64,000 bases of DNA from Callaeas wilsoni (Eukaryota; Chordata; Aves; Passeriformes; Callaeidae), in assembly GCA_013398955.1 (NCBI GenBank), contig VWPU01011651.1:16982-80981 (forward strand). The letters run 5' to 3'. Of the stretch, positions 1 through 64,000 are shown one piece after another; the stretch's first letter is position 1; every line of letters starts with the position of its first letter. A program made the position numbers and the translations under genes. The notes beneath the pieces were generated by a model, which was not told where the DNA came from, ran no database searches, and saw only the letters and a program-made list of their open reading frames with translations.

Positions 1-2633
1 TCCCAAAAATCCAATTTTTGAACCCACAGCTCTACCAGGAACAAGAATTAACTGAGACTGAATTTGTCCTAAATATGTGCATCTAAAGACTGTGCAAGTA
101 AAAGTACATAATATCCCTGGTTTCAGTGAGACCCCAGTGGAAAAAAACCAAAACCATGAACAAGTCTAGGATAAAAGGATTACTATGCTCTTTAGAATCT
201 TAGCATCTTAAATCTTAATGTTTCTAAATTCAATAAAATGTCTAGCTGATAACTTCTGTTAAACTGTAAAGAATTTGATCTAAAAGAGTCTGTTTCCCGT
301 TTCTAATCTTTTAATCATAAAATTACTAACTTGAAGTTCCAAGCAAATTCATTCTAGTTGATAAAATATCTTAAATGCTTTATTACTTTTTATATTTAGG
401 TAACTTAGGCGGAAATCTTTGTGTTACCCTACAGTTTTCCTTTAACTGGAGCCTTTCCTTCCTGTCCAGTCTCCCAGTGCTGAATCATAGGCTCTATTTT
501 ATAGGCAGAGTCCCATTGGTACCAGAAGCAGGAAACAAATTGCAGAATTATTATGGGTCAGGGGTTTATAGCTGTCTGGGGCTCCTCATTTAACCAGCAG
601 GTGTAGTAGCAACTGAGGACTTGAGCAACAGCGGGTTCCCAGCCTGCCCACAAGGCCTGGGGAGTGCAGTGCCAGAGGCACAGAGGTGGCTTCTGTCACT
701 CCTGGCCTGAGCTGGACCACACGTGCTGCTGCCTGCCTGATCCTGTACCCTTTCCATGGTACTGACACTTCATGTGATGAGCACAGCTGCTGCTTTTCAA
801 TCTGAGAACCTTCTGCTGCCTGACAAAACAGGGCGTGTTTCAGGCTTGTTTACATGCAACAGGCATGAAAACTCTGTGATAAAAGTGCTTGCAAAGAGAA
901 TGTTCCTTTGAAAGCAGGCTGCTGTTTCCTGTGGATGGAGCACAGTGATGCTGGTCTCACGGAGCAACGGAAGGTACTGCGCTGAGGGGGAGAAAGGAGT
1001 ACAAAGGAAGCACTCCATTAAAACCTGTAAATTCACCACAGAGATCTCCTACAAAGGGAATCCGAAATGCTTTCCTCTGTTGCAAACACAGTAGTATTTT
1101 ATGATCTTTGCTTGTGCCGTTACACTCTGTCCTGGTTCTCTGAGCGTTCCAATATGCTTACTGTAATCACCTCCTGTCCTTACCCCCAGCCAAACCTTTT
1201 TTAGGTCAGCGATTGTTATTTGCTTCCGTACAGGGTGCACCTTTCTGCTCCAAATGACTTCCTCAGATCTGCTTGTATCAAAATGCTTGATCTGAATTGG
1301 TTTCTGCTTTTACTGAGAGGCAGTTGTAAAAGCTTGGGCCTAATGCAGCAACTGCCCAAAGCTGAACTCTTCTGTTTAATGTCAAGTTTTCAACTGGAAT
1401 TGTACAATGTTGGGCTTGCTTTGTATTGTTGCTTTGAGATTTCTGGGTGACTTTTGCTGTCTTTTCTAGGGGGATATTACTTGCTTTATAGTCTGCAGGC
1501 AAAGCACAGGGACTGTCTTTCAGCCTTGCTCGGCACTGTTCTTTGTGCTGGGCATGTGCCATGGGCCACTGCAAAGCCACTCAGAGGCCAGCTCAGTGTG
1601 GCTTGAGGAGAGGGTTTTATATAACCATGCAAAAACACACTGGCTACTTCTTTCGGAGCAAAACCACTGATTTCCTAGAATGCTGTCATTCCATCAGAAA
1701 CAATTGCTGTCCCAGAAAGCAAATGCTTCAAGCCAATGTCAGTCTGTGGCCTCTGGCTGGGAAATAGGGAGAATATGATGATAGTAGGGGGAAGATACTG
1801 TTTAATGTGGCAGTTGCAGAATTCAAGCTCTGTACAGGCAGTAGCAGCATCCTGTGTCTATGAAGACCCTTCATCTGACTATGGAAACTTCCAGCAGCCG
1901 CAAACTTTCAGTGATCGCATACCCTCGCTAAAGAAAACATCGGCTGCTGGGAGTCAGTGACCTCCAGCAACCTTATGAAAAGAAAACAAATTGCCATCAC
2001 ATCCCTTTTTATTTTCAGATCACTGCTAATCTAAGCCTGCCCATACAAATGTGGCTGAACTTCAGATATTAAAGTTTTGTGCCATTCTCCACGCTCCCAA
2101 TTAAACAAATCTTTCAATTTTCTCTCTTTTCCATGTTTGTTTTACAGGTATAAGTTTTAAAATGACGCCATTGGAAATAAGGAAATACTGCAAGCCTTGT
2201 CCTCGACCAGTCCCTCCAGTGATTTCTGGACCACTTCCACAGCTAAAATGAGCAGACTGAGAGGAAGGTGAAAAGCATCTGCCTATGTGCACAACTGACA
2301 GTGCTTCACTTGTTTGAGGACCCTCCTTTCACAAATAGGACATGAGTGTATATTGCTTTTGTGTTGGGGGAAAGGCTTCAGTACTGTTTATTCATTCCTT
2401 CACTCAGGCACCTTTGTTAGTATTACCCTGGCAGAAAGAGTCAGGTAAAGCTGTCTGGCTGCCACCAGACTTTGTGTCAGTTGAATATTCCTCTGCACCA
2501 AACAGGGATTTAGCTCCTCGAGTCAGAGAATGAGGAGAGCTGGTTGAAGAGGTGGCTGAATTGCACTGGTTTGCATTTACAGATTGCCTAAAAGGTGGTG
2601 AAGGGCTGATGCTTTTGTTTCTAGCTATCCGTA

Positions 2634-2720
2634 TACATACATATTTAACCTTTTCTTTGAATCATTTATCTATATTATTTTTATATATATCTCATCTATT
2701 TTATACATATATATATAAAA
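2634..2720. repeat. AT-rich / (TA)n simple repeat
   Basis: This stretch is almost entirely A and T, with runs of alternating TA around 2682-2690 and 2707-2716. It is a degenerate dinucleotide microsatellite in intergenic DNA. Confidence 0.7.
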
Positions 2721-5700
2721 CTGTTTGTTTGTAGGGTCATCAATCACTGATGATTTTTTTCTGCAGCCCTTGTGCTTGGTGCTTGCAGTCCACTTGGAAG
2801 TAGATTTCTGCAAATGATAAAAATCTCATCATTTAGAAAGGGCTGGGAAACTAGATAAGCAGGTTGTTAAAATACTGGTGATGGGCCAGATTCAAGTAAG
2901 CTTTTCAATATGTCTTCCAAGAGGGCTAAATCTGACTTTAAAATCAAAGTGGCCTGGTTTTTAACTTCCTTAAGAGTGTCATCAGGTGGTTATTAAAGAG
3001 CATACTGAAAAGATATTAAACCTAATCAGATTTCATCTGTTCCTCTGAAGCCAGAAGGCAGCTGTTCTTTCAAGACACCAGAGTTGTGTGATCACCTCAA
3101 TAAACAAAGCTTACTGGAGCATGAAATAAATGCTAAGAATAATACCAAAGGGCTGAAACACAGAGAAACTGAAGCACCTGCTGATACTTTACTCATGTAT
3201 CTTCTATCCTTTCCTAACTGTCCTCTGCACTGCTGCTATTTCTCTGCCTGGGGGAGAGTCCTTAAAACTGAATTACTTGGTTGTGCATAAATTCAGTTTT
3301 CCTGCTAGTGAATATGAGGAGGAGTAGAAACCTTTTCTGCTGCTGGGCAAATTGCACATTGCCAATAGTAATTTTTCCCTCAGTACTCACAGTACTACTC
3401 TTTCTCTTAACATAATTGTCAGTATGACAGAAATGGTTTTGGTGCCCTTCACAATCTGGGGGAGTTGAATGGGAACAGTCAGAGGTCTGTTGTAACACAC
3501 ACAGGCAAATGCAATTCCAAAAGGTCAAGTTTATGGGCACTTACTCAGGGTCCTACTCTTATTGGGAATGTTTCTATTGTACTGAGCAATTGAACCTATT
3601 TTGGGTCTTCTGTGTGCTTGCTATTACTTTATTTTCATATTGGTTTTGAGATTAGGTAGATCTGACGCTCAGCTTCCTATTTTTGAAGACCTGACCATGC
3701 ATAGCATTTTTATATCAAGGATAAAGGAACTGCCAGTCCTCCTTGCAAGACCTCTGGGTCAGGAAGTTGATGAAGGAACTGTGTTTCATTGTTCGGCTGC
3801 TGGACGGGGGGCCAGCATATTTTATTTCTATTGTTTCGTGGAGCTCGCAGAAAGAATCTGTAGAATATAAATGACAAGTAAATGTAAAAAGCATTTTTGG
3901 TATTGTTTGCAGCAGATTTTTTCTCTGTAAAATATGGCCGTGTGTTTACAGCTCTGTATAAGGCATCATTAACAGGTTTCAAGATTCTATTCTCTAATGT
4001 GAGTTTAAGCCCTTTTCTTTTATATCTGAGAAATGCTCTATGATTTTCCTCTTTGCCTTACACCCTCCAAACAGCATGCTCCAAACTCTTCAACCCTCTT
4101 TCAGGCAAAGTCTTCCCTCTGATAACAAAAGCATAAGCCCAAGAGACCATTAACACAATTATTACAGAACTACTCTGGATCTCTGGAGAGATCCCAGGAT
4201 ATAATTTAATGCACTTAAATGTTTTTACTCACTTAGTTTCCCAGACTGGTCTCAATCCCTGGTTGGGGGCTATTCAAGTTAAAGATGCTATTTGTCTAAA
4301 GTCCTAGCCTTGGCTGAGCAGACTAAAGCAGGAACCTCCAAATTCTTTCAGCATGGATTGTGACTGCTGCCCAAATGCTTTGTTATTTCATATAGAGGTA
4401 TCAGAATGTTGTGTGTCCTCTTGAAACTAATTCCTCAACAGAGTTTGACTCTTATGTACCAGGCCATTTCCCCATGTGGTAGAACAGAGCTACCATCTGA
4501 TCCTGGTTTCACTTATAGGCATCTGTTCTTCCTTTTGTTTTTCTTTCATTTCTACATGTATTTGTCTGGCATTACCAGAAGAGGAACATATTTTCTCAGT
4601 GGCTTTTCAAAATACAGAAGCTGTATGCTTATATAAAGTAGTAAATTTATCTTGTCCAAGCTGACAAGTGCATTTTTTTGTATCTCGTGGTTTTGTGTGC
4701 ATTCGGCTGTCAAGCAAGAAAATTGCAGAGCCCTTAAGTTGCAATAAAGATGTTTCTGAAGTGTCTCTTTGCCTGACAGAGCAGATGTTGAATCCTGGTC
4801 TGACCCTGTCAATTAAGTGAGCCAGGTGGCTCCTCACTTTGTTTACAGCTTAATACCACCAGCTAACACCAAATCAGTCTGTTTTATTTGGCACTATGAG
4901 TGTGAATTTTCAGGAGCACAGGAGAAATGATCCCTGCTGACCGGGAGTGTTGGTGTAGAGGCAAGTTTTGGGATCTCTTTTTTCTAAGTGGGTAGTAGGA
5001 GAAATAAAAATATATATTCTTTATACAAAATATTATCCCAAAAGGTGTAATGTGGGCTCTTGATGTTGGCTTTTTAGCTCTCTAGACTGGCTCACAACTG
5101 ATGCAAGGGCCTAGGTCTCCTCAAGGAATTCAGGATTTTGTCTCTGAAGAAGTTTATCCAAAGTGTGGACTACAGGGGCAACTTCTTGTGATTCCATTTG
5201 GCAAGGAAAACTACAATCCTCCGTGAACAATGTCACCTCAAACAATAAATTTGGCTGAAATATAAAAGCAGAAGGATAAATACTTCCTGTGTAGATACAC
5301 AGCTACCTCTTGTCAAAACTGATTAGAAGACTCATGGTGGCTTTAGTATTCATTGGATCAAGTCTGATGACCTGTTGCCTGACTCTGTTTTGTCCAAAGT
5401 TATTGCCAACGACTCCCTCATGAAAAGCTTTAGGAAAATATTGTCAGATTGTGGAGTCAGGTCAGATGCATATGAACTTTTTACTAAAGTTTGTTCTGAG
5501 AAGGCTTTATCCAAAGCTTGTCTCTTTTGTCCCTCTTGTTCTGTTGAGGGGAAAACCTACTTACACAGTCTTTTTTTACCTCAGTTGTTATTAGCTGTAA
5601 GCAGTTATCTTCACTGTAGATAACTGCTCTGCAGGACTCATTTTTTTTAACTGCTGTTGGGGAGCAAAGAGAGCTCCCTGTTGACAGGAGCAAGGATGTT

Positions 5701-8700
5701 GGTTCCAATCCCTGTATGCCTGTGGTTAGAGTAGCCTTCAGTATTATCAGATTCACAGCAGCCATTGGATAATCTACTTTGGTTTTGAACACATAACTGT
5801 TCCATCATGCTTTGCCTTCTGATCTTGGAGCAGGGCTGTCGGTACAGAAGGAATTTCCAGAAATTACTTCTGTTTTCAGTGTCTCGGTGGTGAGATCTCG
5901 GCTAGAAAAGTTCAGTATTTGGATATGGATTTGTTCATGTTGTCATTCAACCTTTGTGCTGACATCTGTTTGTGTGTTTCAGATGTACTGACTGTGAATA
6001 TCTTCAAGTGTGAGGGATTTAATTCCACATTTTCAGGCTGGTGCTCCACAAGGGAGCTAAGGACAGATTTCCTATAGGATAAGCACCTTACACTCACACG
6101 GCCATCTGGTCAGGCTCTGAACACGTTACCAGAGAAATCAGGTCACTACGTGCCTATGAGCAATCCTCAGATGAACGTGACTGGCCTGGCTTCTGCAGCC
6201 TCGCAGCCACAACAGCCTCGGTTCTCCCAGGAAGCTCTCTCTCGTACCAGCCCAGGTTCTGTCAGACCCTCAGGCTGCATCTGGGATGTTCCTGATTGCT
6301 CCCAGGTGCTTATACAGCACAGGTACTCGGGGCTGATTCACACCTGGTCTAGGGTGCATTGCAGCCGGAGCGCTCAAAGGTTCCACCACACAAAACTGCC
6401 TGTTCGTTAAGCTCCCACCAGGCACCTGTACAATCATTTAACTCCATTGCTGTGCGCTCCATTTCTGGTAAGTGTGGTGCAGTCACAGCAATGGATACAT
6501 CCTGCCTAAAGGAACTCTGAGTGCAAAAGCCAAACAGTAGCAGGGTTTCCCTCAAGCACCTGACGAGCAAGATGCTGCTTAAGTCAGTGAAGAGGAGCAC
6601 TTTTCAGCTGGGTTTTGTCATGTTGTTTTTCTTCAGCACTGATGCCTCAGGGGGCAAAGAGACATATTCCTGACACACCCTTTGGTGCTTGCCTGGTCTC
6701 TGAAAATCAAATCTCTGCAGCATGTGCTTCAAATTGCCTCCCCAGACTGAAGTGCACTGGAAAATGCTGTCTTTGCTAGGTGGGTCTTCCACACAAAGCT
6801 TCCTGTTTGCATTGTCCCAGAACCCTGTGTCCCAGTCAGTGCCAGTTGTGTGGCTGGTCACTGAGCAACGCTGAAACCTGTTTGCATCACAGATCTCTCC
6901 CCAGGGGACCAATACGCCTGTAAAGGAAGATGTTTTCCTCAGAAAAAAAAACGTGTGAAGAAGTCCATCTGTTTACAAATGCTATCAGAGGAGCAGTGAG
7001 GTACTTAAAAACAAGATTCTGTATGAGCTGAGATAATGCAGCAGTGTCTTCAAGCCCCTCTTTAAAGATTTCTTTCTGACTCAGTGGCTTTCCAGTTGTT
7101 AACTTCCATTACTTGGGAAACAATAAATGATGGTAATTGTCACTGAGCTCTTATCTTGATGTCGTTTGAGTGTGCCAAGGTTAAACAATTCAGCATTTTC
7201 CGTTTACTTAGTTAAATATATACCAATATTGCTGCTTTATTCTGCACACATCTTCAGGAGTGTGGTTGATGAAAAGAGAGAAAGCACTATGTGCATGTTG
7301 ACCTTAACCTCCTAAGCTCCACCTGATAGTCTTTGAAAGGAACTCCTCTTAAATTTCCATTTAAGTCAAGACTCAGCAGTTTTTAAAACAGATCCTTGAG
7401 TCTGAGCAGTAAAGTCAACCTGCTCTTCATAATTTTATTATAAAATGTGCTTTGCACTTTTTCCTGTCGCTTGAACAGAACTTTCTATTCCCTTCCTCAG
7501 CATTCTTTCCATGGTTTCTTTTGTTCCTAAACATGTCAAGTCTTCCTCCTTCTCTGTTCTCATTGAACAGAAAATTAATATTTCGTCTCTTGGCATGATG
7601 GTCCCCCACTCCTTCTTTGTCTAGTGGGATCTCAAAAAATTCTGCTGTCTGAATTTCCTCAAGTGCTGAACTACATTAATTAGTCTCCATGAATTTCTGT
7701 CCATGACACTGACTGGAGTGTACATTTTCAAAAAATATATTATAAAATGGTGCTGCATTGCCTTTTTTTTGTTTTCAGCCATTAATTTTGTACCAAAGAC
7801 ACTTACAGGACTTGAACATCTCTGTTTCAAGGCACCGTATAATCATCTTAAAGCCACAGTATGAGAGGGGATTTTTCTGCCATTTAATTTGTATTTCAGC
7901 ATTCACTGCAAAAACTTTGTATTGTGTAATCTTAGTTAGCAGATATGGAAGTCTTTTCTCGGGTATTTTATTCGTTCCTCAACTTAACATCTATTGTTGA
8001 GATTCTTGCTATGTAATTCTCTTGATTTATCTTATTGATAGATGATTTTTAAAAAAAAGGCAAGTACAGCATTTTGAGATAAAGTACTAGAAAGTGTGGG
8101 AGGAGATGGTGAGAGCACAGTGCTCATAGGTAGAGCTAGTAGGAATGAAGAGCCTATTTTTGGGCTCTCACCAGGTTAAACTACTTGATTTGAGAACCAT
8201 CACACACACACAGATTGTAGAAATCTCTCCAGGCAAAGAGTAAATAGATGATGGAAAATATAAGTGGGAATAGAGTGATAGTCCCACGTGTTTTGGAGGT
8301 AAATTACTTCAAAGCTGAATATTTAATATTCTTGTAATAGAAAATTTGTTGGCACATATCTTGTTTTCTAGGTTAAAGACAAGCACTGCTTTGGTGAAAG
8401 GTTGCCTGGATACTCAGGTTTCCTCTGGACACAGCAATCCAAGGGCAAGGCTGAGGTATGCCCTGGCCAGGTGGATCTCCATACCTTAGCAAGGTTAGTA
8501 TCATCGTCACTTAGTCCGGTGTGAGAGCTGCTGAGTTGTGGGATTCCCTTTTGAGAATGGTTTAAGGCACACCCCTGCATTCCCAAGACAGGTCACAGGA
8601 AGAGCCCCCTTCAGTCACAGTGTCTTACACTTACCTGAGTAAAACCCAGGGGCTGCATCAGCCCCTGTGGCCAAAGGGCTGATGTGTCTAGAGCTGATCG

Positions 8701-10002
8701 CTAGCGAGGGCTTTGGTTCACCTGTAGCCTTTGCGTTCATGCCATTCCTGTACTGAACAGCTGCGTTTGGTCAGACACGGCAGTGAAAGGAGCATGGGTC
8801 GCTTTCATACATGCCCTGGTTCAACAAGGCACGTTACAATCTTGAAAGCAGGACATCCACACAGAGATGTCCACGGCACGCACACCAGCCAGGAGATTTA
8901 TGGGGAGAACACAAGTGTTTCTTTGCTCTGCCTAAACAAGTCTTGTTATTTTTCTCAGCCACACTGAGTAAACTATAAAATCTTGATTTATTCATTATTC
9001 ACACCCCAACTCTGAGTTATAATTTTTACAGGCAAAACAATGAACAATACTAGTTCTTTCATAAATAACTTGGACTGCCTGTCTGCTGCTAAATGGCATC
9101 CCTCACAGAGATCTGTGTCACGCTCCACAGCACCACATCCATCACAGATCATGCTGCTGAAGTGAATGTAGGCTATCTAAATATACCTGGACTAGGTAAA
9201 GGGACTATTTGTTCATTTTCTATCCCTGTCAAAAGAAAACGAGGAGAGTGATTCGTAGCGCCAAAGAAGCAAAGTTACTGAATTGTAAATGGATTTTGCA
9301 GTGGTCTTTAAAAGCCTCTAAGCTAGTAAAATGGATAGCAGGAACTTTAATTACTTAGCAGCTGCAGAAAATGTTCCCCTTTCCTCAGTTACCTGCAGCA
9401 CCTTTTTTTGCAAATGCTATAAAACACTTTTTGGCAGACTAAAACCAGGAGAAGCTGTATCTGAGATGAAGTTACTTCTTTTTCCAGGAATTCCCCAAAC
9501 CTCTACTGCCACTTGCAGAGAATGACAATAAATCATGATAAATCATGCAGGCAAATGCTCTGAGATTTTTGGTATGTAGACGAGCATTTTTTTCTGATGG
9601 GATGAAAGTACCATCTCTTTACTTGTATGGAAAAAATTCCCACCAGATTTTGTTGGGAAAGCACCTTGTTGTCTGTTTTAAAGCCACTGTGGATATGCTA
9701 AAATTGGTAGATATTTGGTGTCTGCTCTCCCTCTGTTTTCCTGACATTGTAATTTATTAATTCCTTTGAAGAGAAGGACATCATGGCTGAGTGTTTCTGT
9801 TCTTGTTATCCAAAATAGGGGAGGTTCAAATCCAAGGGGTTCAAACTGATGTAAAGCTTATAGTCACCTCTCTAGATCTTGGTTTTGCTTTCCATGAATG
9901 AGGAATGTTTTCCTTCTGCTTTGTGAGTGTATCTTCCTGAATCGGTTGAGTTACAAAGTCTTTTTCATGCTATGTGTTTTATCAGACTAAATTTTTTCTG
10001 AT

Positions 10003-10168
10003 GAGGCTGGTGAAATACTGGCACGGGCTGCCTTGAGAAGCTGTGGATGCCCTGTCCTTGGAAACATTCAGGAGCAACCTGCTCTAGTTGAAGATGTCCT
10101 TGCTCTTTGCAGGGGTTTGGACTAGATGAGCTTTAAAGGTCCCTTCCAACACAAACCATTCTATGATA
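10003..10168 (+). mobile_element. CR1 LINE 3' fragment, sense
   Basis: The segment has the typical order of a CR1 3' end: GAGGCTGGTGAAATACTGGCACGG, GCTGTGGATGCCCTGTCC, GGACTAGATGAGCTTTAAAGG and TCCCTTCCAAC, ending in ACCATTCTATGAT. It is a 5'-truncated copy of about 165 bases with no coding capacity. CR1 is the main LINE family of birds and other sauropsids, so this copy also supports the host assignment. Confidence 0.9.
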
Positions 10169-13100
10169 CTACCCAGGTTTCACCATTCTCCTGCACGCTG
10201 CTGAGGTTTAGCACAGCTGCTTAGTGGAGCTGCAATATAGAAAAGGATGTGTAGACAGCTGAGTTACAACTCATGCTGTTCTTTAAATTCCTTAAACCAA
10301 ACAGTGCAGTGTCACTTTCAGCCTGGAATTACTGAGCTAAGAGAGGTTTGTAAATTTGACCAGGATCACTAATGATTACATCACTATCTTTTGATTACTT
10401 TTATGTGAATTTAATGATCTTGGGCTGACTATTTATAGACTGTCTGTGCTAGATATGAAAACTGAACTTAGACCCCCATGTGTCAGAACTGTAACAATGA
10501 GCTCATTTTCCTTTTCGAATGTAAATTCATTCAATTAATAGCAAGAGAATAACAGTGAGAGGAAGAAAGAGGTGTTTATTTGCTTGCATTTTAATGTGTC
10601 ATGACTACCAAAACTTCCATGTCATTGTAACAAATTTGCATAGCTCAAGTGATGAGAGTAGGCTGTGGAGAGATGCATAAACTCTCATTTAGGAGGTGGC
10701 ATATTTGTTCTGGCAACAGAGAGGATCAGAGTTTGGTGACAATGGCCAAAAGGACTGAAGCACGCATCTCTGATTAGATTTAACCACCAAAACATAGGAC
10801 TGATTCTCTTTTGTAGTTCCTACTGAGCAATGTTTGACCTATTTCAAGTCTATTTCTCTCCCATAGCTGGTAATTCAAAATGTAGAGGTGGACATTGAAG
10901 ACTTCTGAGGGACTTTAGTCTTTTCTCTCCTGCCAACAAACTGGCCCAAGTTCTTGCAGATTCCCCAGTTCCTATAGTTTCTCCCAGCAACCAGACAGAA
11001 GGTATGTGCTAAGAAAATGTAAAATCTAGGTCGTGTAAAATTCTTCACCACCAAAACCAGTCACCTGAAATGTCATCAACAGCTGTTCCTGGATTTCCAG
11101 CATCATCTGGATTCTGTATTAATGGAAATTGATGGAGAGCGATGATATGCCCCAGTACAAATCATCTCTCAGTCCTTTGCAGGGAGATTTTGAGGGGGGA
11201 GGAATGATGTTGTTTGGGCAGGCAGGAGTGGTTTTTTGGTTTCTGGTGGGAGCTGTGCGTTTAACTGTGTCTCAGCTCTGGTGAAACAGGAGTGCTATGA
11301 CCCCTACCAGGCACGAGCCAGGGAGCAAACACCCGGGCAACAAGTGTGATCATTACATCTACATTACCTCAGCATGTCCTGCTGCTCTAAAGGTGTTTGG
11401 AAATCAGCTTAGACAATTCTTGCTCACACTGTGCTGTGGGATTTGCTCGTGAGCTGAACCTTTGCTGTGCAAGGGACAGCCCAGCTGGGGCCAGGGTTGT
11501 TAGGATGTCTCTCTTACCAATGGTGTATGTCAGAGCCCCATAGCCCCATCCTGCCCCCCTTCCTTTTTTTCAAGCTAAAAAAAGAACTTTCTAATCACTT
11601 TCAAAGATGTGAGAATAGGGAGAGTTTTGAGAAAATTTGACTGAGGCTCCACTTCTCTCCTTCATGGAACTGCATGAGGAATTGTGAGTGAAGTGTGCTG
11701 TGTTATCAGTGGTAAGTCCCACAGCCCCTTTTAGCATGTGATTTACAAAGAGAAGGCCACAGTGTGATTTGGTGTCTTTCTGTGCATGCTGAGGTTTACA
11801 TAAAGTGTACAGCCCTTTCTATGTTGAATTTATTTGCATGCACAAATGTGCACACAAAAAATGCTGAATACTCCTCTCCAAGGTAATGCCTAATATCACA
11901 TACACCCAGAATTCAAGGACAAGCATATAAAAAAAGTAGCTTGAACTGTTGTTATATGAGTGTGAACTTTATTACCTATCAATACTGTCCAGAGCCTAGA
12001 ACAGAGGAGAATGGAAACATAAAATCTGAAGACAGTACATAGTTATTAAAAAGCAAAGCAGGGCAGTGGAAAATAATATCTGTTATTTCTAGTCTTTTAT
12101 TTTTCTCACCATTTTTAAATTGCAAATGCATGTAAGCATCCAAAAACTGATTGAAATGCAACACATGGAAACCTCCCATTTATATGCCAAGCAGGCATTC
12201 CCCAGGTGGGCAGGTGTAATGTGATCACCCTGAGGTGGAAGGGCCACCCACGATGTGGAAAGAGTCATTTCTCTCCATGCCAGCTCAGTCCGTGCCCTCT
12301 GCTCAGCCTGCCAGCACGGGTGGCAGCAGGTGCCAGCTGGGATTCCAGTGGCACAACGGGACCCTCACTCCCTCGGCTCTGAACTGGCCTCCTCCTGCCT
12401 CCACCCCTAGCTTCGGGTGGCATTGCTGTGTAGAGTGAGGGGCTGTGCTCCTGGGGCAGTTTAGGTGCCATTTTATGTTGGCATCTGCTGCCAGTTCTAG
12501 TCTGGCCGACATTTCAGGCTGTGCTTTGGGGCTGGGCTCAAGAACAGCTGTCTTTGTGGGGCCCACAATTCCCCCATTCGGGGCTGTGTAAACAGAAAAG
12601 GTGCAGCCCTTGGTAGTGGTGAAAGCCCCTTTCTTGTCAGCCATGCTTGATTAAGGAGGATTACTGTCCTTAGGCTTAAGGTTTAGGGGTAAAAAAGTGG
12701 ACATGGTGGGGCCCAGGTTCTTCCAAGATTCTCAAAGAGATGAGAGATAACAGGGCAGGAGCTGGCAGGGCCGTGTGTGTGACTGGTTTTGTGTCTGGCC
12801 CCTGTGCCCAGCAACAATCTAGTTTCATATTGGGAAGTAGCTTTGTCTTGGGGGAAGAAAAGCCTCCATGGCTCAGGGCATCCCAGGGGGCTTCGCAATG
12901 CTGAGTCCAGCAGTGACAACCATGCTGCACTGGCCCCAGTACACCCCAGCTGTGTTCAGAGGGCAGGAAGTGTGAAAAATATTCATTGCATTATTGTAGC
13001 ACCCTTCAATATTTAAACTTCTTTTGTATAAAAATTCAGGTTGTCTAACAAGCTCCAGTAGATACTGCTAATCAGTGACCCAAACCCAGAAATTCTGTTC

Positions 13101-13176
13101 TGAAGACATTGAATCTTTTCTGGATGTTTTTCATACTGAATAGTAAACAAAACCCTGGGGAACCAGTTGGTTCAAT

Positions 13177-13212
13177 TCAGATGGGTATATTTGAGATCAG
13201 ATGGGTATATTT
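13177..13212. repeat. 20-base tandem duplication
   Basis: A 20-base unit (13177-13196) starting TCAGATGGGTATATT is followed immediately by a second copy, of which the first 16 bases are identical (13197-13212). It is a local tandem duplication with no evident function. Confidence 0.85.
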
Positions 13213-15479
13213 CATTCTTCTTTTATGTTTCTTGCTACTCAGTATGCTAAAAATGTATGAAATAGAAAGTTTCTTCTACATAGAGGGAGGGATCCTTCCA
13301 TTCCCAAAAATGTTGGGACAGAAGGTGCTGCTTTCCTGAAACCCCCTCCTGCCCCTTTTCTTCCAAAGGAGAAAATTCATCAAAATAAGCCTGGATCCAT
13401 GAGCTGTGTTGGTTTTGATCAAAGCATATTTTCTGACAGAAAAAATACTCTGTTGAATGTTGCTGTGTTAGGTATGGATCTGACTGTGCATAGACACATA
13501 TTAGCTAGGTTTTCAAACTGTAAGGGGATTAAGAGCTCAAACTCATTGAAATTCAGGAGGGAGACATTTTGCTTCCTTGGAGATGCAGGCCCTAGAGATT
13601 CAGATCCCCAGGGGATGCAACCAGGGGAACAGACAGCTATTAACTTTGACAAGAGCTCTCCATCACTTGTTCTAGGAAAACATTCTGCAGAAAAAAAAGT
13701 GTGTTGTTAGTTCTGGGTTGAGGAGGCAGATGAGACGACATTTAGGTGCTATTTAAGTTTTCTTTTGGGCACCATCCAGGTCTATTTCTGTGATTTTATC
13801 AGTGGTTTAATACTACTTTTGACAGAGGTGGGATGATTAAATCTGCAACAGAGACTAAATTTATACCCATCTTCTATATGTGTATCTACTCCCACACAGT
13901 TTTCAGCTTTGGATCCCCATATCATGAATTTAAATGCACTAAAAATACATTTGTTTTTCATAGTCGCCTGCTGCAGGTTTCCCTGAGCTTTACAGGCCAC
14001 TGCTGCAGTCACAGATTGGTTCAACATGGAGCTTTTGTAAATAGTGCTCTACAGGAATAGTCATACAGAGTCAGAACAAAGGTCTGATCCTGCAGGAGAT
14101 GGTCAGAAAGAGATCAAGATGTCAGAGCCTTCCCCTGGTTTAACTTCCCAGCTTCTGGCAGGTGGTAATGTAGTGCTGAACTGAACCAGGGTTTGCATCT
14201 CTCTCATCACATTTGTTAGTCATCAGTGAACCCAGTCTTCATTATTTTGTCTGATCCATTTGCAGCCTTTTTTAGTCTTTTGCTCTCTGTACCGTTCTCT
14301 AGCAAGTTCCATTATGGGTGAAGAGTTTTGTTAATATTGGCCCAAGAGTTTTGGTTTTCTCCTTCTGAGAGCCTTGCAGTTGATCTGTTCTGCAGGCAGA
14401 GGTGTCCTGCCAGCAGCACTGTAGATCCCATGGGATCCGCAGGCGCACACAGCATGGGAGCAGCACAGCACCGTGACTGCAGCAAAGGCCTCTCCCATGG
14501 AGGCCTTGCTCCCCTGCAAGGTCAGGGTAAGGTACCCTGTAAATGTGTGACAGGATCTAACTGCCAGCTTCTTCTGTAGGAAAAATACATAGGAGCTGCC
14601 AGCCTGTCCCTCCACTCCGCGAGTGACAAAGGCTATCCCTGGAGCGCTGCCCATCTTCAGCTCTGCACCCCGCAGGCCAAGGCTGGGAGGGGACACTCGG
14701 TCTGTGGGTTTGTCTAGGGAACCACGACCTGCTCCCTTCTGAAACTTTAGCAAACAATGATAAAACGTGTGGATGACTGGGGCAGCCAAAGACCTCCGCT
14801 GGTGCCCTGTGCGAAGCCGCTTCCTCGCTCTGCACCTGATTTCAGCGTTCCCACTGCGTGTGCCCACCTCACCTGTGCCACTGCAGCCACCCAACAAGGG
14901 TCACTGCCAGGCAGCGTGTGCAGCTTCTGCCAGTTTTTAAAGCACCGTGATGGGGAACCCTTTGATTATTCCTTAGACATTTCTTTCACTCTGGCTGTTA
15001 ATTAAATAACCCAGAAAACTCCATTAACACTTCGTTAAAGGGGAAGCGCTTTGCCACAGGTCAGGTGTAAACAGCTCAGCTCCAATGTAAACATGTCCGT
15101 GCTTGGCAGCCAAGGACTGCAGTGTGGATGCTGAAATGCTGTTAGCAGGGAAATTTTCTCTTCTTGCATTCATTCTGTGAGAACTTTTCCTTTGCTGTGT
15201 AAGCTATGTAAACAATCGATAGGGTTTTTGTACATAGCATTCATATCTGGTATCTTCTGACCTTGTGTACAATAAAAAAAAAAAAAACATTTCTAAGTGA
15301 GTGTCTGAGATTTTGACCAATCACCCTAAGAAAAGTGTAAGCACTGTTCAATTGCTTTATAGAACTAGAATATATAAATGGTATTGTAAATTTAATAAAT
15401 AATTCATCTTCCTCGCTCTGACTCCTGCCTCGCTGCATCTCTGAACCCCTGCTTGGAAGCCCACACTGCAGAGTCACAG

Positions 15480-15530
15480 TCACAGAATCGTCTGAGCTGG
15501 AAGGGACCACGAGGGTCATTGAGTCCCGTA
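15480..15530 (-). mobile_element. CR1 LINE 3' fragment, antisense (short)
   Basis: CACAGAATCGTCTGAGCTGG followed by AAGGGACCACGAGGGTCATTG matches the reverse complement of the CR1 3' terminus in diverged form. Only about 50 bases are recognisable. The flanking sequence may hold more of the element, but I cannot delimit it. Confidence 0.6.
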
Positions 15531-16149
15531 CTGTCACTGATGGAGCTCCTTTCAAGCAGGTTTATCTGTGAACATCCCCCCAGGGTGGCTGATTTTTAAC
15601 CATATAGTCAATTGGAATATAGCTATTTCTAGTTAGTGCAAACACCTTCTGTATGTCAAAACAAGCAATTAAAAAAAGCCGCTGTGTAAACTTTTTCGAT
15701 GTGTTGATGGTTAAACACACTTTTTAGTATGCTGAAAATTGCCTGCTGAAAGTAAAAGATGCTTTCAGCAATTCACGCAGTTTAAGAATTAAATGATCAG
15801 GCCAACTCATAAAAACAACATTTTGACTTCTGCATTTTTAATATGCAACATTGTGTATTTTTTTGCTATCATAAATGTTTTCTTTAAAATGGTAACAATC
15901 ATTTCTATTGTTTTTGCTAATATTAGATTTTCTTCTTTTGTAGTTTTTCAAGATTACTAAAGCTAAAATAAAAATAAAATTCTCTTAGCTCTCAAAAACA
16001 GAGAATTGGCTTAGAGAATTAAAGATAGAGTTCAGAAAGAAAACAAATTTCTGCTTTACCTTCTCCCTGACTTGTGTGTTTGGACACCACAAATACAGTA
16101 CCAACAGCAAAACATGAGAGTTACACTGATTCCTCCAAATCTTGTCTCA

Positions 16150-16398
16150 GAGATGAGTCCCACAGCTCCCTGCAAAGTAATTGGTCTAATTAGGTGGTAG
16201 GAAGGAGCTTCTTTAAATTCCTCAGAAATTAAGACGTGTCATCCGCTTAACATCTTAGCATCTGTTACTGCCTCTTCCACATTTCTCTGCTACATCAGTT
16301 TGAAGGGCACTTTCCTGGACATTTCAGAGAGAAAAAGAAAAAAAAAACCAAAACCAAGCTCTTAAAACACGGAAGAAGTTGGCTCTTTCTTCAGTGGG
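16150..16398 (+). promoter_or_regulatory. Putative CDHR1 promoter / 5' UTR region
   Basis: This is the sequence directly before the CDHR1 start codon. It has no clear TATA box. A palindromic homeodomain-type core (CTAATTAG, near 16187) and an E-box (CATCTG, 16259-16264) are present. Such sites are common in photoreceptor promoters but also occur by chance. The stretch CTCTTTCTTCAG ending at 16394 would also serve as a splice acceptor, so the start codon could lie in a second exon behind an untranslated one. The region is inferred from position, not from a diagnostic element. Confidence 0.25.
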
Positions 16399-16459
16399 AT
16401 GAAGCATGTAAGGCATTTCAGTCCCTCCTTATTTCTCAGTTTGGTGCATGTTTGCCTGG
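16399..16459 (+). CDS. CDHR1: CDHR1 exon 1: signal peptide
   Basis: ATG at 16399 begins [20 protein letters not shown] (residues 1-20). It has a basic start and a hydrophobic core, as expected of a signal peptide, and ends with one base of codon 21. The donor is a perfect GTGAGT at 16460. Joined to exon 2 it reads ...[13 protein letters not shown], with predicted cleavage just before QANYAP, the same place as in the human protein as I recall it. The start codon has G at -3. The exon is too short to stand out as an open frame; I chose it for phase, donor and position 0.8 kb before exon 2. Confidence 0.88.
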
Positions 16460-19400
16460 GTGAGTACAATAATCACTTTGTTAAGTAAAACTATAGGAGA
16501 ATACAAGCATAACCTTAAATCCTGTAGTTATCCTTAATGATGTGGTAATGTTGTTCTGAAATATTTTCCTTGGCAACTTGTTAGGTCCTTGTGCAAATGT
16601 TACCCTCTGTGTTTATATACTTGCAGTTTTGTTTCAAATGGGCTATTTTGAATCTCTAACAGTCAGTCAGTAGAATGACAACTAATTTGTTGTTTCTTGT
16701 TTTGTTTTTTTTTAACTTTGCTGTTGTCTGGCAGGAAGTAAGTATTTAATTATGGCTAATTCCTCATGTAGTAGGCATAATTTTAAGGCAGGATGTGCTT
16801 AGAACACTGGGTAAGAATACTGGGTAAGGTACTGAGGCACTGGGAAAGTTTCAGGCTTGTATGTATAGAGTAGGGTAGAGGTGTTCCATCATTGCAAGCT
16901 ACAAAGATTAATTTTTCAGTGAAACTGTCTGGAACTGGTTGAGATTTTTTTAGGGAGATCCTGCTACTTGTTTTGTTTCTGTTGCTTTGGAGGTTTTTTA
17001 TATACTCTTCTATTTCCTGCTGTGTGAATACTGGCACAGTGGCATGTAGAAGTAATTTTATTAAAAATATCCAGACAGATACAGTTCTGAAAGTCCATTG
17101 CAGCAACTGTGTGTGTTATGCACTCCTAGTATTCCCAAAACAGCTCCTGTTTACTGAGAGTCAGGTAACTGAGCCAGCCAAATAACTGCCACCTACAAAA
17201 TGCTTTTGTTTGGCTTCTGTTTTGTTTTAATTGCAGTTCAGGCAAATTATGCCCCCTATTTCTTTGATAATGGAGCCAGAAGCACAAACGGGAACATGGC
17301 ACTTCTCAGCCTTTCGGAGGACACGCCTGTTGGTCAGTATTAAAATTTGTATGCTTAAACTGTGAAACTGGACTTGCTTACTCTTATAATTAACATATAC
17401 ATTTTCTTGTAGGTTGTTGTTATATGCTGGGATCTTACATGTTTTTCTCTCAAGCTTTTAATTGGCCTCAATTTAAAATGGCATGTTTGAATTGTAGCTG
17501 CAATTTAACACATGAATTCTAGCTCCCTTTTTTTGGTCCACCAATCTATTCACAGCTTCAGAGCACAGACCTTTGGGGTCAGAAATAAATTCATGGTGAG
17601 AGGCTTCTTAGCAATTCTGTAAATGCTTATGAGAAGAAAGCCTATTTGCTAGTAATTTTATCAGCCTTGATACAAGCAAGCTGCACATAGAAAAGTAAGA
17701 GGCATGATTTTCTTTAAACACATTTTTCATGTTTATGTACAAATGGTAGAAAATGTTTCCACTTGCAGTGAAAATTGCTTTGTCTAAATAACTGATTTTT
17801 TTTAAAAGGGTTTTTTTTTGTTTTATTGAAAATTCAAAAATTGATACAGTTTTCAGATTTCAGCACTCTGAGGCAGGTCTATTTATGCTTCTTTTAACTG
17901 TAGTTGCACTAAGAGAAGTTAAATAAGAACAAAACGTGATTTAGAATCCATTTTTTCTGTGGGGGAAAAATAATCTCCTAACACCTAAACAATTACATTA
18001 ACAATATATTAAGTGATGAACATCACCTTTACTTCAAATTTTGCACTGAGATTTTATCTAGGATTTTCTTCTGTTCGTCTGTAGCTTTCACAGGCTAAAT
18101 CAGAAAAATATTTAGTTAATGCAAACTGGGTTCTGAAGCACCCCTTTACTTGTGCCTTATGCAGAGAGGAGAGATATGGCTGCGCAGGGGGTGCACCCCA
18201 ACACCCCCTCCCAGGGCTTAGGCAGCCAGGGAAGGCCAGGATGAGGGAAGGATCAGAGGGCACAGCCTGCTCTGAAAGCCTGACATTGCCACCCACGCCT
18301 TGTTAAACCAGACCAAGGTCACTCTCTGCACTGGGAAGCAGCTCCCTGGGTTTGCTCAAAGTCTCCATTTCTGGCCCAGTGGTGTTAATGTCATCCAAGA
18401 CCCATGCTGTGCCTGCTGGAGGGTGGGGAGAGGGGTATTCGGAAGCAGCAAATTCTCCTTTACCTGCTCAGCTTGAGAAGAGGAGGGGCAGAAGGCAGCA
18501 CATAATGTAGAAGTGACGCATCTCGACGACGAACTGGAACGGAGTTTTCTTACAATGCAACAGGAATTTGCTATAAGCTTGGTCAAGCTTAAGTGGAACC
18601 TCAGCTTGAAGGCCAACAGTAATGTAGTAATGTAGTGGCATTTGCAGAAGCCAGAGGCAGACCAAGGAGCTGCAATTTTTGCTGTACTTCTGCCTGGATT
18701 CTCATGGAAACCACACTTAGTTCAGTCTTGGCAATCCCTACGGTTCTGCTGATTGCTGGAGTTAGATTAGCCAGTAGAGTCACTTGTCCAAGTGTAGATA
18801 AGGCTTGTAATGCTAGACAGCCACAAAACGGGACCCCAGCTCAGTTCGTTTGGGGTGGTGCTTGCCAACTCCACCATGAAACCGCAGGCAGTACAACTCG
18901 CCTGCCATCCAACTCCCACTGCCTGGTGTGCTGCCAGCCCGCAGACATTTACAGAGAGCCAGCCTCTCCCTGCCACCACTGGGAGCCTCCAGGCACCTGT
19001 GCGGGGATGAGGAGCTAAAGATGGCACAGAGCCACAACATGGGCAAAAATGCCCTTCCCATCAGGACTGCAGCACCACATGGTCTCTCGGATGGCAGCGC
19101 TCCCTGCAGCAGTGAAGTGCAGCAGTAATTTCCACTGCATCTGATCTGGTGCTCCAGCAGCCAAAAAAGGACAGTGTGCCTCAACAGCAAAACAGCAGTG
19201 TCAGGGATCAGAGCCTGTGTTAGTGCTCTCCTAATTAGCCCAAGTAAGAATAATGAGATAGATGTGATGGGCTTCTGTATATGCTTTTGTAACATTAGCA
19301 ACCAGACTAGGTACATAGAGGCCTCTGGAGAGTTTGTGCTTCGCTTGCAGCAGTGATAAAGCTCTGGCTGCTCTGTATTGAGTGCTGCTGTGCCTCCTGC

Positions 19401-22400
19401 CTACTAGCTTCATCCAGAATGTGTTTACATGTGTTTAAATTGGCTGGCTTGTACTTCTAATTTGATGTATAAATGTGCTTTAAAAGACAAGAGAGAAGCA
19501 ACTTCTCTCTGAAAGCTCCAAAAGACCCATAGAAACCCTTGTGAAAGAGAGATAAGACCTTGCTTTTGAGAAGTCCAAATGTGGTTGCTTTGTCACACAG
19601 CTTCCAGTGCTCCTTTGGGCTAATTCCCAGAACACCTTGACAAACAGCTCTAAGTACTGCCAGGTCTTCTCTTCTGAAAGCACTTTTGGAAGTTCCACTG
19701 GAACGTGGTTGCTTGGGATTTGCTGAATGCAAACTGCTCTTGCCCATGTCAGCACAGCCGCTCCTCGGGAAGGCTTTGGCAGAGAGACTCACAGAGAAGG
19801 CACCAAGATGTCAGTGCTGCAGTGCTGGGTGTGCTTTCAGCTTCGTACAGGGCAAGAGGACCAGAGTTCACGTCAGACCACAGCAATGGCTTTGTGCCAG
19901 AGCTCAGTGCTGAATGCCTGCCGGGCTGGTCCTTTTCTGTGGCACTGCAGAGGAGGCTATTGTTCTTCATCACGTGCTCTGATCTCCTCCAGAAGCAGGA
20001 GAAGGAATCTGGTCTCCCATGTCCATGTGCAGTCCCAAGCATCCACACTCCAGCAGTCATCTCTCAGGTTGAGCAGGGTGATCAGTGACGAAACAGGGGA
20101 ACTAAAACTTCCATATGTTTGATTCTGGATGGCTTCACTCAGGTTTGTGTGTTGCGAAAATGGGCAGGTTGCTATTAGGTCTTCCCTGTCCTTACATAAA
20201 GTTTGGAGTCATGGGCAGGATGCTTTTCTTGGCAGCAGCTGGTGTCTGATCTGTGCAATGCCACAGACAGCAGCTTTAACAAACCTCCAGAAATTTTACA
20301 GTCTTTGGCCCTGCTGAGATTGCAAGTGGTTGCCAAAGTAGTATGTGTTAGTTATATTCCCAGACATCTGTAGGCAAGGGACATGCAACATTTGGGAACA
20401 CTAAAGGACCTGATGGATTCTCTATGTGGCTGTAGAAACAAAAATTGCAGTTCTGCAGCTGTGTGAACACATCAAATTTATTACCATTCCCCTATCATCC
20501 TTAACTTGACCTTCTTTTCCCTTGTCCAGTTTTGTTTATTTACAGATATTTGTAACTTGTGTACCCAGTTATCATAAATCCAGCAAATACTATTTCTGTA
20601 TGAATGCTTGAAAGTATCTGCAGATTCCCAGATTCTGTTTATTGCTGCAGGGCATGAGACCCCTCAGGGTAAGAGGGGCCAGAACAGCAGCCCCTTTCAG
20701 TGCCAGATTTAAGAAGAATGGGAGAAGTTATAAACTGAAACAGCAGTTGGGGTTTGTGGTTTGGCAGGGCAGATGGGTAATTAGCTCTTTGCATGTGTAC
20801 ATACAAAATGTGCGTGTGCTCCTAATCAAGGTCTTAAGGCAGGAGTGGGATGCTATTTCAGGTTGCTTGTTTCATCTTACCTCATAATCCCTGTAAGCCT
20901 CATAGTGGGGACAGAGTGGGGCTGGGAACAGCTGCAGAGCAGAGGATTGAAGCATACTCAGAAGGCCTAAGTTCATTACTCTCTCAAAGTCCAAACATCA
21001 TCAGTGTTCTGGAGATCTCTGCATGATCTCCGCATGATCTCCTTGCATTTTCCTTTCTGTTTCTTCCCTTGCCCCCAAGAAGGCACTCCTCCCATTAAAA
21101 GCCAGTTTGCAGTGGCAGTTCTTTGATCAAAGCTGCAGGTGCCAGCTACTCACCACTGGATGACTGGTCCCTTCAGATCCCTCCATCCTTCAAGCTTCCC
21201 CTGCTCCTGCATGCTCCTGGTCTCATTTCTTCCCATCATTCACGGCTGACTGTGGAGAGCCTTCCTGTCCCCTGTGGTACCTATCATTCTTTCCTTTTTT
21301 CTGTCACCGTGGTCCACCTCTAGGAAAGCTGGGAGCTACCAGAACAGAAGTGTTAAAAACAGCCTGCCTTCTGCACCCCTGCGGCAGTGCCAGCAGTGCA
21401 CAGAACAAAGCCCCCTGCAAAGCCAAGCACTGCACAGAGATGCTCTGAGGACTCACAGGTGTTACAGCTTTCAATTTTGTTTTCATTCTTCTGACAGAGA
21501 CTGCAGATACATCAGAAAATTGCACTCAGATGGCTTCTCCTTGGAGCTGGTTGCTGTGGGTGCCACAGGGACATATTGCTGCTGTCCGTGGGGTGATGGT
21601 CCGGGCCCCGTGCTGAGCACTTGCTGCCATATCCCGTCTCTCCACGACAGGCACTGGCAGCTCCAGGGCTTGTTTCGGCTGGAGCTGTACCAGCCATGGC
21701 TTTTGGGCTGCTGACCCTGCCATGTCTCTGCTTTGCCAGCCAGCTGGTGCACCAGGGTGCAGGGAGGGAGCAGGAGTCACCTCGGCATGGCCCGGAAGGA
21801 GCGGTAGCAGGCAGTGAATGGGAAAGGAGATGGATTTGGGGTAGTCGTGGTGTGTGGTCCGTGTGGTCCAGGAGCCTGAGCTCCCCTGTGCTTGGCGTGA
21901 GCTTGGTGTGAAAACAGCCGTCTGTAGGCTTTGTGTTAACTGTCCATCTCCTTTTCTGCTGGGGAAATGGGCCCTTGGCTGAGACAGATGGAGAGCAGGC
22001 ATGTGACCCTGGGCAAGGTGGCATTTGCTGTGGCATTAGGAACAGAGGTGTCTGGTGGGAGCGTGGCCATGCGTGTCCCTCTCAGCATCTTGTTAACAGA
22101 TGTCAGCTGTGGTGGCAAAGGACAGCAGCGGGGCTGAGCATGAATCCAAAATGTGCTTGGCTTGTTTAACTGACAGGGAAGGGATCTGATTGCTGAGTGT
22201 TGCACAGCAGAGAGGGAGAGCGTCTTCAATGAGAAAGCAAAACCAGCCCCGGAGCCCAGGGCAGAGACTGGCTGTGATTAAATTTGAGTCAAAAATGAAG
22301 TAAAATGGAGCAATGGCATCATGAGACAGCCATTCAGCCTAAGTGTCAGAGCAGAGAGAAAATGACTTTTAAGATGGAATAGGAAAACAGAGTGAAAAAG

Positions 22401-25400
22401 CCTGGCATGGCTCCTGGGAGGAAGCCATAGCAGGAAGCAGCAAGTAGCTCCCCAGGACTCCCCTGTCCCAGCCTGCTGCATCATCCCCTGGGTACTCAGT
22501 ATCCAGCTCTTCTAACTGTGGCATTTTTCATAGCCTCAAGTAAGGACTCTTCTATTCCCATATTTTTATGACAGGGAGAGGGTGTTTACTTGGTATCCTC
22601 TGATAAGATTTTAGCTGTCTTTTTCATTTATTTCCTTTTCAGCAAGTAGAGGCAGCACACTGAGAACAGATTTTTAATTGGCATTAACACTGTGCTGAGG
22701 AGTGTTCCTGGGGGTGTTAATGATATGGAGAGTACCGTGCAGTGAAATTACAATTTGGAAAAAATAAGGAATTATAATGACTTAGAAAATAAATTTTGAT
22801 CCACGATCTAATTTAAAAGGCATGCGAGTGTTCTGTATTATGAAAAATGAAATATCAGCTTTAGCTAAAAAACAAACAGTCCAATGTAATGATCAATGAA
22901 GTCTGTCATTACTTGCTCAGAAAGCTCAGTAATCTCAGTCTGTACCAATATCAATGTTTCTTCTCACATTTAGCAGCAAGAAAGTTCCTGTCTTCCTTAT
23001 AAGAAAATTCTAAGAAAATGTAGGAAAGGAAACTGTGAGATGTAAAGAACAAGCCCAGGTTCAAATGGGTTCACATAAACTTTCACAGTCTGTTGTTCTC
23101 CAGCCCTGTGCCCCCTGAGAAATGGTTTGCATTTGTGTATGCAAATACCAAATATTGCTAGTATTGGTATTTCAGGGCAGCCACAGCCACAGCAGTGACC
23201 TTGTGCCTGGTGGCTGCTCTCAGGCTCCAAGAGAGCCCCGATGTGGTGTCCATTCTGCTTCTCCATGGCACAGAGCACTGCTCAGCAGCTGCTGCAGACA
23301 TCCACGCAAGCTAGAAACGGGCAGGACAGCCCGCAGTATGTCAAGTGCAAGGGACGGGAAAAGTCAGTAAGAAGGGCAGAAATGCAACTGAGAAGTAGAG
23401 ACAACTAATGACCAAAAAAAGGCTTCAGAAAAGCACTGTATTTATAAGGACATCAGTGAGATGCTGACAATTGACACTTTAATTCTCCAGTTGAACCCAG
23501 CTGTGATATTAAAACAAAGCTTTTGAAAAACAAGACTAAAGGAGTCAGTGCTGGTGCTGCAGAACCCTCCACAGTTTTCAAATTTCTGTCTCATATAGAT
23601 AATTGTATAAGGAAACAGGTGTCCTTTCAGGATGCCATTTTATATCAGTCCCAGTTAATTCCTCTCCTTTCATTTCCTTGAGTTTAGAGAGTTGTTACAG
23701 TCAGAAGTGTCTCATCATACCACTCATTGTCTTTCCCCAATAATTTTTGGGGATCACAGTTACAGATGTGTTGTTATTTTCCACTCTGTTTTGTGGGAAA
23801 AGTATAAGAAAAATGTGGAAAATGTTTTGTAGTTTTGTGAACTGTTTTGGAAGTCTTGTTTATTTGTTGGCTGGCTGAACCAGCTCGTAACAGGGTCTCT
23901 TGTGGGTGCATTGGTTTTTGCAATGTGAACATTTTTCTGTACAAAGTTGCCCAAATATTGCCCTGGTAATTATCATAAGAGAGTTTACTCAGAAGTGAGC
24001 ACAGATTCCACATGGTTTGGTATAATCTCTTGCTATGACAAGAAGACAGCCATGCTTTCCAAATATCACCACTGAAGGCTGGGTGTCCCATGTCCTTAAG
24101 GCCCCTGAGCAGCTTCACAGTTTGCATGCCAAGGAAAAAGCAAATGAGGTCCAAAAGGTTGCCTTGCAAAACTGAGGAAACGTTCGAGAAGCTGGCCTGT
24201 CAGTGGTGTGGGCAAAGCTCTAGAATTAAACACAAGCTTACAGATCTGGTCAGTGATCTATGCTACTGAAGAGAGGAGACGAGAAAAAGATTATCACTTT
24301 TGGTACTGAATTAAAAATCTGTCAAATTCAGGGCCAGAGTTGTTCAAAACTGAGAGTCTTATTGTTCTTCCTTAACTTTATGCTAACTTTCTTAGCAGGG
24401 ATCCTTCCATCCTATATTTGGGTTGCATGTATGAGCAAAACTCACTAGTAACCAGTGAGTCACTTGGCTACAGTATTTCCAGTGCAGAGGGCTTTGTTAG
24501 ATGTAAAGCACAGTTTCTGTGTTTAACCTCTACGACTTGAATATCTCGGGTAACTTACCCAAGACACAGCAGATTGGCAGGAAACAACAACAGTGGTTTG
24601 TATTTCAGGCTCGGTTAACTGGTGTTTGTAAACTGCTTGAAGTTATTTGGATGAAGGTGTTAAAGCACAGTAGAATGACAGACATGCATGTTTAAAAAAT
24701 AATACTAATAAAGACTCTCACCATGCTTTGAAAATATGGGTGTTATAACTCCCCCAGGAATTATCATCATTTATAATACAAAAAGTCAGTTTAGTGGAAA
24801 AACTGGCACCAACTTCTCAATGTTTAAAAATAGAAATAACAATCTTTCTCCGGCTTCTGAAGGAAATACATAGATGAGTTTGAAAAATTTATTAATTGGT
24901 ATGAGCATGAGTGGGTGTGTCAAGTAAAGAATTTAATGAGAGGGAGCTAATGAGTGGGCGTGAAGTAGGAAAGAAGACTTTGCATCGGTTAATTCTGAAA
25001 GTGGGGAAGTATGAAAATGTCCTTGCACCTTCCAAGTTCCAGAGCTCGGATCCAGTCCTGCCGGAGCTCTCCCTAAAGGGAGATTGCCGGATTCTCTGCA
25101 TGCTAGTTTGCAATTCTGTTGTTCCTACAAAGAAGAGGTCTGTGAGCGCCTTTTGGTGCTGCTGAGATTGTCACCCAGTTGTACAACAGCATCACTTCTG
25201 GTTCACCTGGGCTGAGAGCTGGTGAAGAGCTGGTCACCTGTATAAACCCTTGGATATGGACACTATTGACCTGGGTGCAGGTCCACGGGAAAGGGCCTAA
25301 AGTGACAGAAACCAGCACTGATAAACTCCATTTAACCAGCTGGCTAAAAGATTGCCATCAGGACCATTGAACTGTGTGCTTATCCATATTTCCCAGTAAG

Positions 25401-28400
25401 TGAGTTTGATTGACAAAAGCTTTTCCTGCTGCAGGGTAGCCAAGTTCCTAAGGAACAGACCAGTGAAATACTCACTGATTGAAATCATCACAGGGAAATG
25501 CTGTTGAATATCAATTTTTCAGGTACCCATGTGTACACTCTGAATGGAACTGATCCGGAAGGAGATTCTGTGACATATGACCTGACCTATGAAGCTGGAT
25601 CAAGACGCTACTTTTCTGTTGACAAGAATCTTGGAAATGTTACTTTGATCGAGGAGCTTGACAGAGAGGTACAATAAAATGGCTCCACTCCACGTGTTTG
25701 TGGAATTTCTCTCCGTTTATTTTGATCTGAGGCTTTGAGGGACAATGCCAGTTTATTAGGCCCTGAAGTATGTAATATACTTAGCAATTCTAAGACATTA
25801 TACTTCACCCATCATGTTGCATTCCAGTTGACTTGTGCCACTAACATTGCTATCAAATTTTTTAGCTGCTGTCTGTCCAGCGTTTTTCAAAAGAGAAGTT
25901 TATTCTTTATTTCTATCTTCCCCCACCCACACCCCATCAAGAGCTTAGGGGCAGCTACAGTCATCGCATCCTCAGACAGGGGACTCTCCTGTCATTAGGA
26001 AGAAGTAGAGATTTGTGTAAGCAGTGTTCCAGCACACTCCTCTAGTACGTCATAGCCCTTTAGCCAGTGTAACCATGTTGGTTAAAGATGTTCCCCCCAA
26101 CAGCAGCCTAAAGGCAGCCTTATTCTGGGAACACAGGCCTTGAACCCTTCATATCTCCTCACAGAGAAGCTTACACAATGTTTGCTAAACACTTTAAAAT
26201 TCTGTATACTGAGACAGAAGAATATTGAACGAAAGTGCCCTTTTAAGGAACATTTCTTGAAAAAAGTGACTGATTTTTATGAGCACTTTAAGAAGGAACA
26301 GGGAATACCAAAGCAACTATCTGCTTACAGTAGCCACAGAAGGTTCAAGGAGCCTGTGGCTGGAGCTTCTGAAGGGTCTTCCTGGCCTCTGCTGAGATTG
26401 CTTTGTGGTATTAATTGTTACTTTCATCTGCCTGCCTAGACATGTTTAAATCTGCAGTCCCTTTTCCAATCAGGACAAACACCATCTCTCTACCAAAAGA
26501 ATTTTCTTCATTTACAGAAGGAAGATGAGATTGAAGTTATTGTCAGTATTTCAGATGGCCTGAGTACAGTAAGTATTTAATTATGCTGTAGCTTGTCAAA
26601 CTGTCTGTCCTCACATACCTACTCCTATTAAATTACCTTAAAGGGACTATCTCATTTGATCAGAAAACATAATGTCATTAGAGTCTTACCTCCTGTTCCA
26701 AGAGCCACTGAACTCACAGTTACTCAAGTCTCACTTCATCTCCTTGCTCAGCTGTTTGAGGATAATTACAGTGTAGTGTGAGCTGAAATACTGACTTAGC
26801 AGCCTGCTGAATTACAGCAGCTTCCTATGGAGTTTCACTGCCAGCACAGTAGGATTCATGCCTAAGATCTGGAGGTTTTTTGGACAAATGTGTGACCTTA
26901 TAGGAACTAGTGTTGGGCGCTCAAGAGCTGCCTGTCCCCCACCCCCACAGTGTTTCTCTAGCATGACCTTAAGAAGATTTGCTTAGGCTAAGGTGGTGGG
27001 GGCTTTCTTGTCTGCTGCTAGATAAAGCTTTGTTCACATCTAATCATTAAGGACTTATCTAAGGCACTGAGCATCCAGTCCTACTTCCACAGATTTTCTT
27101 GGCATTTTCAATTTACGGACTGATGCTGTCACATCTAGGTTAGCAGTCTGCCAGTAGGAGGATGTGGGCGTCCTCTCTAGAGATACCACAAAAGTGGGAC
27201 CCTCCTCTTATCCACAAGACTGGATAAATCTAGAGCTCTTCCTCATCTCAAGCAAATTAATTCAGATTATTACAAGAAATGTTTGGGAGATTCCAGCATC
27301 CTACAGGCACAACTGCCCTGGAAACCTCTATAAACAGGAAGTAATGGGATTCATAAATAATGGGAGTCATAATACGTTCTTCATATTCTACTCCAGGTTT
27401 CTGAAAAAGTCAGGATCCTTGTAATGGATGCCAATGATGAGAGCCCAGAGTTCATCAATACACCTTACATAGTCGAAGTCCCAGAGGTTGGTGAAGTTCC
27501 TTCGCATACCGGAAATACACTTCTCTAGGATGTAAAGAGGGGCTAATATGTTTTCAATAAAATAACAGGCTGTGCAGGATAAACTTGCATTCTTTTGGTT
27601 TAGGGTTTGGGTAGATATTTAATATTCACTGCAAACTTGGGTAGGTACTTAAGGTGCGCCATTTTTGGGGTAAGCTCCAAGATGTGAGTCATTGTGAGTT
27701 TTTAGAATTGACTACAGTGGGAATAGGATACACCCTGTCTCAGCTAAAATTTTCTGTTATTTTTATTTCACAAAGTGTTTCTTTCTTCTTGTTTTCCAGT
27801 TTTAACCTCTTCCCTCTTTCCTTTCTGCTCTTCGGTTCCCTCAGTGCTTTTACATTCTTTCTACCATCACTCTCTTTTTCTGCCTCCCTGCATGCTCATT
27901 TTTCATTTCTTTTAACTCACCTGGTTTTCTGCTTCTGTGTGACTCTGGTAACTCTTTCTGGTCGCAGAACACTCCCTCCAGCAGCAGTATCTTTAAGATT
28001 GAGGCAATAGACAAAGACACGGGTTCTGGAGGAAGTATCACCTACTTCTTGCAGGTAAAGTATTGTCTGTACCTTCCCAAATCATCTCTCATTTACAGAG
28101 ATTTCAGAAAGCAGATTTTTAAAAGATTTTGGAGGTGGAGCCTGCTGCTAGTGCCTGTAGGACCGATTTTGTACCGTGCACAAGAAAATAAGCATTGGCA
28201 GAAGGGATGTTGTCTGACTGCAAGCAGCCAAGGGTGGTCCAGCAGGCAGGAAGGGGAGCTGGAGTTGCCACTGACACTCCTGCGCTTGCCAGCAGGAACC
28301 CGCATGGCAGGGCTCTTACTGGCCCTTCCTTTGGAGTGACAGGGAGAGCAAGATTAGGTGGTAATCTGGTATGCTTATGGGATTTCTAAAGCATGAAATA

Positions 28401-31400
28401 GCTTTCTTTAGGGAGGAAAATATACTGGAAACCTAAATGTGCCCTTTAGTGTAGCAGGCTGGTGCATAATTGATACCTGGATCACAGTGTGAAACAAGAG
28501 GTACTAAATCTTCTTCCTGACAAAGCAGTGACTGCCTGAAACCACCCTTGCAGTTGCTGCCCACTGTTGAAGAACTGAAAGTGCTCCAGCTTTAAAGCTG
28601 AACTTCTGTATTACAGATCTTCTGTATGCCACAAGGGCAATTTTTTGCATTATGTCCTTCAAATTCCTTCTTCCTACAGGCAGTTTCATCCAGATTATCT
28701 TCAGTTCCCCTTATTCAAGAGGAAACATGAAAAAAAGCAAACAAAAAAACAAAGCAAATTTGTTGCAATATTTAATTTTGGATATGAATATGGAGACAAG
28801 TTAGAAGGTATTTACATAGCACTAAAGCTAATCCTGTTAAGAGCTTGGGCATACTATGAAAGAACACCTTGAGTGCCTTGCTGAAATTTAGCTTTGATTT
28901 CACAAATTATGATCCATGTGCAAGATTCAATTTTGCACAGGGCTTTTCCAGAGAGCTGATAGTCTAAGAAGCAAAGGACAGCAATTTCAAAATTCTGTGT
29001 TTAGATTATAATATATTTGTGTGACAAAAAGGATAATAAATATGTGTATTTGTTGAAAAAATCTTGCAATGTCTTTGAGCATAGTCTCTGAGAATTCTCA
29101 AGCTGCACAGAAAAAACCTCTCCACAAGTCTGATATAGGCAGGTGGTGATGTCTGCTGGAATGGCAAAGATTATCTGACAGTGGCCATTGTGTCTGGATA
29201 CAGGAACAGAGGTGTTTGTACAGATATCTCCAGTTCAGAAGAATGGAGGCAGGCATCTTTTAGGCCTCTTTTAAAATCAGATGTCCTTTAGATTTTGTTG
29301 GTACATCATAAAAATCACCAGACCACCACTGTGTTTGACAATAACCTATACATGCAACCTTCCTGGTTTGTTTTTTTTTAACCAGTAGAACTTTGAAACA
29401 CGAAGGGGTAACACCATTTCTTTTTTTCTTCCTTTTCCCTTCATCTTTTTTTCTGTTAAGTCTCCCTACCTCTTTTCATGCAATTAACTGAGTTAACCAA
29501 AGTTTAAGTTTTCACAATGAAATACTAAAAGATTAAAAATATCTACATTACAAGTAACTGATTTATTCTGAATAATGAGAGACTTGTGGTTGGTTCATGA
29601 ATTGTTCATAAACACACAGAGGTGAAATTCATCAAATACATTATTCACCCAAACCGTATCATTATTCTAGTCTTCTCCCTGAGCAGATGAAATAAAAGAT
29701 GAATCCCTATGGCAATCTTATTTCCATACCTGTAATCTCTGGCTGTTTCTTCTTTTCTTCTCTTCTAGAACATCCATGCTAATAAGTTTACAATAGACCG
29801 TCACAGTGGTGTCCTGCGCATCAAAGCAGGGGTCACCCTGGACTACGAGAAATCAAGAACACATTTTGTTGTCGTCGTAGCCAAGGTAAAGGCTTTTATG
29901 TGAGACTAGAGGAGGTGGGGTGTTGTGTTTGAGTGGGACCAATTAGTTCAAATACGAGTGCTGCTGAAACACGAAGGCAGCAGAGTTACTCCTGCTGTAG
30001 CATCTAGAGGCATGAGGGGTAACATGGAAAGGTGAGGCAGGAAAGGGAACAGAAGTCTGCTCCTGAACAACATCTGGAGGATTTGGGAGGGGGTTTCCCA
30101 CATTTCATTCATGTCACCTGTGTCATGAGACTCACCTAGAAGTGAAGAGTTCGTGTATCCAGCCCTGGCTTCAAGAAGCATCAGCCTGTGAGCTCAGGGC
30201 TCCTCGTGCTGCCCAGGGCACAGCCCTACCACCGCAAGGACAAACCCCTGGCAGGCAGACGGGCCACAGACATTACCCACAGTAAGACACTGGGCACAGC
30301 TAGACCCAGCACAGCACAAGGGATGGATTTCTTTTCTGGAAATATCTGTGGATGTTTCTTTCTTTCACTTCTCTGCTGCCTCATGGCAGGAGCTTATTTA
30401 AATCCTGCAAATATTGCTGCACATCCCTTCTTTCCACTGTCTTTCCCAGCAATGCTGTGCCCATGACTTGGCTGAGGATTCATAGCAGGCATTAAAAGTG
30501 TATAGATTCTGAAGTCTCTCACAATCCTGTGGGGACCTGTCACACAGACAGACTCACATGGGTGGAAAGAGGGCAATTTTGCTGTAACTTATGGGGACTT
30601 CAAGTTTCTCATATTTTTTGAAAAATGTATGGGCCTTTTAATGTCTTTTTTAGCCACAGTTCATTTGAGAAGTAACAAAATTCAGCTGAAATTCTGCCTT
30701 TGGGGCAGTAAGGAAGAAAAAAAATCAGTGTATTTTTTCAAAAAGCTAGAAGTTTTAGAATTGGTACTGCAGATGTGTTGAACAATTCACACTCTTACAC
30801 ACCAGCATGAATACTGACCTCCAGCTGGTGCTCTGAGACTGAGGGTGTTAAAAGCTTCTGAAATAGCGAGTCATCTTCTTAATTGGCTCTGCTGTATCAG
30901 TCGTTCAGAGCTGGTTGTAGCCAAGTCCCCAGAGACTGTTTACACAGTGTGGCTATCTCGCAGGTTTTGGCTGCACAGCTCCTCTGTGCTTGCACTTTAT
31001 CACATAGGAGCTCCTGGGAGACTTTGAGCATGTTCACTGGTTATTTCCCCCTAGAGATGCACTACCTTGCTACTGTGCGTTGTCTTGTGCTCATGACAAG
31101 ACTATAAGTGGATGAAAAGTTGTAGACCTTGGTTACTAACTTTTTGCATCAGTTTCTAGAGTTCTTTTTTCCCAAAAAAAACCCTCTTGAATTCCCTGTC
31201 CCCTTTCTAAAGATCATTTATGATGGCATATATTGGCTCAATCGCTTTTAATATAAGAAATTACTTATGAGGCATTGCAAGCTGTCTTCCTAATCAGGGA
31301 GAGAGCAGGAAAAATGGAAAAGAGAAGGGAATAGGGCAGCACAGATTAATCGGTGTGTTCAGAGAGAAAAAGGATTCCTGGAACTGTGCTTCTGAAGGCT

Positions 31401-34400
31401 CATGAGGTCCATGCAATGCCTAAGCCGATTTGCAGGCATGCTTCAGCAGAGGCATCTGACAATGACTTCTTTTCTAGGATGGTGGTGGGAAGCTCAGGGG
31501 AGACAACAAAGTCTTTTCAGCTACAACAACTGTTACTATCAATGTGGAGGATGTTCAGGACACTCCTCCTATGTTCGTCGGGACTCCCTACTATGGATAT
31601 GTCTATGAGGACACGCTCGCAGTAAGTTCTGGTTTTCATATATGGGAAAACAAGTGCAGCTTTTCCCATCTCAGTCAAGATGGCCCTAAGGTTTCTAGCA
31701 CAGGCTTTACTGGAAATGGGACCTCAGCTCTGATTTGATTCCTAGGTGAAATGAGCTGACCAAATCTCAGACTTGTTCTTACTTATGTCTACTGCAAATT
31801 TGCCATGCAAGGCTTCCTGTTGTTTTCATTAAAGTCAGAAAGGATTCTGCCCATTTACATTGGTCCAAGCCCAGACAGTGACTAAGAGCTCTTCTGTAGC
31901 TCAGACCTCCAGAGGCACTTGGCTGAAGGCTTAAGCAGGCTGCCAGTCACCTCACCTGAACACATCACGCTAGAAGCCTTCGTGTGTCTGTTTGCTGTGT
32001 GGTCTCACAGTGCTTTTATTTTCTAGCTCTGAGCAGTCTGGTACCAACAGTTGATTGTACAAGGTGCAGACAGAATTTATGCCCAAATACTCCAGACTCT
32101 CTGTGTTGTCCCATGGACATCACCTGGGGAGAAGCAACCCTGACATCCCCAAAATGCAGGACGCTTTCTGCTCAGTGATGAGTAGGCAGAATGGGCCAGG
32201 AAGGCCTCCTAGGCCTAAACCCAACCAGATTATCAGTCAAGCAGGGACATAGTTAGGAGAACCAGTCATTTTCAGCCACATATTCTTGAAGCTGCAAACT
32301 AATAAGTTTTCTCCATATTTAAGCAGTGACATGATTGTGTATGGATCAGCTTTCACCCTGATACATAAGATTTAATTAAAATTTTCTTCATTTATAAAAC
32401 AAAAAATGGTATCTACCCATGAACTTACCCAACATTAGGCTATTGATTAGTTTAGCAGTGTGATTGCACTCTGTTCATCTGACCTTCCCTTGAGTTTCAA
32501 GAAAGATTGTGTCTTACCTTTCTGTCCAGAAATGTACACTGCAGCCCATGCACAACTATATACTGCAGTTCACTGCAGAGGCTGTTACATTTCAGCAGGG
32601 CATAGAAGTAATGCTCATGTACTTTGCAGGTGTTTAGAATGAGTGATATTATGTATATTGATTTATTCTGCATAGTTACATATAGATCTTGAAATAACTA
32701 TCAGGTGCACACAGGAGTTAGTGTTTACTACGGAAATGAGAATCAATAAATGTTAATTACATCCAGCTTGAGCTCATAACTTACACCATTATGATATAAT
32801 GATGCAAGCACGGATCAGTCCTTCCTGGTATGGGTTATGCCATTAGAATGAACTCCACAGAGAAAGAGGCAATAGCTGATTTTAGTAGTGTTTGTGCATT
32901 TGGTGTTAATTTTGTAAACTTACTTCTTTTCTCCTTGGTGGAGTTGTCAGGATTTACAAGTACTCTGTCACCTTCAAAGGGACTGCACTGCATGTTGCCC
33001 AGTAGGCAGATTTTATTGCTGCTTCCAGCAGAAACGATAATAAATACAGTTCTGTATTTCCAGTTGCTCTAACAGAGCCTTGCTCTTGTTTGAAAAATTC
33101 ACTCAAGGGTTGTCATGAAAATGTTCCTTCTTGCCATTTGTGATTCACTGACAGTTACTTCAGTGTTCCCTGGTTTTGCAGCCCCAAACAGTAACACTTT
33201 AGTTCAGAGGCCTGAATTGCACAGCTCATTGCCACTTGGGTGAGCATTTTAATGTGACACTCATCATCCCTCTGAGCTGATAGGAGCAGTCACATGAGCA
33301 AATGGTCCCCAGTACACAAATTCTGTACGTATGGCCCAGGGCCACGTTACTTGTGCAGAAAGACAGACAGTGAAGTTTTAAGGGCAGTTAAATCACCATC
33401 ATTTTCATCACAATTTTATGCCCTAAATGTTCTGTGGGCCAAGTTGCTTTGTGATCTCTGTTTGTTTCTACTGCCTGTCTGAACTTAATTAGGAAGGACC
33501 AAAGTGATCCAATGACTCCTTGGCAGCTGCCTGTTTCTCAGCACACTGTGTGGCCATGGGGCACAGGAGCCTACACAGAAGCAACCAGAGGGAATCTTGG
33601 TAGTGCCCCAAACTAAACTTTGGGTTTCAGATTGGCTGCTCCAAATCCTCTGTCCACATCTGTGGCTCCAGGCAGGTATCCTTGGGCACAACTTCCAACT
33701 ATTCCTGCGACCAGCCAGCCCCCAGGGCTGAGGCACCCGTGGGCACGTGGGATCTGCAGCCATTTCACACGCAGAGCACTGGGCACTGGCCCTTTTTGTG
33801 TTCCCCATACGGCACAAGCACAAGTACCCACTCTGCCCCCAGCAGTTCACTGCAGAAAGACTTACAGGAGTTCAGTTTATTAACGTGCAGTTGCAATTCC
33901 ACTGCTCTGATCTCAGCACACAGACTGTGATTTCCCATTTCTCCCCAGGGCTCTGAGGTCCTTACTGTTGTTGCCCTTGATGGAGACAGAGGAAAGCCTA
34001 ACAGTATTCATTACTGCATCGTGAATGGTGAGTAGGCTTGTCTTATATGAAATCTGAAGGGCACTCAAAACTACATCTGTCATTAAATTAGATTAGAATA
34101 CGCTAGAGTTTAATAAACCTGAGACAAAATCTCAGGAAATAATGTCAGGTACCTCAAACAACTTCAGGGCCCTGTCTACCAGAGAATAGCCAAGATTCAA
34201 CTCAGTGAATTTTAGTATCTTCTTCACAGAACTGAACTTGGAGCTGTTAATGTTGCTGATTTGTTAGGCATCAGTAGCCTGCTTGTCATTTGAGAATGTG
34301 TAAAGGGAGACTCTTCTGAGCATCTCTATCACTTAATCTGGGAGGTGAGATAATTCATTGGGAGACCCAGACACGGCATTTGGAGGGATATTTTTATTAA

Positions 34401-37400
34401 TATAGTGATTAAAGTGGCTAAACAGTCAAACTCCTGATTTCTTCAAAGAAATTATATTTACCAGTGAAGAGACTCTGGCTGTACACTGAAGTGGAAGAAA
34501 ACAGATGTTATCAGAAGATTAATGCTTTCCATCAGCTATTCTGAGAGTGTCTGTCGCACATCTTTTAATAGCATGAATGTGAAACTTAGCTGAATTGATG
34601 ATTCATTAGGTGGTGAAGACAACAACTTAGAGCAACTAAACTCCAGGCTACAACTTCAGGTTTTTTGTGTTTTATACTCTCTCCCTTCCAAAACATGGCT
34701 TCCATGGCAACTGGGCACCCCAACTCACAGATCCCAAAACTTCCTAAGAGAAATCCGAGAGGTAGTTGCAGAGCTATGGAGTAAGTCCTTCGTTGTGTTA
34801 TGTGATCTAAACAGCCAGAACAGAGAGAAACTCACACCTGAGCTTTTGTGTTGGTGTGGGATGAGACACATGCTGAGGTTCCTTCTTAATGTCAGGGATT
34901 AGATAGGTAAAAGAAAGGTAGAAACATTGAGAAAAAAGGGTTGCAGAAGACAATACATAGAAAATAAGAAAAGGTAAAAAGAAAGGTGTAAAATGAGGAG
35001 CAAAAACAAGTAAGTAGGAGGAAAATATGCTAAACAAGGGAGAAATTAACTAAGGAGAATAATTGAAGGCAGAAGAACCAGGGAAAATGTCAAAAGGAAA
35101 TGAGATTAATGAGAAAAGATATTGGATTTCTGAAGAGAATAGAGAAGGACCAAAAGGTTTCTCTGGGATAAAAAAAAAGGTGTTTAGGAAAGAGTGAGAA
35201 AGGAAGATAGAAGGGGATGACAGATAAGTAGAACAAAATATGACTTAATGTGGTGCAGGCTTTTCTCATGCCCATTAACAAAGGATTTTGTTTGTGTGAA
35301 ATGGAAAAGAGGGGAAGGGAATATGCTTTTAGTGCATGGAGTGTTGAAAAACAGAGAACAAAAGATTGCAACACTTTTCTGCCCCTGCACCTCATACACT
35401 GGCATTATTTTTGACAAGCCATTATTCCAGTAGCTGCAGACTGAGATGTCAAAGGACAAGAAAACTCTAACAGCAAATAGGAAATTGTTCTTAATATGCA
35501 TTTCTTAGCCAGGGAGTGTGGGATAATAATAGGAAATGCTCCAATCCTCTGAACATGCTTTTTGGAGGAACACACATACTGCTACACGTACTCCAGGTTA
35601 CCAATTTCCCCAGGATAACTAGACAATAACATGTAGTATGGTGGTTTGAAACCGCTATTGACTTAAGCTTCTTCTCAGTCAGAACACACTTTGCAGGCCA
35701 ATGTATCTTAATAATTGGGTATTGTGAGTCAATATCTGTTCAATGTTGTGTCTAGAGTGCTTTAATGAAGCTGCAGTTATTGTAGTTATTACCAAAGAGG
35801 ATACTATCAGATGGTTTAAAAATCAGCATTGGAAATGAGTTTGAGAAAAAGAAAAATGACTGGGCTTTCAGGTCATCATCCTTTATGTCTGAAGGCTTGA
35901 TCTCCTACATTTAAAGAGATTTCCTCTCTTTTTCTCTCAATGGTAGGCTCTGCCACAAAGCACAGCTTGTGGCCAGTACTGTACATGAGGTAGTGTGCAG
36001 GGCTGCCCTTCCTGGGCACCAGCCTGCCCTTGGCTGTGATGGGAGATGGTTCCTGACATCCTGGTGAGACACTGCTGCCTCTCTGCAAGCAGGCGTTTGC
36101 TTCAGCACAAATTTACCAATCTCAAGCAACTGCTGCCTGGAACTGGTACTCTCTCCAGATCAGTGGAAGTTGGGTGGCAGTAGCAAAGTCAGCCTGCAGC
36201 CCTGTCCTGCCTCTGCCAGACTCTGCCTCAGTTCAGAAACCGTGGGATTTACCCCAGATGCTCCAAAAAACCTTTTTTGTTCAGGACAGCCTTGCAACAG
36301 GCTGAAAGGTTTTCTTGACAACTGACCAGAAGACGCTTCTCCAGAGATGCTGTGTGAAGGAAGTGACTATGTTTCTTTGAGGCAGATTGTCAGACTTCTC
36401 ACCTTAGCTGATATTAGTGAGAGAAATGTTCTTGTTTTTCAGAGACTTAATTATGCATTTGCTAATTACAGTGACAAATGTCTATTTTTGTCTAAACCAG
36501 CATATAAAGAAGACAGCATAATAAAAATTGATACCAAATTTGCATGCCTGGATGCTGAGGCTTGAGGGGAGCCCGACCAGGATGGGAAGAGGAAAATGCT
36601 GACAGTTGCCCATAAGGGCAGAACTCCACTGAGCTGTTCCTAGGGAAGGAGACCCTTTTTGGCCCTCATCTGTGTTTTCATTTCACTGTGACCAGTCATA
36701 GAAATGCTTCATTTTTGAAGAGTGGCTTCAGATCTACTGATAGATGTGGATTCACATATGCACAAAGATGTGCTTAATGAAGTGTAGAGTTGATTTGCTC
36801 ATGCTTGTTCAGAGAAAGAAAGTGTGGCATGTAACCGGAGCACCTTGGTTTCATTGCAGGAAGTGAAGGTTCATTTGAAATCAACAACACAACTGGAGCA
36901 ATTTCTGTGATAAAAAGCCCAAATCAGCTCAAGAAAGAAGTGTATGAACTAAAAATTAAGGTAGGTACTGTGGCCTCTTTCAGACTATTGGTCTAAAATG
37001 CCATGAGTAGGCATGATTGTCTAAAATAGTTCAATTTGTAGCTGATTTTACCTGTTTCAGAAACTACCTGCTATATTTGAGCAGAGTGCCAGATAGTATA
37101 CAGCAGAACTAATTGCTTTTTTTTGGGATGTTGGGATATTGTTATTGGGATATTTAGTATCTCAAATTACTTCTGTCAAATGAAATCATCTTGTCCTAAT
37201 TTCATCTCTGAGGCTAGAGAATCAATGTCCTTTACAGTCCGTAGATACCTGTTCGCTGTGTTTCCAGATTTTATTGCTAAACTGGGAATTAATGTCTTGA
37301 AACCTCCATGTTATGAGATAGGTAACAGTCAAATCTGTGATTAGTAATAGGACTGGGACAGATCATGCAGTGTCACATCAGCATCCACTCCTGAGGCACT

Positions 37401-40400
37401 GATCAGCCACGTACAAACACATGCTTACACCTCGATGAGCTAACACCTCGATGAGCCAGTACTCTTGTGACAGGCTGCATTATTTTAAGCCGTTTCTAAA
37501 GAAAATGTGTTTCAAAACGTAGAATTAAATTGTGAAGACTGTATCCATTTTGTTCAGCGTATGGGAAATGCATATTATTGTTGTGGTAAGGGCAATACGG
37601 GCTAAAGGCAGCTTTGAGGAGCTGCACACTGCCAGAACCAGCGTGTAGCATCCCCAAGGGCCCTTGCTTGCTCCTGGGCTCGAGCAGTGAGCTGTGCCTG
37701 GGAGAACATGGAGTTCTCATGGGTGGAGTTAAGCTCAGGCACCATTTCTTCCTCCATCAGCTCTGCTTCACTGCAGTCTGCTACCACTCCCCAGATGCAG
37801 GATGGGTTAAAGCCTTGCAAGCTTTTCTGATCTCCTGATTATGTATGTGGTGACCCAGAGCTCATGCAGGCTGCAAAAGCTGCTAGAGGAACCAAAAGGG
37901 TGTTATATTACCCAGCATACGTAGTGACAGGCACCTCAGTTGCCAGACTAGCATCTTCAGAAAAAGTGCCTTTGGTTTTGAGCCTTTTGAGCAAAAAGGC
38001 GTGTTAGATATAGGTGTTGTGACAAAAATACCAACCCGTTTCTGTCCTGGCAAAAGAAATGTCTCAGGTTCAATCCAGTGAATCAGGCCACATGTTGCAG
38101 TTGTTGAAACCCAGACAGATTTGATCTTGTGGTTCAAAAAAATACCTGCTAGGTTTGCCTGTCTGTCTAAACTATATCCACTTTAAATTAAGCTCATCTA
38201 AACATCCCAGCAAAATTCTGAATCAGAGAGTAAATCTCAAAAAATCATGTACTTTTTCAAGTATTTACCTAAATGCCACAAATACAGTTTTTCTTGCAGT
38301 ATTCAAGCCTGCAGTCCTTGCAGCAATGAGACAATGAACTGCCTGTGGTACCAGAGCAAACTTAAACATTGTCTTCCTTTTCTATTCTATCAACACTTTA
38401 GGCAAGCAATTACCTTGTCTCTATTGGATTATTTGTTTTTAGAGAACAGTTTTCACCTAGAGTCAGTTACTAAGATCACAAAATTAGAAGGAGAATCAAC
38501 TGGGGCTTTATTGGGACTGGTTTATTACCACAATCTTCTAATCATCATAAACTTCAGTGTGAAATGGACTGAGGTTTTAGAGAAATATAAGTCTATGAAT
38601 CTGCCAACAAGTTGGTGTGTTAGAGTGCTTTGTACATGTGGAATAACACCTGAACGTGAATCTGAAGAAAAACACCCTCATCATTCTTTTTCTTCCCCCT
38701 GTCTGCTGCAGGCATCAGAAGTCAGTCAGGAAGGTGACATCTCCGAGCACACGTTTGCCACGGTGACCATACGCGTGGTCGACCTCAACAACCACCCACC
38801 AACGTTCTATGGAGAAAATGGTCCCCAGAACAGGTTTGAACTGACCATGTACGAGCATCCCCCAGAGGGTGAAATCTTACGGGGACTGAAGATTACAGTC
38901 AATGATTCAGATCAGGTAAATGCAAACTACCCAGACTTTCAGTTTTCCTGTCCTATTTTCCAAAAGACTAGAAAGAGCTGTCAGACTGGGAAATGTCATT
39001 TTAGGAACTCACCTGTTTCACCTGCGTTCCCTAAAAGCCTAGGACAGACAAGGTAGTTGTAGGATCCCGCACCACAGAGAGCCAGGACCCAGGAGTTCAG
39101 TTAGTCTGTCATACACTGTTATGCCAATGGGAAGGGTGGTCCTAAACCTGCAGCCCAGGTCCTGTGGTAGCTGAAGCTGAACAATCCTTATGAACTTCCC
39201 TAACTACTGGTTGTGTTCAGTTGTTGCCAGTGTGTTGTCTGAGAACATACTCCCTTTGAAGATTTTCTTGGAGGTTCCAAGCTCTTTAGTAATTTCAGGT
39301 GCAATTGCTGTCTGTATCTTCTTCTGGCCCTTATGTTACAGTCAGGGTCTGCAATGCATGCTTTGATAAGTCATTCCCACCGGAGTGATATTTTCAGGTA
39401 GTCTTAAAAATTATGCCAGAGCCAAACTAATTCTAACCAGATAAAGGAAAAGGAAAGAAGACTCCATCCATCTCAGCCTGCTGTCTAACTGACCTGTGAT
39501 GCCTGTAGGTACTATGGCAATGGTTGCTATAGGGACCCCTAAGCTAAATACTGTATGAATGACATCCATCTGAGTTAGCCTCAGGTTAGCTAGTGACAAG
39601 AAAAAAGCTTAATGCATCTGAGAATTGTATTACTATTGGAAAGAGCTCTCTTCTGTAACTGTGCTCAGTATTGTGCTGGTTTGATGGTATTGTACTTTAT
39701 CAAACCCACTGGCTCCTTCCCCCTCCCTCCTGCTGCTCTGCAGCGAGCAGATAAATGACTGCTTTCAAAGCAGTGCTACGTCTATCCTGCTATTGTCACG
39801 GGGGATGGTGCTGCAGAAGGGGAGAAACAAAACCCGTCTCTCCTCTTTAGAGACAAAATATATATCTAGGCTGACAAAATATTCAGGCTGCAAGTTAGGC
39901 TATAAAATAAGCAGAAAACACTGATAAATACACTGTATAGATTTCTCAAGAAGCTTCCTAGTACAGTGTAAGGCATCACTCCAGGGGGGATGGGTTGCTT
40001 TTCTTCTAAGGCAGAGAATGCAATGTTTTCCCTTCCATGCAAGATGACTATGCAGAGAAGAAAATTAAACATGTGTCTGTCTCTGTCATAGCTACTAGAG
40101 ACTCTTGGGAATACAAGTGGTGAGGAGGAGGAGGAGGAGGAAGCTGTGGTCAAGGTCTGATTTAGGCCCACAGTTTGATGGAAATTCCATCCTTACTTGC
40201 AAGAAAATTATGCAGAAACTTCTCTCCCAGACCTCTTTGACAGGGCTTAGTGCTCAGTACTGCTGTTCCTCCAGTCATTCCTGTGTCCCATGGCTGTCTG
40301 CTTGGAGACATGCAGCAGCATGGCTTGATCCGAGCAGATCTGGGTTCAGTGGACATCAGTGGCAGAAGTCACTCAGCAGGTGGAGGGAGGCAGCTCTCTC

Positions 40401-43400
40401 CCTATCCCATGCCACCCTTCTAGTCATGTACAGTCCCATGTGCAGAGAATTTGTACGGTCAGACTGTGCACTCTTCCCATCAGCACTACTTTCCGTAGTC
40501 CAGCAGCTCTGGCTTTGTGTGTTTGGCTTTACTATCCAGCAAAAGAGAGCCCATTATCATCTCTGTAGCTGAGGGGTGAGTGTCTGTGACCAAACAAGAC
40601 AGACCATTGAGTTTGGATCCAAGGTCATTCTGCTTCCCTTATGAGACTACTGCTGAATACTCTTTCTCTTGACATGAGCTAGGGCTGCTCAAGAGCTGCT
40701 CATAACAAGCTCTCCAGGGATACAGCTGAAAGTAAAGTTGTCCTGTTTGAAAGTTATTTTATTAGAAATTCATCATCTCAAGATTCACGCTACAGAGAGA
40801 ATGTGGCACCAGGCGGGCAGTGAATCTGGCTGTTTGTCACAGTGTAAACGTGACACTGAGAAATTGGTGAACCCAGAGAGTTTGGTGAGGTAGGCTGAGC
40901 TCATTTCCACATATTGCCTGTAAGGCAGAAATATGAGAACGCCCCTTTCATCTTTCTTTTACATGCTCCAGTTTGGTTTAAAAGAATTAGCCTGGCCAGG
41001 TGGCTCTGGCTCACTCTTCCCAACTTGCACACAAGTGATGATAAACTTTTAGATACTGCTGCCTCCCATGTTCTCTCTGGCTAGAAGGTTTATCTGTGTA
41101 ATTTGGATTTGCCTTCTCACTTCACCTGAAGCTGTCAAGTGTGTGTCAGATTTTGTTCTGCACAAGTGGAGCTCCTCTCTCCCCACAAGTGCATCAATTT
41201 CCAAAAGGTTTGGTGTTTGCATCTCTGGGCTAGCTTAATCCAGTCAGTGCAAAATGTGGAGTACCACCTCTGTTTGGAAATTGCCTATCTGTGTGATTCT
41301 GCATCTTCATCATTCCAGGCTGTGAGTTCTTAGGACACAGGCTGGATACTGGAAGTATTCAAGGCCAGGCTGGATGGGGCTCTCAGCAACCTGGTCTAGT
41401 GGAAGGTGTCTCTGCCTGTGGCAAGGGGGTTGAAATGTGGTGATCTCAAATGTCCTTTCTAACCCAAACCATTCTACGAGACTGGGTTTGTGAGGGTTGT
41501 GCTGTCCTTACTCGAGCAGATCAGTTGTCCTTCCTTGGTAGGAAGCAGGAAGAGGCAGGACTTCCCTGGCAATATGCACGTGGTGTCATCTCTCTCTAGC
41601 ACCCAGTGGGTGGCACGAAACCCAAGACTGTTTGCCACAAGATTCCTCTCTTAGCCAGGCCTGCTGCAGGATTTTTCCATTATGACTGAAAGAATAGCCA
41701 AGCTTGTCAATCTATTTTAAGAAAAGCTGCGTCTGTCTTGTGACTAGAGCTGGAGGGATTATACAACTAAGCTTCTTAGCAGTCTCCTGCCCAGGGGATG
41801 CAGAGCAGAGGGCTCTCAGCAGCAAGACTCATTCTCATGTTACACAGTTTGAAGAAACAGAGCAATCTAGTCTGTAAGAAATGCACCATTCACTGAAAAC
41901 AATCCATGCCATATCTGCTTTTATTCACAGGGAGCCAATGCTAAATTCAACCTCCGTCTTGTTGGACCTGGTGGCATCTTCCGAGTGGTTCCTCAAACTG
42001 TCCTGAATGAGGCTCAGGTTACAATAATAGTGGAAAATTCTGCTGCTATTGACTATGAAAGCTTCAAGGTGTTAACCTTCAAGGTACTTCTGCTTTCCAG
42101 GTCCTCTTTTTCAGTGTATACTCCATGTGTATGATGGCTTTTGTATCTGATGTGATTTAGCGTCTTAATCCGCCTGGAGCTGTCTGATGCATTATCAGTG
42201 ACATGATATTCCATGTAAGGGAAACTCATTTCTGCCTCTGGTTCGCCATCTTCACAAGGTTTAATGGGTGCATCAGTGGACTGATTTAGTCCAGTCAGTG
42301 CAAAATGTTGATTTTTATCTCTCTCTGGAAACTGTACGTGTTGGTGGCTCTGAATCATTCTAGACTGAACCCTGAGGTGCTATTTCTGCACTCACAATGA
42401 TAAATTCACAGGATGAAATCCTAATTTCTCTGCAGCTAGAACTTTACCTGCTTAGTGCTAAGTAATTTGATTCATGATCATGCTTTGAAATGTTGGCAGC
42501 CTGAAGACCCCAGCTGACTGGAAGATAATTCCCCAAAATTGCTCACTGCCTTTGTCAGAGTCTATCTATCTGTATGGCCATTTGCAGGCTGACCTGAGGC
42601 TCACCCATGCTCGAAGCCAGCCATGCAAGATACCAGTTTCATCCAAAAGCTGGAACCTTGCATTATCACCTTCCCTGATGGATTCTTTGGCTCATCAACA
42701 AGATAATTAAGTAGTCTGTTTTTCTGTCAGCTGCCTCTGAACATGAGTGTAGATGTTTCAGTTCTGACCACAAAGAATTGCATAGACAATCTCTGTAATC
42801 ATTTTTTTTTAAATTTGCCAAAAACTATCTAGCTGAGTATTAACATATGCTAGTTTTGTAATGTACAGAGAGTGGCATTTTTTTGCACGGTCCAAAAGCC
42901 AAAATTCCACAATTTTGTTCTCCCCCTTGCTGTATGGTTGGCTTTGTGTCCTTAGCAAGTTTCACTTCAGTATGTTTCAGGTCTCTTCTTGTAAAGTTCC
43001 TAAGCCCTTTTGAGCTTTATAGATTATAGATGCTACAAAAATATGAGGCATCATTACTGTATTAAAGTGGAAGATTCTGAAAGGGCCATAAAATGCTACT
43101 GAAACTAATTATAATAAGCGCACATTTATTCAGGTTAAACTACCAAAAGGCCAGTAAAGAAGTTACACATGGCCTCCTCATGAATACCAATAGAAATCAA
43201 AGTAGTTAATGTGATTGCCATGAACACCAAAAGAATTAATTACCAGGAAAAAGGATATATATTTTTATAGCTAAAGCAGTTATTCACTTTTTTTTTTTTT
43301 AATTTTTTCTCCCGAAGAAAGACTTGCCAAAATTATTTCCACTGGAGACCAGAAGACTTTGCTTAAAAAGTGCAGCCTTTGTCTGGATTCCAAATGGAGA

Positions 43401-46400
43401 ATGTGCAGATGGATGATATGGTAGCACTATATGGCAGCAAATACTTTATAAAGACCTCATTGCTGGCTCCATTTTCCTGCAAAGTTCAAATCACTTCCTA
43501 CCCAGTTTTAGTTGTCAGTGTAGTCATTCTGGTTAGAATTTTGGAGGAAATATATTTCTATTTAATGTGTATCTCACAGCAGCTTTGAGAGGTTGTTTCC
43601 AGGGTTTTGGGATTTTTCTGTAAGCAATGATCCCTCTCCTCTAGTCTGTTTTCAAAGAGTAAAATGCCAGAGAGTAATTAAAACTAATTTGTCTGGGAGA
43701 CTCACTGAAAAACTTTCTGAAGCAAAGGCTACTAGAGAAACCAATCTTCCATTTAGTGCTGGCTCTTCAATGTAGTTGGTAGTCAGGACTTCCTTGATTT
43801 TCAGTTGTCCAAGAGCTCGAATGAGTTTCCCAAAGTATGGCAGCTATAATTCACACACGTCCCTCTGCCAGATATTGCTGTCCCACCTTGTTATGGGCTG
43901 CCATGCTTTGGGGGCAAACCTCCTGCCTCCATCTCCTACAGCTTAGAGCACATCGTGCCTTGGCAGGAGCCTGGACATGCTGCAGACACTCTCATCTCCT
44001 GCAGACTGGGACCAGGTGAGGCTGCAGTTATCTTCAGTTGCCAAAATCAAACTCTGTTTAAAAAAATTTACCTACCACTTTTAAGATAGCATGTCAGTTT
44101 GCTCTTCTGGCACTTAAGTATTAATTGTTGCTATGTAGTCCTGTGAAGTAATAGTTTTATGCTATTTTTTTTTCTGTCTGCATAAAACAAACCATACAGG
44201 TCTGCATAAGGCACTGCAGCAAGGAAGCTGACAAAATTTCCTCCCTGAAGGAAAACATTGTCAGCATGTTGACACAGCAGCACTGGGTCTGCTTAAAGGA
44301 GAAGGAATAAAAAATGAGTGTAGAAAACAAAGTAAAAATACTAAGCTTTCATAAGGTATACTGAGATGGGCTGATTGCAGCAGCAAAGGTGATTTAACTG
44401 CAGACGTTATAATTTAGTTATAGCTCCATGTGCACAATCAGCACTAAGATTTTACCTCTGTACTGCTTTAGGAGCTGAGATTTCTCATGAGGAGGTTTTT
44501 GCTGATGTCTGTATGGCTGTCCCTTCAAAAATTTCTTTTGCTGTAACACCACCTGAGACTCCCAAACACAAAAGTTAGCACAGCGATGTAGTGACCAGGC
44601 TCCCCTTTTAGAGCAGATGTGTCCTGCAGTAATTGCAAGCAATCCTTCGAGATTCACTTCTTCCCTTTATTTCCAGCCATTATAAATGTTCACACAGCAG
44701 AACAGCTCTAGGAGATGACACTGAGATAGCCTTTTCCCTGTCTGCTTGAACAGCTCCCCACCCTCTGCTTTCACCTCGAGGTGATACGGAAGTGTCCAGA
44801 TCCGGCAGAGCAGAGGCTTGAGCACAGCGTGCTGCCCCGGCCCGCGGCAGTGCCGCTGCTGGTGAGCATCACTCGCCCCACCTGCGGGCACCTGCGGCAG
44901 GGCCGGAGAGCGGCACGGGAGCCACGAGCCCCGCAGGGAGCCAGGGGAGCAGGGGGTGCTGTGGCAGCCCTGCTTCTCCTTCCAAAGCTCACTTAGGCAC
45001 TCACCGTCTTTGTGGGAGTTCCTGGGACACATCTCCTAGGAATTAAAACCCCTGCAGCCAGATTTTTCAGCTGAGCCTCTTGTATCTCAGTTCATGTCCT
45101 GCTCACTAGTCTATTAGTGGTGTGCTGTCTTCCTAGAGCCTTTCTGCTTTGTGTTAACTAGGTCTCTGCCCAAGCATGAAAACCAAACACTAGACCATTG
45201 TTTCTGGTGTCAGCCATTTGGGCTCAGCCCCCACAGAGCCCAAGACTGGTGTCGTAGTGCTGATCCTGTGTGATCAGCCACCCTTGGGACACACGCCTGG
45301 GACGGACGCTGTGAAGGTGCCGGTGTCTCCCAGTACCCATTGTTTAAACTGCTCTTTCTTGCTCAGCCACACTCCACCTGAGCTTGCTGCTCTACCGGCT
45401 GAGGCATCCTACTGATGCTCCCCAAATCCAGTAGATTTTGCTCAGTGAGGAGCAGATAGATACAGCAGAGACACTCAGTTTGCTCTATGTGATTGCCTGT
45501 CCTTTCAGATGAGCAGTTATAAGAATGTGTGATGTCAGAGAGCTCTGTTCTCCTCAAAGACAGTGAGGCAATCCAAATGCCCCCACGGTTATCTGATGAA
45601 GTCCTAATCAGCATGAGACAATGAGGGTAGAAGTCCCATGAAGTCCGTAGTAGAAGTCCTCACAATCTTTGGGAAATGGGATTCTGCTGTACATGCCTGA
45701 CCATCCAGCATTTGGGGTGGGAGCAATGCTGCTTCAAAACAACTGGTTCCCTCATCTTTTCATCCTTTTTGGTGCAGTTTATTGTTCCTGACTTCTTTCC
45801 TGATTAAGAACTTCCTCTACAAAATATTGCGATTAAATTTATGTGGTTATTCAAAAGAATTCAGTGCTTATGTTTCCTGAAGTTCTAGGAGCTGCCCAGG
45901 GATGATTGTTTGTAGGCTTCTGTTACGGCTTTTGGATGTGTGTTGGTTAGTTATGACTAGTCACATCTGTCACATGAAGTTTAATATGAATACACAAGTT
46001 TGAAGGCCTCTTCCCACAGCTTGGTTGCCCATCGCAAGCAAGCACACAGGAACAAGCCAAGGCCACCCACTGGCCTGGCTCATCATCTCCCTGGTTCTGA
46101 GCTGTCTCGTCAAACCAGGCTAAAATGCACCAATGTGCCATGGGTGGTGGAGGAAGCTCCTTTAAGAGAAATAATAGCTGCTTTGTAGTGATTTCTGGTT
46201 TTTCTCTTCTTAGCTTCTTGCAATAGAGGTGAACACACCAGAGAAATTCAGCTCGACGGCTGACGTAGTGATTCGCCTCCTGGATACCAATGACAATGTC
46301 CCGAAGTTCTCCTCTGACTACTACATTGCCAGGATCCCTGAGAACTCCCCAGGGGGCTCAAATGTAGTTGCTGTTACAGTGAGTTTCATTCACCTCTTAA

Positions 46401-49400
46401 GAAATGTCCTCTTTTCTGGTGTCTGTGGAGACAGTTCGATTACCTTAAAAACAGTGGGCAGGGCAAGTAGCAAATCTTACTCACCATTTGACTTCTAGAC
46501 CAAACTCCAACTCCTTTCCAGAATCATCCAAAAAAAAAACCCCCACATTGGGAAAAAATAAAGTTTTGGACAAATATTATTTAGAACAACAAGGGCCATC
46601 TGCTTTTAAGACAAATCACATGGCCTCTGAGTATTAAGAAAGCCCCAGCCAAATCAGTGTCCACTGGGAAGATTCAGTTATGGCTAAGTGGAATTGGATT
46701 TACTGGATTTGCTTAAGTATGAGTAAAAAGAAAACAAGATGGCTGCTTAGTAGGTATTAGTCTTCTCCTCTTGGAGAGCCTGGCTGCTAAAAGCATAATT
46801 AAACAGTTAATGAGGGCAAGAATATAAAATTAAAATGCTTAGGGCTGGGAAAAAAAGGTCCCTATGTATGTACCTTCTCAGAGTGGGGAAAATACCCCTA
46901 TAGATTTTCCAGTATCTCACATTTTCATAGAAAGAAAGTCAAGGTATTACACGGGCCCTGAGTGCTGGGGGAGCATTTCCAGCTGTCTCTCTCTAACGCA
47001 ACTGCTGGGACTGGAAACAGCCCTCACGTCACAAAGCCAAGAAAGCTCCTGGCCACCTGGGCTTCGGTGGGTGATGCAAGTCACCTTGCAGAGGCCCCAG
47101 AGGTAAGGATGATGGAGGCAGATTGCCAGAGATCTCCAGCACAACCTGGCAACAAGTAAGAAAAAAAATTAAATAATCAGAGTAATAAAGTGCTGAAGGC
47201 AAATGTTAGCGACAGAAGAATCAAAGAAGTGAAACAGTAACAATAGAGGAAAGGTATTACACAAAACTAATAGGAAAGCTATTAGAGACTCTTAACATTA
47301 CTATCTTTGAGGTAATAGGAATAAAAAAAATACTAGGAGGTGGACAGCAAAAAAAAAAAGAGATTTAAAAAAATGTTTGCAGAAGCAACTAAACTTCTGA
47401 GCCAAAGCACACAGGAATACGTAGCTGAGGAGCCCATGTAAAATTTAGTCATGTGCTGTCAACTCAGTACTTGACCCAGATTCACAACTATATGTGAAAT
47501 ACTAAGATGTTTCAAGTACTCAGAATGGCAGTTCTGGAGGAAATCCCAGGTATGCAAATGTTTTAAGTTATACAGTACTAAACTAGGCTGTGGCCAAAAT
47601 TATGGGGTGAGAAAATCTGACAAACTCATGCCAAAGAACAAAACACCTATCGGTAGGGCTGCAGGTGTGTTATGTTAATTATGCAGGAATCAAAGACATT
47701 GTTCCAGTTCTCAAATATTTAAACAGGAAGATGAATGAATCAACCAGCACCACCATGAATTTTGATGGCCAGATCCAATGGTATAACACCTCCTCAGAGC
47801 TATCAGAGAAGCAGGAGCTTATGGAAATAGCTGCTACCAAATCAACAGCTTTCCTAATCCTGAGCTAAGAAAGGAAGCCAACAGGAGTATGAAACGAAGA
47901 TATCATCTGACATAGTATTTGCATTATTAAAAGTCACACAGGCACAAGAGTGATTAAAATACAAACAAAGCTGAAAGACAATGTATAGATTGAAACATTT
48001 GTTATTCATTACTTTAAATTGAATCAATTAAACAAGCAGAAGCTTAAAAATACTCTATGTAAAGTAAATAATTTTGTCAAGGGAATATTCATTAATGTTT
48101 TACTGATAATTAGGAAGGTTTGAGAGCTGGCAGTGTTTTCATGTCATTGAGATTATCTCCATCTCTATCAAAGGAGGACGCGATAACTGTGGATGGATGG
48201 GGCCATCTAGCGTCACTCTCCCTGCCAGAGCCCCTGGACACCAGGGACAGCGTTCCTGGGCCTGGCAGTGACATTTCCTGGTGTTAGGTCGTGCACTTTC
48301 TAGGTGCATATCTGCTCATGCAGTTTGCCACTAAAAATGTTATGGCAAGGAGAGTGAAAAGCATTTGGGCCTGTTGTTAAGAGAAAAATGAAACGTTTCT
48401 TTTTGCATTTTAGTAACGTAAAACTCTCTTTTTTTCTTAAGGCTACAGATCCAGATTCAGGGCTGTGGGGAGAAATCAAGTACTCTATCTACGGAACAGG
48501 AGCAGACCTGTAAGTAACAAGTAAATAAATAAAACTACATAACCTCTAAGCAGAGTTCTAAAACAATTTTAAAAGAAAGCTAGCAGGCTCATTCTTGATC
48601 TGCTCATTTCCAAGGACATTCATGCCATGTTCTTTGTGAGTTCTGTGAACACAACAAAAGTAAAGCTACTGTGATCATTAAACATCTGCTTCATGAACCC
48701 AAGGAATTCTACCCACAAACCCCCAAAGAGATATAAGGCAGCTGAAGTATCAATACACAGGATTTGTTCAATCACCATTTGAAAAACATTTGTAAGAGAA
48801 AGAGAGGCTTTGGTCTAGTTGTGAAAAGCCAGTTCTACAGAAAAATAATTTCTTGTTCTTTTCCCTTCCCTTTCCATGTGGTTGTACAAATAGCTCTTGT
48901 CAAAATAAATCAAGGGAGACGAGATATTCGAGGATGTAAACTTCAGCTTTGGAGGTCAGCTACATTGGGTGTTAAAAGCCTTTCATATATTTAAACATAA
49001 TAGTCCTGCATCAGGAAAGAAGGGAATCTGATGCTTCCTTGATTTGGTAATAATGTCTCACTCTCTCTCCCTGTCTTTGCGGACAGTGCTGGGGGTAGAA
49101 CATCTTGAAACACTGGTTCCTTCACACCATGTCTCTCCCAGCTCCCAAACATGGCTGGGATCAGTGATACAGCTGTCACAGATATTCCTGCTGGAACCTG
49201 CAGCTGCTGGATGTGGCAGGGCTGCACTGCAGAATGCTGGAAATGAATGAGCTTTTCTGGCACTCATCCCCAGAATCTGTTTTTCTCTGTACATTATCCA
49301 CCTGGAGCTAAAGCTGAACTCTTCTTGTTAAGGTGAAAGCCATTTAAGAGGTGCAATCAAAGTCCAAAATCCAAGATGTTAAGGGTGAACCTCTTCTGTA

Positions 49401-52400
49401 GCCAGAAGGATACACATATGGGAGCATTTCCACGATGGATTATTTTGAGCTCTTCACTAAGTCTTTAAGCTAGCTACTAACTGCACAGAGAGAAGCAAGA
49501 AAAGGTCATGTCATGCAGGCAGACCTGTTAGGTTTAGAATGTAGCAGCTGGTGGAAAGAAGCTTGAGAAGGTTGTTGACAAAGGATTTAGGGGAAAAATA
49601 AGTGCAACTTTATTCTGATTGGCATTATGGGGATGCTCAGATTCACTGTTCTTACACTGTTGAATGAAGAAATTATGATGTGAACTTTTCTTTTCCTTCT
49701 TAAGTATTTTTGTTTGTTTTCCTCGTGCCAGAATGGCACAGCTCTGCAAGGCTGGATTGATTTTCAAACCCTGGCACCTCTAGATCTGCTGAATGCACAG
49801 TTTGATGCAGATAGGAGAATTTCAACTAGAGGCACGATGTTCCTGTCTTGGATATTACATCAGTGGGTGTGCAGTTCCATGGGCAGAAAGATGAGCTGTA
49901 GTGGAATAAGAAAAATAGTGTCAGCTGTTGAAGATGAAACCAATATGATGGTAATCCTACTTTGGTAATCTGAGGTGCCAGTGGGAGCACTGTTCTTCCA
50001 CTAAAATGGGAATGATGAGAGTGCTGTCTGCATGGTTAGGCTGGGCTGGGTGCTGAGGAGACACTTAGCACAGGCACTGTCTCCTACACAGCTATTCCCA
50101 CCTCCAGATCTTGGATTTCATCAAAACTTGTATTTGTATTTAACAGGGTTATGAGAACAGTTGAAGATTCTGGATTGCTAAAAGCCCCTTTTATAATCAC
50201 TCTCAATTGCATTCACAGTTGGAATACAGAAAATATTTTGCTACCCTCTACATCGATCAAAGGATATATAAAAACTTTCATCTGTTAAAAGCTCTACTGC
50301 TTGGAGCCTACACTGGCAGTCCATTTTAAAAAGACACTGTGTTGGTATCTTGTCTGTAAATCTAAACTTTGGGCTGACACTTTTGACAGTGTCTCTGTAA
50401 TTACAAATGTGTAAAATTGAACTTGCAAAAGATAAATCTGAACACTCACTCCATCCCAGTGTCAGTCTATGGAAAAATTATTGGTTTTGGTGAAGATAAT
50501 TTGCCCTGTAGTTAGGAGGATTTGAGAGCAGATTTTTTTCCTACCCATTCTGAGAAGTGAAGGGCTGAAATATGACATGCATCACACTTCTTTTAGCTAT
50601 TTAGGTGATACAAAACAATCTTAATTTATGCAGGACATATTCTATTACATTGTACTTTTAAACTGGAAAAAAAAAGTAAAAATAGGTTTCATGTTTTTCC
50701 TTTTAATGCAAGGAAATCACTCTGGGAGAAGGCCATCACACCGAGCATTTACTGAGGACAAAGGCTTTTAATGGAAAATGCAGCTAAAATGGCTAAGGCA
50801 CAAGAGAGAGAAAACTATGAGACACTGCTTGTTCTCTGGTTTTCAAGTCTAGAGGAACTAGACAAAAACTAGGTAGAGTGAAGGATTTGGAAACATCAGC
50901 CAGAGAGGAATTAGGTGAAGAGTACCAGTGTCTGCACAGCATTTCAGTGTTCACAGCCTGGAGCAAAGATGGGCTCTAAACACACATTAAGTGACCAAAA
51001 AACCAAAAGTCTTCTCATGCCTCTTTTCCAGGTTCCTAATCCACCCATCAACAGGTATAATTTACACCCAGCCCTGGGCTATACTAGATGCTGAAGTGAA
51101 CTCAAAGTATAATTTCTATGTGAAAGCAGAGGACACGGACGGGAAATACAGCTTGGCTGAAGTGTTTATCACTGTGCTAGATGTCAATGACCACTCTCCA
51201 GAGTTCAATGAAAACATCCAGGAAAAGACGATGATCATCGGGTCACCAGTGAAGATAGAGGTGAGAGATGGCACCGTGTGTCACAAAGCTGAGTGCTTTG
51301 GAAAAGCCCTGGCTCTGCTGTTGACTCTCAGGGGTCATGATGAATGTCTGAAAGTTGCCTTTTCCTGCAGCTTTATTTTGCACATCCATTTGGATGTGAC
51401 AAATGGATTAGAGTGTGAATTATAGTATTTACTGACTGCTGAGGAGGAGAAATAAATTCTATAGGCAGAATATAAAGTCCTGTTACAGTATTTGAACGAT
51501 CAGCCGGTGGACAATCCTGGATTATACAGTGATCACAAGAAGCCCAAATAAGATAAGTGAATGAAAGCACAGGGTTTTGAACATTTAACCTTCCTGACAC
51601 CCCTTTGTGTTCAACCACACAACTTAGTTCCCTTTGTTTTGTAGAACCGTATTCAATAATCCAGTGGAACAGACGGTGAAAAAATGCAATAACAATTCCC
51701 AGGCAAAGGAGCAGAACATCTTATGTTACACACATTTGAATGCATATCATGAAGTCTAATCACACAACACCTAATGTTAGTACAATAAATACCACAGCAC
51801 AAAAATTAAGGCAGCTATAGTTTATGGCATGGAGCTAATCCTGTTGTTCTTTATCACTTCACATTTGTCCCCCACACTGTGTGAGAAGCTCTCCAGCTGA
51901 GGACCAGTTGCATTCTACAGATGGATTACAGTTCAGTTTTTCCTCTGATTTTATTTCATCTCAAATAGAAATCACTTATAAAGACAGAAGCCTAGTCTTG
52001 CTGTTTTTCACTAGAAAATGTAGCCTGGCTTCCAAGATTAAATGAAAGCAGGCCAGTCATGGCACAGATAGTATCTGTGAAGTGAATGCTCAGAAGCTTT
52101 TTGTCCTCAGGCAAAGATGCAAACAATAACACCTTTGTTTTTTACACTTCCCCTACCAGGCTATAGACCAAGATGCAGAAGAACCCAACAACATTGTGGA
52201 TTATTCCATCATGCAAGCAGATCCAGCCAATGTGTTTGACATAGACCAAAGCACTGGGGAAATCAAACTGAAATCCTACATCCGTTCTCTGGACATCATC
52301 CACAACATCACAAAAAACAAAGACTGCATATGGTCATTGGTGGTCCAGGCCAAAGACCGAGGCTCCCCATCCTTCAGTACCACAGCAGTTCTGAAGATTG

Positions 52401-55400
52401 ATATCACAGAAGAGGTAAGCAAATATTTTAGAAAAATCCTTACGGGAGACAATCCCTGAAAGGCACCAAAGGATACACATTGCTTGCTCCATTTCTGAGA
52501 CTTTCTTGCCAGCTCTGCTTTTGTAGAGTGTTTCCAGAGCCTTGTGGTGAAGTTGGATTCTACCATCACAAATGTGAAAGATATTTTGATCAGAAATATT
52601 GCAAAGGTACAAAGGTAGGAGCATATGTAATTGGGAGATGAGTTTTTTGTTAGAGATTGTTAGGTATGAATTAAGGTCTATAGACTTCTGAGAGTAAAGG
52701 TAAATCTCGACTGCTAAATTTCTGCTTTTTTATTTTCATCCAGGAGAAGAAAAAAATCTTTTTCCTCACAACAAGTGAGTGGAAAGTAGCTGGAGTCAGA
52801 GCAAAATAAATCAGACAAATCAACCTAAGTGACATAGGAAAAGTGATAAAAATCTTTGCAGAAATGCTTTAAAGTACATAGGACTTTGGATGTGAGTTTA
52901 ATAATTGCAATATTATTAGCAGATGAAACAAGAAGACTCTAAAAGAGTCTTGCACATCTAGGTTGAGATTTTCCTTAGTCCAGCTTTTACATCAGCTGAA
53001 GAACAAGCAGCGATTTATAGTATGCAGCACATGCCTGCATGATTCTTATTTACTGTAACTGCCTTGCCATGCCTTTAAATAGGTACCAGCAGGGAGGAAA
53101 TGGCCTTTAAAGTAGATGAGAAACACATCATTAGCCTGACAGTCTCTGGATCACACACATACTGGGCAAATATGCAAATCTCATCCTATGGACAGCAGCT
53201 GGCCTTCTCTTTGTTTGGTCACAATGCTCCCACTGCTCCTTGGTCTGTTACAATCTTTCTCTGTTTTCTCCATCTCCTCTTATTCCACTGATACACCTTA
53301 TGAGGCACATTGATATGATAGTTTTTGTACACAGTGCAGAGCCTCCTGGACTGCCAGAGGACTCGGGTCTGCCCTAGCGGGGCAGTGCGTGGCATGGGGC
53401 TGCTGCAAGGCTCTGCCATATGGAGCTGGGGAACTCTGCATGCTGGGTGTCTACTAAGTCAAGGGATTTAGCCATTCTTACAGATACAAAGGAAACGCAC
53501 TGCTTAACACTTGGTTTTCTCATGGAAACAAAGTTTTGGTGGGTTTTATACAACGAATAAGAATTACTGCCTGCAGCCAACAGTGGGAGTATTGCCCTCC
53601 CTGCCTTGCTTCCAGGCTTCTCAGGGGCTGCGCATTTCAGGAGTGCATGGCACCGGGTGGACCCAGGCACTGTCCTCAGGCATGTCCCTGCTGGTGGCCA
53701 CCAGCCTTCCCTTCCCTCCCGGGTGAGCTGGAAACCTCTCTGTCAGCGTGTGGGGCTGATGGGTGTGAGTGGAGGGAGGGTCCCCCACACCTCCCCTGCT
53801 GGGGGACAACGTGTCCCTGAACCAGCTGATAAAGAACAACTGGAAGGAAAACAAAAGTAGCTGATACTTTGGGGTAAGGAGTTTCCTGAATTTCCTTCTA
53901 GTGCTTGAAGCAATAGCAGTACCTGATGAAAGACGGTGAAAGAAGTCCCCTGTCTGCTTCCTTTTCTCCCCCTCCAGGGGTACATATTTGGCACAAAGTG
54001 AGGGACAGCCCTCCTCATAAAACCTAAAAGGGAAGCAGAGAGGGCTGTGATGACATGGATTTGCTCATACACACAGTTTTTTCCTTCTTCCCATGCTCTT
54101 CTTGATGTCGAGTCCCAACAGAGAGTCTGAGATAGCAACAGCATCTTCTTTATTCGAGTATGTTTCTTCAGCAGGATCTGGGCTACTAATCTAGTATCAC
54201 ATCCTCCATAACCTTTTGTACATGTCTCTATTACTTCCTCCATTGCTTGCAGTGATTTGGGTTGGTTGGGCTGGGGTTTCTTTTATCCCATAGCATCACA
54301 TCTTTTTTGCAGACACAGATTTCAATTTGCATGTATATGAGATGCAGTGCCAGTGTCCAAAACCCTTGGTCACTCCCTGTGTCCCAGGGACAGCACAGTC
54401 ACTGCTAACACCTCGTGAAGAAAACAATCTCTTGGTGTAGGCATATTGCATACACACACTCTCTCTCTTTCTCTGAGGCTGTTACAAATGTGCCTTTCAT
54501 CCCTCTGTGCTCCAGCTGTACAAAGGCTCTTATTTCGCTGTTTGGTGGGCATTTATGTATTACTGATTTTGGATAAGGAAGATATTTTTGAATGCATCCT
54601 CTAGAGGTTTCCTGCAGTGTTAATCACAGTAAGTAATTAAACAGGCATATTTTCTGATTAACGTTTACCATTGCAATTAGCACAAGTCTGTGCCCTTCGA
54701 GATGGATGCCTTGTGGCTAAGTTCAGCAGTATTGCACATCAAAAGGACCTTCTTCTCTTGGAATAATACAGTGCTAAAAGAATCCAAAGGCCTTTTAATT
54801 TAACTGAATCTGATTTTATGGAAATTGGTATTGAGGGGCATCTGTTAATATCCTATCCTTTCACAATAAATAAAAAATATCCTTTCACAGAATAAAAAAC
54901 ATATGCTGGAAAAGCCAGTCTTTTTCCATCCATATGTCTCACTCAGAAATCTATTCCTGCCGCCTGATATTTTCAGAGAAGGCTGATTCCCACTCCTGTT
55001 CCTGAAGTTTGGCCTGATGGGGGCATCCCTCGGCCTCTTGATGACTCCACTGAGATTCTGCAAATGTAGAGGGGGCGTTTATTTACACCTCTTCATGGAC
55101 TGAGGCTTAAGTCCATATTTAGAAAGCATAATCTGTAGTCCTTAATAGCTTTGGCCACTAATTTAGACTTCTAAATATAGCTGGTGAGTCTCAGTTTTAG
55201 ATTCAAAGATTCTGAAAGATTCAACAAAAATCTTTGAAGCAACATGGAAATCTTCTCCTCTCTCATACCAACTGCGACCATAGGAACTGTGGTTGATGGC
55301 ACTGAACAGCCCTTGCCACATTTGCAGAGCACTTAGCCTCTTCTTTCCACAGTTTCGCGGACTTGAAAAAAAGATTGGTTTGATTTGAGAAGTCTTGCCC

Positions 55401-58400
55401 CATGCTGGTGTTCGTATGGTAAAGTGATGCAAACACAGCCTTCATATACAGTGACAGCACTGAGCTTCGGGATAAGCACTGCAGGGGCAGCTTGAGTTCT
55501 GCCTCGGATCAGGAGTCACTTCTGAAGCAAATCTCTTGACCATCCCCACATACTGTGGGACAGCCTGTGTTTCACGTAGCTCCAAGCACACAAGGTGGAC
55601 TTCTTTCAGAGGAAAATGTGTCTGGGGCGCACACCTAGTGTGCCTCGGCCCCAACAGGCAGTACCTCCCTGCAACCAGGCTAGAACAATCCCCAGAAACA
55701 CTGAATGTGTGGCAGTGGCCTCCTCAGAACCAGCTGATTATTTTACAGATTGTACAGATCCACTTGCTCAAGCCAACACAGGCCAAGCACTACCAAGTCC
55801 ATCACAAAGCCATGTCCCTTAAGTGCCACATCTACAAATAATCTGCAATAGCTTGGGCTCTTAACAGGTTCACCTACTTAGACTCCTAAATATAGCTGGT
55901 GAGCCTTAGCTGCTTTTGTGGTTGAACAGCTCAGCCACATTCCTTTTGGGTCCAGCTTCTGGATACTTGGCCCACATGCTCTGCTCACTGCAACCCATGC
56001 ATTAGGGAAGGCTCTTGAGAAGCTGCCACAGCTAAAAAAACCAGCAGAGCCTTATCTTCTGTGAGCAGTGATCTTTTAACTCCTTTGATGGCTGTTAAGA
56101 AAGAGAGTGTTTCTTCCAGGTCCTGGCCCACAGATATGACAGCTTCCATTTCATCATGTATCTGCTTTTATTTTACGTGTACCAGAAAAACCAGTACTCT
56201 TCAAACTGCAGCATGCCTTTTAGGAAAAAACAACAGCTTCAGCAACTGCAAAGTGGCACTATTTGTTGAGCTGGCTACGTGGCACTGCTGGTAATCGACA
56301 CAAGGACTTGAAAGTGTTTTAAATGTGCACTTCCCATAAGTTGCTCTGCAGCCTGACTAAGATTGTGATATTCCTGGCTTGTATTGCAAGTTATTCCTCC
56401 TATTTTCCTGCCAGTGTCACAGCCGTGACAAACAGAAACTCTCACACTGTGTGCTTACAAAATGCCTGATGTTTTCATGCATAACAGTTGTTGTCCAAGG
56501 CTAATTCCAAGCAAAGCTTTGTATAGTAGAAGTCAAGTAACTAGAATAGAGGCTGAACCAGCTAGCTGTTAATGGGTTTAGTTTTGGTATTAATCATCTC
56601 TTCATCATTGGAAGCTCTGAACAGATGCCAGACTTGCTGAGACGAGGGGATTGAACAAAGCCAAATGCTGAAACTCTCCATACAATTTTTATCTGTCCTT
56701 ACCTCTGCAGCAACACGGTACACGGGCAACATGTACTTCTGTCTAATCTCATTTATTCAAGGTTTTCAAATACCTAGTCAAATATTCTTCAGCCATCAGT
56801 GCCTTCCTATAAAATAGATCTTGACAAAACTTGTAACAGGTGGACTCAGCTCACGTACGACTTAGCAGGGTTTATCTGACACTTACTTCATCTGACTTTC
56901 ACATGAAGTTAAGTAAGCCAGGGTAGAATTTCTATCATCTGATGGGATTTAAGTACAAAAAAATCCATGTAATGCAGGAACAGCAAAGCTGATGGGAATC
57001 TAAGCTCCACCAAAGTCATGGGCTGCTTTGCTCTTGGTTTCTAGTTCAGGTCCACTCCTAATTAAATACTGAAAGAACTCTCTGCACAGAAAAATGATGA
57101 AAATTTGTCCCTACTTGCCCAGTGACATGGTCTGCGAGTTTCACTAGCATTTCTTTGCCCCTTTCTTGTTGGCAACGGGACAGGGTAGGAATTGTTGGCA
57201 ATTCAGGGTAGGAAAAGAGTGGGCTTGATAATGTGTTTGAGATAGGTTGTGAAAACACAGAAATTAACACAAGGAGGTGTTTATTAGTTAATTTATGTGC
57301 CCTAAGTTTATGGATGTGACATTAATGACAAAAGGTACTCTGAAGCACACTCTGGGATACTCTTAGTCATCCTCCCCCACAGACTGGCGAGGGCAAAGAG
57401 ATGGGCATCCTAGTTTAGTCATACAGAGAAATCCATCTGATCTACAAGTCAGAGGTTCAAGTCCAAGCTAGTCACAAGGCTGTCCTTATACACACTGTCT
57501 TCGATACCTACTTTAGCATATGGTGACTACTGCTCCAGAGGTGTCCTTTTCTCGCCATTGACCAAGCTGGGAGCTTAGACCTCTAACTAAAACACAGATC
57601 ACCTGTTACTAGACATGCAAAGTTTGGGTGAGGATTCCCCCACAGAGTCAAAGACAGGGGACTGGGACACAGTGGGCAGCCCCATCTTCCTGCAGCCACA
57701 CATCGCTTTCTGACCAGCTCTCAGTAACCAAACCTGCATATGAATGTGCCATTTCTGAAGGATCTCCTGGCCTTGCACAGCACCACTGTCTGTTCAGATT
57801 CCACCTGTATTCACTATGAACTTCTCTTGGAAATGTAGTCCAAGGATGGGCTACCATGCCCTGAATAATGATCTATGTGCCATGCCTCTACCCTTTATTT
57901 CCCAATCAGCCAGGTGTTTATATGTGCTTTCTAACTTTTACTGTTTCTGGATTCAGTTCAACATCATTGCAACTGCCTCCTCTCCTGTGCCTAGCTCAAC
58001 AGTTAGCTCCCTTTTTTTTATAGGCTCTCTATCCTGTACACATTTCAGCCTAGTTCCCCACCTGTATTTGTAATAGATACTGGCCTCTTTCAAATATAAT
58101 CATGTGAGGGTTGACCATTTCTCTTATTTTTGATATTTCCAGATCAAGTCCAGGGTAAAATCCTATATTTTAGGCCTCAAGAAGCGTCCATGGACAATAT
58201 ATGGAATATGCATGAGTGGCGTCCTTTCCACCATTTCTGTTACAATGGTGATCTCCACCATCATGTACTGGAAAAGTGTGAAAAGATCCAAGCTCCACCC
58301 GCAGGGCAAAATCCGCAAAATTATACGGGGACCTCCAAGACGCACAGTGTGCTAAGCTGGAAAGTGAACTGGCCATTCATTTGTCCTTAATATGCCATAT

Positions 58401-59482
58401 GTAGCTTATGTCATTGCTGATTTCTTTTCTTTCTATAAACAAAGCTCTTTAGCTCCACTTATCTCCCCTACCTCAAAGAGTTTTGTTATGTCTGTAAAAG
58501 AGTACTTGAAAACAGAATGCAGCACATATCTGCTAACCACTCATTTGTACACTGACATTTTATGAGCAGAAGTTTTCTCCTAATCCTTTTCAATGCCATG
58601 CTCAGTAATTGAGCCAATTATTTTCTTGCTCCATCATTGCAAGTTAAACACTATGGTGACATGCAGGAATCTGTCCTAATTTGGTGGCAATACTTCTGTA
58701 AGCTTTTGTGTTCAAGTCATCTACCTCACAGTACTATAATGTTTGCCCAGTCTCTGGCCTCATCTAAATTTTCCACCCCTGGACTGGCTCTGTGACTCTC
58801 ATATTTTTTTTTTTTAGAGACAACTTCCATCAATCAGCTCTGCTTGTAACATATTTTGGACAAATGAAATTTCTGGGTCACTGTCTGTCCCCTAGAGTAA
58901 GTCATGTGTTTTCTTTGTACTCCTTTACAGACTCTTCACAAAGGGCCTATGGCCGCCTTTTTGATGCAAACTAAAGATAACCCCATGAAAGCCTTAGGAG
59001 TGCTAGCTGGTGTCATGGGCATAATGGTGCTGATAACTATCATGATCTCTACTGCCATGTTCTGGCGCAACAAGCGGTCCAACAAAGTCATGCCGGTGAG
59101 AAGGATCATAAAAAAGAGACAGATGCCGCCATCCCGGACAGTCAGGATGGAGTGGCTGAAGTTCAAGAGGCCCAGCAACGCTGCAGAGAAGTTTGTTGTT
59201 GAAGAGGACGTCAAGAGCCTACACAATGAGAACAGCAACAACAACGTCCAGGTTGTGCCCGTGCCGCCGGCAGCCCCCCTGCCCCCGCCACCCCCTGCCC
59301 TGGCTCCCCGGGGCGATGCCCCAGGGTGGCGGGTGCCAACCGTGTCCGGCTCCCTCACTCCCAAGCATGTAATCAAGCCACCGAAGAAGAAAGGTCACAG
59401 CAGCACCCACAACGCCCTCGTGTCAGAGCTCAAAATGAGATTTGAGAAGAGGAACGCAGCTTTCGGGGAGCCCCATATCTAG
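16399..59482 (+). CDS. CDHR1: CDHR1, cadherin-related family member 1 (17 coding exons, 865 aa)
   Basis: This is a single-pass membrane cadherin of photoreceptors (protocadherin-21). In mammals it sits at the base of the outer segment, supports disc formation, and is mutated in cone-rod dystrophy; it is also found in olfactory bulb neurons. Joining 17 exons by GT-AG junctions gives 2598 nt and 865 residues. I recognise the family from [48 protein letters not shown] and PTVSGSLTP. The order is signal peptide 1-21, then six cadherin repeats ending at about 137, 249, 356, 475, 579 and 682. Linker calcium motifs are DANDE (129-133), EDVQD (240-244), DLNNH (348-352), DTNDN (467-471) and DVNDH (571-575). 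The membrane segment is about 703-727, followed by a cytoplasmic tail to 865. N-glycosylation sequons occur at N60, N91, N299, N300, N388 and N646. No frameshift or internal stop is needed, so the gene appears intact. Exon-level entries follow. Confidence 0.97.
17237..17332 (+). CDS. CDHR1: CDHR1 exon 2: start of cadherin repeat 1
   Basis: The acceptor TTTAATTGCAG ends at 17236. The exon encodes residues 21-53, including [19 protein letters not shown] and SEDTPVG, the mature N-terminus and first strand of repeat 1 with its E-D acidic pair. The donor is GTCAGT. The last base starts the glycine codon completed in exon 3. Confidence 0.96.
17333..25522 (+). other. CDHR1 intron 2 (8.2 kb)
   Basis: This is the largest intron. 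Its middle (18.6-22.2 kb) is GC-richer than its surroundings and carries many overlapping open frames on both strands, none with a recognisable domain or splice context. An 11-base tandem duplication of GCATGATCTCC lies at 21021-21042. I see no gene inside the intron. Confidence 0.7.
21021..21042. repeat. 11-base tandem duplication
   Basis: GCATGATCTCC occurs twice back to back, with no mismatch, inside CDHR1 intron 2. Confidence 0.85.
25523..25668 (+). CDS. CDHR1: CDHR1 exon 3: cadherin repeat 1
   Basis: The acceptor is CAATTTTTCAG. Residues 53-101 include [13 protein letters not shown] and [14 protein letters not shown]. The LDRE motif is the middle calcium-binding element of a cadherin repeat. 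Sequons are at N60 (NGT) and N91 (NVT). The donor GTACAA is weak from position +4. Confidence 0.97.
25669..27396 (+). other. CDHR1 introns 3 and 4, with exon 4 between them
   Basis: Introns 25669-26517 and 26569-27396 surround the 51-base exon 4. I see no other feature in them; the short open frames there have no recognisable content. Confidence 0.6.
26518..26568 (+). CDS. CDHR1: CDHR1 exon 4: cadherin repeat 1
   Basis: This 51-base exon begins at AAG after CATTTACAG and ends before GTAAGT. It encodes [17 protein letters not shown] (residues 102-118), corresponding to the family stretch around ISDGL. It is in phase 0 at both ends. Confidence 0.96.
27397..27486 (+). CDS. CDHR1: CDHR1 exon 5: end of repeat 1, linker, start of repeat 2
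   Basis: The acceptor is CTACTCCAG. Residues 119-148 include [15 protein letters not shown], where DANDE is the calcium-binding linker between repeats 1 and 2, and end in VEVPE. The donor GTTGGT is unusually weak (T at +3). It is chosen because it alone gives the correct phase into exon 6 and reproduces the family sequence. Confidence 0.94.
27770..27967 (+). promoter_or_regulatory. Long polypyrimidine tract before exon 6
   Basis: The last 190 or so bases of intron 5 are overwhelmingly C and T, with repeated TTTCTTTCTTCTTG-, CTCTTCCCTC- and CTCTCTTTTT-like runs and few AG dinucleotides after 27841, before the acceptor GGTCGCAG. This is far longer than the usual 15-40 base tract and contains many potential PTB-type binding sites. 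Confidence 0.7.
27968..28054 (+). CDS. CDHR1: CDHR1 exon 6: cadherin repeat 2
   Basis: Residues 149-177 include [15 protein letters not shown] and end in ITYFLQ. The D-K-D-T-G segment is a calcium-binding element of repeat 2. The exon is 87 bases, phase 0 at both ends, with donor GTAAAG. Confidence 0.97.
28055..29768 (+). other. CDHR1 intron 6 (1.7 kb)
   Basis: AT-rich intron with no recognisable element. It ends in a T/C-rich acceptor region (TTCTTCTTTTCTTCTCTTCTAG). Confidence 0.6.
29769..29885 (+). CDS. CDHR1: CDHR1 exon 7: cadherin repeat 2
   Basis: Residues 178-216 include [27 protein letters not shown] and VVVAK. LDYE is the middle calcium motif of repeat 2. The exon is 117 bases in phase 0, with donor GTAAAG. 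Confidence 0.97.
29886..31477 (+). other. CDHR1 intron 7 (1.6 kb)
   Basis: Ordinary intron. I see no repeat or gene in it. Confidence 0.6.
31478..31621 (+). CDS. CDHR1: CDHR1 exon 8: end of repeat 2, start of repeat 3
   Basis: Residues 217-264 include [26 protein letters not shown] and [15 protein letters not shown]. The linker is EDVQD. The exon is 144 bases (48 codons), so skipping it would keep the frame. The last base is A (codon GCA) before a strong GTAAGT donor. Confidence 0.97.
31622..33948 (+). other. CDHR1 intron 8 (2.3 kb)
   Basis: Ordinary intron. I see no mobile element or gene. It ends in CATTTCTCCCCAG. Confidence 0.6.
33949..34027 (+). CDS. CDHR1: CDHR1 exon 9: cadherin repeat 3
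   Basis: Residues 265-291 include [20 protein letters not shown] and [14 protein letters not shown] matches the calcium-binding loop of this repeat in the family. The exon ends with the first base of a glycine codon; the donor is GTGAGT. Confidence 0.97.
34028..36859 (+). other. CDHR1 intron 9 (2.8 kb)
   Basis: AT-rich intron. The notable content is the purine-rich tract at about 34900-35225, listed separately. No gene is visible. Confidence 0.6.
34900..35225 (+). repeat. Purine-rich low-complexity tract
   Basis: For about 325 bases the + strand is mostly A and G (AAAGAAAGG, GAGGAAAA, GAGAAAGGAAG and similar), with scattered pyrimidines. It looks like a decayed (GAAA/GGAA)n simple repeat. 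It lies on the transcribed strand of CDHR1. Confidence 0.65.
36860..36960 (+). CDS. CDHR1: CDHR1 exon 10: cadherin repeat 3
   Basis: The acceptor is GTTTCATTGCAG. Residues 291-324 include [15 protein letters not shown] and [10 protein letters not shown]. There are overlapping sequons at N299 and N300 (NNTT). The donor is GTAGGT. Confidence 0.97.
37425..37456. repeat. 16-base tandem duplication
   Basis: TTACACCTCGATGAGC is followed directly by TAACACCTCGATGAGC, two 16-base units differing at one base, within CDHR1 intron 10 (36961-38711). The rest of that intron shows nothing recognisable. Confidence 0.9.
38712..38915 (+). CDS. CDHR1: CDHR1 exon 11: end of repeat 3, start of repeat 4
   Basis: The acceptor is CTGTCTGCTGCAG. 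Residues 325-392 include [54 protein letters not shown] is the repeat 3/4 linker. An open frame runs into this exon from the intron, but the family match begins only after the acceptor. The donor is GTAAAT. Confidence 0.97.
40122..40141 (+). repeat. (GAG)n trinucleotide microsatellite
   Basis: Six or more uninterrupted GAG units lie within intron 11. Confidence 0.9.
41349..41480 (+). mobile_element. CR1 LINE 3' fragment, sense
   Basis: CTGGAAGTATTCAAGGCCAG, GCTGGATGGGGCTCT, CAACCTGGTCTAGTGGAAGG, then AACCCAAACCATTCTACGA match the CR1 3' end in order. It is a truncated, diverged copy inside intron 11, in the same orientation as CDHR1. Confidence 0.9.
41931..42083 (+). CDS. CDHR1: CDHR1 exon 12: cadherin repeat 4
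   Basis: The acceptor is TTTTATTCACAG. Residues 393-443 include [40 protein letters not shown] and [11 protein letters not shown]. This is one of the best conserved stretches against human CDHR1. The donor GTACTT is weak from +4. Confidence 0.97.
42084..46213 (+). other. CDHR1 intron 12 (4.1 kb)
   Basis: AT-rich except for a GC-rich island of roughly 200 bases at 44.78-44.99 kb. Open frames around that island are on both strands and I recognise none of them. No gene is visible. Confidence 0.6.
46214..46378 (+). CDS. CDHR1: CDHR1 exon 13: end of repeat 4, start of repeat 5
   Basis: The acceptor is TTTCTCTTCTTAG. Residues 444-498 include [28 protein letters not shown] and [22 protein letters not shown] is the repeat 4/5 linker. 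The donor is GTGAGT. Confidence 0.97.
46379..48441 (+). other. CDHR1 intron 13 (2.1 kb)
   Basis: AT-rich intron with several A-runs. No gene or identifiable mobile element. Confidence 0.6.
48442..48509 (+). CDS. CDHR1: CDHR1 exon 14: cadherin repeat 5
   Basis: The acceptor is TTTTTTTCTTAAG. Residues 499-521 read [20 protein letters not shown] then AD, with the last leucine codon split (CT|G). DPDSG is the calcium-binding loop. The donor is GTAAGT. Confidence 0.97.
48510..51031 (+). other. CDHR1 intron 14 (2.5 kb)
   Basis: No gene or recognisable repeat found. Confidence 0.6.
51032..51260 (+). CDS. CDHR1: CDHR1 exon 15: end of repeat 5, start of repeat 6
   Basis: The acceptor is CCTCTTTTCCAG. 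Residues 521-597 include [32 protein letters not shown] and [11 protein letters not shown]. The linker is DVNDH. The donor is GTGAGA. Confidence 0.97.
52160..52414 (+). CDS. CDHR1: CDHR1 exon 16: cadherin repeat 6
   Basis: The acceptor is TTCCCCTACCAG. Residues 598-682 include [30 protein letters not shown], a sequon at N646, [20 protein letters not shown] and KIDITEE. It forms most of the last, membrane-proximal repeat. It ends in phase 0 (GAG) before GTAAGC, so it can splice in frame both to exon 17 and to the alternative exon at 58143. Confidence 0.97.
54854..54901. repeat. 24-base imperfect tandem duplication
   Basis: TATCCTTTCACA followed by an A-rich tail occurs at 54854 and again at 54878, two adjacent units of about 24 bases that diverge in the A-rich part. 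Confidence 0.8.
55163..55188 (+). repeat. Copy 1 of a 26-base dispersed repeat
   Basis: TTAGACTTCTAAATATAGCT and the next six bases recur at 55878-55903 with one mismatch (25 of 26). The two copies are 715 bases apart in the same orientation within intron 16. The similarity appears to stop soon on either side. Confidence 0.75.
55878..55903 (+). repeat. Copy 2 of a 26-base dispersed repeat
   Basis: TTAGACTCCTAAATATAGCT and the next six bases; see copy 1 at 55163. It is either a local duplication or shared pieces of an old interspersed element. Confidence 0.75.
58143..58355 (+). CDS. CDHR1: CDHR1 candidate alternative terminal exon (second transmembrane exon)
   Basis: The acceptor TTTTTGATATTTCCAG ends at 58142. 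In the phase left by exon 16, the next 213 bases are open and encode 70 residues and a TAA stop. They begin [17 protein letters not shown], then a hydrophobic membrane segment (about residues 701-725, containing [12 protein letters not shown]), then a basic tail ending in GPPRRTVC. With an offset of two residues this lines up with exon 17: proline before the membrane, glycine at its start, IST-x-M-aromatic-W at its end, a Lys/Arg-rich stretch, then PP-x-RTV. It therefore looks like a duplicated copy of the membrane exon. The isoform would have 752 residues and a 27-residue tail. No AATAAA follows before exon 17; TATAAA at 58434-58439 is the nearest weak poly(A) variant. Seen: frame, acceptor, similarity. 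Inferred: that it is used. Confidence 0.72.
   Translation: MKSRVKSYILGLKKRPWTIYGICMSGVLSTISVTMVISTIMYWKSVKRSKLHPQGKIRKIIRGPPRRTVC
58931..59482 (+). CDS. CDHR1: CDHR1 exon 17: transmembrane segment and cytoplasmic tail
   Basis: The acceptor is TGTACTCCTTTACAG. Residues 683-865 start [20 protein letters not shown]. The membrane segment (about 703-727) contains [15 protein letters not shown] and ends ISTAMFW. The tail begins [13 protein letters not shown] (stop-transfer), then EWLKFK, a Pro-rich stretch 792-808, PTVSGSLTP (818-826), and [10 protein letters not shown] near the C-terminus; the last two are also in the human protein as I recall it. Stop TAG is at 59480-59482. The GC content rises sharply through this exon, as is common in avian terminal exons. 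Confidence 0.97.
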   Translation, partial: TLHKGPMAAFLMQTKDNPMKALGVLAGVMGIMVLITIMISTAMFWRNKRSNKVMPVRRIIKKRQMPPSRTVRMEWLKFKRPSNAAEKFVVEEDVKSLHNENSNNNVQVVPVPPAAPLPPPPPALAPRGDAPGWRVPTVSGSLTPKHVIKPPKKKGHSSTHNALVSELKMRFEKRNAAFGEPHI

Positions 59483-61622
59483 GTGCTCTCAGCAGCCCCC
59501 AGAGACTGCAGACTGTGGCTGGGCATGGATGTTTTTACGTGCTGTCTCTTCCCCATGCCTGTCAGCACCCTGCGAACCAGAGCAGCTTCTTGCTGTGATA
59601 GCCACCCCTAACCTTCTGCAAGTACCACGTGCTACAGTCACCCCACCCGCAGAAGCGCTGCCTCCGTGTCCAGTCGCGACTGCGGTTCCTTCGGCCGTGT
59701 CCCATGGGCCCTCCCTGCAGCTGTGTCTGACCACGGTGCTGAGTGCGCCGGCCACAGTCTCCCCAGGTGAACAGGGATTCAGGCTGCCCCTGGTTTGGAG
59801 GTCTCTACCCAGAGCTTGGGTTTTCAAACAAGACGCTCTGCAGCCAAGGCCCTGGAGGATGCTTCTTCTGACCTGGTCTGGCATGTGGGTTTGAGGTGTC
59901 CGGATCTATCACTTCAAGTCCCAGACCCATTTTTGAAGATGTTGGCCTGGCTGTGGCAGCAGCACTGAGTCGAGGTGCAGATCTCCTACAGCAGTGACAC
60001 TGCCCTGTCCCCAGAGCACAATGTGCTTTGCAACAGCTGGCGGAGCGATGTGCTCGTGGCCTGAGTACCTTCATTCCCAAAAGGCAAGCGGGCAGGCTTG
60101 GAGTTCTTCATTTTCCTGCAGCTTACGCTGGGTTTTGCCAGAGCACATTGACATGATGCTGCGCTTTGCTTCTGCCCTGGACTTGCCTGCTGAGGAGGGA
60201 CGGGAGGGGCACCTCAGCCTTCCCTGGACCAGCAGGAGCAAGATTTGAGCACAGAAGTTCAATAGCAGCGCTCACTCAGCACTGCCTCTTTCTGACACTG
60301 CGCCCCAAAAGAGCAGGAGCCCCACAGGAGAAGGACATGAACAAAAACACAAGAAAGACAAGGTAAAACTGGGAGGCAAATGATCAGTGGAAAATAGAGA
60401 CAAGTGCTGGAAAGTTGCATATGTTGGTCAGGGAAGTGTCTGGAAAAATCATGTGGTGTACACTGCTAGCAGAAGGTGTCAAGGAATATATTTCATCACC
60501 TCTCCTGGCTTGTTGCAGGGACTGGTGTGTGCAAAAGGAGGTTTCCATAAAATACTCAGGTTTTTCTTATTAGTATTTTTGAGTGAGTTAAGCAACAGTT
60601 AATGGGAGGGGATTGGGAGGGCAGCTGACAGGTTTTTTTCCTGTTATGAGACAGTAAAAAGGCACCAGGAGCAGAGAACTTTTTTCACTGGATCTACCCC
60701 ACGGACTCCCCCTCATGTTTGTTTCTGAGAAGATGTTTTTCGGCTGGGCCTGGCTGTTTCCCATCCCCTGGGAAGAAGGCAGCAGCGACCGAGCTGGCTG
60801 CGGAGCAGCACCCTGCACCCTCTCTCTGAGACCCGGCCCTGCAGAGAAGCTGTGCTGTCATGGTACCAGGAACATCGATGAGGAGCAAACCTGACAGGAC
60901 ACATCCTGTTAGTTCAAAGGGTTCATGAGAGCTCTCCAGTTGTCATTACAGTTGAATCAGCAGACCTGGCCCTCAGGATCTCCTCTCACTCCAGTAGCTG
61001 AAATAATTCCTTTTTTTGCACCAGGACTTCATCAGTTTAGGGGATAGGTGGTTAAATAAGAAATTACCTGCTTACAAGGAAAATCTTGTATTTTTTAACT
61101 TCAGTTCAATCTGCCTAGAAGCCATAATGCTCATGGCTCATGTCACCCGTGAGTTGAGCCAGCAGCTGTAGCCAAGAGGTGCAGCAGAGTTCTAGCTGGG
61201 GGCCATGGCAGCAGCACTGCTCCCAGAGCCTCTCCTGTCACATCTCTCCTTTTCTCCACTGTTTTCTTGCTTATCCCTCCCTCCCGGGGCACTGTGGTGT
61301 GAGACCCAGGTTCTGACCTGTCCAATCACCTCATCCTTGTCCCCTGGCCATAAGCTGGCTGGAGGGAGGGGACGTGCAGCCCCCGACCCCAGTCCTGCTG
61401 CCCTGTGCAAGCACCCGCCTTCTGCTGGCTGAGTGTCCACAGGTTCTGCAATGTTCCCCGAAGTTCGTGATTTATTCCCCATACCACTGTCTTCCCAGTG
61501 TTGTGTTATTGCCAGTATTCAGTGTTCATTCTCCAATGAGGAAAGCCTATAAAGACCAATTAATTAAGTCAGATTTAGCAGGAATTACAGGCTTATAGTC
61601 TTAGAGATTATATTTAAGAGGC

Positions 61623-61628
61623 AATAAA
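61623..61628 (+). terminator. Poly(A) signal AATAAA, first candidate for CDHR1
   Basis: This is the first canonical AATAAA downstream of the CDHR1 stop. The T-rich sequence with TGTTG at 61630-61655 fits a downstream element. Confidence 0.55.
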
Positions 61629-61697
61629 GATGTTTTATTACTATGTTGTGAGACTCTTTCCCAGTTACTCTGTATTTCAACTTCAAGGAGTTTTTTT

Positions 61698-61707
61698 AAT
61701 AAATAAA
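61698..61707 (+). terminator. Overlapping AATAAA signals, second candidate for CDHR1
   Basis: AATAAATAAA contains two overlapping canonical hexamers 75 bases after the first, followed by T-rich and then TG-rich sequence (GTGCTTCTGTGCATGGTGTG). Either this or the signal at 61623 could end the transcript. Confidence 0.5.
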
Positions 61708-62506
61708 TTTTTTAAAAATCTGCAAAAGGTGCTTCTGTGCATGGTGTGCTTCTGCTGGCAACGATGCCTTGTCATCGCCTGTTATGTGACCAGACAGGCA
61801 CAGGCAGCCAGGCAGCTTTTTAGGATGACCAAATGGACCTTTCTGGGGGGCCGTGAGTCAGGAGAGGGGCTGTGTGGTTTTTGGACAACACCAGGCCGGA
61901 AGGAGAGGAAGTGAGAAGCAGGATGCCGCTGGCACAGGCCATGGGCAGGGTCACAGAGAGCTCCCATCATGCTGCCCACTGCAGCCCGGCCCCGGGGGCA
62001 GGAAGGCAGCAGGTTCAGTCTGGCGCCAGTGTCCAGTGACTGCAATTTGTTATGGAGTTCCTCCACGTGGTCAGGGCATATTTTGTCTTTCCCTGGCTGT
62101 TTCCCCACTGTGATTCAGCAGCTCTCTCCAGTCTCTACAGTGTGCTGTTGTCCCTGCCTGCTGACTGGGGTGGAAGAAGGCTGGTCATTACCGACGATGC
62201 TTTGTTATTTACTCCCCCTCACCCACGGGCCCACACTGGTCTTCAACAGGCATCAGCTTATGCCTCACTCTGTATCAACTGTGTCTGCGGGTGGCTTTCC
62301 CAGGACAAGGTTTTCCTGCTTGGCCAGCTGCTTCTGCCCCTTCCTCACCACTCCAGACCCCCATGACCTATGCTGCACCTGCCCAGCCTCCTCCATCCCT
62401 GCAGCCAAACCCCGGAGCTCCTCGGAATCCAGGTTTCTTTGCAATTTGTAACTGTAAAAGGCCAGAGATGAAGCAGAGGACCTCTGTATTCTGAAAATCT
62501 GTCGTG

Positions 62507-62512
62507 TTTATT
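62507..62512 (-). terminator. Poly(A) signal for the convergent minus-strand gene (candidate)
   Basis: TTTATT on the + strand is AATAAA on the minus strand. It lies 1.3 kb beyond the putative stop codon at 63830 and would give that gene a 3' UTR of about 1.3 kb, ending about 0.8 kb from the CDHR1 end. Confidence 0.35.
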
Positions 62513-63829
62513 GCTTTGACACTAAAAGACTGACGACTAGGAAGTCCTGTGAAGTATTAACAGCAAGAATCAGCAGTGACAAAACAGAGCTCTGTTCAAA
62601 AGCTGTGCAGCACGGTACAGTAGAAGGAGATGCTAGGGGAGGAATCACAGGACCTGAAAAGCATGGAAAACACATACCAAAAACCAAAATACAATCAGAA
62701 AGCCAAGCTACCACAGCATGAAGCTCACAATAGGCTCTATCTCTGCTTACAGCTGGAGTGTCTACTCTAGATTTTTCTTTTTGAGAGGATCTACAATACA
62801 TATAACAAGGGCTGTGGGTCTGTGGGCCCCATGCTTTGTTTCTGCTGGAAAGCATGAGGTCAAAAAAAGAAAAATAGTAAGTCACATGTCCTCAGACCCG
62901 AGAATCACAGCACTGAGCTGCTCCACAAGCAGGAGGCAGTTACTTTGACATGCATCTTTGGGCTTTTTTGCCTCTAGCAAAGAGGCGAGCTTTGGTTTCA
63001 AAGCAGCAGGATGAGCAGGCACCTGCCTGCATTTAGGGAATGTGCCTGGCTTGCATCTTCAGCTCCCAACCCCCTGCTCCACTACGTTCTCTGCCCCTGT
63101 CCACTTCTCCCACCAGCCTGGTTCAAGCACTTGCACTTTTCCTGTTTGTGGTACAACCAAAGCTGTGAATCTCTTAGGGCTGCGTAAACCTTAAGGAGGA
63201 GTAAGAAAAAAACACAAAAACAAAAATGCAAAACAAAGAAAAAAACTCACCCCCAAAACCAATGCCTCTAGTCAATATAATTCTTTCTCCAAGTAAAATA
63301 AATCTCTCCATCCTGTTGACCCAATCCTCCCCACTGCTTGTTGCTGGGCTGTGACCACAGCCCTGCCCAGCTCCTCCATCCGTTCCCAGGAGCTGGCACA
63401 CAGGAGAAGCTGGCACCTGGCACTGGACAGAGCTACAGACACACATAAATAAAGACACACCTTTGTGGGTGACTGAGGGGCCACCTCTGGCTTTGGCCAC
63501 AAGCATTGCTATTGGTTCGGGGGTTGTTTTTTTGTCAGTGCTGGTTTTCTTGGTGTGTCAGTGTGCGTTACTCCATGACAGTGCTGCAGGGGCAGCCCGG
63601 GGCTACGGAGGCGCAGCTCCACACCTGCGGCCGGACAGCCCGGGCACCTCCACTCCCAGGGCTCCCCGAGCCTGCTGCAAACACCGGCGGTGCGCCCGCC
63701 GTGCCCCGAGTCCTCGCGGCACAGAGCCGCCCTGGCGCGGCGCTTCCAGAAAACCAGCAGCGGCTGCGGCCCGCGGTGGCGTGGGGAAGGTGCCGCAGCG
63801 GCCGCGCCCTCAGGGCGGGCAGGCCCGCG
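62513..63829 (-). other. Putative 3' UTR of minus-strand gene
   Basis: This is the interval between the putative stop codon and the candidate poly(A) signal. It has no recognised protein. GC content rises steeply from 63.58 kb to the window end, with many CpG dinucleotides. Confidence 0.3.
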
Positions 63830-64000
63830 CTAGTAGAGGTCGGCGCTGTTCCTGTGGGGCGGCCGGGCCTTGCCGGGCTCCTGGCGCTCCGGGGGCCGCC
63901 GCTGGCCGCGGTCGCCGTCGGGGCGGCAGAGCCCGTCCTCGCTGCCGGCGGGCAGGCTGTCCAGCGTGCTCTCCTTGCTGCCCGCAGCCTGCGCCGGGCT
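63580..64000. other. GC- and CpG-rich segment
   Basis: Composition changes abruptly here to GC-rich with frequent CG dinucleotides (for example GGCGCGGCGC, GCGGCCGCGCC). It overlaps the putative last coding exon on the minus strand and may be the edge of a CpG island or simply a GC-rich exon. Confidence 0.75.
63830..64000 (-). CDS. 3' end of an unidentified minus-strand gene (partial)
   Basis: Read from 64000 downward, 56 codons stay open to a TAG at 63832-63830. The residues include SKESTLDSLPAGSEDGL, a basic, proline-rich part, and a C-terminus HRNSADLY. Nearly every third codon position is G or C while first and second positions are mixed, which fits a GC-rich avian coding end. I do not recognise the protein; it looks like a polar, disordered cytoplasmic tail. 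In human the gene that converges on CDHR1 is LRIT2, a leucine-rich-repeat membrane protein with a cytoplasmic tail, so that is the first candidate by position only. It could also be a chance frame in GC-rich DNA. Confidence 0.45.
   Translation of the reverse strand, partial: SPAQAAGSKESTLDSLPAGSEDGLCRPDGDRGQRRPPERQEPGKARPPHRNSADLY

What the first reader, a model, noticed from the sequence alone, without database searches (positions are those of the whole stretch)
58143..58355. Duplicated, probably mutually exclusive transmembrane exon in CDHR1
In intron 16, 575 bases before exon 17, an acceptor opens a frame that continues exactly from exon 16 and encodes a second membrane anchor. Aligned to exon 17 with a two-residue offset, it shares the juxtamembrane proline, a glycine at the membrane entry, IST-x-M-(F/Y)-W at the exit, a Lys/Arg stretch and PP-x-RTV. 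Choosing this exon would keep all six cadherin repeats and change the juxtamembrane region, membrane segment and cytoplasmic tail (27 instead of 138 residues). The tail would lose the Pro-rich part, PTVSGSLTP and the SELK-x-x-FEK end. CDHR1 is known to be cleaved outside the membrane, so swapping the juxtamembrane stretch could also change shedding. I do not know whether this exon has been annotated in birds or corresponds to a described mammalian isoform.
Basis: partly seen in the sequence, partly recalled or inferred. Interest (0 to 1): 0.88.

Follow-up and report, generated by a model that had tools for sequence, protein, structure and literature searches.

The report
Alternative membrane-anchor exon of CDHR1
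A bird copy of the retinal cadherin gene CDHR1 carries a spare last exon that gives the protein a different membrane anchor and a short tail; the exon is real and very old, but databases already list it as a short isoform.

Summary
At 58143-58355, after an AG acceptor and in phase with exon 16, there is a 70-codon open frame with a second membrane anchor, 575 bases before exon 17. It is a real exon, not a chance frame. A database protein, Zonotrichia albicollis CDHR1 isoform X2, ends in exactly these 70 residues. Of 120 CDHR1 protein rows retrieved, 74 end in this type of tail: songbird, snake, frogs, gar, bowfin, sturgeon, many teleosts, sharks and a ray. Profile comparison and searches of the bird's own genome support an ancient tandem duplication of exon 17. 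It is better called an alternative last exon than one of a mutually exclusive pair, because it carries its own stop. It is not new: it is annotated as isoform X2, and one paper states that human isoform 2 (745 residues) leaves isoform 1 after residue 680, where human exon 16 ends. Whether the human tail is homologous could not be tested; no mammal was among the rows shown. Not found in my paper searches: two lizard proteins carry the exon's first 12 bases (IKSR) between exons 16 and 17, so it may also act as a microexon. Effects on shedding or signalling are inference.

The parts
16399..59482 (+). CDHR1 gene, start codon of exon 1 to stop codon of exon 17; all 17 canonical exons found
   Evidence: tblastn of P0002 and P0051 against the window; exon list with splice sites
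52160..52414 (+). exon 16, last shared exon (end of cadherin repeat 6); donor GAG|gtaagc
   Evidence: cadherin matches in solved structures
58141..58142 (+). AG of the acceptor of the alternative last exon
58143..58355 (+). coding part of the alternative last exon: basic juxtamembrane stretch, membrane helix, 27-residue tail, stop
58143..58154 (+). possible 12-base microexon (IKSR) inside the alternative exon, donor AGG|gtaaaa at 58155
   Evidence: IKSR lies between exon 16 and exon 17 sequence in P0074 and P0115, 2 of 46 canonical-tail rows; donor score 1.1, within the range of CDHR1's weaker donors
58434..58439 (+). possible weak poly(A) signal TATAAA, starting 79 bases after the stop
   Evidence: one of two hits among 12 hexamers (listed from memory) between 58356 and 58930; no AATAAA or ATTAAA there
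58931..59482 (+). canonical exon 17 coding part: paralogous membrane anchor and 138-residue tail
   Evidence: quail protein P0051 matches at 87% over 184 residues

Best explanation
58143-58355 is the coding part of a genuine alternative last exon of CDHR1. It arose by tandem duplication of the membrane-anchor exon before sharks and bony vertebrates split. SHOWN: an in-phase acceptor and open frame; a homologous tail at the same place in annotated CDHR1 proteins from sharks to a songbird; similarity to exon 17 well above controls; retention in both teleost CDHR1 copies. INFERRED: when the transcript is cut and polyadenylated before exon 17, a short isoform of about 750 residues is made. It has all six cadherin repeats, its own basic juxtamembrane helix and membrane helix, and a 27-residue basic tail. 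It lacks the canonical tail with its Pro-rich part, PTVSGSLTP and SELKxxFEK. It would adhere but lack what the long tail binds. The choice of anchor would be made by competition between the alternative acceptor with its poly(A) site and the exon 17 acceptor. Confidence below is for the exon, its origin and the short isoform; for the proposed functional consequence I would say about 0.35.
For: Identical 70-residue tail in Zonotrichia isoform X2, P0002, whose cluster has 44 members. 74 of 120 retrieved CDHR1 rows carry the tail, including basking shark, zebra shark and electric ray. All 74 have a 19-residue segment of at least 1.84 on the Kyte-Doolittle scale. Two of them, P0101 and P0105, are 707- and 747-residue frames on contigs of 2,958 and 2,693 bases, too short for unspliced DNA of this gene, so probably transcripts. 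Profile-profile score against exon 17 is 47.3, E 3.7e-9; 0 of 200 zone-shuffled controls reached it, best 25.7. Own-genome search: each exon found only itself and the other. Ectodomain tree of 41 proteins with the tail: two supported teleost clades, three species present in both. Human isoform 2 has 745 residues and shares the first 680; human exon 16 ends at c.2040, which is codon 680. AlphaFold2 model of P0002: helices 680-696 and 698-730, ten-residue blocks from 681 to 730 at mean pLDDT 60-78, pTM 0.36.
Against: No RNA from this bird or any bird was examined. Most database rows have names of automatic predictions. The acceptor is not distinctive: 15 other AG sites between exon 16 and exon 17 score 5 or more. 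No AATAAA or ATTAAA lies between the stop and exon 17. The tail is mostly less conserved than the first 64 residues of exon 17: 52-53% to ray and shark versus 69% for exon 17 to whale shark; in snakes the two are alike, 75% and 73%. No mammal appeared among the rows shown, and one search showed only 120 of 428 hits. In people a frameshift near the end of the long tail (c.2522_2528del) is classed as pathogenic, so if human isoform 2 is comparable and made in the retina it does not replace the long form. The own-genome E-values between the two exons are weak taken alone (0.0016 and 0.019).
Confidence: 0.85

Rival explanations
1. The exon mainly serves to lower the amount of long CDHR1: early cleavage, or inclusion of a stop-bearing exon, diverts transcripts, and the short protein has little role.
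For: The exon carries a stop 575 bases before exon 17 and has only weak candidate poly(A) signals. A long-tail frameshift is classed as pathogenic in people.
Against: The protein sequence itself is kept: a hydrophobic segment in all 74 rows, and L12, T34 and S38 unchanged in all 74. A pure diversion exon would not need this.
Confidence: 0.1
2. The resemblance to exon 17 is convergence between two membrane anchors, not a duplication.
For: Identity is only about 30%, the shared PPxRTV ending is not ancestral, and the own-genome E-values are weak.
Against: Score 47.3 versus at most 25.7 in 200 controls that keep the composition of juxtamembrane, membrane and tail zones; each exon is the other's only other match found in the genome; same phase and same upstream exon.
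Confidence: 0.1
3. The exon is chiefly a 12-base in-frame microexon (IKSR) spliced to exon 17, and the terminal reading is secondary in reptiles and birds.
For: IKSR sits between exon 16 and exon 17 sequence in Zootoca and Phrynosoma; the window has AGG|gtaaaa at the right place; a paper on PROM1 splicing describes photoreceptor microexons (PMC11445533, abstract and passages).
Against: Only 2 of 46 canonical-tail rows show it; both may be predictions; the residue after the arginine is Val in 16 of 51 non-redundant alternative tails, the window's own included, so a GT there is not general; 70 codons are kept as protein.
Confidence: 0.15

Closest known systems
CDHR1 isoform X2 of Zonotrichia albicollis and equivalents in other vertebrates (database annotation)
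   Same: Same exon, same junction, identical 70-residue tail in the songbird
   Different: Nothing found in the exon; the window's ectodomain differs from P0002 at a few residues
Human CDHR1 isoform 2 (NP_001165442.1, 745 aa), as stated in PMC6201214 (passage)
   Same: Leaves isoform 1 after residue 680, which is the end of exon 16; unique tail of similar length (65 versus 70)
Protocadherin-15 CD1, CD2 and CD3 isoforms (PMC4119359, start of abstract in the listing)
   Same: A cadherin of sensory cells with one ectodomain and alternative carboxy ends
   Different: Those isoforms are said to differ only by their cytoplasmic domains; here the membrane helix and juxtamembrane stretch change too

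Membership tests
CDHR1 short isoform (isoform X2 type) | Tail homologous to annotated isoform X2 tails, directly after exon 16 | tested here: met
   100% over 70 residues to P0002; 74 of 120 retrieved rows share the tail type
CDHR1 short isoform (isoform X2 type) | Transcript with the exon 16 to alternative exon junction in this bird | not testable with these tools
   No RNA data held; two probable transcript contigs that group with a goby in the tree
Human CDHR1 isoform 2 | Divergence after codon 680 at the end of exon 16 | tested here: met
   Numbers in PMC6201214 and PMC5539332; here the switch is also at the exon 16 end
Human CDHR1 isoform 2 | Homologous tail sequence | not testable with these tools
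   No mammalian row shown; one search showed 120 of 428 hits
Alternative last exon | In-frame stop inside the exon | tested here: met
   TAA at 58353-58355
Alternative last exon | Own poly(A) site | tested here: inconclusive
   Only TATAAA at 58434 and AATGAA at 58863
Mutually exclusive exon pair | Two homologous exons, each joined to a common downstream coding exon | tested here: not met
   Both end in a stop; neither is followed by a shared coding exon
Tandemly duplicated exon | Similarity to a neighbouring exon above that of controls | tested here: met
   0 of 200 shuffled controls; sole other match found in the genome

The most novel reading that the evidence does not exclude
Jawed vertebrates have kept two interchangeable membrane anchors in one photoreceptor cadherin since before sharks and bony vertebrates split. 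In reptiles and birds the second one is a hybrid exon with three outcomes: skipped (long form), used as a 12-base microexon before exon 17 (long form plus IKSR at the membrane), or read to its stop (short form with a different anchor). The juxtamembrane stretch, and so perhaps shedding of the ectodomain, would be set by splicing.
Probability: 0.2. Interest if true: 0.65.

Novelty: already known. Interest (0 to 1): 0.42.

Why it matters
CDHR1 mutations cause cone-rod dystrophy, and two zebrafish Cdhr1a papers that I searched for the word use 'isoform' zero times in their main text (PMC13090022; PMC7719784). An anchor kept since the shark-bony vertebrate ancestor, and in both teleost copies, suggests that the short form does something. 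Constructs, antibodies and rescue experiments built on the long form alone would miss it. The human frameshift near the end of the long tail suggests a testable prediction: the two forms are not interchangeable in photoreceptors.

Tried and rejected
Siah degron idea: PMC7719784 (passages) reports a Siah degron, P-[ARTE]-X-V-X-P, at residue 857 of zebrafish Cdhr1a. I asked whether the short isoform escapes it, but 0 of the 46 canonical tails retrieved, and not the window's own, hold that strict motif, so the argument was dropped for this bird.

PPxRTV as duplication evidence: rejected, since among the 74 alternative tails listed I see it only in the songbird row P0002.

Viral contigs scanned for the exon: no relative. 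Rfam at gathering thresholds: nothing in the window. Pfam: no family up to E 0.01 for the 70 residues alone. dN/dS was not computed because I had no DNA from related birds. Paper searches (all 10 used) gave, in the listings and passages I saw, no description of the alternative exon, its duplication or the IKSR microexon; the one relevant statement was the isoform 2 sentence of PMC6201214. One search (CDHR1 with 'alternative last exon') returned 0 papers. PMC5299602, PMC12650716, PMC9368980, PMC12592064 and PMC4938416 were read in passages only and those gave nothing on the exon. No paper was read whole.

Rows dropped: near-identical tails were removed. The alternative profile had 51 rows (the window's tail, standing in for the identical songbird tail P0002, and 50 others, out of 74); the canonical profile had 14 rows (13 out of 46, plus the window's). 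In one search I chose 46 of the 74 alternative-tail proteins by hand and 5 of these were dropped because my pattern missed the end of exon 16, so 41 were used; the root was at the midpoint. Rows are not species: several species appear more than once.

Full report
WHAT IS THERE. The window holds the CDHR1 gene on the + strand, from a start codon at 16399 to the exon 17 stop at 59482. I located the exons by splice sites and translation and confirmed them by tblastn with two bird proteins. Exon 16 is 52160-52414 and exon 17 is 58931-59482. Between them, at 58143, an AG acceptor opens a frame in the phase of exon 16 that runs 70 codons to a TAA at 58353-58355.

IT IS A REAL EXON. Searching a protein database with the spliced short form, scored on its last 75 residues, returned 12 proteins among 56 candidates. 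The best, Zonotrichia albicollis CDHR1 isoform X2 (P0002, 752 aa, a cluster of 44 members), is 100% identical over that region. The others were a snake, frogs, gar and bowfin. A second search with tails of five species returned 43 proteins, adding teleosts, two sharks and a ray. A third, with a query short enough that the tool's length rule removes most long isoforms, found 428 proteins of which 120 were listed. Of the 120 rows so collected (P0002-P0121), 74 end in the alternative tail and 46 in the exon 17 tail. These are rows, not species, and most names say they are predictions. Two rows, P0101 and P0105, are frames of 707 and 747 codons on contigs of 2,958 and 2,693 bases; unspliced DNA of a gene with this many exons would hardly fit, so I take them for transcripts (inference; the source code 'lgn' is not explained by the tool).

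ORIGIN. Against the whole window, the exon's second-best tblastn match is exon 17 at 30% over 69 residues, E 2.9e-8, with the next at 0.75. Against the bird's own genome (1.0 Gb, 12,470 contigs) the exon found itself and exon 17 (E 0.0016) and nothing else at E up to 1; exon 17 found itself and this exon (E 0.019) and nothing else. The tool scores only the best candidates of a first look, 4 and 18 here. Profile against profile, the score is 47.3 (E 3.7e-9). When exon 17 columns are shuffled within juxtamembrane, membrane and tail zones, the best of 200 scores is 25.7; reversed, 16.0. Unrelated real membrane anchors were not tried as a control. Shark and ray alternative tails (basking shark, electric ray) are 52-53% identical to the bird's, and the whale shark exon 17 (first 64 residues) is 69% identical to the bird's, while the two exons of this bird share about 30%. 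So the duplication is older than the split of sharks and bony vertebrates.

CONSTRAINT. The alternative tail is mostly less conserved than the first 64 residues of exon 17 and more than the rest of exon 17. Examples, identity to the bird: alternative tail, Liasis 75%, Rhinophrynus 81%, Xenopus tropicalis 75%, gar 73%; exon 17 first 64 residues and rest, quail 98 and 82%, alligator 92 and 64%, Zootoca 94 and 69%, cobra 73 and 52%, Ascaphus 84 and 50%. In snakes, then, the two anchors are about equally conserved. All 74 tails keep a membrane-length hydrophobic stretch. In an ectodomain tree of 41 proteins with this tail, teleosts fall into two supported clades (13 rows, 100/100; 15 rows, 98/89), and Perca fluviatilis, Etheostoma cragini and Knipowitschia caucasica appear in both, so both gene copies kept the exon. 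DNA-level selection was not measured.

HOW IT MOST LIKELY WORKS. Skipping the exon gives the long form; using it with a nearby poly(A) site gives the short form. The alternative acceptor scores 5.1 against 7.3 for exon 17 with a matrix from memory, and 15 other AG sites between exons 16 and 17 score 5 or more, so the long form may be the default (inference). The only poly(A) candidates among 12 hexamers are TATAAA at 58434 and AATGAA at 58863. The short form has six basic and no acidic residues in the 21 before the hydrophobic core, against three basic and one acidic in 20 for exon 17. The AlphaFold2 model of P0002 gives a helix 680-696, a break at residue 697 next to the conserved proline 698, and a helix 698-730, at moderate confidence; residues 732-752 are below pLDDT 50, and pTM is 0.36. 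Ectodomain cleavage of CDHR1 is reported in the literature (PMC13090022, passage citing Rattner 2004); whether the two forms differ in it is unknown.

A POSSIBLE THIRD OUTCOME. P0074 (Zootoca vivipara) and P0115 (Phrynosoma platyrhinos) read ...DITEE-IKSR-TLHKGPM.... IKSR is the first 12 bases of this exon, and in the window those bases are followed by gtaaaa. The donor is weak (1.1) but no weaker than those of exons 2, 3 and 5. This is 2 of 46 canonical-tail rows, and I saw no RNA.

WHAT IS KNOWN. PMC6201214 (Discussion passage) states that human CDHR1 has isoform 1 of 859 and isoform 2 of 745 residues, identical over the first 680. PMC5539332 (passages) puts variant c.2040+5 at the exon 16 donor, so codon 680 is the exon 16 end. 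The human short form therefore switches at the same junction and has a 65-residue tail; alternative tails in my rows are mostly 65 to 71 residues long. I could not obtain the human tail, and no mammal was among the rows shown; 308 of 428 hits were not shown. PMC5539332 also reports a homozygous frameshift, c.2522_2528del, classed as pathogenic. That it lies in human exon 17, and so would spare isoform 2, is my inference from its position after c.2040; the passages give no exon number for it. If so, an intact short form, if made there, does not rescue.

VERDICT. It is annotated already, so the exon itself is not new. What I did not find in print, within the ten searches listed, is its age, its origin from exon 17, and the possible microexon use.

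Noticed in passing
window 58143-58154; P0074, P0115: The first 12 bases of the alternative exon appear as an in-frame IKSR insert between exon 16 and exon 17 in two lizard CDHR1 proteins, pointing to a microexon inside the terminal exon.
   Followed up: partly
P0027/P0094, P0037/P0099, P0095/P0114: Three teleost species have two CDHR1 copies, both with the alternative tail; the second copy has changed YW to YC, and in Perca and Etheostoma the tail reads INPESNYIKV.
   Followed up: partly
window 59483-61623: After the exon 17 stop the first AATAAA or ATTAAA lies about 2.1 kb downstream at 61623, so the canonical 3' untranslated region may be long.
   Followed up: no
PMC3688712 (passages): CDHR1 is reported as highly expressed in human skin and present in cultured keratinocytes, with unknown function there; the passages seen do not say which isoform.
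   Followed up: no
46 canonical tails: None of the 46 canonical tails retrieved holds the strict Siah degron motif reported for zebrafish Cdhr1a.
   Followed up: partly
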